NCBI GenBank assembly: GCA_032158295.1
Contig: CM063251.1
Span: forward strand, 16,443,738 to 16,507,737
DNA length: 64,000 nt
From: Pycnopodia helianthoides
Lineage: Eukaryota; Echinodermata; Asteroidea; Forcipulatida; Asteriidae
Direction of reading: 5' to 3'
Shown here: positions 1-64,000 of the stretch, piece after piece
Position numbering within the stretch: position 1 is the first letter of the stretch
Layout: every line of letters starts with the position of its first letter
The notes under the pieces: generated by a model
Database searches by the model: none
Told to the model about the DNA's origin: nothing
The model's input: the letters and a program-made list of their open reading frames with translations, nothing else
Made by a program: the position numbers and the translations under genes

Positions 1-280
1 GAATAGCACAATTTTAACTGTATACAGTATAGGATACACTTTCCAAGTATTGTTTCAAGTTATATAGGCGGAATTAAATCAATGTTTGTCAACAGCTTAA
101 AAGAAAAAAAACCCCATTGTGAATAATTGGTACGATGAAATATCTGAACGTGCTGATTTTAGTCACACAGTAACGAGTCTATATGGTGCTTGCAGAATAG
201 TAATACTGGGAAATGTGTAATTAATACCGGTATACCGAGGAATAAAAAATACAAATAAATAAATACAAAAAAAGTGAACA

Positions 281-1150
281 ATTGTTGGTAGTTTAACTTT
301 GTAATTAGGTTACTTTTAACGTATAGAATTAACGTACACCGTTTTCCGTCAGACTGATAGTCGGGTACTTAAAATAAGTAATAATATCATTACGAATACT
401 AAAAGTATGGCTTCCTATAGTTGTCTTACCTTGGTTGACAAAAACTCGAGCAGTGACGTTGCAATTGTGTAAAATTCGTGTTGTCGTACACATTCACATA
501 GTATGACTCGTTTACGTGACTAGTGATACCATGGGACGCCGTAATACTCATGATGTCCAAGTTTTACTTACCCTTATTGACAGACACGCAGAACTTTGTT
601 CTTGAAGTGTTGCTGGTTGCAAAACTAATAATAAAGACTAAAAAATTGTTTTTTCAAAGATAAATCCAGTGGACTTCTAATGGGGTGTCGTATCATGTAA
701 CATCCAACTGGTCATACAGCAGTGTGTATCTTTGACAATATCGTTTAAATAGTAGTGACTGTTATTGTCTGTAGCATGTTTATGTTTTTGATATCTTTTT
801 GTTTAGAAGTAAGTAAGTTTTATATTGATTTTATACCAGTCGATTATGTCACCAGAAATCTATCGCTTGTAATACGTTGATTCAAACTGATTTTTGAAAG
901 CGTTATAAATCCTGAATCCTTAGTATGTGTTACTATTGTTATGATTTATATTTAGAAGTTTAATTCTTATTGTGTAAGAACTATATGTTTGTAAGTTTGG
1001 GAAGATCCCTTGTGTGTTGTCCAGAATTGTTGGTAGTTGAGCTTTGTAATTAGGTTACTTTTCACGTATCGAATTAACATACACCGTTTCCCGTCAGACT
1101 GATAGTCGGGTACTTAACATAAGTAATAATAGCATTACGAATACTAAAAA
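281..1150 (+). repeat. 125-bp direct repeat pair
   Basis: The sequence at 281-406 recurs at 1025-1150 with about 10 percent differences (both contain CCGTCAGACTGATAGTCGGG). The segment between them (about 901-1000) resembles 1431-1510 and 10041-10140, so this part is built from degraded local duplications. No gene is seen in 1-1790. Confidence 0.7.
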
Positions 1151-1796
1151 GTACTGAATTGAAGATATACGCGTATACTTAAAAACGATCTTGAAATGTA
1201 CACAGAGCAAATGCGTTTTTGGGTGAACACAATTTTACAATTTTATACTGTTTTGTAGAAAAAGGAAAGGTGCGAAATTGGTGCAACTGTAGATCTGCTA
1301 GGTGTGAAACTGTTCTTAGCGTAAAGTTCATAACAATTAACTTTTCCATTGTTGATAAACAAACCAATCGTATTAACATATAATGTGATCAAATTCAACA
1401 TTTTCTGCAAACTTTCATTTAAAACTTTATAAATCCTTTTATTCTTAGAATGTGTAACCATGATATGAAACTTTCATTTTTAATCATATATTATAAGAAC
1501 TCTGTTTTTGTAACGGGGAAAATGCAAAAGAAAAAAAATTATAATATAGAAAAAAGAAACAATAGTTTTTTCCATAAAAAATATACTCAAAATGCTTTGT
1601 TAATACTCTACCCATTTCTGTGGCCTTTTTTAGAGAGGTTTACTCAGCTTTTAGTCCAGTTCGTTAAAATTAGTTTTGTCACTACATGGCATTGATGAAA
1701 GAACACTGCACAGTGCAGTAATTATTTGAAACAGTCTGGTTCTTGTATGATAGTGCAGTTCACACTGCAATCACCACCAATAATATATTAAAAAAA

Positions 1797-2580
1797 CAGT
1801 TTGGTTCTTGTTATGATTTATTTGCATTCACAACTGCAATCACGCACTCACTTATAACTATACCTTATAACAAAACAGTTTGAGTTCTTGTTATGATTGA
1901 TTTGCATTCACAACTGCAATCACGCACTCACTTATACTATACCTTATAAACGTTTTTATAGAAACTAACAGACATAGATATATTTGTTGTTCTTGTTATG
2001 ATTGATTTGCATTCACAACTGCAATCACGCACTCACTTATAACTATACCTTATAACAAAACAGTTTGGTTCTTGTTATGATTGATTTGCATTCACAACTG
2101 CAATCACGCACTCACTTATAACTATACCTTATAACAAAACAGTTCACTTCTTGTTATGATTGATTTGCATTCACAACTGCAATCACGCACTCACTTATGA
2201 CTATACCTTAAAACAAAACAGTTTGGTTCTTGTTATGATTGATTTGCATTCACAACTGCAATCACGCACTCACTTATAACTATACCTTATAACAAAACAG
2301 TTTGGTTCTTGTTATGATTGATTTGCATTCACAACTGCAATCACGCACTCACTTATAACTATACCTTATAACAAAACAGTTCACTTCTTGTTATGATTGA
2401 TTTGCATTCACAACTGCAATCACGCACTCACTTATGACTATACCTTATAACAAACAGTTTGGTTCTTGTTATGATTGATTTGCATTCACAACTGCAATCA
2501 CGCACTCACTTATAACTATACCTTATAACAAAACAGTTTGGTTCTTGTTATGATTGATTTGCATTCACAACTGCAATCAC
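1797..2580 (+). repeat. 79-bp satellite-like tandem array
   Basis: Ten copies of a unit containing TTCTTGTTATGATTGATTTG, with starts at 1805, 1885, 1990, 2069, 2148, 2227, 2306, 2385, 2463 and 2542. The third unit follows a 25-bp insert. From 2069 onward a variant (GTTCACTTC with TTATGACTA) replaces the common form (GTTTGGTTC with TTATAACTA) every third unit, giving a 237-bp higher-order period. No coding potential. Confidence 0.92.
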
Positions 2581-2708
2581 ATAGTTTATATTTAAACTAT
2601 ACAGATTGTAAGGGTAATTAGAATATAGTAATTAATATGTTATAAGATAGTTGTGCATGTAGCGTTGATAACCTGCTGTTAAAGTTTTTAATGATCAATA
2701 CGTAGGTC

Positions 2709-2890
2709 TTTAAAGGGACATATCGCCTTCGGATTGGCGCTTTGGGCTATAATGAATATGGTTGGAAAGTTGTTTTTAAAGTAGACTATAATGATGCACA
2801 TAACATATCCCTTGAAATTGTGTGTTTTATGCGTGATTACACGACAAAACACGGTCCGCAATTTTGTAGAACCAAACTTTGACTCCACAA
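2709..2890 (+). repeat. dispersed MITE-like repeat, TTAAAGGGACA family
   Basis: Shares the core GGCGCTTTGGGCTATAA and the distal TTTTGTAGAACCAAA with a second copy at 35362-35560. Only one end is recognisable. Two copies with similar ends and different flanks suggest a mobile, non-autonomous element. Confidence 0.6.
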
Positions 2891-3427
2891 ATGGCGGACG
2901 GAATGTTCCGCTGGTTGCATTGCAAATGTATCTGTTTTAATCACTACTCACAAACTACATAACACTGTAGGTGCTTTTGTGTATGAACAACTCTGCTGTT
3001 GTTAATGCATGATGGTTATTCTTATTTTTAATAACGGTATTAATTGACACAAACAAAACAGCTGGCCAATTTGTTTTCTTCAAAAATGTGGATTAAATTT
3101 TTGAAAGCTTCTTATAATAATTCTTAAACGAAACGATTACAAAAACAAAACAAATGTTTGCTGATTCTAAAATCTGAGCTGCTGACATTCTTGTACCCTC
3201 CTTTCAATTGGAAGCGTGGACCAAGAAATACACCCTTCTCGGCACTATGCATTAAGGGAGCAGGGGTGATAGGCATACGGAGGGGTATATTATTGTCGTC
3301 AGTGTTTTTTTTTTTTCTTCTTCTTCTTTAAGTACTATGACTTATAAACGTCTCTGTGAAACACATTGCGACAATCAACAACAATTAACGTTTACCGAGC
3401 CATTTTTTTAACACCTCTCGTAAGTCT

Positions 3428-3433
3428 TTTATT
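3428..3433 (-). terminator. candidate polyadenylation signal, copy A
   Basis: AATAAA on the minus strand about 350 bases past the stop codon. The equivalent place in copy B reads ATTAAA, a weaker variant. Both are positional guesses. Confidence 0.3.
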
Positions 3434-3779
3434 TTCTTTCAGTTCATGTTAGTAACATTTGTAATGAGCACACACTGTTTGTTATTAACTAGTTTGTTAA
3501 GTTAGTATCATGTTTTATGCCAAGCCAATTAGAATAAATCTTCAATTTTCAGAAGAAAACAGATAGCGGTTATTGTTTTTGTCCATGTCACTGAAATGTT
3601 TTAATTCTGATGTTGCATTTAAAAGGTGGATTTTAAAGACTGCACGTTGAAACAAAGGTTGTGCTTGCCAAGCAGAATTTACTACAGAGATTGCGTATAA
3701 CGCTTCAGTCCAATGTTGTTGTTTTAATTTTAGGAGACACTATTAATGAAGAGCGGTTCGCATTCTGCATTATGGTCAT

Positions 3780-6700
3780 TTAGCAGAGTTCGTAAACTTC
3801 TTCATAGGAGCATCCTTCACTACAACACTCTTCGCTCAGACTTCTCTTCTCAATTCCCCTCTCCAGGAAGTTAGTGGCGTCTTCCTTCGTTTCCAAGAAA
3901 TCATCTATAGTATCGATCAATTAAACCAATCGATCAGTAGTTGTATTAGTGACCAGTGGACGAACGGACTGTGCAAGTCTCGCGCATCTTCAAACATCGG
4001 GACCCGTTAAAGTGTGTGAGTTTTATTCGTTCAAGCGTTAAAACAATGGGACCGAAGTGGTCCCAATAATGTTCGAATAGATCCCTTGCATTGGCCGCCA
4101 TCTTTGATGAAACGTGCACGCGTGAAGAGCTATCATTGGCTGAGAGTCGTGCTGAGCGCGTACACGCTCGTACGTTTCCATTGTTTTTCATCAAAATTGG
4201 TGGTCAGTGACGCCATGTGCAATCCATACGCTGAAGACTTGCATGGTCTATACTGTCTCAACAGATGGATTGCACATGACGTCATTGACCACCATCTTTG
4301 ATGAAAAACAACGGAAACCTGCACGCGTGTACGCGCCGCGCACGACTCTCAACCAATGATAGCTCTTCACGCGTGCACGTTTCATCAAAGATGGAGGCCA
4401 ATGCAAGGGGTCTATATTATTGATGGTTAAGCACCATCATGGGCGTATGGGGGGGGGGGGCCTCTCTAGTTAAAGGGGGCACAGGGGTTAATTTTACATA
4501 GCTAAATTATAAGTAACCATTTTCTAACACAGATTGAAAAGTCTTTTTGCTTTCTCTGTCCAGTCCTCCCCCCACACTTTTTTTTTAGCTTGCTGTACCC
4601 AAATTTTTTGCAGTTTTTCCCCTTAATTTGGAAGGGCAGTAATCCCGGACAGTACGCTATGGGCATCGGTCAGTTTCACCATTGCCATTCGTAACTCTGT
4701 GCTTCGTCTTATTGATAAGGATTAATAATGAGGGGGGGGGGAAACAATAATTTACCCGTGTAAAAGTAACCTCATAATTATCTTTAGTTCAGATCATATC
4801 TCAAACAAATTGATATCAAAAACTTTTAGTTTAGAGTATGCAGTGCATGATCTAGTTTGATGCAACACCAACATAATCTAGATTTAACATGGCGTAGTGC
4901 TGAACGAGCAACACCACTGCACAAACCGTGTTACCAACTCGTAAGACTAAATGAAAGATTCATTTGTGTTGTTTTTTTTACATACATGCATACCAAGTTG
5001 TTTTCGAACCAATTAAGCAGCCGACCAATTGACACCAGGTAACGCGGAAAAAAGCAAGTTCTTACTATGCGTCTTTTTAGTTGTTGCTATTGTTGTTGTT
5101 TTTAATTTATTATTTTATGTTATTATTATTATCTTTCATATGTACATATAAATCACTCTGCGCATGTATATGGTGTCATCTACAAGCAATCGTATCGGTC
5201 AGCTCCACGAAAGGCAAATTAATTATTCATACAAAACGTTTTGTCAAGTCGGCACACAATTGTAAAGAAAACCTTAAAGGTTGTTGTTTCTGTTTTTCGT
5301 GCCTTGACTTACGGTAAGACTCACCGTCTCTTAAGGTATGATGGGTACAGCTGCAAAGGGCCTCCTTCCTCTGCTCTAGGACGCTGCCGCACCAATAGTT
5401 AGTAGGAGAGCGCTTCATCACATCAGGGTTGTCCGCTCTGTGTGAACACAAGACACCCCGTGTTACTTATTGCATTCGGTGAATGTCTGAACACGGGATA
5501 CACAACACAGTGAAGAACCAACGGTTCTGCTCCACGGCCAGGGCACTTTGGTGATGTTGGAGTCTTCAGTGGGGTCTTTTTCAAAGAGGATGTGTTCGAC
5601 ATCGAGAACAGGGGCGTAAATCCCATCTCTTCAGTTATATTTATTTATTCAATTGTTTATTTCTCTGACTTACTGCGTTTGAAGCTATACAGCTTCATTT
5701 ATTTAGGATGCTTATCAAAAGAAACGTACAGTATACAATAAGTAATTAATGAGAAGTATATTTATATATTATTTATTTATTAATTTATCAGTTTGGTACA
5801 CACAGCTTCATTACAATGGAGATATGGCGGGGTAAAATCATACTTTTGCAACTCATATTTGAAGTATATATTTTTTTAACAGTTAAAACAAAAGTGAAAT
5901 AATTTTCTTTAAAAAAGAAGACAACAAACTTCTTTAAGCAGTTTTTATTTTTACTTTTATGATAAGCACCCCCAGGACACCAGATGAAACACTCCGGGAG
6001 ATATCTAGTGAACAGACTCAGAGGTTAAAGACAAACTACAGTAATATCGTAAAACGATTAAACAAATTATGGGTTTCAATCGGTACAAACTGGTTAGAGA
6101 GAGTTCTAAATCCTCCAGAGAACCGTTTCCATCTGAAACACTGTTAAACAAGAGGACATACTGTTTAAAAGATCCCACAGATCACCGATGCTTCTTTCGA
6201 ATAGCCACAACCAAAATAGGGTCGAAATGAAGAAGCACAGACAAACGTATGACGACCAATTTGCACGAAATTATTCACAGATTGTTTGTTCGTAAGTTAT
6301 AAAAAGAGAGTGGAACTGGAACGAAACCCATCCGAAAGAAGGACAAGGAAAAGGCAGAAGGAAATCGGATTACTGACTGGATACTTACAACACCTGTCGA
6401 AACTCTCTCACAAAACCACAGTGCTCAGATCCAACAGAAACGGGTTCATCAGGCTTCATGTTTTGCCTGCCATATACTGTAACAAAGATTCATAGCTCAA
6501 ATGTTCATTATTAAGATACTGTAGGAAGATGATTCTGATATATTTTTTTTAATTGTGCCTGTTATTCTATCTAAATTTCCCCACCGAAAGACAAATCTGT
6601 GATGGCCCTTATAACCAAACATCTTTATCTTGACATACTCTGACAGTATGTGCCAAATTTAATGCTTGTGTCATCAAAGACACAATTCCTCCGTAATTCT

Positions 6701-7476
6701 TCACATATCTGCCCCACTATTGAACCCTTACCCGTTAAATAAATTACCCATGACCATAACTTGTCACCTCTTTTTTTTTTTTTTTAAAGGTGTTATGATC
6801 ATAGCTGCTATATGCTGTAAGATTGCTTACTAATAGGAGTGAAGGTCACATGTTTTTTGTTTGTTTGCTTGTTTGTTGGGACATAATTTTCGATGAATTA
6901 TTGTGCATTTTGTCAAAATAGGATCGGGGCCATGGCAGTCCTGAAAGAAACGCCTATATAGATGAGATTAGATTAGATTAGATTAGATTTGTTTATTCAA
7001 CACAAAAGCATGAAAAGAGTTTTCCCAGTCAATAAAATACAAAAGCTCACAAATGTAATAGTAACAATTGCAATAAGCACAGATAATATAACAGAACAAC
7101 AAAAGTGTTTAAAAGCAGAAAATGCAACATACAAAAATGGAAAGGCATAACAAAGAAAACACAGCTTACGACAAGCCCATGGCCCCCAAATATAAATAAA
7201 TACTAAATAAACAAATATTAGTTAATATGAATAAATAAATAATAACAAAAAGAAATAAATAGTAATAATGATAGTTCAACAAGAAAACAATAACTAAACA
7301 CATAAAAATAAATCATTCATCTGGAAAAACAGTTGTTATTACTGTCTGATGGCTGACGGGAGAAAGGAATCACTGAACTGATTTGTGTTCATAGGTCGGT
7401 TCACTTGTTTTTTTTAAAACTCACCTTGACAGACGAAAGCAAGAGCCAAAGAAGTGAAAAGCAGCACACGATCCAT
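3780..7476 (-). CDS. insulin/relaxin-superfamily peptide precursor, copy A
   Basis: Four-exon model: 7425-7476 (signal peptide), 6639-6716 (propeptide, tentative), 5325-5435 (B chain), 3780-3904 (A chain and stop). All junctions are GT-AG and phase 1. Exon 1 reads MDRVLLFTSLALAFVCQ, a typical hydrophobic signal. Exon 3 has K-R followed by NYWCGSVLEQRKEALCSC, showing the B-chain hallmarks CGxxL and C-x11-C plus an additional C two residues later. Exon 4 has E-K-R followed by SLSEECCSEGCSYEEVYELC and stop, which is the A-chain CC-x3-C-x8-C pattern. The intron between B and A is phase 1 in the C-peptide, as in insulin genes. Predicted length is 121 aa (95 aa if exon 2 is skipped). The relaxin receptor-binding motif RxxxR is absent from the B chain, so insulin-like versus relaxin-like is unresolved. 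Predicted role: secreted hormone cleaved at dibasic sites. No clear dibasic site follows the B chain, so processing there may be monobasic. Confidence 0.86.
4077..4415. mobile_element. palindromic MITE (foldback), unit A
   Basis: Arms of about 150 bp form an imperfect inverted repeat around a short centre. Ends are ATAGATCCCTTGCATTGG and CCAATGCAAGGGGTCTAT. It encodes nothing convincing: open frames on both strands mirror each other because of the palindrome. It lies in the intergenic DNA downstream of the gene's promoter side and is present at the same site in unit B, so it predates the duplication. Confidence 0.75.
4438..4667. mobile_element. MITE-like repeat with GGGCGTA / TACGC ends (unit A)
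   Basis: Starts CATGGGCGTA with a long G tract and ends AGTACGCTATGGGC. The interior has TTTTGCTTTCTCT, a C tract and AATTTGGAAGGGCAG. The same layout occurs at 11543-11769 (duplicate) and, diverged, at 40402-40651. Confidence 0.55.
6639..6716 (-). other. tentative propeptide exon 2 of copy A insulin-like gene
   Basis: A 78-bp segment bounded by a CAATAG acceptor and a GTATGT donor, phase 1 on both sides, so it fits between the signal exon and the B-chain exon without changing frame. It encodes Q-I-C-E-E-L-R-R-N-C near its start. The third paralogue has an exon at the same position with the same acceptor hexamer and a matching C-x-x-L. If included, it adds three cysteines to the propeptide in copy A. 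Without it the gene still reads through, so it could be alternative or unused. Confidence 0.5.
6962..7330 (-). mobile_element. LINE-like 3' end with (AATCT)n tail, unit A
   Basis: A pentanucleotide tract (GATTA repeated on the plus strand) is followed by TTTGTTTATTCAACACAAA, which reads on the minus strand as a GAATAAA-containing 3' end with a microsatellite tail. This is the form of CR1/L2-type non-LTR retrotransposon ends. No reverse transcriptase is present. The copy at 14088-14394 is its duplicate. Confidence 0.45.
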
Positions 7477-7528
7477 GCATGTTCGATTTAGATTTCACAG
7501 TGAAGATCAATTCTAGCAGGGTGTCTGC

Positions 7529-7535
7529 TTTTATA
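7529..7535 (-). promoter_or_regulatory. TATA box of insulin-like copy A
   Basis: TATAAAA on the minus strand, about 53 bases upstream of the start codon. This leaves room for a short 5' UTR. The same motif sits at the same distance in copy B. Confidence 0.65.
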
Positions 7536-8001
7536 CAGTGCCGTTCGAAGAGAATCCTTTATTAGGTTATTCATGAGATGGTAAAATATGCAAACATTGA
7601 ATCATTAGTTTACGTATATGTAAGTTTGGTTGAAGTAATTCTCTTCGTGGTTTAGTTGGATCACTAATAGCTGAGCGATGTTCCCTCCTCCTCGAAGCAG
7701 ATATTATACGTTGTAAAATAAAATAAAGTTTGTTTGAGGAACACTGCTTATCGTTTACAATTAGTCAAATCAAATTTTCCCCTAAAAAAGAATTGGCTTC
7801 CATTTAAAGCAAGTTACTTTAGCTTTCTACGGTTTTTATTTTATACAACTGTTTTTTTTTTTTTTTTTTTTTTTTTTTGGGGGGGGGAGTGTTATTTCAA
7901 ATAGTCCAACACATATCGTCTGTTTGCCCGTATCCCCTGCAACAACGTATTCATCTAGTATATACATTATTGAAACATTTTGATAGTTACTCCCCAAAAC
8001 A

Positions 8002-8286
8002 CACTAAAGCCTCACCTTTTGGTGACCCATTTGAGGGAGATGCACCTCCGGGTCAGAATTGACCCGGTGCCTAGTCCCGTGGGGCCTGACAGACGTTTGG
8101 GTTAGTATGACCCAGAATCTGTGTTAAGATTACCCATAAATGGGTCAAACTTACGCAAAAGTGGAGTTAAAATCACAATTTTTAATTTTTTTAAAACCAG
8201 TTTCCGGGTAATTCTGACCCACAAATGGTTCAGGCCCCTTGGGACCAGGAGTCAAGGTCAATTCTGACCCAGGAGCTTTTAGAGTG
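8002..8286. mobile_element. GGGTCA/TGACCC element, unit A
   Basis: Ends CACTAAAGCCTC and GAGCTTTTAGAGTG form a TIR. The interior is packed with GGGTCA and TGACCC in both orientations. Related copies are at 16028-16311 (duplicate) and 62861-63294. Mobile nature is inferred from the TIR and three locations. Confidence 0.6.
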
Positions 8287-9252
8287 GCAACTTTGAAAGT
8301 GTTTTTTGCCCGTTTCCTCTAAATTAATACAGACATTTTTGATTTTGTGCGTGCATTCAAGATGAACAGAATCTGCTCGGTTGAACAAACAGTTATTAGC
8401 AAAGATAACATTTCACAAAAAGAAGCGACTTTTCAATCGATAATTGTAAATGACCTTTTAACCCCCTCCTAAATCACACCATCTCGAAAATCACAGGATT
8501 GCTTAATTTTCCATTTTCTTTAACACACTGGTCAGCTCATGCCATAAGATCGTTAGCTGGACCATGCCGCGCGTCCTAGGGGTTGTCAATCAACATGGGA
8601 CAATGGTTTGGTTAGAAAGGGCAGGACGAAACTCTGCCAGCATCTTTTGTGTACGAGATCGGTCTGTAAAATTGTCTGTCAACTGTCAACATTAGATGAA
8701 CAGAATTATACAAATTAATTAATCAAGCAAAAAACATGAAGTTTACCCAGGCAATACCTGTACATGTAAACAACACACTTGTTATCTCAGGGAAAAAGCT
8801 TGGAGGCATGTGCTGACATTGTAAGAAAGTTACGTTTATCCCAATTAATAGGTGCCGCGTTTGAGGGTTTTAAAATAGCCCTGCCAAATAGTTATTCTTC
8901 ATTGAATTAACAATTTAACGCTTCTGAAGTTTATCATTCCAATAAAAAAGAAGTTGGATACCAATCAGTAAATCGACTGGCAGTCATTATACTTGTCCCT
9001 GAACTTCCCTGAAGAACTGTATTTAACGGTACCCATTATTCATTATGCTGGTTTGATAGTTAAAATTTAACCTTTACTTATAATGGCCGTGTTTCAAAGA
9101 AGGGTGAGATTAAATGAAACTGGTGCACAAGCATGGATCAAGTGCAAGACTAAAGGGTACGCTTTGCACGCTGTTTTGCTTAAAGGAGAGAGGGCAGATT
9201 CACACTTCCCAGGAGGCATTAGACACACAAGTTTTGTATCAACATGATGATA

Positions 9253-9628
9253 TTAAAGGCAAAGTATACCTTTGGTTTTTGTACCGTTCGATTGTTTTAA
9301 TCCTCTATAAATGTAGATATAATATAATAAAACTAACCTGTGAAAGTTTCATTTCAAAAGGTGGTAGCGTTTTTGAGATATCGCCCAAAGTTTGGAGCGG
9401 TTATGTCCACACATGAAGAATAATCCCTCATAGGAAGACACAATCTGAGAAACGTTTCTGACAGAAACGTTTCTCAAAGCTGACATCTTTTTCCATATCC
9501 ACATCATTTTGAAATGAAATATTTCTCCAAATGCTTTATACTATCGAAAGTTGCTGTACTTCTAACCAAGTAAGTTTTGATTGCCTTTAATTGGCTGAGT
9601 GATTACCAATCGTGTACCTTCCCTTTAA
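9253..9628. mobile_element. MITE, TTAAAGGCA...TGTAC family
   Basis: Ends TTAAAGGCAAAGTATACCTT and ACCAATCGTGTACC...CCCTTTAA form a TIR. The interior (AACCTGTGAAAGTTTCA, GAAACGTTTCT hairpin) matches 61896-62291 along most of its length. A truncated inverted copy begins at 16806. There is no coding sequence. Confidence 0.72.
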
Positions 9629-10883
9629 GGCCGGGTAAAGCCATTTGATGCGCATATATTCCCCTTGCATCACACAACCCCAGGGACTTAAAGTTGATGT
9701 TCAGTTCCTTCAAGCTTGTGTTAATAAAAGATTGTGTATTTCAATCGGTAAAACGAAAGACTCACGACTGATTTCAAGGATACGAATGTCCGTTTACCAT
9801 CATTTATTCACTGTAATCCCATTGCAGCCCACCTTGAGCTAAACTGGGACGTTGGGCGAAAGTGACGTCAACAGTCAGGTGGATAAGGTGCCGAAAGAGT
9901 AAAGGTGTGCTTCTAACAGGTGCAGAAACAATGAAACGAAACGAATTCAAAGAACAGTACAGCCATGCTGATGCTTTAAATGGACAAAGTAAGAGCGAGG
10001 AACTTCTTCCTATCGCAAAAACGCGCGAACAATTTAACTAGAAACGTTATCAATCCTTGAATCCTTAGTATGTGTTACCATTGTTATGATTTATTTTGAG
10101 AAGTTTGATATCTTATTATGTAAGAACTATATGTTTGAAAGTTGTTTTGGGGTAAATGAGAGAATGAAAAAAAAAACCCAAAACCCAAACAAACAAAACT
10201 CAAAAAAGGCTTCTTATTAATAATTCTCAAACGAAACGATTACGAAAAACAAATGTTTGCTGATTTCAAAAATCTGAGCTGCTGACATTCTTGTACCATC
10301 CTTTCAATTGGAAGCGTGGACCAAGGAATACACCCTTTTCGGCACTATGCATTAAGGGAGCAGGGGTGATAGGCATACGGAGGGGTATATTATTGTCTTC
10401 AGTGTTTTTTTTTCTTCTTCTTCTTCTTCTTCTTTAAGTACTATGACTTATAAACGTCTCTGTGAAACACATTGCGACAATCAACAACAATTAAAGTTTA
10501 CCGAGCCATTTTTTTAACACCTCTCATAAGTCTTTAATTTTCTTTCAGTTCATGTTACGTAACATTTGTAATGAGCACACACTGTTGTTATTAACTAGTT
10601 TGTTAAGTTAGTATCATGTTTTATGCCAAGCCAATTAGAAATAAATCTTCAATTTTCCGAATAAAAACGAACAACGGTTATTGTTTTGTCCATGTCACTG
10701 AAATGTTTTAATTCTTATGTTGCATTTAAAAGGTGGATTTTAAAGACTACACATTGAAACAAAGGTTGTCCTTTCCAAGCAAAATTACTACAGAGATTGC
10801 AAACAACGTTTTAGTCCAATGTTGTTGTTTTAATTTTAGGAGACACTATGCAAAGAGCGGTTTGCATTCTGCATTAAAGTCAT

Positions 10884-13800
10884 CTAGCAGAGTTCGTAAA
10901 CTTCTTCATAGGAGCATCCTTCACTACAACACTCTTCGCTCAGACTTCTCTTCTCGATTCCCCTCTCCAGGAAGTTAGTGGCGTCTTCCTTCGTTTCCAA
11001 GAAATCATCTATAGTATCGATCAATTAAACCAATCGATCAGTAGTTGTATTAGTGACCAGTGGACGAACGGACTGTGCAAGTCTCGCGCATCTTCAAACA
11101 TCGGGACCCGTTAAAGCGTGTGAGTTTTATTCGTTCAAGCGTTAAAGCAATGGGACCGAAGTGGTCCCAATAATGTTCGAATAGATCCCTTGCATTGGCC
11201 GCCATCTTTGATGAAACGTGCACGCGTGAAGATCTATCATTGGCTGAGAGTCGTGCTGAGCGCGTACACGCTCGTACGTTTCCATTGTTTTTCATCAAAA
11301 TTGGTGGTCAGTGACGCCATGTGCAATCCATACGCTGAAGACTTGCATGGTCTATACTGTCTCAACAGATGGATTGCACATGACGTCATTGACCACCATC
11401 TTTGATGAAAAACAACGGAAACCTGCACGCGTGTACGCGCCGCGCACGACTCTCAACCAATGATAGCTCTTCACGCGTGCACGTTTCATCAAAGATGGAG
11501 GCCAATGCAAGGGGTCTATATTATTGATGGTTAAGCACCATCATGGGCGTACGGGGGGGGGGGCCTCTCTAGTTAAAGGGGGCACAGGGGTTAATTTTAC
11601 ACAGCTAAATTATAAGTAACCATTTTCTAACACAGATTGAAAAGTCTTTTTGCTTTCTCTGTCCAGTCCTCCCCCCACACTTTTTTTTTTAGCTTGCTGT
11701 ACCCAAATATTTTGCAGTTTTTCCCCTTAATTTGGAAGGGCAGTAATCCCGGACAGTACGCTATGGGCATCGGTCAGTTTCACCATTGCCATTCGGTAAC
11801 TCTGTGCTTTGTCTTATTGATAAGGATAAAATAATGAGGGGGGGGGAAACAATAATTTACCCGTGTAAAAGTGACCTCATAATTATCTTTAGTCAGATCA
11901 TATCTCAAACAAATTGGTATCAAAAACTTTTAGATTAGAGTATGCAGTGCATGATCTAGTTTGATGCAACACCAACATAATCTAGATTTAACATGGCGTA
12001 GTGCGGAACGAGCAACACCACTGCACAACCGTGTTACCAACCCGTAAGACTAAATGAAATATTCATTTGTGTTTTTTTTGTGTGTTTTTTTTTTATTATT
12101 ATTTTTTTTTACATACATGCATACCAAGTTGTTTTCGAACCAACTAAGCAGCCGACCAATTGACACCAGGTAACGCGGAAAACAAAGCAAGTTCTTACTA
12201 TGCGTCTTTTTAGTTGTTGCTATTGTTGTTGTTTTTAATTTATTATTTTATGTTATTATTATTATCTTTCATATGTACATATAAATCACTCTGCGCATGC
12301 ATATGGTGCCATCTACAAGCAATCGTATCGGTCAGCTCCACGAAAGGCAAATGATTTATTAATACAAAACGTTTTGTCAAGTCGGCACACAATTGTAAAG
12401 AAAACCTTAAAGGTTGTTGTTTCTGTTTTTCGTGCCTTGACTTACGGTAAGACTCACCGTCTCTTAAGGTATGATGGGTACAGCTGCAAAGGGCCTCCTT
12501 CCTCTGCTCTAGGACGCTGCCGCACCAATAGTTAGTAGGAGAGCGCTTCATCACATCAGGGTTGTCCGCTCTGTGTGAACACAAGACACCCCGTGTTACT
12601 TATTGCATTCGGTGAATGTCTGAACACGGGATACACAACACAGTGAAGAACCAACGGTTCTGCTCCACGGCCAGGGCACTTTGGTGATGTTGGAGTCTTC
12701 AGTGGGGTCTTTTTCAAAGAGGATGTGTTCGACATCGAGAACAGGGGCGTAAATCCCATCTCTTCAGTTATATTTATTTATTCAATTGTTTATTTCTCTG
12801 ACTTACTGCGTTTGAAGCTATGCAGCTTCATTTATTTAGGATGCTTATCAAAAGAAACGTACAGTATACAATAAGTAATTAATGAGAAGTATATTTATAT
12901 ATTTATTTATTTATTAATTTATCAGTTTGGCACACACAGCTTCATTACAATGGAGATATGGCGGGTAAAATCATACTTTTGCAACTCATATTTGAAGTAT
13001 TTTTTTTTTAACAGTTAAAACAAAAGTGAAATAATTTTCTTTAAAAAAGAAGACAACAAACTTCTTTAAGCAGTTTTTATTTTTACTTTTATGGTAAGCA
13101 CCCCCAGGACACCAGATGAAACACTTCGGGAGATATCTAGTGAACAGACTCAGAGGTTAAAGACAAACTACAGTAATATCGTAAAACGATTAAACAAATT
13201 ATGAGTTTCAATCGGTACAAACTGGTTAGAGAGAGTTCTAAATCCCCCAGAGAACCGTTTCCATCTGAAACACTGTTAAACAAGAGGACATACTGTTTAA
13301 AAGATCCCACAGATCACCGATGCTTCTTTCGAATAGCCACAACCAAAATAAGGCCGAAATGAAGAAGCACAGACAAACTTATGACGACCAATTTGCACGA
13401 AATTATTCACAGATTGTTTGTTCGTAAGTTATAAAAAGAGAGTGGAACTGGACGTACCCATCCGAAAGAAGGACAAGGAAAAGGCAGAAGGAAATCGGAT
13501 TACTGACTGGATACTTACAACACCTGTCGAAACTCTCTCACAAAACCACAGTGCTCAGATCCAACAGAAACGGGTTCATCAGGCTTCATGTTTTGCCTGC
13601 CATATACTGTAACAAAGATTCATAGCTCAAATGTTCATTATTAAGACACTGTATGAAGATGATTCTGATATATTTTTTTTAAATTGTTCCTGTTTCTCTA
13701 TCTGTATTTCCCCACCGAAAGACAAATCTGTGATGGCCCTTATAACCAAACATCTTTATCTTGACATACTCTGACTGTATGTGCCAAATGTAATGCTTGT

Positions 13801-14898
13801 GTCATCAAAGACACAATTCCTCCGTAATTCTTCACATATCTGCTCCACTATTGAACCCTTACCCGTAAAATAAATTACCCATGACCAAACCGTTAACATA
13901 TTTTTATAAAAAAGTGTTATGATCATAGCTGCTATGCTGTAAGATTGCTTACTAATAAGAGTGAAGGTCACATTTTGTTTGTTTGTTTGTTTGCTTGTTT
14001 GTTGGAACATCCGATTTTCGATGAATTATTGTGCATTGTCACAATAATATCGGGGCCATGGCAGTCCTGAAAGAAACGACTATATAGATGAGATTAGATT
14101 AGATTTATTTATTCATCAATAAGCATGAAAAGAGTTTTCCCAGTCATTAAAATACAAAAGCTAAAAAATATAAGTAGTATAAAAATGGAACAATCACAGA
14201 TAATAAAACAGAAAAACAACAACCAAAACTGAACAAGAGTGTTTAAAAGCAGCCAATGCAAAAAAAGAAAAAAAAAAGGAAATGTATGAACAAGCGAACA
14301 CAGCTTACAACAAGTCCATGCCCCCCCAAATAATAATATATAAATAATAATAATATATAAACAAAGTACTTAAAACATAAAATAAATAATTGGTGTTTGA
14401 AGCTTTGCATGGTGTGGAGATAAGAGGTAACAATAAATAAATAGTAAACTTGCGTGTACAACCATGTAATAGAACTCTTTTGTGGGAGTGTAGGCTCTGA
14501 AAAGAGCCGGTTTGGTCTCGACGTTTCGAGCAGTATACTCTGCTCTTCTTCTTCTTCTGTATTACTATCATTATTCTTGATTTTCCTGAAGAAGAGCAGA
14601 GTATACTGCTCGAAACGTCGAGACCAAACCGGCTCTTTTCAGAGCCAACACTCCCACAAAAGAGTTCTATTACATGGTTGTACCCGCAAGTTTACTATGT
14701 ATTTATGAATAGTTACCTCTTAAATAATTCCTCTGGAAAAACGGCTGACAGGAGTAAGGAATCCCTATACTGATTAGGCTAGTATTCATAGGTCGGTTCA
14801 CTTTTTTTCTTCTTCTTACTCTTAAAACAACATTTGAAAGTCTTACCTTGACAGACGATAGCAAGAGCCAAAGCAGTGAAAAGCAGCACACGATCCAT
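10884..14898 (-). CDS. insulin/relaxin-superfamily peptide precursor, copy B
   Basis: Tandem paralogue of copy A with exons 14847-14898, 13770-13847 (tentative propeptide), 12458-12568 (B chain) and 10884-11008 (A chain). Splice sites and phases are the same. The B-chain exon has the same sequence as copy A, and the A-chain exon encodes the same residues, ending in TAG instead of TAA. Differences fall in the signal peptide (Ser to Ala, Phe to Ile) and the propeptide exon (Gly to Glu, Lys to Thr, Cys to Ser). Both copies would therefore release the same mature hormone. Introns differ by small indels and by copy-specific insertions, mainly between exon 2 and the promoter region. Confidence 0.86.
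11181..11519. mobile_element. palindromic MITE (foldback), unit B
   Basis: Duplicated copy of the element in unit A with a handful of substitutions and the same ends. It lies inside the long intron between the A-chain and B-chain exons, as does the unit A copy. Confidence 0.75.
11543..11769. mobile_element. MITE-like repeat with GGGCGTA / TACGC ends (unit B)
   Basis: Duplicated copy of the preceding family in unit B, ending AGTACGCTATGGGC. Confidence 0.55.
13770..13847 (-). other. tentative propeptide exon 2 of copy B insulin-like gene
   Basis: Same length, acceptor (CAATAG) and donor (GTATGT) as in copy A. It is open in the frame set by exon 1 and keeps phase 1. Residues near the start are V-E-Q-I-C-E-E-L-R-R-N-C. 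The third cysteine seen in copy A is Ser here. The long frame that runs through it upstream (to about 14010) has no start or splice support and is taken as chance. Confidence 0.5.
14088..14394 (-). mobile_element. LINE-like 3' end with (AATCT)n tail, unit B
   Basis: Shorter duplicate of the unit A element, with only three GATTA units and more AT-rich decay. It is interrupted on its far side by the foldback insertion. Confidence 0.42.
14395..14721. mobile_element. foldback element specific to unit B
   Basis: Two arms of about 140 bp (from 14422 and to 14721) are near-perfect inverted repeats around a 25-bp centre, sharing GCTCGAAACGTCGAGACC. Unit A has uninterrupted sequence at the matching site, so it inserted after the duplication. 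A single arm of the same family is at 17938-18105. Open frames across the arms are palindrome shadows. Confidence 0.8.
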
Positions 14899-14950
14899 GC
14901 TTGTTCTATTACGATTTCACAATGAGGATCTACTCAAGCCGGGTGTCTGC

Positions 14951-14957
14951 TTTTATA
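14951..14957 (-). promoter_or_regulatory. TATA box of insulin-like copy B
   Basis: TATAAAA on the minus strand about 53 bases upstream of the ATG, as in copy A. A roughly 600-bp insertion absent from copy A begins within about 10 bases upstream of it, so the two copies share the core promoter but not the proximal upstream sequence. Confidence 0.65.
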
Positions 14958-14961
14958 CAGC

Positions 14962-15585
14962 GCTGACCAAATTAACGATCAGCCTTCTGAGGGTCATTTT
15001 AAAGTCTCCTTCAAAAGAGCCTTATAAGGCCGTGTCAGAATTGGCGGCTTACGGCTACGGCTAGATCGCTGCTTCATTATGCGTTGAAGTATAGGACGAC
15101 CTCAGCAACACCCATAGCAACAGTCGTAGTCGTTGCTGTAGCCACTAATTCGGATACGGTCTTACTCGCTCATTAGGTAACTAATTAGCCTTCTCCCCCG
15201 ACTCCGCTGCTCGTTTTCAAAGAGAGCTTTTTAGCTGCTCCTAATTTTAGTTATTTTGTCCTGGCATTATCTGTTTAACTAGCTCCGTACCAGTTCATTC
15301 TACATTCTCTCATGTTTCGTTTGTTTTTTTTGTGTTTTTTGTTAATTATGTATTGTTTTTGTAATTTGTTTTGTCTGGTGCTGTTCCCCACAAGCCTCGG
15401 CTTATTTGAACAGCCTCTTTACTCACAGCTTCTATTGTTTTACTTTTCGTCATTATTATCTTTGGTCATGTTTTATACTCTTTGATTGTATTATACTACT
15501 ATATTTTGTTGTCCAAAGGATTCTGTTTATTATTGTGAGTATGGTAATAAATGTGACATTGAATTGAGTTGAATTGAATTGAATT
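14962..15585. mobile_element. composite insertion upstream of copy B promoter
   Basis: Absent from unit A. It contains a small TIR element (about 15027-15163; ends GGCCGTGTCAGAATTGG and CTAATTCGGATACGGTC) followed by a plus-strand LINE-like 3' end finishing AATAAATGTGACATTGAATT and a GAATT-type tail at about 15545-15585. It lies directly upstream of the copy B TATA box. Confidence 0.65.
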
Positions 15586-16027
15586 CAAAGAGATTCCGTT
15601 GTTAGGTATTCATGAGATGGTAGTTTATGCAAACATTGAATCCTTATTATAGGTTTGCGTATGAAAGTTTGGTTGAAGTAATTATCTTCATGGTTTTAGT
15701 TGAATCACTAACCGAATGATGTCCCGCTCCTCGTTGTGAAATAAATTTAAGTTTGTTTGAGGAACACTGCTTATCGTTTACAATTAGTCAAATCAAATTT
15801 CCCCTGAAGAAGAAATGGTTTCCATTTAAAGCAAGTTACTTTAGCTTTCTACGGTTTTTATTTTACACAGTTTTTATTTTTATTTTTTTTTTTTTTTGGG
15901 GGGGGGAGTGACATTTCCAATAGTCCAACACATATCGTCTGTTTGCCCTTATCCCCCGGCAACAACGTAATCATCTAGTATATATATATACATTATTGAA
16001 ACATTTCGACAGTTACTCCCCAAAACA

Positions 16028-16311
16028 CACTAAAGCCTCACCTTTTGGTGACCCATTTGAGGGAGATGCACCTCCGGGTCAGAATTGACCCGGTGCCTAA
16101 TCCCGTGGGGCCTGACAGACTTTTGGGTCAGTATGACACAGAATCTGTGTTAAAATAACCCATAAACGGGTCAAACTGACGCAAAAGTGGAGTAAAAATC
16201 ACAACTTGTTTGATTCTAAAACCAGTTTCCGGGTCAGCCTGACCCACAAATGGGTCAGGCCCTTTGGGACCAGGAGTCAGGGTCAATTCTGACCCAGGAG
16301 CTTTTAGAGTG
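16028..16311. mobile_element. GGGTCA/TGACCC element, unit B
   Basis: Duplicate of the unit A element, with cleaner GGGTCA repeats and the same terminal inverted repeats. Confidence 0.6.
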
Positions 16312-16805
16312 GCAACTTTGAAAGTGTTTTTGCCCGTTTCCTTTAAATTAAACAAAACACTTAGGTAAAGAAATCATAGAAGAAGAAAAAAATATTTTAT
16401 CCTACGGAAATAGCTTGGAGGTATGTGCTGACAATGTAAGGGAGTTACGTTTGTTCCAATTAGGTGCCGCTTTTGAGGGTTTTAAAATAGCCCTGCCAAA
16501 AAGTTATTCTTCATTGAAATAACAATTAAAAGCTTCTGAAGTTTATCATTGAACTTTTTTTGTTCGTCATTCCAATAAAAAAGAAGTCGGATACCAATCA
16601 GTAAATCGACTGGTAGTCACTACACTTGTCCCTGAAGAACTGTATTTAATTAATATCCATTATTTAATATGCTGGTTTGATAATTATTATGTAACCTTCA
16701 CTTGTAATGGCCATGTTTCTAAGAAGGGTGAAATTAAATTAAACTGGTGCACAAGCATGGTCAAGTGCAAGACTTAAGGGTGCGCTTTGCACGCTGTTTT
16801 GCTTA

Positions 16806-16960
16806 AAGGCACAGTACACGTTTGGTAATGACTCTGAAAATTAATGGCAATAAAAACTTACCTGGTAAGAAGTACAGCAGCCTTGGGTAGTACAATGAAT
16901 TTTGAGAAACTTTTAACTTCGAAGTACGGTTTTGGAAAATATATCACTTTTTCCCCCCAA
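16806..16960. mobile_element. truncated MITE, TTAAAGGCACAGTACACG family
   Basis: Opens with the terminal repeat AAAGGCACAGTACACGTTTG and then reads as the reverse of the right part of the 61896-62291 element. Similarity fades after about 150 bp. It sits at the end of the duplication unit. Confidence 0.55.
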
Positions 16961-17930
16961 TACACAGGCCCTCCTGTCCAAGGTCAAATTAACTTTGGTG
17001 ATGCATTCATTTTCCAGAAAAAAAAGGATTCCTCGTTGAAGTAGAAAGTGGATGTGATACTAATTAATTCAGTGCAAAATTTGAAACGTGACGTCATTGG
17101 ATGTCAACAGCAAAAGAGTCTGCACATTCTAAGGACGGATTTTTTGTCAGTCAAAACGTCAAATTCAACGCCGTTTTGATTGAATATCATGAACAGTCAG
17201 AAATTATCAAAAAATACCCGTACACAAAAATGTACAGAACCTTTGTATTTGGAATGTGACGTCATTTGGATGTTGACAAGTTTCGCACTGGAAGGATATC
17301 AAACACAACGGTATTTTACACCGTTTTAACGTGAGGATAGAGAGTCTTGTAATTTTCATTCCAGTTCTTTTTTAAACTCTATCTTTTGGGAAATGAATTC
17401 ATCAGAGAATTTCATTTGACCTTGGAGCCCCTTTGTAACATTGAACCGGTATGCTTTAGTTTGCGTATTTGCCATGGTTTTCAGAGAGCGCAGACGGCCT
17501 CGCTCACACAACTGGGTATCAACGCATCTCGATGAAGGGTAAATGACCACGCCTAAAACAATTAAATTTGTAGTATTTAAATGGAAGCGAAATATTTACA
17601 GGACCAGGAAGTGTTCCAACAATTATTTACTCAAGTCAAGTAGAGCATAAAACATGTTTTTTTTTAAGGGTAAATAACTTTAGCTTATATAGTTAGGACT
17701 TGAACTGGAAATGATGTGGCAGAAACTAATTAAGGTCAGAGTAATTAATCGAAATTGTTTAACCTTTAAATTAACCCTATCGAGACAGGGGCTTTGTTGA
17801 CCGAACAGAATTTTGTTTTCTCGTAAAATTTGTCTTTGCAAACTTTGTGAAGGATAGGAAGGAACTATAAACAGCCCAAATGTGCTTCCCGCAAGCGCTA
17901 CTTAAGCTCCATCACCACAAGCAGTCCAGC
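16961..17930. other. non-coding spacer with two CRE-like octamers
   Basis: No gene seen. TGACGTCA occurs at about 17090 and 17261 in similar contexts (GTGACGTCATTGGATGT, then GTGACGTCATTTGGATGT), indicating an old short duplication. Confidence 0.4.
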
Positions 17931-17937
17931 ATTCTCT

Positions 17938-18105
17938 TGAAGACGAGCAGAGTATACTGCTCGAAACGTCGAGACCACACCGGCTCTTTTCAGAGCCAAC
18001 ACTCTCCCAAAAGAGATTTACACATGGTTGTACCCGCAAGTTTACTTTTTTATTTATAGTTCCTTCCTACTTGTCCACACCATGCAAAGCTTCAAACTAC
18101 ACTTT
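17938..18105. mobile_element. half-element of the GAAACGTCGAGAC foldback family
   Basis: Matches one arm of the 14395-14721 element, including AGCAGAGTATACTGCTCGAA and the distal CCACACCATGCAAAGCTTCAAA, which also marks the left edge of that element. Confidence 0.65.
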
Positions 18106-18341
18106 GTGAAGGATATTTGCAGTTTGTTATAATGTCTTGATGATCGGCGGTCACCCAGTTTAAGATAAGACAACACACTGTTGTGATCTGTACTCACAAA
18201 AGTTAGAGTCCAATTCCAACTTATATTAAAATCCTACTCTTCAACAAAGTGTTTTGTATATCTTTCTAGATATTTTTTTTTTTTCGGGAGGCCCGCGACT
18301 GGAACACATTTTTGCCATATGGGGTGCTGGATTTTCAAAGA

Positions 18342-18700
18342 CAATTGGCAGAGGAAGCTTTGGGGTCTAAGATGCTCTGTCGTGCAATTAGAGCCACTAT
18401 TTGGCACTTAAATTTTCCTTCTTAGGGCGGGATATTTTAAGTGCAATTTCGAAAATGATTACCCCACAATAGTTTTTTGATTTTTTCACGAGGCGAAGTT
18501 GGGTGAAATGCACTTAAACAAAAGTTTAAAGTGAGTGCCCCGGAAGCTTTCTGGTCCTATAGATGCCCTGTCATTCAATCTGAGCCTCTATTGGCACGTA
18601 AATGTTCCTTTTGGGGGCTGGGCATTAGTTAGTGTAATTTGCAAAAATGATTATCCCACAACGATTTTTTTCACGAGGCGAAGCTGGCTGAAATGGAAAA
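18342..18700 (+). repeat. two-copy direct repeat, about 170 bp
   Basis: Copies at about 18342-18520 and 18533-18700 share GGAAGCTTT, GATGCTCTGTC/GATGCCCTGTC and TTTTTTCACGAGGCGAAG, with roughly 75-80 percent similarity. Confidence 0.65.
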
Positions 18701-18904
18701 GCCAGATTTCAACGGAGTGATTATAATATTCGACAATGCACGACGAACGAAATGCATTCAATGTTAATTTTGTTTGACTCAGACATAGATCCTTGGCATT
18801 AGAAATTTGTTCACATTAAACACAAAACACAAAACAGAAAATCGTACACCCCACAATCTGAACATTTTTTTGGTTTACCTTTCAAACAACGTTGAAGACA
18901 CTAC

Positions 18905-19290
18905 GTAGACACCAACCTTGTTCGCCTTAAATCCATCTTGCCTCGTTTGGGCAAACGGGCGGCGGGGAACGATTGTTTTGGAAACAACGATGCGATGTGT
19001 CCTACTATGCTTTTTCCGAACTTCGGCTTGGGCTGGGTCTTCAATTTTGGAGCCGTATGCAATTTTTTTCCCGTACCACACTAGAGCCAATGCTTACACG
19101 CATAAGGTATGGGCGCTTTCCCGGATCCCTTCACTGTTGACCCCCTGTCTCAAGTGTGGTACGAAAGAAAAAATTGCGAGACGTATACATTTTGCCCAGT
19201 GTTTCTATTATCAAACGGAGGTCGGAGCCCAAGCCGAGTTTTTGGAAAAAGCCCTTCAAGGGACAACAAACCGGGCATATCACAGTGTAG
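18905..19290. repeat. diverged long inverted repeat
   Basis: AGTGTGGTACGAAAGAAAAA at about 19153 mirrors the segment ending CCCGTACCACACT at about 19080, and CCCAAGCCGA on the right mirrors TCGGCTTGGG on the left. This explains the 126-codon plus-strand frame here, which is not regarded as a gene. Confidence 0.45.
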
Positions 19291-19514
19291 GCCTATAATA
19301 TTTTGATAATTTTGTTTTGCTTTAAAATATGACATGCTACACGTATTTATACTTTTTGACCTTTTCCAAGTTTTCCGTTCATGGGAGGGTGAATTTATGA
19401 AACACGTCTACTAGATTTAAGGGGTGCTCTAAATGAGTATATTCCAGCACCCTCATCCCCAACGTTTGGGGTGCTGCAACACCCACAGCACCCCCGCTCT
19501 CGCGGGCCTGGGAG

Positions 19515-20229
19515 CAGCGGCGTAGCCAGGACTTTTCAAATTGGTGAGGGGGGGGGGGTGCATTACTTTCAATTGGGGGGGGGGGTCTTGCTTTTGTTTT
19601 GGGAGGGGGAGTCTGCAGGGGGCCACAATCCTCTTATAATCTTGTCATTTTGTGGCCGCGGTTGTTATTCCGATCGTACGGAGCTTTTAAGGGGACATGG
19701 GTGGAGAAGACAAATCTGACAAAAAATCTTCGTTCGAACAAAAATAATCTTCGTTCAAACGAAAATAACCATCGTCCAAACGAAAATATTAACAAACCCG
19801 CAGCGCGCACGTGCCTGCAGACACAGTGCTGACAACGCTAGCAGCAGGCTGCTAGTGTGCATGCTGTATAGACGTTACTGATAGCGTGCCCCTACGTCGT
19901 CAACAATGGCGTCTGTGTCTCTGGTAGTACTCGTGCTTGATACGCGGGCTTGATAAGACTAATAATTGTTCGAACAAAAAACAATCTTTGGTTCGAACGA
20001 AGATTTGTTCAGATTTTTCCCCACCTATGTTCATTTAAAAGCTCCGTACGATCGCGATTGTTCACTACATTAGATTATACAAACACGCATTTTCCTCTTT
20101 TTTTCCATTTTCTTTATTTTTCTCTTTTTGTGAGCACTATCGTGGGGGGCACCTGGGGGGGGGCACCTGGGGGGCACTGGAAATTTGTGGGGGAGGGCAT
20201 GTGACCTCATGCCCCCCGGCTACGCCGCT
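19515..20229. mobile_element. TIR element with AGCGGCGTAGCC ends
   Basis: AGCGGCGTAGCC at the left and GGCTACGCCGCT at the right are perfect inverted ends. The interior has G-rich tracts and repeated TCGTTCGAACAAAAATAA-like motifs. No transposase is recognisable, so it is probably non-autonomous. Confidence 0.6.
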
Positions 20230-20408
20230 ACCTGTGAGGGGGAGGGGGGGGGGCGCTCTCACGAGTTCTCCATTGAACGATGTTGATAATGTCTGAACCC
20301 AATGTTATATAAGTCACTGTTGTTTACATCAACACATTGTGATGTAAGTAACATCATAAAACATATTCAAAAACAAACAAACAAAAACACACTAACAAAA
20401 CGTACCAA

Positions 20409-20428
20409 CATCAACAACAAAAACGACG

Positions 20429-20477
<49 letters not shown>

Positions 20478-20478
20478 C
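20409..20478 (+). repeat. (CAA)n microsatellite
   Basis: About 20 AAC triplets in a row. It creates a poly-Asn open frame that is not a gene. Confidence 0.95.
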
Positions 20479-21369
20479 CAAACAAAAGCCTACTGCAAGG
20501 TGTCGGTCAGGAATTCAGCTACTGGCAAACACATTCCATAGACGTTTGCATTCAAATTCATTTCCGTGGTGGGTCTATGCATCGAATTCGTTTCTCTTGC
20601 ATGATTTTTCTTGGGTTTTAAGAATTGTGTGTGAGAGGCTAATCTAGAAACTACGTGGTAACACCGTGTAATTACCCTTTCCATCCAATGAGTTGATGAG
20701 GTGGTGCTGGAAAGAACTGGCGCTACGGTGTAACGATTGCGCCGGTGTTAAAAACCATCAGTTCTTTTCAGAACCGGTTCTTCTCATTAAAGAATTTATC
20801 ACAAGGTGATGGATTTTTCCCCTTTTTGCAAAGTTTAAAATTCTACTTGTCTGCAAAACTAGTTTATTTTTGTCTTAATTTTGATTAACAAGGGGCAATG
20901 TATGTATTTTTTGTGTGAAAGACTGCTTTGTTAACACTTTATATTGATTTTGGCACTTACATATATACTTATTTTTGTAAATTTGAACTAAATTGGAAGT
21001 TGTAGAACTGCTACAAACTTTGTTTTACCAACATATTTTTGTTTTTATTGTGTCTCGGAAACGTGAACGCTTGTTTTCCTAATGAGGTTTTCAAAGGCTA
21101 GTTTTATTTTGTAGTCCCAAAAATACAATAAGTTACATTTGCAAAGCCATATTTATTTGTTTTTAACTCCCCCAAAGAAAACAAGCACTTCATGCTTAAA
21201 AGTCATCGGTGTTTATTTACATTTCTCTTATACGGACAATAAAGCTTTACATTTGTACAATTACAATTATTCAAACAAAATTTTAAAAATTGTTAAGCTC
21301 GAGAAAAAGAGAATACGTTTGTACCCAAAAGGTGCATAAAGAAGCACACAAATCTAAAATCGAAGTGTT

Positions 21370-21375
21370 TTTATT
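21370..21375 (-). terminator. candidate polyadenylation signal, paralogue C
   Basis: AATAAA on the minus strand about 220 bases beyond the stop codon. It is the first such hexamer noticed downstream. Not confirmed by any transcript evidence. Confidence 0.4.
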
Positions 21376-21595
21376 AACATTGTCTTAAAAAGACGAGTTT
21401 GTTTTGATAAAATAAAAGCTCACGTTTCACCTCTTTCTTTGGAATTCACTTCGAATAACGCGATATTGTAGAGAGACCAATTGTACAGTAAAAACATTAA
21501 CACAGTTTAATAAATGACCACACCAACTATTCAAACTCAAATTATTTAGAATCAAATTAAACAAAGATCATTTCTGGTCTGTTCCGGGTTTCATC

Positions 21596-23447
21596 TTAGC
21601 ATACTTCCTCAATCTCCTCCCAGTAGCAACCTTCGTTACAACATTCTTCTGAAAGGCTTCGTTTCTGGACGTTACGTGCTGACAAAAAGCCGTTGGCTTT
21701 GCCTCGGTTCACGAATGCTGGGAAGAGAGAAATTTATCACTGACTTAAAAAAACAATAGCTTCATATCAGGTGAAGTTGTAATGTATGTTACAGCCCTTT
21801 CGGTTTATGGAAAAAAAAATACACAATTTTAATATTGAAACTTCTGAATTAGAGAATCTTTCAAATGCAAAATGCGTACACCATTTTTATTATTATTATT
21901 TTTTTAATGAAATATCGCCTAACTCACAAGGCCGAACGGCCACTCAAGGTGAGGGCTACACTTAACTGATTTGGACTGTTGACCCAAATCAACTGACACC
22001 AGAGGCACGTTGCCACCTACTCTTGGGGCTGAAACAGGGTTACCCCCTTCACAGTCCGTAAGGATGTAGGCATGGGTATCATCCACTAGGAGCCTGGCTG
22101 GTGGTAGAGCAGAATGCACTACCCTCCCAACTGTTTACGAAGCAATTATGGTTAAGTGCCTTGCTCAAGGGCACAAGTGTCGTGACCGGGGCTCGAACCC
22201 ACACTGTGCTGCTGACAACACCAGAGCTTGTCTTTAGCAGGAAGGGTGGGGAGTTCAAGTGAACAAACTACTCATTGCTGGAGTACCAGAATTCTCATTT
22301 TAAACTCGCAAATGAACGAACGGGTGACATAAGAAAGTACCTGACAGGTCGAGCTCTCTCTTTCTGGGAACAAATCCGCAGGTGCAGTACGTATACTTCT
22401 TTTCATTCAACGTCTCCCCACAGAATGTGTGTATCGGGCCAGTCCAACGCTTCTGCCTGCACCGAGACAAAAAGAAGAAGAAGAAGAAGAATTTTTATGT
22501 CTTAGTCTTTTTAGGTTATAAGTAATGATTGGTAGTTTTTTCTTGAAACGAAACAAAATTGTCATTGGGTTGAATTATTGTAGACCATTATGGATGGTCT
22601 TTCAGTGGATATTAACACATAATGGATAATTCTTTAAAATAATGATAGCAAACGTAACCCTGACCGATCCCCTGTGGACAGTAGCCGGGAGCAGACAGGC
22701 TTCAAGACTGACAAGAGCAACCACAAAATGGTGTATACTGTTAGTTGGGCAAACATCAGTGATGTCCCAAGCAACCACGTTAATAGCAGCCTTGGAATGG
22801 TTTAGTGGCTTAGGGACTCATTTAGCAGAACACCAAGGAAGCTGGAGCGAGTACAGCATAATTCTTTGTGCTTGCTGCAGCCAATTGAATTTGTCTGCAC
22901 AAGTGTATTTTCATAAAATCTGATGAAAAACAATTGAGTGTCTGCTTGCGCATTCACAGCACAGTGGATTCGCATTCTCATCTTACAAGAACCACCGGTT
23001 AATATTTTGCTTTGCTTACGGTTAAGTAGCAGCTATGGTGCTAAATAACATCACCACAGGAAGAAACGGTCTGCGTGCATGCCTTATATACAGAGCATTT
23101 GGCACAGAACATTTAACTTGGTGGACCCCAAAACGACGTTTAATATTAAAAGTATGAATCTGTCTCGTTTGACTTACCCCTCGCTCTTGACCTGATCGGC
23201 AAGCTGCTTACAAGAGGCTTCATCAAGTTCAGTACCTATTGTAGAAACAACAAGACAGTTGTTGAAAAATAACCAGTGGGTATACCATACAAGAAAAGAA
23301 AAAAGAAAGGAAAACAACAACAACAACTACAACAACAGCAACAAAAGCAACAACAACAGCAACAGCAGCAACAGCAACAGCAATAGCAACAGCAACAGCA
23401 ACAGCAACATCAACAGCAACAGCAACAACAGCAACAAAAACAACAGC

Positions 23448-23490
<43 letters not shown>

Positions 23491-23961
23491 TCAACAACAA
23501 ACAACAGCAGCAGCAGCAGTTATTTTAAACCATATGTCAAAGCACTATGATGTGTTGTTCACACAGCCATGGATGGAGTATTTCTGTTTAAAAGTGTTCC
23601 CATTTATTATTGATAACTTGTTTCATTATCGATTTTCTTGCAAAATACAAACCCAGCTACATACAAAACTATCATTAACCATTCATCGCTCTACATGTGT
23701 AGTTCGGGGAAAAAACGTAGTTATTACGTCACTTGTTGTTACAAATCTTTAATATGTCTTAGTATGTGACAATTACTTTCAATAGGATATGATTCTTAGA
23801 AATAACAAAATTGCCGCCAAGAAAAAACGTGTACAAAGTCTACGTTACTTGAGTTGGAAGATCAAAAAAAGATAAATTACCACAAAACAAAGAGGACCAC
23901 GGAGCGAGAAAAAAACACACCAAACAAACAAACAAACAAACAAACAAACCAAGGCGCAAAG

Positions 23962-24005
<44 letters not shown>

Positions 24006-24427
24006 AACATTAAATGAACAGCATTGAAAACAAATTAAAAAGCAAATAAAATATACCGGAAGATAATTACCATTTTCTTTTGGTTTGTTCTTCCTTTGTC
24101 ACTCAGTACAATAAATTGGAACTAAACGGCGTGTCTAAAAAATTGCACACAGACACTGTACTTAACACGCAGGGAACGATGACTACCAAAATAGCGCAAC
24201 CAAGATCACTATGACTGTAATTGCTATTTGACCATTTGACCAAATGATCAAAATTGTCAAAAATTGCCAAATTTGATCATTTGACCATTTGACCATTTTG
24301 GTCACCAAGTATTTGAAGCACCAAGCCTTCAACGCCTTGGTGAGTTCGGACAATTCAATAACTTACCAGAAATGCTGACTGCCAGGCAGACGGTTAGCAG
24401 CAGCAGTGCAGCCATAAAGCGATTCAT
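21596..24427 (-). CDS. insulin/relaxin-superfamily peptide precursor, paralogue C
   Basis: Four exons: 24367-24427, 23178-23235, 22341-22456 and 21596-21717. Phases run 1, 2, 1 and every boundary is GT-AG. The 118-aa product has a signal peptide (residues 1-20, MNRFMAALLLLTVCLAVSIS), an N-terminal propeptide with one Cys (21-40), Q-K-R (41-43), B chain 44-70 with F-C-G-E-T-L and C52-x11-C64 then C66, an R-K-R site (71-73), C-peptide 74-96, K-R (97-98), and A chain 99-118 SLSEECCNEGCYWEEIEEVC. The A chain starts with the same S-L-S-E-E-C-C as copies A and B, so the three are paralogues. The extra B-chain Cys is conserved. Intron 1 carries CAA/CAG microsatellites and intron 3 carries a SINE. 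Family membership is firm; receptor type is not. Confidence 0.88.
21905..22265 (-). mobile_element. tRNA-derived SINE in intron 3 of paralogue C
   Basis: On the minus strand a B box (GTGGGTTCGAGCCCC) is followed by TTGAGCAAGGCACTTAACC, a conserved central block common in aquatic-animal SINEs. It lies between the B-chain and A-chain exons. Confidence 0.6.
23316..23520 (+). repeat. compound CAA/CAG microsatellite
   Basis: About 200 bp of CAA and CAG triplets in intron 1 of paralogue C. Poly-Asn and poly-Val frames on the two strands are artefacts. Confidence 0.95.
23920..24005 (+). repeat. (AAAC)n then (AAC)n microsatellite
   Basis: Tetranucleotide then trinucleotide tracts in intron 1 of paralogue C. 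Confidence 0.92.
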
Positions 24428-24486
24428 GATGATACACGACGGAGAAGGGAACAAGCACCGATGCACACATACTGCACCCACGAGGC

Positions 24487-24495
24487 TTTATAAAG
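24487..24495 (-). promoter_or_regulatory. TATA box of insulin-like paralogue C
   Basis: CTTTATAAAG lies about 60 bases upstream of the start codon on the minus strand, the same spacing as the TATA boxes of copies A and B. Confidence 0.55.
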
Positions 24496-24884
24496 CACTT
24501 TATTCAGCACTTCAGATCCATTTGAAGTCACGTGACCCTCACGGACAGATGGGAAGTTTTAGTCATTGGTTTAATATATATTATTAATAATAGCTTAGCC
24601 GACGGCATCATGTGTAATATCTACTATCGACCAATTTGACCAATAAACTCGTCTATAAAGCATTGTACAAAATATATTAAATTTGAATTGAATTTGACCA
24701 ATGATTGGTAAAGCCAGGAACAAAACCCAATAATAAAAAAATAACAATAAAGAGACAAATAAGTAAGTAGGTAAATAAGTGGTTACGATTAATAAAGATT
24801 AAAGATTTAGCGAGTCATGTTTTAACAAAGAATAACATCATCACAATTTCAAAATTTTGTTAAAAATAACAGACTAATTACCTT

Positions 24885-26365
24885 TAAACCACCTGAATGA
24901 ACAATTTCCGAAAAAGAAAACCTAGGGTTTCGAACCCTGTATCTTTGTGTTCAGAGTCCAGTGCCCTTCCATTGGATCACTGCTGCTCTTACTTAATTAT
25001 AATGCGTTTGAGTTCAATTTCAACCACCTAAATAAACAATTTCCAAAAAAGAAAAACAAGGGTTTCGAACCCTGTATCTTTGTGTTCAGAGTCCAGAGCC
25101 CTACCACTGGACCACTGCTGCTTTTACTTAAATATATTGCGTTCGGGTTTAATTTAAACCACCTGAATGAACAATTTCCAAAAAGGAAAACCTAGGGCTT
25201 CGAACCTTGTATCTTTGTGTTCAGAGTCCAGAGCCCTACCACTGGACCACTGCTGCTCTTACTTAAATATATTGCGTTTGGGTTTAATTTAAACTATCTG
25301 AATGAACAATTTCCAAAAAAGAAAACCTAGGGTTTCGAACCTTGTATCTTTGTGTTCAGAGTCCAGAGCCCTTCCACTGGACCACTGCTGCTCTTACTTA
25401 AATATATTGCGTTTGGGTTTAATTTAAACTATCTGAATGAACAATTTCCAAAAAAGAAAAACTAGGGTTTCGAACCTTGTATCTTTGTGTTCAGAGTCCA
25501 GAGCCCTTCCACAGGACCACTGCTGCTCTTACTTAATTATAATGCATTTGGGTTCTATTTAAACCACCTGAACGAACAATTTCCATAAAAGAAAAACCTA
25601 GGGTTTCGAACCCTGTATCTTTGTGTTCAGAGTCCAGAGCCCTACCACTGGACCACTGCTGCTCTTACTTAAATATATTGCGTTCGGGTTTAATTTAAAC
25701 CACCTGAATGAACAATTTCCAAAAAAGAAAACCTAGGGTTTCGAACCCGGTATCTTTGTGTTCAGAGTCCAGAGCCCTTCCACTGGACCACTGCTGCTCT
25801 TACTTAATTACATTGCGTTCGGGTTTAATTTAAACCACCTGAATGATTAATTTCCATAAAAGAAAAACCTAGGGTTTCGAACCCGGTATCTTTGTGTTCA
25901 GAGTCCAGAGCCCTTCCACTGGACCACTGCTGCTCTTACTTAATTACATTGCGTTCGGGTTTAATTTAAACCACCTGAATGAACAATTTCCGAAAAAGAA
26001 AACCTAGGGTTTCGAACCCCTTATCTTTGTGTTCAGAGTCGAGAGCCCTACCACTGGACCACTGCTGCTCTTACTTAATTACATTGCGTTCGGGTTTAAT
26101 TTAAACCACCTGAATGAACAATTTCCGAAAAAGAAAACCTAGGGTTTCGAACCCCTTATCTTTGTGTTCAGAGTCGAGAGCCCTACCACTGGACCACTGC
26201 TGCTCTTACTTAATTATATTGCGTTCGAGTTTAATTTAAACCACCTGAATGAACAATTTCAAAAAAAGAAAACTTAGGGTTTCGAACCCTTAATCTTTGT
26301 GTTCAGAGTCCAGAGCCCTTCCACTGGACCACTGCTGCTCTTACTTATATCATGCAATTGAGTTT
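24885..26365 (-). repeat. 135-bp tandem array of tRNA-Gln-like units (11 copies)
   Basis: Eleven units at 135-136 bp spacing; the GGG of GGGTTTCGAA starts at 24925, 25060, 25195, 25330, 25465, 25601, 25736, 25872, 26007, 26142 and 26277. On the minus strand each contains an A-box-like TGGTCCAGTGG, a loop CTCTGAA that would carry anticodon CTG (glutamine), and a B box GGTTCGAAACC inside a pairable T arm. The D stem pairs (GTCC/GGGC). The 3' side of the anticodon stem (CACAA) and the acceptor stem do not pair, so these are degenerate tRNA-derived units, not working tRNA genes. Units are highly similar, which suggests homogenisation. Confidence 0.9.
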
Positions 26366-26577
26366 AGATTAGGGAATTGGCTAGGAAGTGTAAAATGAAT
26401 CCTATCAATGCTGGACGCATAGTGAAACGTCTCGAACAAAACGTAAATCCAGTCCTCTTCAAAGAAAAACGTTGTGGGCCCAATAACCAAGCAGGTGGGT
26501 ACAATCTAAGGTGCTCTGATCTAAATCGAAGATTTTCACCTTTTCATTTACAGCAGTTACAGTCCTTTGTGCTCGCC

Positions 26578-26967
26578 TTAAAGGAACATTACAGAATTGG
26601 TAAGAAAAAAACTTGTAAAATATACGTTTTGATCACAGATTTACATAAAACTTACACGGTCTAATGATGATGATAGTAGAAAACATCCCCTGAAATATTT
26701 CTGTCTGAAATGCCATGTTTGATGAGAAATAAACTAATTTTTTGATTTGAGTTTATTGCTCAGTGAGCGTTTTATTAATTTCTTAAACCTATATGATTTC
26801 ATGCAAATGTGTAATCGGTTTTTCACTATTTTCTCGTGACCCAGATGGCCGATCGATCTCAAACTTCTACAGGTTTGTCAGTTTATGTAAATGGTGGATT
26901 ACATAAAGTGCTTACACTGCTAGCAACTGTTTTGTTAGCAACAACCAATTCTGTAATGTTCCTTTAA
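26578..26967. mobile_element. MITE, TTAAAGGAACATTACAGAATTGG family
   Basis: About 23-bp inverted ends (AAAGGAACATTACAGAATTG and the reverse at 26946-26967). The interior matches 45595-45972 in the opposite orientation, including GAAATATTTCTGTCTGAAAT. Confidence 0.85.
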
Positions 26968-28780
26968 GTGACTGTAATCTTTTACTTGTACTAGTTTGCT
27001 TTTTATCATGTTTTGATCTTCCCTTTGTTTGATATGTAATATCACCTTTCGTTCTTGTCCTTTAGTTTCTAGTAACCTCTATGTACTTATGTATTGATCT
27101 ATCAAAACTTGCATTAAAATACAAAAAAATAGAAAAGAAAACAGGGTCAATATTGCAAAAATTCTGGATTCTGAATTTCTTTCGTAGCATGTTTGGGGAA
27201 ATAACCAAAATTATTGATTCAGTTAGATACGGCAATTATGATAACCATTCAACTAATTAGCCACACATTATACGTAAGAACTACCTGCTTAAATTAGCTG
27301 GGCTTTGTACGTCAGTCACAATCAAGGATTATCAAGGATGTTTCCTCTTATACTAAAACCATTTTAGAGGAGCGTCATAACAAATTTGTAGCAATTAACA
27401 CTTGGCCCATCTAATTAATGCTGGCTAATATTAAACTCATATTCCACTCACAGTGTTCATGATTAACTACTTGTCTGTCCTCTGTACGACATTAATATTT
27501 TGTTTAAAGAGGGGCTCCACGGTCAAATTCAGTTTTGGGATCCACTCATTTTCCCAATAAATAGAGTACTCATGAAAGTGAGGGGAAGGATACAAGGCTG
27601 GTCTCCAACCTCAAGTTATATTGGTGTAAAATACCCTTGAGTTTGCCTTCTTGTGCATTTTTTTTTAACCCAAATTCCAACTTGTTCAGGCCAAGAAATA
27701 TTATAGAATTATCAATCAGGCCTAATCATTGCACCCAGGGCCCGAAAAGATGGCGGGATTATTGTCGATTTTGTTTCCTTTTTTGTTTGTGTGAAAAGAT
27801 AAAAATAAAAAATAAACTTACCCTTGAAATAGGATGAACAAATTAGTATAGCACCCCAATGGTGAGCCCAGTAATAAAATAATTATACCGTCACATTATT
27901 GATTATTTAGATATAAACAAGTTTGCAAAGTTTTACAGCATTTGAACAAAAATTACGGAAATTATGGCAAAAATAAGGTTTTTTAACCCCAAAATTGAAT
28001 GGTATTTTTCATTTGTTTTTTACGTTATTATGCAGAACTTGGTGAAATGAACATTCAGGCAAGTTTCATAAATATATACATATATCGCCTGAGTTTGTTA
28101 GGTTTATATATATATATTTTTTCTTTCGGTAGGAAAGACTTCACACTTAACTGCCCTACACATTAGTGCATGTACGTAGCTATTTTCAAAGATTCTAAAA
28201 AGTTGCAAGTCGTTAATAAATGTCAGTCGCGTTGTATGCTCTCACGAGATTATACCGCTCTCGCGATATTGCTGGCTCCTGAACACTGCCTCATTTAACG
28301 ACTTGTACAATTTGAGTGTTGTACGTATAGTCATTATGCACCTGTGTACGTAACACATTATTAAGGTTTGAGTTGCGGCCAATGAGACTGCCTGGACGCG
28401 CCCATTTAATCTGAGGGTGTTAATATTTTCAAATAATGTAAATACACTGAATTTGTTTAGGCTAGAGAGCATTTGTGAACGAGTTTGGTTTAGTTAACTG
28501 CTTCCAAAATGTAACAGTTTTGTCAATAATAATACTTCGCATCGACATTGATTATCTATGTATTCAAGATGTGTCCCTTGCCTCATAAACATGATTAAAT
28601 AAAACCTACCGGTAAAATGTCTGCTCGGTCCGTCAACCGATTTGTTTTTGACTGTACGGATAAAAACTTTTAATAAATGTTAGACTTTTGTGTACATAAC
28701 TCTGTATTACTTGCCACGATACTCAGTTATTACCATTTTGTATTTTGCTTTAACTCGTTCTAGAGCAAACCGGAGAGCAG
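26968..28780. other. non-coding stretch
   Basis: AT-rich, with no exon, RNA gene or repeat array recognised. Short open frames lack conserved features. Confidence 0.45.
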
Positions 28781-28914
28781 TGGTATAACGCCCTCTGTTG
28801 GCTTTGCGGAAGCCATCCACTAAAGAATGCAAAGGTCCCGGGTTCAATATCACAACGAGGTGACCGCGATTTATTCCTCGTAGGACTTGAAAATCACATC
28901 AGTAGGTCTGTATC

Positions 28915-29130
28915 GAAGTAAATGTTGCTATTAATTCCCAATGGGAGACTTTTGGAAGTAAATGTTGCTATTAATTCCCAATGGGAGACTTTTGGTGACG
29001 CTAGGTGGCAGCAAACTACCAGGTAAATCCATTGTTCTCGGAAATCTGCGCGTGCTCAGGACTACGTAAACAATAAAAATGTATACCTGGTAAGTCTGCT
29101 GCCGCCTAGCGTTCAAAAGTCTCCCACTCA
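28915..29130. repeat. 40-bp direct repeat joined to a foldback
   Basis: A 40-bp unit (GAAGTAAATGTTGCTATTAA at its start) occurs twice in tandem at 28915 and 28955. The second runs into an arm (GGGAGACTTTTG, CGCTAGGTGGCAGC) whose inverse (GCTGCCGCCTAGCG, CAAAAGTCTCCC) closes at about 29130. Confidence 0.7.
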
Positions 29131-29247
29131 TTTAATTCATCATTTAGACCATAATTTTTAACCAGTTTGTGCATGACTAATGCGCATGCGTCAGACATAC
29201 ACGCTGTATCAAAGTTGATGATGTAGTATTAGTAGTACACAATAACC

Positions 29248-29378
29248 GTGCAAGTCTCGCGCGTATTCGAACATTTTGGGACCACTTTGGTTGCACGTAC
29301 ATTGTTTGAACACGTGAAGGAGCAAAACTTGCGCACTTGAACGGGTCCTGTTCATTCGAGTACGCGCGAGACTTGCAC
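29248..29378. mobile_element. foldback element, GTGCAAGTCTCGCGCG ends
   Basis: Inverted ends GTGCAAGTCTCGCGCGTA and its reverse. The same end sequence plus GGTCCCAATAATGTTCGAA appears just left of the palindromic MITEs at about 3968-4075 and 11072-11180, indicating half-elements of this family there. Confidence 0.6.
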
Positions 29379-29389
29379 AGCCCATTGAA

Positions 29390-31740
29390 TCATCCCTCAA
29401 CCAAATTAGTCAATTAAACTCCGTCACTCATTGAAGATGGGTATCTCGCCACAAGAGGGTCAATTTATTTTACAACTAAAAAGATTTCATAATAATGGTT
29501 TTCAAACTATCTGAAGTAAAAATGTTGGCGGTTTATGCTTGATGAATATGACATGCATAAAATAAGTCATTATGATTAATTAGTTCTTTTCAGAGAGCTG
29601 CTTAAATGAACCTAAAAGGGTACTGCTAATGGGGTTTGAATGCCCACCGGACGCACATTCCGAGCTAGTTTAAATAATAGCTTAATCCTATTGTACGGCT
29701 ACGTTATCATAATAATTTGAATCTCTCACTTGAGTCGCTCCACTAAGTCAAACTCTGTGCTGGACAAAAAAATATCTTAATATAAATAAACTATTATGTT
29801 TATTTATTCGCTCAGGGTTTTTGGCAGTTAAAACATGCGACAGATTCGCTGCCTCATGACAGAGGGCGCACTTTAGGAACCTGGCTCAGAAGCTGTGTAT
29901 TGAAAGTGTTGAGGCATGGAGAGACTAGTTTTCTTTGGTTACATGGTTGCTGGAAGCTGATGTCGACCCAATTGTAGCACAACCCCCCAAAACAGTTTAG
30001 TCTGGCACCCTGGACCGAAAATGGCTTTCTCAATACCCAGCTCTGAGCAGGGCCCAATCTCATAGAGCTGCTTAAGCAAAACAAGAAAAGCACAATAAAA
30101 TTATGCCTACCAGAATAAGGTTACCAGTCACATGAACAGTCTGTGATTGGTATCCTGCTCATTTCTGCTAGGCAGAAACTTATCAAGCAATAATTTCTGC
30201 TTAAAGCAGCTCTATGAAATTAGGCCATCGAATATGCTATCGAGTAGGCCTATCGAGTATGCTATCGAGTATCTAAACGTAGGCATCCTATCTTCGGTAG
30301 ATTTATATAATAAGCATAATGGGATATTTACATCTTGAGATAAGACTAAAGTAAAAATGTCTGCACATGTACATATTACTCTCAATCGTATACAGTTCAT
30401 TTCCATATGTTGAACACTAATCTTCTTCTCTCGTTTTTTAACATGTAATCCACTGTAAAACAAAAGTGAATTCTTCAATCAACGCGCGGTTTTCACGTCA
30501 CCAAAGTACTGCCAGTCTGCAACACAGCACGAAAACAAAACTATAGAAAAGTACCTTCGCTTGTTGTTTGTTTTGTTGTTGTTGTTGTTGTTGCTGTTGT
30601 TTTGTTGTTTTGTTTGTGTATGTTTTTTCAATGCTGAACATGGTAGCCATTAGTACATAATCACATTCGCAAGTCCACCGAAACTTTATCAAATATGTTT
30701 GTTTTGTTTTTTTCTTTTTAGGGAAAATTTATAGAAATTTTCAAGCTCTAATTTTGCAGTTTTAGGATGAAACAATAAATGCAAGTTTTGTAAATCTCAC
30801 ACAGGCACATTGTGTTCAATGCGTAAAAAAGCTTAATAAATATACAAGGGTAAACCAGGGAGGTGACAGCCAGGGGCGCAGTGTGGTGGAAGTCACAGTC
30901 CACGCCCGCCAGTGAAATACCATACGATCACACGACGGTGTAGGTTTGTGGCTCCCAATGATACGACCCCCAGATCGGATCTAGTCTGGTGTCATCGATG
31001 AAATCCAACGTATCGACCCCAAATCTCTTCAACCTCCTTGCAGGTCACTCAAATGATATCTAGTCCATCTATAACAATGCTAGATGACCGTATGGTTTCA
31101 AAGAGGGCACGAGAGGCTGTTAACAACGTGGTACCATTATGTAGGTCGGCCCATTTTATGTAGCTGGCCCTAAGTGTAGAAAATGGCTATTTGTCCTGCT
31201 GTATGTTCATCGCGAGATCCTCTGAGTGCTTTCAAGGTTTAACAAAAGGTTTAACGTACGTGTTGAAGGGGTGAGGAGGATCACATCAGTAAGAATAAGA
31301 AAAATAGGGGGGGGGGGTCTAACTGGTTAGCATACAATATACTTTTTACGAGAACGGAAGAGCATCTTGGAAATCCTACCAGCCGAATTTCTACTGCCAA
31401 GTTAATTGCTTGTGTCTCGTCAACGTGTCCCCCTATATAAGTGCCGGGTAATATATTAATTTTGCATTATTAAATAATTGTAACTGTACACAGTTACCAA
31501 ACGTATTGGACGAAGAAGCTTATATTTATATCTCAAAGAGGCACTTTATAAGCGTCATTCCATCGAACTATATATTCCACATAACAACAAAGAAATCTGT
31601 GAACAGTGATAGCGTCACTTTCTGCCTAGCGCATCGGGTATGTATAATTCCTCCGTATCCGTTTGGACATCGTATTTACCCATATAAATAAAATAGAACT
31701 AAGAGAATGCTATGTGTGCTTATCAATGCATATCTGCTGT
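29390..31740. other. non-coding stretch with (TTG)n tract
   Basis: No gene recognised. A GTT microsatellite lies at about 30565-30615 and a G tract at about 31307-31317. Confidence 0.45.
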
Positions 31741-31747
31741 GAGGCAT

Positions 31748-31915
31748 GTCATGCGCGCTGCCATTATAGCTGTATGGCAAATTCCAGCTTTCCCATTGGT
31801 TGATCTGGTTAATTTTGCCAAACAGACATATGTCATGCGCGCTGCCATTATAGCTGTATGGCAAATTCCAGCTTTCCCATTGGTTGATCTGGTTAATTTT
31901 GCCAAACAGACATGT
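31748..31915 (+). repeat. 84-bp tandem duplication
   Basis: Two essentially identical 84-bp copies (second from 31832). The part with GCTTTCCCATTGG and ATTTTGCCAAA resembles the reverse strand of 48560-48610 and 56470-56525, so the unit derives from a dispersed repeat. Confidence 0.85.
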
Positions 31916-32190
31916 CACATGCAACCTCGTCCCCAGGGTGTGTCGAGCAGTACGAGGTTGACGCTCTCTCACCCTGGTATTGGATCATTTTGCATATTCA
32001 AAAATGTTGGATACGTATGCAAATTAGATTAGTCTGGCTGCCTTTCGATTGCCGGCCAGCTGTTTTGACAAAGGTTAACATTTGGTTTTGTCCAATCATG
32101 GTCCGAGTAAGGAGTTTCCCTCCCAAGGTTTACTATTGTAAACATGGTTGGAAATAAAGTAAACCATGGGGACGAGGTTGTGTCACATGG
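31910..32190. mobile_element. MITE-like element, CACATGCAACCTCGTCCCC ends
   Basis: CATGTCACATGCAACCTCGT at the left and GGGGACGAGGTTGTGTCACA at the right form inverted ends about 25 bp long with one or two differences. No coding content. Confidence 0.6.
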
Positions 32191-32504
32191 TATTGATACT
32201 CTATGTCCACAGTTGACAAAGAGGGCGTGCACAGCAGACACAGACAACAATCGAGCTCAGCATTCTCTGTGTTCTATTTCTATGTATATACCCTATCTGC
32301 AACTACTATATATTTGCGTAATTGTTTTCAATGTGATCTTTGCGATGGTAACAAACGTTATTTATTTTACTAGTATACACTTCATTAAAACAAATCGGGT
32401 CACATCTACGAATATCTTAATCACATGCACAATACGTGGAGCATTCACAATTATAATTAAAATGATACTATCGTTTGTAAAAAATATTCAACTGAAGTTT
32501 GGTG

Positions 32505-32533
32505 TTTATTTTACATGTCACTATAGGTTTATT
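32505..32533 (-). terminator. candidate polyadenylation signals of the kelch-like gene
   Basis: AATAAA occurs twice on the minus strand (32528-32533 and 32505-32510), 65 and 88 bases past the stop codon. Confidence 0.5.
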
Positions 32534-32597
32534 CAGCTTTAAAATTAAGGTCTGCTGTTTTGTTTATGACCACCCCCTGTGTTGTGTGTGTGGCTAT

Positions 32598-34940
32598 TTA
32601 CGAGTTTTTGTTCAGACGTGCCGAGACACAGTAAAAAGGTGGTTGTAAGTTAGGCCATTCACCTTTGTCTTCGATCCAAGTGAAGTTGTCAACATCGAGT
32701 CGGTATACTTTGCTCTGTATCACTCCTGACGCTTCCTCCCCCGTGTCCCCACCAAACACGTAAAGTTTCCCGTTGTGGTTGACCGCACCGTAGTTCACCT
32801 TGCCCTCCGGTAGCTCTGGGCCGAATCTCCACTCGTTACGGTCGGGGTTGAAGATCTCCACGGACTTCAACATGTTCTCGGGTTGTTTCTCACCGAGAGC
32901 CACGCTCCCTCCCAGCAGGTAGATTTCCCGGTTCAGGACGGCAATCCCCGAGCTCGTCCGCGGCAGGATCATGTTGTTGAGGGATGTCCACGAGTCGAAG
33001 CGCGGGTTATAGCATTGGACATTGTCTAAGATGGTGTCGTTAGTCTCGCCTCCCAGTGCGTACAGCTTCCCACCAACAGCAGCAATGCAGTGACTCTTGG
33101 CGGCTTGAGGCATCGGTGTGACCTGACGCCAGACGTTGGTGTTGGTATTGTAGCACTCCATGCTGTTCAGAATCCCATCCGTACTGGCTCCGCCGCTTGC
33201 ATAGATCATACCGTCCAGTACGGCCATGCTGAAATAGTTGCGCGTGATATTCATCGCACCACGCGGTAGCCATTTCTTGTCAAAATGATCGTATTGGAAC
33301 AGGCCCCCACGACGTTGGGCGAAGCGTCGGCCGCTAAACTCTTGCGGCGACCGACCAGCGACGAAGAGGTTGTTTTCACCGGAGACGACACATTCAGCGT
33401 ACTCTATCATGTCGGGTAGTGGCTTGATTCTGTACAGGTCCGTCGTCCACGTCTCTGGTATGGATTCTGTATGATGTGTTAGGAAGACGAACATGTCCTT
33501 GACAGGCATCCCTCTCCTGGTGTTTGTGTTCAACTTGGTGAGGTCCAAGTCCTGACGGCGATCTTTCAGAACGTGGTACTGCAGGGCAGCGTCAATCAGG
33601 TGCTGCACTGACTTATTGTGGACGATCAGTCGATCTCTCTCTACCACGTCGTGAATGTAGTATGGGCTTATTAGAGCAAATCTCACTTGGCTTATGACGT
33701 CTAGAAGATCACCACGTCTGTTGTCGAGATCGTCCCTGACCCAAGCGATCGAAGCTTCATACAGGGTCTCCTCTTGATCGACATTGAGGTCATCGCGGCT
33801 CAAAAGGTCAATCAGTTGATTTTTGCCGAGTTGTAGGAACTCTTCTTCCTTACAGACTTCAGTGAAGCTATCACTGATCATGTCAATGGCAAGCTCCTGC
33901 AGACGAGTACAGTCATGGTCAACGGCAAAAAAGTAGATTCCGGTGCAGTTTGAAAGAGTCACGTGTCTTTCCAAGAAGTGTGCGCATGCGTCTCGAAGGC
34001 TGTCCATTTGGAACATGTTGACCGCTAGTAGAAGGCCCTGTACGTTATCTTCGTTAATCTCAATAGTTGTACTGTAGATAAAGTCTAAGACGAGACGCAA
34101 TGAAGGAGTATCAACCACTCCTATGTTTATCCTGTCTTGTCGACTCTCTGCCAGATCCGCAGTGAACATGGCGTGGAAGTAGGGACTCGAAGACGCCAGG
34201 ACACAACGATGACACGGGAACTCTTCGTCACCTACACAGAGGACAACATCTACCAACCGTCTATCCTTATAGAGCGCCTCCAATCCCGAAACGAGCGAGG
34301 CCGTTTGCTTTTCATCTGTGAATTTATACTTGTCCGGGAAACTGCCGAGTGAACTTTGCCGCGAAATGGTCTTAGCTGTGCTGCCCTCACGGGAGGGTTT
34401 TTTCTCCAACACTGGCTTTGCTGTAAAGGTTGCAGCTACACCAGCAGTGTATGGTGACGAAGATCTTCCTCGGGTGTCCACAGTGTAGGAACCTACCCCG
34501 GACGCGGTACCGTAAGAGGTAGTGGATCGATCCCCGTAGCTCGAGGTTGAGCTCGGGTACTGAGACGCTGTACTGGATGGATTCATGTAACTGGATCCCG
34601 TAGATGGATACTGCGCAGCAGTACTTGATGCGATGGGGTAAGTCGACGCTGTTACTGATGCCCGGGCCGTCAGTGGGGAAGCCGTACCCGAGGACGACTC
34701 CGCGGGTGTGGTGTGAGACGATGAAGAGGACGTCCCGGTCACACTGGAGGTACTGGCAGCCAAACCCTCAGAGCGAGTAAGCGGACGACGGTCAGATCGA
34801 GGTGGACGGTACGGTGACACGCTGTAGTCCTCACTCAGGTCTCTCAATGAGGAAGCAAGGGCCTCAAGTGTATTTGGGTCCATGCTTCGGGGCCTATTAT
34901 TACTATCCATGGACGGTGATCGTTTGGTGTGGATAGACAT
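32598..34940 (-). CDS. BTB-BACK-Kelch (kelch-like) protein
   Basis: Single uninterrupted 780-codon frame. Residues 1-205 are Ser/Thr/Tyr-rich and probably disordered. BTB spans about 219-325 (VDVVLCVGDEEFPCHRCVLA, then SSSPYFHAMF), BACK about 330-435 (FLQLGKNQLIDLLSRDDLNV), and five Kelch repeats about 490-775 with double-Gly signatures (MIYASGG, KLYALGG, EIYLLGG, KLYVFGG). Family members usually act as substrate adaptors for cullin-3 ubiquitin ligases; that role is inferred from architecture. The start chosen is the first Met of the frame; Met11 and Met20 are alternatives. The length exceeds the usual 550-650 because of the N-terminal extension. No introns are seen, so it may be a retrocopy or an intronless family member. 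The subfamily was not assigned. Confidence 0.95.
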   Translation of the reverse strand: MSIHTKRSPSMDSNNRPRSMDPNTLEALASSLRDLSEDYSVSPYRPPRSDRRPLTRSEGLAASTSSVTGTSSSSSHTTPAESSSGTASPLTARASVTASTYPIASSTAAQYPSTGSSYMNPSSTASQYPSSTSSYGDRSTTSYGTASGVGSYTVDTRGRSSSPYTAGVAATFTAKPVLEKKPSREGSTAKTISRQSSLGSFPDKYKFTDEKQTASLVSGLEALYKDRRLVDVVLCVGDEEFPCHRCVLASSSPYFHAMFTADLAESRQDRINIGVVDTPSLRLVLDFIYSTTIEINEDNVQGLLLAVNMFQMDSLRDACAHFLERHVTLSNCTGIYFFAVDHDCTRLQELAIDMISDSFTEVCKEEEFLQLGKNQLIDLLSRDDLNVDQEETLYEASIAWVRDDLDNRRGDLLDVISQVRFALISPYYIHDVVERDRLIVHNKSVQHLIDAALQYHVLKDRRQDLDLTKLNTNTRRGMPVKDMFVFLTHHTESIPETWTTDLYRIKPLPDMIEYAECVVSGENNLFVAGRSPQEFSGRRFAQRRGGLFQYDHFDKKWLPRGAMNITRNYFSMAVLDGMIYASGGASTDGILNSMECYNTNTNVWRQVTPMPQAAKSHCIAAVGGKLYALGGETNDTILDNVQCYNPRFDSWTSLNNMILPRTSSGIAVLNREIYLLGGSVALGEKQPENMLKSVEIFNPDRNEWRFGPELPEGKVNYGAVNHNGKLYVFGGDTGEEASGVIQSKVYRLDVDNFTWIEDKGEWPNLQPPFYCVSARLNKNS

Positions 34941-35361
34941 CCAGAAATGGGTTCCTCCAATATGGGAAGACTATACAGTGAAGCTTTGCCGTCGGGAAAC
35001 CTGCCGAAAATCAAATTCAGGGCCCTGCAAAATGACAACATAAAAAGTACAGTTAAGAAACTTGAAGTTGATTCACTTTTCGAGGTATATTATAGAAACA
35101 AATTTAACACTTCTACCTTGTTCCCACTGTTTAATTTGGTGGAATCTTGTTAGTCTCGATGCAGATATTTAAAAATTAAGGGGAAAGGTTGCCACATGCA
35201 CTTGCCAACTCGACATTTAAGGGCCTAGGCTTAGAGGTTTTAGGACTTGGGTAGGTGCAAGTTTTTATTTTTTATTTAGCTCTTTCGATTGTATCCTAGA
35301 ATATGTAAACAAGTCGGCGGCTCTCGATTCCTCCGGGGAGCATTGACTAACGTTCAATCTC

Positions 35362-35560
35362 TTAAAGGGACACGTTGCCTCGGATTTGGCGCTTTGGGCT
35401 ATAAAAAGCGTTCGAAAGCGTTTGTTATGAAATGTGGTTGGAAAGATGTTTTAAAAGTAGAATATAATGATCCACACAAAATATATGACACGAAGTTGTG
35501 TGGTTTTTCCTTTTACTTCGTGAACTTACATGGTTCTGCATTTTGTAGAACCAAAGTTTC
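35362..35560 (+). repeat. dispersed MITE-like repeat, TTAAAGGGACA family
   Basis: Second copy of the family at 2709-2890; it shares GGCGCTTTGGGCTATAA and TTTTGTAGAACCAAA. Confidence 0.6.
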
Positions 35561-35658
35561 TACCCCCTCACCGCCTCCACTCTTTGCTGCGCTACTGAAC
35601 TTTGTTCATGAAACGATGCACTCTCCTGCGCTTTGAAAGCTACGGAAATCTACAGGTA

Positions 35659-36020
35659 GACTGGTACTACAGGTAATCTACAGGTACGCTGTCCTTATCC
35701 GCACGGATAAGGACAGGCACCGGTCTATTGGTCAAAGAGATGGTCACTGCTACTGGTCCCCTGTCCGACTGGTCCCCCTATTTACAGGTAGCCCGAACAT
35801 CTGTCGTCACACTTCGAGGCTCGTGTTTTACGCCAGAGACCGCTTTGAGCGTTTGGAGGAATCCTGACAAACGCACCTTTGACCTCGCATCCCATTGCGG
35901 TCTTGCAGATAGGGGGACCAGTTGGACAGGGGACCAGTAGCAGTGACCATCTCTTTGACTAATAGACCGGTGCCTGTCCTTATCCTTGTGGATAAGGACA
36001 GCGTACCAGTCTAATATACA
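35659..36020. mobile_element. large foldback element with nested palindromes
   Basis: Arms of about 105-125 bp are near-perfect inverses (AGGACAGGCACCGGTCTATT on the left, AATAGACCGGTGCCTGTCCT on the right) around about 130 bp of unique sequence. Each arm also holds a small palindrome, GTCCTTATCC/GGATAAGGAC. Frames across it on both strands are shadows. Confidence 0.78.
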
Positions 36021-36029
36021 GGCGCCACA

Positions 36030-39000
36030 ACCCACTTTTTCTTTCCAATGGCTGGGGGCGCCCTCCACCACGACCACTGTGTAGAAGCGCAATAAATTCC
36101 CAATAGAAAGTGCAACTCTCGTGCGTTTTTGAAAAAAAAACCAATGATAATTTTTAATAAATACAATTTAAACTTTTGTAAAAAAATAATTTGTTTAAAT
36201 TAGCATTGAAACAAAAATTCGAAAATCTACACTCTGGAGCTATTTTTATAACTTCAAAAACCAAATGTTCGTTATATTGAACAATTGAGTCATGGTACTG
36301 TCTAACACAGGACCACACCTGGAACTTGTACGTCGAGATTCTGAACATAGCACTTTACAACAAAAACAACAATAACAATTTTCGAATGTCGTGTAGAAAT
36401 AACCCTAAAATGTGGAATTGAATCAAGTTTACACTCTCTTTAGCAGAACTATGTACATAGTTCCATTTAATACACACGGGAAGTTGAGAACTTCGGGAAA
36501 CAACAATTTCTTCAGACTGTAATGGACTGCGAGGAGGGGGAAAAGAAACGGTAAGCGAAAATCTAACCCAATTTTCCTCCCTGTTTTCTAGCACCTCACC
36601 CCTCATATAAGTTAAAATTTGATTTAGGAATACTGAAACAATGATTATTTAGTGAAGCTAAATTAATTGTTCAATATTTCCGGTGTCGAATTTGAATATT
36701 AATATGAACAAATTAGTTGAAAAGTAAACTAAAAGTTGGGTATCTACTGAAAGCCTTTCTCCACCATCGAACTGAAGTCACAGTCTAACCTTTGACCTGT
36801 TCATATAAGCAAAAATGCTTGATCATGTAGCTCTGCAAACCTCCACGTATGTAAGTCAGAAGAACACGCTTGCCCTTCAACTTTAAGATTATAACAAAAT
36901 TATGAACCACAAAGGGGGTCAATCGTTGAAATCAAATACAAAAGGATTTTAAAAAGTGAAGCAAATCGGAAGTACCACTGACCGAGGAGCTGTTCTTAAT
37001 ATTCCAGGGTGAATTAAAAATTTGCGTCTTCTACCATTACGTAGTGAACACCGTGACGATGCGTGACCAGTCACCTGCAACTATGCTCAGGTAATCTTTC
37101 TGAAATGTAAGACATTCTACAGACAGGCTTAGAGTAAATTTCCTGATCGGCCTCGAAATGAATTACGTCTAATCAATGTGAGCTCTTCAAACAGGTGCAA
37201 GACATCGGGATAATGTATGCATGGTACAACTTAACTCCACTGCAATCGAAAACTTAGAAAGACAAATCCATGGACAGTTCAAAAAAGAAAGTCAAGTACG
37301 TCAGAATTTAAAATATAATAGAGCCTCGAACTCAGTGAGCTCACCCACAAGTGTCACATTGAATAACAAATTAATCTTCCTCGAAGAATATAATTTTGAT
37401 ATATTTAAACAACACTGATCCCCTTCCCAAAATTAATTGCCATCAACGTTCGTGGTAATTAACTCATCAACGATTGCCCTTAAACGGTGCTTGCTTTTCT
37501 TTGTCAACCAGGTAGAGCAGTTTCTAGCAAGCTCAGATAATGGGCCTGTTAAGACTCTCTCTAGCGTACATGGGTCTGTATAATTATACGGGTTAAAGGA
37601 ATCAACAACCATGCCAAGTGGTTTGATGACGCCACTAAATAACTGAACTAAAATATTAGAGTCAAACACTCATAAATATTAAATAAATTTGTAAAACACA
37701 CCCACAGGCCCAATGTTAAATACGAAAATCTCTATAGTTATCACGACGGTACTCATACCCAAAACTACATAAAGTTTGGTATATTGAAATCGAGAAGCCT
37801 TAATTAAAAGGTTTGTCTTGAAAAGTGCAATGTTTATAGCTTTTCCCTGTCTCCCCCCCCCCCATAAGACTTAGAACAGAATTTGGAAATACACTAATGT
37901 AACAATTTTGTTTGTTTCTCCTCCACAGGGCATTGTATGATACTGCTATTAAATCGACGGAATACAATTTTAAAGACCAACTGTTTATTTCAATAGCTGC
38001 AATCAAAACAATCCCGCAATCAACCTGTATAAAATCACTGAGAACTAACAATAACTGAAACGGAACCAGAAAAACATAGAATGGACATCTCAAAATAAAA
38101 CACTTTAAAAACACGCATTGACAGATGTACTTTCCTAGTAAACTCCGGGGATTAATTAAATAGTGTATTTTCATAAATAGAAGATTTGCATGGACATTTT
38201 CTCTCCAAACTCAATGATGTTCCATGTTTTAGAAAACAAAGTTACTTTTTTAATTAAAATTTTCACCTGCAGATTGAGATGAGGGTCTTAATGAGGTTAT
38301 GAACGCTTATTAATGGTTACAAAAATAGGTACAGAAGGACTGCTGTCGAGTCTAATACGGATGAACCTCCACAAGCTCAAAGACTCAAAATGGCGCCCTT
38401 CATTAAAAGTGACACAGGGAGCAAGTGCAGAATACACGGCAACTGAACGCGCCACTAAGTAACCGTCAATGCATGTGTATTGCCCATTGTATAAAGGCAC
38501 ATTTAATATAATTACGAATGAGTCAAGTTTAGGGCACCCTCCATGTTGCCAACCTCTCTACCACCTTGCCCTGATACCAGTGACCAGCTATCACAATGTC
38601 ATGGACCTTCCTGTTCCAACAGCCCAAGAACATTCTGTGGAGTTGAAGGTTCTAAAGCTGTCCCCTGAAGCTGTAATAATCCATAAACAGCATTTGATAT
38701 CGTCGACCGATATTCAAACTTGAAATCAATTACAACATCGGTTTGCCCTACTTAGTTCACTAAGTTCAAGAAGAGCAATTATTTGGATTTTGATGTACGA
38801 GGGTTGAAATACTGTGTACTTTAACTGAATAGGGGTATACCATTAGTAGTATCACAATAATGCTGGTGACACCTCTTTTAGTGGTAGTAATAAAAGGAAC
38901 TTATGTGTTATGAACCAAATCATGTACCCCCCCCAAACAAAATAAAAATTAAGCGCTGGTGTTTTTATAAGCTGTTAGAACAAATCACTTTGCCTTATTG

Positions 39001-40400
39001 CTCCTATACGCCAAGCCTCGTAACTTACCAGTCAGTGCAATATAAACGGGAATTATTTTTTTTCTGTTTAAATGTGTGATTCAGAAACCTAGCAAGTTAC
39101 AAGAATGGTGATATATTACGATAAAAACATGTTTGTAATACAGCAAAAAGAATAAAGTCGTCACCAAAGTAGCCTTAATTGAATATTTATACACTACTAT
39201 GCAACCGTTTAGCCTACTTAGATATACAAAACAATAATAATGTATTGGTGTAAATATTAAACGAGATAATCCACATCATAAAGACATTCAAAATATGTTC
39301 CTGAAGTAAATATAGAAATCTTATACGAAGAGGTAGACTATTAATACTTTGGTATGTAGTCTGAATCAGCGTCTTGTGCGCAGCGGTATGCTTGGAATTT
39401 ACTGAGTTTGCTGAAAGGAATTCTACTCGTGACGTTTTGACTCGAGGAAATCTTTCACTATTATGAATGCTGACGTGCCAGTCGGTTTAGTCTTCTGCAG
39501 CCGGAATTTTAAAGTCTCGTATGTGAAACTTTGGTAGAGCAAGGGACAATGATTCCAACTCCAAATTTTTGAGTACAATAAAATGACAACATGTTAACAG
39601 GGGTTCATCATAGACAAGACTAAATAATAAATCGCTATATGAAAGCTGACCAAGGTTACCAAACGCAGCAACATTGTACTAGTTTTAGCTCTATGTTATT
39701 TGTGTTTGTGGCGCTACTCTGTTGATATTGTCTGGCCACCCATCGGGTGAAAACGAGCATGTAAATCGTTATTCTTTCATGGAATTGCTGTAGTCCCCCC
39801 AACTTTACTGAATGTTCTTTAACTAGTAAAGATAGAAAACTACATTCTAAAAAATAACCCCAACCTGTGAACCTCAATCTGTTGTTGTTTTTCCTTTAAT
39901 ATGTACACTAAACTAGCTATATTAAATGGCAGTGTTATTTTCAATTAAAGACACAATGACCGACAGGTCACACGTGCGTGTTAGATCATAGCATATGTTA
40001 TGATGTTGACGTTATAACAATAACGTAATAATACTTTTACTGATTTAATCCAAGTGCGCAACAGAAAAACTTAACTCGGCCATTTAATGTGAAATGTCAC
40101 CCAGTGCAGCGGTATGAAGCAAACTAAAATAAGCATTCATGTGTTTTACAATTTGAAGCTTGTCTGAGCAACATACCGGTACCATGATGCATGCTAGTTA
40201 AGTCAGAGGCCAGACGTTTGAGTCATTTCAGTTCACCAGACTGATTGCCAATAATGGGACCTATTTTAGCATGAGTAAAGCGGTCAAGAATCTCATCCCG
40301 TCTCATCATAATACAATGTATGCATGACATCATTGTGTATTCAACCGCCGATCACCATCGCAATAGAAATACAAGTATGCCCCATCTCGTTTCTAGTTGC
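36030..40400. other. non-coding stretch
   Basis: No exon, RNA gene or array recognised. Short frames such as 37433-37669 (minus) have no motif and no splice support. Confidence 0.4.
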
Positions 40401-40401
40401 A

Positions 40402-40651
40402 ATGGGCGTGCGGGGCACTTTGGTTAAAGGGGGTCAGTTGGGGGGGGGGGAGGGGAGGGGGGGGGGGTCATTTGCCCGAAATTGGACAAAGATGAAAACA
40501 TAAGTACCAATTTATTATACCGAATGAAAAGTATCAGTTTGCTTTCTCTCCCAATTATTTTCCTTCTTGTTGTGCCCAACTCCCCCCCCCACTGTTTTGC
40601 CTGACTTTGGAGGGCAGTTCCCCCCCCCGACCCCTTGGTAGTACGCCTATG
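40402..40651. mobile_element. diverged MITE-like repeat with GGGCGT / TACGCC ends
   Basis: Third copy of the family at 4438-4667: an ATGGGCGTG start, long G and C tracts, GCTTTCTCTCCC in the middle and AGTACGCCTATG at the end. Confidence 0.5.
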
Positions 40652-40659
40652 AGTTACAT

Positions 40660-42230
40660 AGGATGATTCGTGACCTGTCAGCAACATCATTTTATTAACG
40701 GGTCTAGAAACTTCTAGAAAAGGAAGGAACATCCAGCTAAGTTCAGTTGAAATATTTCCACTCATTTAGGCTTCTTTGAAAATACGTTTAAACGGTACTA
40801 AGATTAAACTGTAAGATTTAAGTGGTGGAGCTCTCCTTTAAAGTAAAGATTGTGGAGACGGGATCCCCGGTAATTAATTGTAAACGAGTTAAAGAAACTA
40901 ACTTTGTATGGAACTTGGCTAGCTTTAGGTGGCACGAAATCACGAGTTCACACACAAATAGGGACAGGACAAACACTAAAATGACGAGAGAGCTTGTCAA
41001 TGAACTAATTTTTGTTAGTGAAAAAAAAAAATAAAAAAATGGTATTAACAAGACATTTGGCGTGCTATGGAAATTTTTTTCGGATAAAAGAAAAGAAAAA
41101 ACATGGCAGAATACTGACTATTTAAATAAAAACGGACACTTGAAAAGTGCCCGATGGCACTCTGCGTAAGTGGCTCCATGCCACTGCGACTGTCAAACTA
41201 TAGACAAAACATTACTATAGTGTGCTTTTGTGCCATGTAAAACACAGTATTGGGTGCGAAATTTCAAAATTGCTATTAAAATGCATAAATGTGTATACAG
41301 CAAATAAAACGAAAACAAAAATGCAATAAACAGCGAAACCACGAATTACCTATCTTGTCCGGCGAGATTTTAAACTTAGATAAGTGTGGACGGCAATGGG
41401 AGAGGGGGGGGGGGCGGAGTGGATTGCACTTAAAAAATAATGAGGTACAGAAATAATATTTAGGTACGTGTATTGAAAACATTTAGAACTCTTACAGAGC
41501 CACATCGTCAACAAACCTTTTATGAAACTTGTTTTTTTGAAATGGTTTTTATGTTATGATTTTTACTCCTATGCCCTTCCCCAACTGGAGTCAATTAGGC
41601 CTGAAGTCAAAGAAATTGTGACTAAAGATGACAACATTTCAAATGGAAATATTTATCAAGATGATTGTTACCATATCCAATTTTATACGGAGTCAACTTA
41701 GAATCCAACTTAGAATTAAACAGCAGGTTTATTGAACATGCACCAGATAGTCCCAGAATGAAAATAGATTATGTCTTGATTACGAAAAAAAATAAAAAAT
41801 AAAAAATGCCTGGCATTTCTTAAAACTTGTATAATGTCTGACGAATCAAATTTTTGCTTTAACGAAGATTGAAAACGAACAATATTTCAGATTAAATTAT
41901 TTAAAGACTCAACTATTATAATGTGCTTCTTAAAGGTTGGAAGGGCTTTCAGGAACAACAATAAAAACAAACGCATAATAACTAAATGTATAATACCAAT
42001 GTCGTATTCAGCACGCTTCAAGTACCATTGCTGTACAACTCCCATTGCATTATCATCCATGTGTTATCTAGTTGATTGCTGTTATCACGGCAGCACAGAA
42101 GAGTTAGGATTTGCTTGACTTGTTTTAAATACTTTAATATAATTTATTCGTCATATTTTTCAATTTTAAACATTACATAAGACCCACTTAAATCACGTTT
42201 AAAAGAATGAGCACATTACTACACATTATG
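40660..42230. other. non-coding stretch
   Basis: AT-rich with homopolymer runs and a G tract at about 41405. No gene recognised. Confidence 0.4.
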
Positions 42231-42236
42231 TGCAAC

Positions 42237-42578
42237 TTAAAGGTCCTGTACACTATTGGTAAGATCGAAAAACACAATGTTCACAGATTTACACATAACT
42301 TACATGATTTAAAGTAAGTAATCGTAGAAAGGGTTCCTTAAAATATTTCTGCCTAAAATGCTATCGTTTCTGAGAAACGAGTAAAACAACAGAAATTATC
42401 GCGCGCGATAATTTGAAAAAACAGAAAACACATAAGATCTCTTTTCACTATTTTCTCGTGACCTCGATGACCAATTGAGCTCAAACTTTCACAGGTTTGT
42501 TTGTTCATGCATATGTTTAATCACACAAAATGTGGACACTGATTTTGAGCTGTTACCAAAAGTGTACAATACCTTTAA
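42237..42578. mobile_element. MITE, TTAAAGGTCCTGTACACTATTGGTAA family
   Basis: Inverted ends (AAAGGTCCTGTACACTATTG and CAAAAGTGTACAATACCTTT). The interior carries CTATTTTCTCGTGACC and TCAAACTT.TACAGGTTTGT, also found in the 26578-26967 element, so the two families are related. Confidence 0.7.
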
Positions 42579-42579
42579 T

Positions 42580-45500
42580 AAGATATCTTACCTTATAACC
42601 AAGTGGAGTTTGGTGGATGTAAGAACAGCTTCTTTCGGGGGTAACTTGCTTTATAATTTCATCCCAAAACCAATATCCAAAGACAGATGAAAATCACCCC
42701 GTTGTTTTAGCCGCCATACCAATAATCCAAACACAAGAAAAGGAAGATTATGTTGAATATCACAGCTTGATCGACTTGCGCGGCGCTAGATCTTCCCGTA
42801 GTCACGCCTCGACCAATGGTTTCCTGACATTCTACGAGGTCAAACTGTCTCATCGTCGTATCCAGATCACGTGACCGATGCCGTAGGTACAGACTGCAAT
42901 GCGTGTATTAGTAGTCCAGGAATTTCTGCCGCGCCAAATAAGGAAGATACCGCCGAACGCGTCATTGGTATCAGATTGCGGGTTTCTATACCGTTCTGCA
43001 CTAAGACATACCTGAACGCGTGAGACATTGTAGTATTTGTGTGTGTGTGTAAAATGCAGTTGCAGGCGGCATGTATGATAACTTGGCTCACTAAAAACAA
43101 ATAGCAAAGTTTGTTCGTAACAATTCTGTTTGGCACTCGGGGATCGTTTGGAAAAAAAAGTTATTTTGCACAAGTCATGGACGCTGGCCTACTTGGCAAA
43201 GCCGCCAAGGAATTCTCGACTAGATTTGTTGAACCTGTGCAGGAAACGCAGATCCGAAAATTAATGACAGACGCATTCTTCCCATCTCCACATTCCTAGA
43301 CGTGCTTGTTTTGAACGTGGTCAGCGGCACTTTATACTGAGCGGCACTTGGATACCTTTCTTATAAATAGCGCCACCTCTGGACTGCTATTTATTTTGCT
43401 TGAACTGAATATTTTGTTGAGAGAGCTTGCTCCGCCATCTTGTTGTTATTAAAGGCCTCGTTATAGATATATTAACTTTTTTTTGGGGGGGGGGGGTTAC
43501 GTTTAAAAGTACAAATTCGAACGAGTTTATATCAAGGCATATTGGCTATATGACGCTTGTCAACGACGAAATAATCCGACGACAAACTCTGTCACAAGAC
43601 TGTTTTCTTGTCATGGTGATTGGAATAATGGCGACCTATTCCGAGAAGGGTTAAGAAGAAGAATACGAACGCGAAAAAAACAAACAAACAAACAAACAAA
43701 CAAACACAAATACCCCAACAAAACAAACAAACAAACAAACAAACAGACGACACCCCAACAAACAAAAGGGGGTTTGTGCTGATAGTGCACAACCACCTAA
43801 GAACATAAAAAATAACGAGGTTCATCGGCTGAAGCCCGAACACATATAACAAAAAAGGGGGGGGGAGAAGAAAAATATTACAAAAACAAGAGGTGTTCGG
43901 CTGAAACCTAATAAACAAAACTTTTACGCGTGACGAAGGTAGGCCTACACTGCATAATAATAATACCCACTAAAGGTAACACTGTGACAAGACATTAAAC
44001 AATTTTTTCAACAATAGAAACTGATACCAAGTACAATACATGTAAAATATTGTCAATGAAAAAACCTATTACAAGTCAGCTATATATCATGTTCCATGAC
44101 AAAAAAAAACCGTTCGGAAAATTTCACAACAGCACACAATTACAGTGAAGATAACAAAGCCATTTTCAACTCAATAAATAAAAAAAAAATAAAAAAATAT
44201 GTTACACTTGACATACATTGAGGTCGATCATCAGGGTTGAACAGACATACTACACGCACATGTCTCTTTGTTGATGCAAACATGGCCATACATTATGAGA
44301 ACACAATAAAAGGGTGATTTTAGAGGGGTACGAAAGGGGTGTACCATTTTTTTTATGGGCATTTCTGCCCAATTAAAACTGTAGTTTCCCTTCGCATTTC
44401 TCTTAAACAAGCCCCTTTTCAACGTTCTTGTTGTGCTATTTACTGTTTTTTTAAGTAAGCTTATCTGACGTGAGTGTATACACAAATACATTGTATGCGT
44501 GTAAATGGAAAAATTGTTTTAAAAACATTGAAATTATCGCGTTTAAAGATAATAAAATGTACCATTTTACTCTGGTAATTTTTAATATCCAAAGTCAATT
44601 TTGGGGGATCGCGGCTTCGAAGGAGAACATTCCATCACAGTGGTAAGGCCTATTGAGGGCAACAACGTGTGGTGATTTAACTCAAAACAAGCATTTCCTG
44701 AAAACGGTGTTTACTAGAAATGACAGGTACATTGTAAACGTTTCTAAAGCGATATACAAACATTTGGATAACACAGAACTACAAAAACGGTTCAAAAACA
44801 TAGAAACTAAACTAAAGAAAGGAGCCTTCAACCCCGTCCTTTGGGGAACGAATTTGAAAATGCAAAAATACATAGGCCTAACTCCCATCCTACAGAAAAA
44901 GTGAAAACAAAATCAGTTTATAAATGTGCCACAAGGCATGTAAAATACAACAGACAATCTCATCCACAGTACGAATGACAAGAAACAAGTTAATAACAAA
45001 TATTCAAACATTTGGAAAGTAAAAAATAAACTGTATACATGAAAAGGAATCAAAAAGTGATGGTGTGGAAAAAACAAATTAAATAATTGTGTTTGGCCAC
45101 AGACCCCAAATGAAAAATACTGCGGGCCGACCAATAGTCACCGCTCCCGTCAATACAGGTACATAGAAATAAGTTATATTCCTCGAATATGGCAACAACG
45201 AGGGCGCACTTGGTATCCCTAAACTAACGATTAGACTTTCAAAGTATAAAGGAACCAGTGACCAAACAACTCAAACAATATCCTCTAAAGCAATTAACAA
45301 ATATTTTCAATCAGCACGTAGTCTGGACTACTTTTATTTTAATGTACAGACAAACTGAGACTGGAAAGGAGGTCATCCCCAATTAATTGTGGAATTTCTG
45401 GAATTGTGGTGGCGAAACTTTTAACAATGAGATTAAGTCATGAGTTAAAGCCGAGTTGAGCTGGGAAGCTGATTTGTGTTTCATGTTCATTCGATGTCGG

Positions 45501-45590
45501 AGTAAAAGATAACCCATATACTTTATATATGTTTACCCTTGTGTACCATGAAATAAAATGTTGTGGTGCCATATAGTAACACTGTACACT
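42580..45590. other. non-coding stretch with AAAC microsatellite
   Basis: An (AAAC)n tract at about 43678-43745 produces long low-complexity frames. A 40-codon frame at 43177-43299 on the plus strand has coding-like composition but no recognisable domain. No gene is called. Confidence 0.4.
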
Positions 45591-45594
45591 ATAC

Positions 45595-45972
45595 TTAAAG
45601 GAACATTACAGAATTGGTTTTTGCTGGCAGTGTAAACACTTTATGTAATCCACCATATACATAAACTGACAAACCTGTAGAAGTTTGAGATCGATCGGCC
45701 ATCTGAGTCACGAGAAAATAGTGAAAACCCGAATACACATTTGCATGAAATCATATAGATTCAACAAATGAATAAAACGCTCACTGAACGTTAAACTCCA
45801 ATCAGAAAATTAGTTTATTCATTTCTCATCAAATATGGCATTTCAGACAGAAATATTTCAAGGGATGTTTTCTACTATCATCATCATTAGACCGGGTAAG
45901 TTTTATGTAAATCTGTGATCAAAAAGTATATTTTCCAAGTTTTTTTCATACCAATTCTGTAATGTTCCTTTA
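45595..45972. mobile_element. MITE, TTAAAGGAACATTACAGAATTGG family (full copy)
   Basis: Complete copy with both inverted ends. It spans the left boundary of the transporter duplication: sequence right of about 45740 is duplicated at 52528, sequence left of it is not. Confidence 0.85.
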
Positions 45973-46372
45973 ACAGCAGTTTCAAATAACATGTTATCAA
46001 AAGACCGAATGAAGTGTAAAATGTCTAAAAACTCTATTTATGCAGGTATTGGTTCGCGCCATTTTGGGAGTCAGTTTCCCAGCCGTTTGTATATACTGCG
46101 TGTAAAAGCATGGTGGGAATAAAAGTGAGTATTTTAGGCGATTGGCTCGTACCGTTTACTTACAAGCTCAAGCTGTTAAATGGATCCCAAAGTGGTGAGC
46201 AGACAGTGCAAGGGGTGCCGCAATGCAAGGCGGTCTTTTTCCGCGTCTTACCATGGTTTAACAAATCCATAATAGAAGTGGTCTAGCCATGGTCTAACAG
46301 ACGTTGGCTGTGGCTACGTTATTACGGCAGATTCAACTTATCTGCAGCCAAGGGCCATATCCATAGCCGAAG

Positions 46373-49300
46373 TCACTCTAATCGGACGAGGCATCTGTTA
46401 CCTTTAAACCCACATTGAGCGTCAACGCAAGGAATACCTGTACATCGGCCAGTAAAACCACAGATTTCTAATATTGGTGCAAGGTTATAATTCTTACCGA
46501 AGTAATCAACAGCTGCTTGAGCAATTTTAATTTGTGGCAATGTCAACGCCATATTGTTCCATTCAGTGTCGTCGACTTCCGGTTTCTCGACCCACCTTTG
46601 ACCCCTGCGCATGCGTCTTGCGTCACATCTTTGTTGGAGTTTCTTTACAAGTGGCTCGCACATCACAATGATGAAACATATGAAACAGACGATTCCTGAC
46701 GTGATATATGACGTATCATAGCTCCCGGTGACGTCAAAGAGACCACCTGGTGATTAGACGGGCTAATAAGAAATTCTCTGCTGTAAAGAACAACCGTTAA
46801 TTTGGGCAGCGTTTGTTTGGGAAGGTTTAAAAACTACACACAGATTTTAAAGTGAAATTTTAATGTAAAGTCTAAAGATCCATTCTATAAAGTAAAACAA
46901 ATTGCTAGTACTTTTAGGGTCAACAGTTATCTGTGCTGCTTTGAACTGGATTAAAAGCAAATTGAATATCATCTAATGGAAATCAATGAGGTACTTTTTT
47001 TTAATCGGCAGACTTACCGACCACAAAAACACCAACCACATTACCGACTCCGAAAAACATGAGGTACAGCCCGATGGAATTCCCCGCTTTTGACTCCTGC
47101 ACGGACAGATGGGCGAGGACCGGGAAGAGCGAGTTCGACGCCCCGCTACTGATACCGAAAAATACGGCGTAGATCGCCATCGTCGGGAAAGACTTGGTGA
47201 AGGGGAGTAGTAGGCAGCTTGCTGACATCACAAGGAACATCAGGGCCATCATACGAGATGGTGTAATTAGCTTTAAAACAACGAAAACACCGTGCGAAAG
47301 GCGCCCTGCAATGGAGCCAGCTCCTATGATTGAAACCAGGAGTGCGGCCTCAGTGCTGGAGATATCAATACTGACCGCACGTGAAACTGTATAGATACCA
47401 GCCGCATGGGACCCTATGCCGAATAGGAATGCCACTATACAAATAGTTAGTAACCGTAAATTGGTCACCAGGAGACCAAGCTGTAGTGTCATCACGAGAT
47501 AGCTACAAGGACTGCAACACCTTTTCATGGTAACTTGTGCCGTTGGATCGTCTCGGACGCCATTTTGATTTTGTTTAGACGCTACCAAGAGTTCAATTTC
47601 CGTAGGAATGATCACTTCAGCATCAGGGCTGCACCGTTGTTGATCCAGTGCGTGATCACCATTCTGTTTAACCCGAGGATTGTCGACTAGGTTTTCTCCC
47701 TCAATTGTTAAACGTGAAGCAGATTTTGATGCTTGACTACCTGACTGCTCATTCTCATCGTAGTTGTTGGCCGTAGGCCACTTAGTTTTGTCGTGGCATC
47801 TGCAGGCTCCGTCCAGTGCCGCGTACTTTCAGTCACAGTAACGCCATGTTTCGTACGTGCACTTGGTTCCATTTCTTCGCACTTCCCACTGCTATTGTTT
47901 TGGGCAAGTTCAACCCCAAGATCCTGTTTAGTTTTAAATGTTCTCGTCTTTCTTTGTTTGGCCAGCTGCTCTTTTTCGCGGGTTGAGGGATAGTACAGAG
48001 CACCAGCGACGCACAGGTTAGCAGTAATTGCAGCCAGGACTAACATGGCGCCCTGCCAGCCATACCAGTCTATTAAAATCGTCATAAGGGGTGGAAATGC
48101 AATGATTCCGACACCTACCCCTGAAAACGAGACGCCCATGGCTGCTGCCAGATTAGTCTTGAAGTTAAAACCAATAATCATTATCGAAGGCTGGTAAACC
48201 AAACCTAAACCGATTCCTGCAAAACAAAAACCAGTGTAAAACAAATCTGGTTATAATTGTTCAAACCACAAGATGTCCGCATTACGAAGCTGAAAGTTTA
48301 TAAAAAAAATTATATTTTCATCATGACATTTCACGGATAGTCAAATTTGCATAAAAGTGAGCTGCTCAGAATTATAATAAGCATAAAGCAAGGTCTTTGC
48401 TCTATGTACGGAGAATGTTGAGCTCAATGTTTCTGCTAGGCACACCCACTACGAAAGCTGTGGACTTCGGCTACGGCTATACCCATTGGTTGCAATAGCG
48501 AGTAGCGACAACGTTGGAAAATAAGGCTTTTCTTTCATCGTTCCAGCCATAGCTACTGCTGGAGCCTTTGGCAAAATGAGTAAGATCAAACAATCCAATG
48601 GGAAAGCTGACTTTAGCCACGGCTAAAATGGCCGGGCGCACAAACTGTCTCAATTCTAAAGTATGCACATGTGCACAGAGGATACGGTTTTGTCTACACT
48701 AGCAGCATTCTTCAAGTTCTATTTTGATGGGCGAAACAAAAACCATGAACTTAAACATGAAAGTAAGGTTTTTTGACTTAGTCTAAAATATTGATTGCAA
48801 AATCATTTGGCGTGAACGTTAAGATACCAAAATGTCTGCTGTTATCATAGCAATACGAAACATACATCTATTATGAAAAAAAACTTATCGATGTGGTATT
48901 TTACCTGCGGAAATCATCAGCACGATGAGTTGATAGAGGTGCGAAGCTCGGGAAGATACGACGATAGACGCTGTGGCCCAAAATCCACCAAATATGGCGA
49001 CAGGTCGAAAACCAAAACGCTTCGACAAAGCTGCTGCAAATGGACCTGTTGGACGGTGGAAAGTTTATTCGTTTCATGTGGTCCGTTTTTTTGGTTTTTC
49101 TCTCCCTATACAAAGTTTGAATCCATGCAATGGATTACTTATTATTGATTAATGATTAATATAGTTGTTGTGTGTAGGCTTGTTTTCATAAATGGTTCAC
49201 TTTGTCTACTTTCGTGGTAATTTTATCAGATTTTGATATTAACATCATTTAAAAACCATTGCGGTACCCGCTGCTATTATATGATTCAAACTGGCCTCTT

Positions 49301-49810
49301 CTACCGAGAAAGATCGGTGGTCTGTAGTGGCGAGACATCTGCGCTAGAATGGCAAAGGTCGTGGGTTTGAATCCCAACTATGTAATACGACTTTTTTGTT
49401 TTTTTCACAGACTCGGGAAAGTACACACAGTGTTTAACATCGGAGTGGGGTAAAACCAAGCAATAGATTTTGATACTATCATGTTAAAACTCACCTGAAG
49501 CCAACATGGAAAAAGAAGCCATTGAACCTATCCACCCGACGGATGCGGCGCCCTCATCGAACATGTCCTGCCAAATGACGTAGAACACCCGAAGAGAATT
49601 GCCAAACCCCGCTGTCATTAGGTGGACCATGAAGGTTGAGAACGTCACGACCCACCCCCTCACGCCTCCCTCCTCACACTGACCCCTCGTACATATGCGG
49701 CAGCATGCTTGACTGTTGTCGTCGCCGGTTGAGTGTGGTGCATCGTCGGTTTCACTGCCCGATTCTGAATTGGGCCTTATGGTTGATCTCTCTGCCCGGG
49801 ATGCTGACAT
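46373..49810 (-). CDS. monocarboxylate-transporter-like MFS protein, copy 1 (one frameshift)
   Basis: Exons 49495-49810, 48905-49045, 47018-48216 and 46373-46746, all GT-AG with phase 1 joins. About 676 aa if the frame is restored. Exon 1 carries acidic/Ser-rich N-terminal residues and then the MCT-type entry into TM1 (GGVRGWVVTFSTFMVH) and ASVGWIGSM before TM2. Exon 3 has GLVYQPSIMIIGF, GVGVGIIAFPPLMTILIDWY and GWQGAMLVL (TM4-6), a long polar loop, then TM7-11. Exon 4 begins GGLFDVTGSYDTSY (TM12) and ends in a cysteine-containing tail. The layout is that of the SLC16 family, proton-coupled or facilitative carriers of monocarboxylates; the actual substrate is unknown. One base is missing near 47776 relative to copy 2, inside the loop-coding part, breaking the frame as assembled. 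Start set at M-S-A-S-R-A-E-R-S, conserved in both copies. Confidence 0.82.
47770..47780 (-). other. frameshift site in transporter copy 1
   Basis: CCGTAGGCCA here against CCGTAGGGCCA in copy 2. The loss of one base in a G run shifts the frame and leads to an early stop at 47708. It may be real or an assembly error in a homopolymer. Confidence 0.8.
49313..49385 (+). mobile_element. tRNA-derived SINE-like fragment, unit 1
   Basis: TGGTCTGTAGTGG resembles an A box and GTGGGTTTGAATCCCAAC a decayed B box and T arm. The acceptor stem does not pair. It lies in transporter intron 1. The unit 2 copy keeps a perfect B box. Confidence 0.5.
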
Positions 49811-50139
49811 GGCGATGAACTTCAGTGCGGTCTTCAATTGGTCGGCAAGGCTCAAAGCCTAAAACAGGGAACAGAATGAATTCATTCGATGGTCAAGTTC
49901 TCTCAGACATTTTCTGTTTTTTTTCGTCGCCAGTAATTGCCTACTGGCAATTTTTCAACCAGGCCATCGGTGACCAAGAATTTTCTGCCGATCTACTTTA
50001 AACAAAATCCGAAATGTCGCAAATTGAGTGATTTCACTCAGAAGTTCGACTGGTGTACTATTAAATAATTACTTTCACATTATTATTGGATTTAGCTTGA
50101 AACAGTTTAGAGAGAAGTGCTTTGCAGTTGTATGAGACT

Positions 50140-50610
50140 CACCTCCAGCTAGGTTTGATCAGACAGACGATGTATTTCTCTACTTCTCACTTGTCTACCA
50201 AGTTAGATTCCGTAGTTAGTCATTCAGTCTATCAGTCACTCAAACAACGACAGCGTTGGTCCGTTGCGCGGACCTAGGCCCACGACTAACAGTTTGGGTC
50301 TAGGCACTCTCTACTTCTCTACCAAGTTAGTTATTCCGTAGTCCATCTCACTCAAACAACGACAGCGTTGGTCCGTCGCGCTGACCTATGAGCCCACGTC
50401 TAACAGCTTGGGTCCTGCAGGCACTCTAGTTCCGCGGTCACTCAAAAACGACAGCGTTGGTGCGCCGCGCTGACCTAGCAGCCAACGTCTAACAGCTTGG
50501 GTCCAGGCACTCTCTACTTCTCTACTTCTCACTCTTCTAACAAGTTAGTTATTCCGTAGTCACTCGCTCACTCATGCAGCGAAAGCGTTTGGTCCGTGGT
50601 GCTGGTCCGA
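50140..50610 (+). repeat. imperfect minisatellite upstream of transporter copy 1
   Basis: Four units at about 90-130 bp spacing, marked by ACGACAGCGTTGG at 50249, 50361 and 50450 and a diverged form at about 50581. They share CTACTTCTCTACCAAGTTAG and TAACAGCTTGGGTC. Copy 2 retains only one unit (58228-58300). Confidence 0.75.
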
Positions 50611-50619
50611 GCCAGTTGG

Positions 50620-52520
50620 AGTTGATAGCAATAGTGCCTTCTTGGCTTGGGTGTCCGACGGTGGCAGGTGAGATCCTCGTCGTTGCTGCTGAAGTCATGC
50701 CAACGAATGCCAAGGATGGATCTCTGACATTTTTAGATGGAATGATTCAACTGCACTAAGGAGGGTTCAGGTCACTGACAAGTATAGTAGGACAGGGGTA
50801 ACACACGTCCAACGAAGGATAGAAAACCACTATTAAAAATAATAGCCATATTTCGTATGTTGCACATTGCACGGCTCAATGGTTTCACTCGAGCAACATA
50901 ACTGGCAATGAACTTTGTGCATAGTAATAGTCGACAGTTGAAAAACGTTCACAAAGAATAATAAAACATTCGTTGTCAAATAACAACAAAACATGTCCAG
51001 ATAATTTAAAAAATGTGTATACGGTAATGTTACCACACTATTAGTGCGAAAATACCGCGACATATTTTTACTGTTTTCTCGGCAAGTAGACGCTGTATTC
51101 AGCTGAAAATTTCACAGGTGACTTTTATTGTATTTTTTCTTTATAATGTTGCCTTGAAATTAATAGGCATTACGTTGACAAAAACCAAATGATGGCTCTT
51201 CCTTAAACCGCACTGCACACACTGGTCACTTCATATGCCACGATATTCTAAGCTGGACAATGTCACACGGATCCTGGAGGGGGTGTCATATACACCGTGT
51301 GGTAATGCACTGTTTGGTGTCCATGTACATTGTACATTGACCCTCGGTCGCACCAGTGTCTCAAATTCAACGATCAATCTCCAAAAAAATAAATACTAAT
51401 AAAGAATGATTATATGAATATACACTTTAGGCAAATAATGAACTTTGCCCATGGTCACTACGAGGCATACACATACGACGACTACTGACGTGCACTACAC
51501 GGACAAATTCTGAAAATTCGATTTGAAGGTCTGCCTTATATGGATTCTCGACAAAATTTGTCAAGAATTTCGTGCCCCTGGGATTGTTGAGTTTCATCCT
51601 GGAGTGTTTAGGGTACACCAACGTTCTAAAAAGGGCCCTATTTTGCTAAAAGTGTAGAGTAATTTTTCCCCAGGTGGAGTCTGGTCAGTAGTTTATTTTT
51701 TGTTTTTGTATGAGGTTAAAAGCTGAAACATCTCAATGGCTATCCTACTAAAAACTTGAAAAGAGAAAAATAAAGTGCAATGTTCAGTGAATATATTTTA
51801 TTTGATTTCAAGAGGCCGAGGAAATTTTACATATACTTTTTTAATAGTATTTTTGAACATTTATTATTTAGCATTGTCTACTTTAGGGACGCTTATTCAG
51901 TTCTGTGCACCCTACGCTCATTTGGAAAATAATGGCAGTGACGTTAATAACGCGAAGTCCCTAGATCCACTGAGCGAAAGTAGTACGTAGTCCCGGCCGA
52001 ATTCCTACCTCCCCGCCCAGGTAGTAGTTAATAAGCTAAACAGTCTTTTCGGACCTAAGTATAGTCTCCCGAATATCAACATCTTCTCCGCGGCAGTAAA
52101 ATAAATAGGTAAACAGTTCTACACAGCAAGTAGATTTTAAACATGGTTTTGCCGTTAACATACATGTACATTGATACCTCACCTTGCAATGCCTCAAAAC
52201 CCACATATTGAACTAATGTCACGAGAGGGATATTTGTAATTGATGACCTAAACAAATAAACTATTAAAAAGTCAATTAGTTTATTGGTAATTTCACACAC
52301 AGAAACCAGGTTCTAATTCCCTTTATGCTGGCTAAACAGAGCTGAAATTATGGCTGTTGGACAAATAAGAAGATAAGGTCAAATTGGGGTTATGTCTGTT
52401 TATGTGTGTATGTTAACATAAATCATTATTGTAAAGTTCAGGAGGTGTGAATTTGTTCAGGTATTAAACTTTAAAATAATGTAATTGGACACTATTGATG
52501 GCGTCACCGTGACGTCAATG
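50620..52520. other. intergenic part of duplication unit 1
   Basis: No gene recognised. It matches 58297-59720, with TGTGTATACGGTAATGTTAC at the start of the shared part. Confidence 0.6.
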
Positions 52521-53283
52521 TTCACATTTGCATGAAATTATATAGATTCAACAAATGAATAAAACGCTCACTGAGCGATAAACTCCAATCGGAAAATTAG
52601 TTTATTAATTTCTCATCAAATATGGCATTTCAGACAGAAATATTTCAAGGGATGTTTTCTACTATCATCATCATTAGACCGGGTAAGTTTTATGTAAATC
52701 TGTGATCAAAAAGTATATTTCCAAAGTTTTTTTTCATACCAATTCTGTAATGTTCCTTTAACAGCAGTTTCAAATAACATGTTATCAAAAAGTAAGACCG
52801 AATGAAGTCTAAAATGTTTAAAAACTCTATTTATGCAGGTATTGGTTCGCGCCATTTTGGGAGTCAGTTTCCCAGCCGTTTGTATATATTGCGTGTAAAA
52901 GCATGGTGGGAATAAAAGTGAGTATTTTAGGCGATTGGCTCGTACCGTTACTTACAAGCTCAAGCTGTTAAATGGATCCCAAAGTGGTGAGCAGACAGTG
53001 CAAGGGGTACCGCAATGCAAGGGGTCTTTTTCCGCGTCTTACCATGGTTTAACAAATCCATAATAGAAGTGGTCTAGCCATGGTCTAACAGACGTTGGCT
53101 GTGGCTACGTTATACGGCAGGATTCAACTTATCTGCAGCCAAGGGCCATATCCATAGCCGAAGTCACTCTAATCGGACGAGGCATCTGAATAAGTTACCT
53201 TTAAACCCACATTGAGCGTCAACGCAAGGAATACCTGTACATCGGCCAGTAAAACCACGGATTTCTAATACTGGTGCAAGGTT

Positions 53284-54423
53284 CAGTGTTCTCCAACTCT
53301 GAAAATTAAGGTTGGTTCTTGGGGCGGGAACCAATGCGAGCGCGAAGCGCAAAGTCCTTACGGCGTGGGGTCTGGGGCACACTACATGCTCTGTAATGCA
53401 TTCTGAGATGATTCCTGATGGCAACTTCTCCTGTTTTCTAAATAAAAAAGTTTTAAACATTGTAAGGAATTATTTTTTTTTTTTGGTTCACTCTTGCACT
53501 TATAAAATTTATGTTGTACTAAAAAATGAGGCACTACTTACCGCTGGGAATAGCTGGATATTTGGGAGCAGTAACAGGTTTTGTCTTAAACAACATCAGT
53601 TTCCCTTAACTTGTTTTTTCACTCGCCGGCCGGAAGAATCAACCAAAATTTTGGTACGACTAGCCCACATGCAACAATTTTGAAAATGTAAAAAAAAAAA
53701 AAAAAATGAAGTTTGTAAAATTGCGTTTTTGGACGATCTTTTTTCATGATTTATGCCCTTAATAATAGTGTTTTCATCAACAGCAATTTTCATAGGTTCG
53801 TAATGTGAGGATCGGTTTGAAAGAACTTCTTTTACACTGAAATCTTCGTGATTTATAACGATCGGTCAACGACGCACATTGGGAAAAGATTTCTTGTGGC
53901 GAGAGCGATGTGTTTATGAATACGAGGTTGTAATTTTGCATAAAATATAACAAGAACGAGGTTAACATTAGACTCCATCGCGCGGTTTTTGCCCCTGGAA
54001 ATTCGAGTTGTACACATGTATGTTTCCCTACTCGCCTTCGTGTTGTTGTACGGAACATGGAGGAAAGAGCCAGACTATTAATGTGCGGGGGTGTTTTACT
54101 GGAAATAAACGATCGCAATCGCGATCGCGGCATTAAATCTAGCATTGTCAAACCATTTTTCCTGTCAAACTGTGTGGATGTAAAGTTGTTTCAATAACTT
54201 TATAACAGGCAGACAGGTAGGCCGCGTGAAACTTTGGTTTTAATAGAAAGTAATGTGGTCTTTCTTGTTTCTTAACTATTTCTGTTGTAAATTTACAATG
54301 CAGAGTCAAAAAATGTAAACGTGGCGGCAACATTTTAAAGCTTGGCGGCGATTATAAAGCGTGGTGCGCGCCGCAGAAAGCGTGGCGGTGGGCCACGGCT
54401 TTTCTATAGGTTGGAGAATACTG
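53284..54423. mobile_element. 1.14-kb TIR element inside last exon of transporter copy 2
   Basis: Ends CAGTGTTCTCCAAC and GTTGGAGAATACTG are a 14-bp TIR with one mismatch. AGGTT flanks both sides (53279-53283 and 54424-54428), and copy 1 has a single AGGTT at the uninterrupted site. Interior frames show no transposase, so it is probably non-autonomous. CAGTG-type ends recall hAT elements, but an 8-bp target duplication is not seen. Confidence 0.82.
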
Positions 54424-57036
54424 AGGTTATAATTCTTATCGAAGTAATCAACAGCTACTTGAGCAAATTTGTGGCAATGTCAACGCCATATTGTTCCATT
54501 CAGTGTCGTCTGACTTCCGGTTTCTCAACCCACCTTCGACCCCTGCGCATGCGTCTTGCGTCACATCTTTGTTGGAGTTTCTTTACAAGTGGCTCGCACA
54601 TCACAATGATGAAACATATGAAACAGACGATTCCTGACGTGATATATCGACGTATCATAGCTCCCGGTGACGTCAAAGAGACCACCTGATGATTAGACGG
54701 GCAAATAAGAAATTCTCTGCTGTATCAGAACAACCGTTAATTTGGGCAGCGTTTGTTTGGGTAAAAACTACACACAGATTTTAAAGTGAAATTTTAATGT
54801 AAAGTCTAAAGATCCATTCTATAAAGTAAAACAAATTGCTAGTGCTTTTAGGGCCAACAGTTATCTGTGCTGCTTTGAACTGGATTAAAAGCAAATTGAA
54901 TATCATCTAATGGAAATCAATGAGGTACTTTTTTTAATCGGCAGACTTACCGACCACAAAAACACCAACCACATTACCGACTCCGAAAAACATGAGATAC
55001 AGCCCGATGGAATTCCCCGCTTTTGACTCCTGCACGGACAGATGGACGAGGACCGGGAAGAGCGAGTTCGACGCCCCGCTACTGATACCGAAAAATACGC
55101 GTAGATCGCCATCGTCGGGAAAGACTTGGTGAAGGGGAGTAGCATGCAGCTTGCTGACATCACAAGGAGCATCAGGGCCATCATACGAGATGGTGTAACT
55201 AGCTTTAAAACAACGAAAACACCGTGCGAAAGGCGCCCTGCAAAGGAGCCAGCTCCTATGATTGAAACCAGGAGTGCGGCCTCAGTGCTGGAGATATCAA
55301 TACTGACCGCACGTGAAACTGTATAGATAACAGCCGCATGGGACCCTAAGGCGAATAGGAATGCCACTATACAAATAGTTAGTAACCGTAAATTGGTCAC
55401 CAGGAGACCAAGCTGAAGTGTCGTCACGAGATAGCTACAAGGATTGCAACACCCTTTCGTGGTAACTTGTGCCGTTGGATCGTCTTGGACGCCATTTTGA
55501 TTTTGTTTAGACGCTACCAAATGTTCAGTTTCCGTAGGAATGATCACTTCAGCATCACGGCTGCACCGTTGTTGATCCAGTGCGTGATCACTATTCTGTT
55601 TAACCTGAGGGTTATCGACTAGGTTTTCTCCCTCAATTGTTAAACGTGAAGCAGATTTTGATGTTTGACTACCTGACTGCTCATTCTCATCGTAGTTGTT
55701 GGCCGTAGGGCCACTTAGTTTTGTCGTGGCATCTGCAGGCTCCGTCCAGTGCCGCGTACTTTCAGTCACAGTAACGCCATGTTTCGTACGTGCACTTGGT
55801 TCCATTTCTTCGCACTTCCTACTGCTATTGTTTTGGGCAAGTTCAACCCCAAGATCCTGTTGAGTTTTAAATGTTCTCTTCTTTCTTTGTATGGCCAGCT
55901 GCTCTTTTTCGCGGGTTGAGGGATGGTACATAGCACCAGCGACGCACAGGTTAGCAGTAATTGAAGCCAGGACTAACATGGCGCCCTGCCAGCCATACCA
56001 GTCTATTAAAATCGTCGTAAGGGGTGGAAATGCAATGATTCCGACACCTACCCCTGAAAACGAGACGCCCATGGCTGCTGCCAGATTAGTCTTGAAGTAA
56101 AAACCAATAATCATTATCGAAGGCTGGTAAACCAAACCTAAACCGATTCCTGCAAAACAAAAAACAGTGTAAAAACAAATCTTTTTATAAAAATGTTCAA
56201 ACCACAAGATGTCCGCATTTACAAAACTGAAAGTGTTCAACCAAAAACATTCCACGGATAGTCAAATTTGCATAAAGGTGAGCTGCTCAGAATTATAGTA
56301 AGCATAAAGCAAGGTCTTTGCTCTATGTACGAAGAATGTTGAGCTCATTGTTTCTGCTATGCACACCCACTACGGAAGCTGTGGACTTCGGCTACGGCTA
56401 TAACCGCTGGTTACAATAGCGACAACGTTGGAAAATAAGGCTTTTCTTTCATCGTTCCAGCCATAGCCACTGCTGAAGCCTTTGGCAAAATTAGTAAGAT
56501 CAAACAATCCAATGGGAAAGCTGAATTTAGCCACGGCTAAAATGGCCGGGCGCACAAACTGTCTCAATTCTAAAGTATGCACATGTGCACAGAGGATACG
56601 GTTATGTCTACACTAGCAGCATTCTACAAGTTCTATTTTGATGGGCGAAACAAAAACCTAACTTAATCATGAAAGTAAGGTTTTTTGACTTGGTCTAAAA
56701 TATTGATTGCAAAATCATTTGGCGTGAACGTTAAGATACCAAAATGTCTGCTGTTATCATAGCAATACGAAACATACATCTATTATAACAAAACTTATCG
56801 ATGTGGTATTTTACCTGCGGAAATCATCAGCACGATGAGTTGATAGAGGTGCGAAGCTCGGGAAGATACGACGATAGACGCTGTGGCCCAAAATCCACCA
56901 AATATGGCGAAAGGTCGAAAACCAAAACGCTTCGACAAAGCTGCTGCAAATGGACCTGGAAAGTTTATTCGTTTCATGTGGTCATTTTTTTGGTATTTCT
57001 CTTCCTATACAAAGTTTGAATCCATGCAATGGATAA

Positions 57037-57538
57037 CTTATTTTAAACCCGCCGAGGCCTGGTTCTTGATAATATCACCGAGAAGTCGAGGTGACATTAT
57101 CAAGAACCAGGCCTCGGCGGGTTTAAACACTAGTTTAAAACCGATTAAACACACTTTGATTCCCATTCATAAATACCTTTCTCCTAAAAATATCCAAAAA
57201 CCCTGTAAAAGTTGAGAACAATTCTGACAGTTTAGCCTTAGCTCACCTCGACTCGGCGTTGAATTTCTATGCGTGTAGAAAAACCGCGTCGCGCAATTTT
57301 CGAACTTGCGCACATAAGTTTCAAGCTATCGCACGCAAGTTTCCAACTTGCGCGAAATAAACTATGCGGCTTACCAAATTTGCGCGCTCCGCGCAAAACA
57401 TGATAGCGCCCTCTTTGACAACAAGTTGCCAGGCCATGATTAAACACTTCTAGCCGGTGTTATATTGTCCGTTTAAACACCCCACGTGATGTCCTCTCGT
57501 CCAATCAGAATGGATAAACTGTCCCAGGTATTTATGAA
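57037..57538. mobile_element. insertion in intron 1 of transporter copy 2 with near-perfect hairpin
   Basis: Missing from copy 1. It begins with a 38-nt stem (57042-57079 with its inverse to 57127, CCGCCGAGGCCTGGTTCTTG on one arm), with one mismatch and a loop of about 10 nt. The rest has short CG-rich repeats (AACTTGCGC). It could be a foldback element or a hairpin RNA source. Confidence 0.65.
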
Positions 57539-57704
57539 TAATGATTAATATAGTGGTTGTATATAGGCTTGTTTTCATGAATGGTTCACTTTGTCTACTT
57601 TCGTGGAAATTTTATCAGATTTTGATACTAACATCATTTAAAAAACATTGCGGTATACCCGCTGCTAATATACGATTCAAACTGGCCTCTTCTACCGAGA
57701 AAGA

Positions 57705-57777
57705 TCGGTGGTCTATAGTGGCGAGACATCTTCGCTAGAATGGCAAAGGTCGTGGGTTCGAATCCCACCTATGTAAT
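57705..57777 (+). mobile_element. tRNA-derived SINE-like fragment, unit 2
   Basis: T arm GTGGGTTCGAATCCCAC pairs perfectly and contains a consensus B box. TGGTCTATAGTGG resembles an A box. The acceptor and anticodon stems do not fold, so it is not called a tRNA gene. Confidence 0.5.
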
Positions 57778-58219
57778 ACGACTCAGTGTTTAACATCGGT
57801 GTAGGGTAAAACACAAGCAATAGATTTTGATACTATCATGTTTAAAACTCACCTGAAGCCAACATGAAAAAAGAAGCCATTGAACCTATCCACCCGACGG
57901 ATGCGGCGCCCTCATCGAACACGTCCTGCCAAATGACGTAGAACACCCCGAGAGAATTGCCAAACCCCACTGTAATTAGGTGGACCATGAATGTTGAGAA
58001 CGTCACGACCCACCCCCTCACGCCTCCCTCCTCGCAATGTCCCCTCGTACATCTGCGGCAGCATGCTTGACTGTTGTCGTCGTGGCTTGCGTGTGGTGCA
58101 TCGTCGGTTTCACTGCCCGATTCTGAATCGGGCCTTATGGTTGATCTTTCTGCCCGGGATGCTGACATTGTAATGAATGCGCCGTATTTTTGACCGCGTG
58201 AGGGCGCTCTCAAAAATAA

Positions 58220-60845
58220 TTGTATCTCTTCAAGTTAATTCCGTAGTCACTCGCTCACTCAAACAACGACAGCGTTGGTCCATGGCGCTGACCTAGTTAA
58301 AAAAATGTGTATACGGTAATGTTACCACACTATTAGTGCGAAACTGTCTTCTCAGCAATTATACGCTGTATTCAGCTGAAACTTTCACAGGTGATTTTTA
58401 TTGTATAATGTTGCCTATAAATAAGCATTACGTTGACAAAAACCAAATGATGACCCTACCTTAAAACCTCACCACACACACTGGGCACCTCATATGCCAC
58501 GATATCCTAAGCTGGACAATGTCACACGGATCCTAGAGGGGTGTCAATATCTGTACACCGTGTGGTAATGCACTTGTTGGTGTTTATGTACATTTGTACA
58601 TTGGCCCTCGGTCGCACCATTGTCTCAAATTCAACGATCAATGTAAAAAACACACACACACACACAATAATTATATACGAATACACTTTAGGCAAATAAT
58701 GAACTTTGCCCCTGGTTACTACGAAGCTTACACATACGACGACTACTGACGCGCACTACACCGTACACGAACAAATTCTGTAAATTGTCAACGATTTGAA
58801 GGTCATTGCTTTTATGGATTCTCCGACAAAATTTGTCAAAAATGTCGTACCTCTGGGATTGTTGAGTTTCATCCTGGAGTATTTGAGGTACGCCAACGTT
58901 AACAAAATTGGCCCTATTTTGCTAAAAGCCTAGGGTAATTTTTCCCAGGTGGAGTCTGGTCAGTAGTTTACTCGTTCATGGATGTTTTTATTTTGGATGA
59001 GACTAAAAGCTGAAACATATCAACGGCCAAGGAACTTTTACATATATTTGTGTATATATATTTTGTTAGATATTTATTATTTAGCGTTGTCTGCTTTAGA
59101 GAAGCTAAATCAGTTCGGTGCGCCCCTGCGCTCATTTGGAAAATAATGGCAGTGAAGATTATAACGAGAAGTCCCCTCGATCCACTGAGCGAAAGTAGTA
59201 GTCCTGGCCGATTTCCTACCTCCCGCCCAGGTAGTAGTTAATAAGCAGGACAGTCTTTTCGGACCCAAGTAGTCTCCCGAATGCAGTAGTTAATAGGTAG
59301 ACAGTTCTACACAGCAAAGTAGATTTCATACATGGTGTTGCCGCTAACATACATTGATACCTCACCTTGCAATGCCTCAAAACCCACATATTGAAATAAT
59401 GTCACGAGAGGGCGCTGTGTAATTGATGACGTCGTCATTTAAAAAGGGCAACTGGTTTAATGGTAATTTCACACACAGAAACCATGTTCTAATTCCCTTC
59501 ATGCTGGCTAAACAGAGCTGAAATTATGGTTGTTGGATAAACATTCACATCAACTTCCAGTTTTGACCTGAAGATAAGGTCAAATTTGGGTTTTGTCTGT
59601 TTTGTGTGTATATTATTAACATAATCCATTATTGTAAAGTTCAGGAGTTGTGAATTTTTTTAGACATTAAACTTTAAATTAATGTATGGCGACACTTGAA
59701 CGCGTCACCGTGACGTCAATGTTCAGGTTCCGTCTTGATAGTGAAGTTTATTTCCTTGATGAGTTGCAGAATTTTCGAAGTTCAATTCTGTTTGAATTTG
59801 TAGTTTAAGGTGGAGAGAGGAGTTTGACGGAATACCACAGTGACCGTGTATGACAATGGTCTTTCAGTACACCGTAAAACGTCACTTTCTTTTCACCATA
59901 ATTTCCTTAAGCAATAGTTGATTTTATTCAAATTTCACAATAAAGCTTTAGTTGATATAATCTATTAGATTTGGTTCAAGAAATGTTGTAATTGAAAAGT
60001 AGTAAAATTTCAAACTCGTCGTCGTAGGGAACTGCACATTGGATAACGTCATTACTTATATTTATGAAAAGATCAGAACAGAATGTCATTTCATTCACAA
60101 AACTCATTTCCAAATTCAATTTCATAGTGACTGCAAAACTGAAATTATGATTTTAAAGGATTTTTTTAAACAGAGGCTTTCTCATTGGCCAGTCCTGTGA
60201 GCCGCGCTTACATAGATGTGCGTTTTCTGTTTCATCACCGTTTTACCTTTCAGATGGTGGTGTGATGACATCAATGCATAAGGTCCATTGTATATATTTT
60301 AAAAAACTGTGTCTTAAATAGAATCTGATATGATTGTTTAGTTAATTAAGAATTAAAATCCACACAAAGTTGAAAGCAAACAATTTTGACGAGTGTGTTT
60401 CGAAAAATTATACAGAATTAAAAAAGTATAAAAATAAATAAACAATAGGCCTATAAGATCAAATTTCATACAAATTAAAAACTAGGTGCGGTATGAAAAA
60501 GAAATTAATTAACAAAAATCTAATGAAACGCGACATGACATCTACATCTTCTTTACTCACTTCAAGAAGGCGTCCTTTAGGAGTACAAATCAATCATTGA
60601 AGCGATTAAATGTATGAGCGATTAGACAAAGTCATAATTTATAAAGTTTGGACATTTCTTGGTTATATATAAATATATTTTCTTCTGAACTCACAAAATT
60701 AGATCGTCGCTGCGCCCTTTTGCGGTAAGGCAGTACTAATGCAAGCCAACATAGTCAAAGATGACTTTTTTTAGAACTCTCCAAGTCGACTATCAAATAA
60801 CAAAGAAACCCCCAAATCATACACGAAAAGAATAATACTTCATTC
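58220..60845. other. intergenic region between transporter copy 2 and the protease
   Basis: The first 1.5 kb is duplication unit 2, with a short (AC)n at about 58650. The rest is AT-rich, with no gene recognised. Confidence 0.5.
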
Positions 60846-60849
60846 CTAA

Positions 60850-63667
60850 TCACAACCTGAGGAGCTTGTTAACCGATCCAGGCCCACCGTTCACAACCTT
60901 CTTCACTAGGGCCCTCTCTGTGATGGTATCGGCAATCTCCGATGGGGATAGATTGGGATTCCTTCCTAGTTCTAATGCTACAGCACCTGTAAAAAAAAGT
61001 CAAAACAGTACACAATAGTTAAGAGACTCGGATCTCACAAACCTACGAGCTAGGTCTAGCACCTCTGTTACATTTACAAATTGCTATACAAATCACCTCA
61101 TAATAAAATAAGATCAGACCCATACATTGTCTCAAGTGTACTTTTCTCTTTGTTACACTTCACAATGTTTCTTATAAAAGATTTCTTAATTAACATTTTC
61201 CAGATTACCCCCATGCCTAATATGGCATTGGATATGCTACAAACATGGTTGTTTCAGACGATACATTGGTTTCAAATGAAGTGGTGAGCAGGGACTGACC
61301 AATAGGAAATTTTGTCGCGTTAAGATAATGATTAGTGTACTTACCAGAGACATGTGGGCACGCCATAGATGTGCCACTCTTGGAGCTTACGGCAGTGTTG
61401 GATTCTATACTGGCGCTTATAATGGAGCTCCCTGGAGCGAAGATGTCCACACAAGAGCCATAGTTGGAGAAATAGGATCTTGCATCGGTGTCCGTTGTGG
61501 AACCTACTGTGATGGCCTAATTTAGAGCAAGTTAACACACGAAGAGAGAGTGAGAGAGTAACACGTCACAGTGACATTTATATTGCCTAAACAAACGTGC
61601 AACACAACAATGTATAATTTGTAGTTAAACATATTTAGGCACTAATTGCTAACTAAAAAGATAGTAAAACATGTTGTTTTTCAAAAGAAGTCATTCTCAA
61701 AGGCTAACAATGACAAAACAACACACATATACACATGTGCTAGCGTATTCTATTTTTCGAAATTATCTGACAAACAAAGATTAATAAACTTATAATTTTC
61801 AAATAACAGAACTGAACAAACATGCTGTTATTCAATTAGCTTATGACGGTCAATATACGTTGTTTGTAATGCCAGTGCAAAAACTGCATTCCTCTTTAAA
61901 GGCACAGTACACGTTTGGTAATTGGAGCCTACTGATTGTGTTAATTCTATATAAATGTAGGTACATATACAACAAAACTAACCTGTGAAAATTTCACTTC
62001 AAAAGGTGGTCGCATTTTTTAGATGTCGCCAAAAAACCGGAGCGAATTATTTCCACGCAGAAAGAATATCCCCCATAGAATACACAGTCTGAGAAGCGTT
62101 TCTGACAGCAACGCTTTTTAAATCCAATTTTTGGGTTTAAAAGGTGATATGTTTTTCATAACCGATAGCACTTCGAAGTAAAACATTTCTCAAAATTCAT
62201 TATACTATCCAAAGCTGCTGTCCTTCTTACCATGTAAGTTTTTATTGCCAATAATTTTCAGAGTCATTACCAAACGTGTACTGTGCCCTTTATATAAAAG
62301 TGTTGGAGAGTTGTTTAGTTTGTATATAGGAATGTTCAGGTCACTATCATTGGAACCACTTTTATATATATTTTTATAAGAAAATAAATACCGGGGTTAC
62401 CTTAGGTGCAGATGCTGGTGAATTCCAGCACGACGGATAATTGTTATTGCCAGCAGAAACAACTGCGGTAATCCGAGAATTGTAAAGCTTGGATATAGCA
62501 TTATTGACAGACACCGAAGCACCGCCTCCTAGTGACATGGACACAACCGACGGGCCTGTTGCGTTTCCAATCACCCAGTTGATACCTTAAATCATAAATA
62601 AATTAATAAATAAATAAATATGAAAAAAAGAAGAAAACAAAAAAAACCATAACTTTAACAAATAAATAAAAAGAAGAAAATAAAAAATACAATTACGTTT
62701 TGTCGTAAAACTAGTTCGGGATTTAGGGTTTATGTTTGTTTGTTATTTATTTATTTATTAACTATTATTATTACCGGTTATTATTGTTACTAATCTCTTT
62801 CTGTGGCGGTGATGGATTATGAAATTAGTTGAGTATCTTGATCAATGAGTTTCCGGGTTACACTCTAAAAACTCCAGGATCAGAATTTGACCCGGGTTTC
62901 GGTTCCCAGTCGGGCACTCAGCCACGTTTGGGTCAGGCTGACCTAGAAATTGGTGGGAAAAGATGGAATTTGTCAGTTTAACTAGAGTTTAGAACCATTG
63001 TGACAAAGATTCCGGGTCATACCGACCTAAAAATGGGTCAAGCCGATGGGACCCGGCATATTGGTCAGGCCCCATGGAAACCAGTATATGAGTCAGGCCC
63101 CGAGGGAACCGGTATCTGGCCAGGTCTGGCCCCATGGGAGCCGGAAATTGGGTCAGGCCCAATGGGACCTGGGATCTTGGTCAGGTCCCATGGGAACCAG
63201 TATCATGGGCAGGCCCCATTGGACCCGATATAATATGGGTCAGGCCCCATGGGACCCGGGATCTGGGTGAGTTCTAACTTGGGGTTTTCAGAGTCACTTC
63301 GACCGGAATTCGAACCCATAATTTCACTCGGCCATCGGGACTTCTACACGATGCTCTACACGTCACGCTCAGAGAAATTTACGATAAACTTCGTGTCCGA
63401 TTTCTCCCCTACCTTCAATTATTCCAGACCAGGTTCCACTTCCTCTACAGTTGAGAACTCGAACGCCCCATAGGGTGACTTTCTTCGCCACACCGTACGT
63501 CTTGCCTCCAATGGTGCCCGCGCAATGCGTCCCGTGTCCCCTACAGTCACGCCCTTCCATGCCGTCATCAAACACGTCATAGCCGTAATGGGCACGCCCC
63601 TCAAAGTCTTCATGGGTGTAGTGGATTCCAGTGTCGAGTACGTAAACGTTGACGCCGGCACCATCAC
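60850..63667 (-). CDS. subtilisin-family (S8, proteinase K-like) serine protease, C-terminal exons
   Basis: Exons 63413-63667, 62401-62585, 61345-61516 and 60850-60986; joins are phase 1, 0, 1 with GT-AG boundaries. The first exon holds the catalytic Asp (VYVLDTGIHYTHEDF) and His (RGHGTHCAGT). The second holds VVSMSLGGGA and the oxyanion-hole Asn region (VVSAGNNNYPSC). The third holds the catalytic Ser (SGTSMACPHVSG). The last encodes the terminal helix region and stop (ends N-K-L-L-R-L). The order and spacing are those of proteinase K-type subtilases. The signal peptide and inhibitory I9 propeptide must lie upstream, beyond the right edge of the window (the 63667 acceptor is phase 1). Probable role: secreted endopeptidase. 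Introns carry a MITE and a minisatellite. Confidence 0.92.
61896..62291. mobile_element. MITE, TTAAAGGCACAGTACACGTTTGGTAA family
   Basis: Long inverted ends (AAAGGCACAGTACACGTTTG and CAAACGTGTACTGTGCCCTT). It sits in the intron between the second and third protease exons shown here. It is the best-preserved copy of the family in the window. Confidence 0.85.
62861..63294. mobile_element. GGGTCA element expanded by an internal minisatellite
   Basis: Ends CACTCTAAAAACTCC and GGGGTTTTCAGAGT match the TIR of the elements at 8002 and 16028. Inside, about seven units of roughly 28-30 bp (GGTCAGGCCCCATGGGACC) lie at 63060-63270. Long frames on the plus strand arise from this repeat. It lies in a protease intron. 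Confidence 0.7.
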
Positions 63668-64000
63668 CTATGAATACGTGATTTTTTTTAATCTTTCGAC
63701 ACATAGAAAGGGGCCTTTTATGTAGGGATGATATATCATTTGTTTTTTAAGAGCAAACTTCAATCTCTACTTTTCAATAAGCCATCCCACAAAAGTTAAC
63801 TGTCAAAATGTCGACAAATTATAAGCTAATCGCATTTAGTAAGAAAACAAATATCGAAACAGGCTTAAAATGTTGTCTATTTAGATGCTTATTTTCATGT
63901 TATGAGTTTTGTAATGGGTGTGTTTTTTACTATGATCGTATTAGTATTATTATAATATTTGTTTTAATTTTTAATTGACAATCATGTACTTTACGCTACC

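Follow-up and report, generated by a model that had tools for sequence, protein, structure and literature searches.

Described relatives and family assignment

Multinsulins are insulin-superfamily hormones of the Asterozoa, some of which carry two extra cysteines; according to the main text of Veenstra (2021, PMC8286064), their genes have four coding exons, one phase 2 and two phase 1 introns and KR sites, and occur in small clusters. A further trait of the family is similarity to dilp7 orthologues, but with no F domain. Octinsulin of Ambulacraria has eight cysteines, as do the precursors described here, and is encoded in echinoderms by a single-copy gene with one coding intron; its extra cysteines are said in the same text to sit elsewhere than those of the multinsulins. 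RGP/GSS shares the superfamily and the dibasic sites with the genes studied here, whereas GSS genes have one coding intron rather than three.

Within the window, by which is meant the whole 64,000-nucleotide stretch of Pycnopodia helianthoides DNA that was analysed, lies a cluster of three genes that matches the multinsulins in exon number, intron phases, KR sites, clustering and starfish host, and a comparison with the main text of PMC8286064 found no feature that breaks membership. These are very probably three starfish multinsulin genes of the eight-cysteine subtype. Because both gene anatomy and relatives fit the multinsulins, the family is one already known, which the window genes extend. 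Octinsulin and RGP/GSS were rejected as assignments on the presence of three coding introns rather than one, and IGF on intron number or phase, the phases here being 1, 2, 1. Passages on starfish relaxin signalling in PMC11863921 and PMC9759900 contain nothing on the window genes.

Gene structure

A check of the window sequence places the three genes within 21 kb of the minus strand, at 7476-3780 (gene 1), 14898-10884 (gene 2) and 24427-21596 (gene 3). Each has four coding exons of 52-125 bp, making twelve in all (52, 88, 113 and 125 bp in genes 1 and 2; 61, 58, 116 and 122 bp in gene 3), so that the maximum of 125 bp given in the preliminary description of this DNA is correct. All nine introns are GT-AG, with phases 1, 2, 1 in every gene, and translation gives open precursors of 125, 125 and 118 aa, respectively. 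All three combine a signal peptide and dibasic sites with a B chain of the form C-x11-C and an A chain of the form CC-x3-C-x8-C. The loci, anatomy, splice phases and shared SLSEECC A-chain start put forward in that description are all borne out.

In gene 1, exon 1 (7425-7476) encodes the signal peptide, from an ATG start to a gt donor in phase 1; exon 2 (6389-6476, ag/gt, ending in phase 2) encodes a front peptide with one cysteine (codon 6418-6420); exon 3 (5325-5437, ag/gt, ending in phase 1) contains a dibasic site and the B chain (SPTNYWCGSVLEQRKEALCSC, 5347-5409); and exon 4 (3780-3904) supplies the connecting peptide, the A chain (3783-3842) and the stop codon. Gene 2 is arranged likewise, with the signal peptide at 14847-14898, the front peptide at 13519-13606 (cysteine at 13548-13550), the dibasic site and B chain at 12458-12570 (B chain 12480-12542), and the connecting peptide, A chain (10887-10946) and stop at 10884-11008. 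The corresponding exons of gene 3 are at 24367-24427, 23178-23235 (cysteine at 23210-23212), 22341-22456 (B chain WTGPIHTFCGETLNEKKYTYCTC, 22378-22446) and 21596-21717 (A chain 21599-21658). The C-x11-C B chain contains CGSVLEQRKEALC in genes 1 and 2 and CGETLNEKKYTYC in gene 3, and the A chains follow the pattern SLSEECC-x3-C-x8-C, the stop codon coming directly after the last cysteine. KR convertase sites are present in the precursors, and a phase 1 intron falls in the connecting peptide. Inspection by eye of the three B-chain regions found no R-x3-R, in line with the earlier claim that the relaxin cassette is absent; the family had, however, already been named.

Relatives and superfamily membership

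Nine database proteins were found to be related to the window genes, all of them from starfish (Asterias amurensis, Acanthaster planci and Patiria miniata), and together with the three window genes these form the set of 12 precursors considered below. Asterias amurensis proteins cover all four exons of each gene at 77-81% identity; at full length, P0001 matches gene 1 (E 7.4e-62, 77%) and P0002 matches gene 3 (E 1.5e-59, 81%). In tblastn with the nine relatives, P0001 recovers all four exons of genes 1 and 2, and P0002 those of gene 3, one split-codon residue remaining unmatched. As independent starfish database proteins match over their full length, the loci are not products of chance. The existence of such precursors as database entries in all three of these starfish also speaks against the earlier suggestion that automated gene finding could miss them.

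Of the tblastn matches at E up to 1, just one fell elsewhere in the window, at E 0.27. Exon-wise profiles that included the window's own genes likewise revealed no extra copy in the window, the best match outside the genes, at E 0.035, being a scrap of B chain at 49974-50024. None of the 12 members was matched by NCBIfam at E up to 1, and scans of the window for Rfam families (gathering threshold) and tRNAs returned none.

On the insulin profile proposed as a check (Pfam PF00049), the window precursors score 18.6, 18.6 and 20.3 bits (E 0.0039, 0.0038 and 0.0011), which falls below the curated cut-off of 23. Across the set, 11 of the 12 members match Pfam Insulin at E up to 10, the best at 6.6e-6. 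The cut-off is a convention rather than a defining trait of the insulin superfamily, and membership is accepted despite these scores because cysteine pattern, intron and orthologues agree. Structural comparison of predicted models by Foldseek placed no insulin among the 16 rows for P0001; for P0002, IGF1 was the first of five, at a weak E of 0.96. The proposed identity of the genes as insulin/relaxin-superfamily precursors is thus supported by anatomy and orthologues, with the predicted fold of one orthologue pointing weakly the same way.

Eight cysteines and a possible third chain

The mature precursor of each window gene has eight cysteines, not six; of the extra pair, one lies in the front peptide and the other immediately downstream of the B chain. 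In ten of the 12 precursors this pair accompanies a dibasic site that precedes the B chain, while in the other two both are absent. This co-occurrence suggests that, in the eight-cysteine members, the front peptide forms a disulfide-tethered third chain, which from the sequences appears somewhat likelier than not. To our knowledge there is no other three-chain insulin, so the architecture, if true, would be unusual.

By its sequence, each gene encodes a secreted prohormone in which the signal and front peptide lead into the B chain, followed by the connecting peptide and, last, the A chain. Convertases most likely cut at the dibasic sites, leaving A and B chains that would stay linked by the insulin disulfides, with the extra cysteine pair probably making a fourth; cleavage of the site before the B chain would then retain the front peptide as the tethered third chain. 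Following Veenstra's argument, the receptor is probably the single insulin-type receptor tyrosine kinase.

A conserved motif in the connecting peptide

In insulin precursors, the connecting peptide generally evolves faster than the other parts. Here, A-x2-F-L is invariant within it in all 12 precursors, as part of a motif that precedes a glutamate-rich A chain. The spacing F-x5-A-x3-L, which is that of gamma-carboxylation recognition sites, is exact in eight of them. Gene 3 is among the eight (FVNRGKANGFL, 21683-21715) and genes 1 and 2 are not; the gene 1 motif (FLETKEDATNFL, 3864-3899) exceeds the recognition spacing by one residue, and that of gene 2 is at 10968-11003. When the pattern is relaxed to [FL]-x5 or x6-A-x3-L, all 12 fit it. 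Among 20000 column permutations, six reached eight exact occurrences and none reached 12 relaxed ones, although these p-values are post hoc, as it was a database match that first drew attention to the motif. Neither a carboxylase-like motif of this kind nor a tethered third chain was found in the main text of PMC8286064.

Two readings of the motif have to be weighed. The better placed, which is probable if only narrowly, is that the conserved F..A..FL merely forms an amphipathic helix used in prohormone folding or sorting. Both structural models predict a helix at the motif (91-99, at pLDDT <50, and 83-92). This does not separate the two readings, because true carboxylase recognition sequences are also reported, in passages of PMC4537219, to be helical. 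Against the first reading, a helix predicts neither the spacing of a recognition site nor the invariance of A, F and L.

The second reading, on present evidence unlikely, is that the connecting peptide docks gamma-glutamyl carboxylase, which would convert glutamates of the A chain to gamma-carboxyglutamate and yield a calcium-binding or receptor-tuned insulin. It adds to the multinsulin assignment without replacing it. The published recognition consensus is F-16, A-10, L-6 (as given in part of PMC5578492), and residues F31 and L41 of factor IX make contact with the enzyme, the variants F31G and L41W binding more than 10-fold more weakly (as described in passages of PMC12589487). Factor IX, factor X and prothrombin resemble the starfish precursors in the F, A, L spacing, exact in eight of the 12, and in a Glu- and Cys-rich segment behind it; the starfish precursors differ from them in their insulin cysteine pattern and in that Pfam Gla is absent from the five families matched by the 12 members (E up to 10).

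A profile built from eight known propeptides found its best window at the motif, with fewer than 1% of shuffles as good, in seven of the 12 precursors, gene 3 among them (14 of 3000 shuffles). On the same scale, known propeptides left out in turn scored 6.9-21.5, Gas6 7.8 and the human proinsulin connecting peptide -0.3, as against 10.4 for gene 3 and 1.7 for genes 1 and 2. Against this reading, the ungapped scan is not significant for gene 1, gene 2 or P0001 (where 1655, 1673 and 986 of the 3000 shuffles did as well), is weak for P0005 (206 of 3000), and finds the best window of P0009 elsewhere. P0008 has nine of 16 residues in common with the factor IX propeptide, which none of 20000 shuffles reached, and is the only one of the 12 with the factor IX distance from L to KR. 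All 12 A chains contain two E-x3-E-x-C, but as this was reached in 465 of 20000 column shuffles it largely reflects composition and is weak evidence for carboxylation.

In a database search with the family profile, factor X with its propeptide (E 1.2e-5) outranks insulin (0.069), and 22 of the 24 rows are vitamin K-dependent protein chains, one named just 'Activation peptide'. The top row, 7ue2 (E 8.3e-7), which we take from its name to be a designed repeat protein, was set aside, as it covers the signal and front region and no stretch passes alone. In all five single-precursor searches a Gla protein ranked first (four) or second (one), but these matches are weak (E 0.0058, 0.086, 0.14, 0.25 and 0.4), and the alignments fall on the mature N-terminus of the Gla proteins rather than on their propeptide. 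Periostin, with a similar motif, was not carboxylated, as passages of PMC4537219 report.

Cone snail venom insulins bearing gamma-carboxylated glutamate (described in part of PMC6372279) offer a precedent among insulin-type peptides; those are venom components, whereas the starfish case is a prediction about an endogenous hormone. Nothing relevant to gamma-carboxylation of starfish or echinoderm insulins was among the literature matches listed. Gamma-carboxylated starfish insulins are a speculative but testable proposal. If the motif were a real carboxylase site, this would account for the invariant A-x2-F-L and imply a hormonal role for vitamin K-dependent modification in an animal without vertebrate clotting. 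The full combination, in which multinsulins are endogenous vitamin K-dependent gamma-carboxylated insulins with a carboxylase-docking connecting peptide and the eight-cysteine members are also three-chain hormones with a tethered front chain, is distinctly improbable.

Duplication history

Genes 1 and 2 arose by a tandem duplication that spans 3104-16809 (about 3104-9186 versus 10206-16809). They are near-identical: four bases of the 378 bp CDS differ, none of them in exon 2 or 3, and introns 2 and 3 differ by 1.4 and 1.9%. With gaps counted, divergence reaches 11.4% in the aligned part of intron 1, 5.3% in the 3' flank and 13-24% in upstream blocks. It is very improbable that the assembly falsely duplicated one gene by setting two haplotypes in tandem, as the identical exons and closely similar introns 2 and 3 might suggest, since a haplotype pair would be expected to diverge more evenly; the pattern is better explained by an older duplicate that has undergone gene conversion.

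The view of the cluster as locally expanding holds for genes 1 and 2 only. Gene 3 represents an older paralogue, a type with its own relatives in three other starfish, and there is moderate support for the split between the gene 1 and gene 3 types predating the divergence of Asterias from Acanthaster and Patiria. The genes suggest that the two types found here were already linked before those lineages separated.

Gene structures and family assignment

The three insulin-type hormone genes proposed in the preliminary description are real and were well read, with exons, splice phases and starfish relatives in agreement. All lie on the minus strand: gene 1 has exons at 7476-7425, 6476-6389, 5437-5325 and 3904-3780, gene 2 at 14898-14847, 13606-13519, 12570-12458 and 11008-10884, and gene 3 at 24427-24367, 23235-23178, 22456-22341 and 21717-21596, giving products of 125, 125 and 118 residues respectively. 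Each of the nine introns has GT-AG ends, the phases run 1, 2, 1 in every gene, and SLSEECC is common to the three A chains.

Database searches, including a profile built from the first seven sequences, brought the number of relatives to nine (P0001-P0009), all from starfish: two from Asterias amurensis, five from Acanthaster planci and two from Patiria miniata. Gene 1 matches P0001 of A. amurensis over its full length at 77%, and gene 3 matches P0002 of the same species at 81%; such identities point to the window coming from a different starfish, probably a forcipulatid. By tblastn, P0001 matched all four exons in both gene 1 and gene 2, and P0002 the four exons of gene 3, with one residue at a split codon unmatched; with an E limit of 1, the nine relatives had a single match elsewhere in the window, at 54 kb (E 0.27). 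The A. planci sequences P0008 and P0009 have six cysteines and lack a dibasic site before the B chain, which in P0008 is very rich in arginine.

Veenstra (PMC8286064) describes multinsulins as restricted to Asterozoa, with four coding exons, KR sites and small clusters. Of their introns, two are in phase 1, one of these interrupting the connecting peptide, and one is in phase 2 and is also present in dilp7 orthologues; some multinsulins have two extra cysteines. Genes 1-3 agree on every point that could be compared with it, and are members of this already described family. They or their orthologues may already be included in its tables, because the genomes of Pisaster ochraceus, A. planci and P. 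miniata were used there. Identity as octinsulin, GSS or IGF is ruled out by the introns.

Duplication history

As tandem copies, genes 1 and 2 diverge by 1.4% in intron 2, 1.9% in intron 3, 5.3% in the 3' flank and 11.4% in the aligned part of intron 1, and their upstream blocks are 13-24% apart, gaps counted. This unevenness suggests an older duplication in which exons 2-4 were probably homogenised by gene conversion. A 340-bp segment of intron 3 in gene 1 matches the other copy inverted, at 86% (4077-4415 and 11181-11519), from which the intron seems to contain a palindromic element.

A tree of 11 rows, omitting gene 2 as a near copy and with the first 18 residues trimmed from each row, grouped gene 1 with P0001, P0005 and P0007, and gene 3 with P0002, P0003, P0004 and P0006 (support 90/93 and 86/82), although only one of eight inner branches was starred, two were open and the P0006 branch was long. 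This grouping gives moderate support to the two types having arisen before Asterias diverged from Acanthaster and Patiria.

A possible carboxylase recognition motif in the connecting peptide

The interest of these genes lies in two testable extras: that the family might be vitamin K-dependent, gamma-carboxylated (Gla) insulins with a carboxylase recognition motif in the connecting peptide, and that the front peptide of eight-cysteine members may form a disulfide-tethered third chain. The first is a rather doubtful proposition, and both holding jointly is distinctly more improbable. An insulin can be carboxylated, since cone snail venom insulins are described as carrying Gla (PMC6372279). Motifs of this kind have also proved misleading, as reported for periostin (PMC4537219).

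The carboxylase recognition site is given as F-16, A-10 and L-6 (PMC5578492). The same spacing, F-x5-A-x3-L, is exact in the connecting peptide of eight of the 12 precursors (the nine relatives and genes 1-3); genes 1, 2 and P0001 have one extra residue between F and A, and in P0005 L replaces F. In column permutation, which preserves the relatedness of the sequences, eight exact motifs were reached in 6 of 20000 trials and 12 relaxed ones ([FL]-x5/x6-A-x3-L) in none. With a profile of eight propeptides, the best window was the motif site in seven of 12 precursors (p < 0.01); P0005 gave p 0.07, the best window of P0009 lay elsewhere (0.026), and the motif was not significant in genes 1, 2 and P0001. 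P0008, not a window gene, matched the factor IX propeptide best, at 9 of 16 residues in register (3 to 6 in the other 11). E-x3-E-x-C occurs twice in every A chain (12/12), but 465 of 20000 column shuffles gave this too.

The 12-row family profile found factor X (1.2e-5) and prothrombin (0.00097) ahead of insulin (0.069), with vitamin K-dependent protein chains making up 22 of 24 rows. Single-precursor searches ranked a Gla protein first in four of five cases (P0008, 0.0058; gene 1, 0.086; P0007, 0.14; P0004, 0.4) and second in the other (gene 3, 0.25). The alignments examined place the connecting-peptide ANxFL and the A chain opposite the Gla domain's initial ANSFLEE and its Cys-Glu core; the Pfam Gla domain matched none of the precursors.

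Other features of the window

A tandem array at 24883-26347 (135-bp unit, 10.8 copies, 93% matches) shows by eye a tRNA-like stretch in each unit, on the minus strand (GGTTCGAA box); ARAGORN found no tRNA, Rfam gave no match at E up to 1, and one unit folded no better than shuffles. A minisatellite lies at 1989-2580 (79-bp unit, 7.5 copies, 96% matches). Adjacent major-facilitator gene copies at 46400-49860 and 54900-58230, monocarboxylate-transporter-like by eye, represent a further local duplication; Pfam MFS_1 was found in 47004-47828 and 54906-56261, with no match in 57845-58234. On the minus strand, a single long open frame at 32604-34970 encodes a Kelch-like protein (BTB, BACK, Kelch repeats), and 63372-63746 is an exon of a subtilase-family protease.
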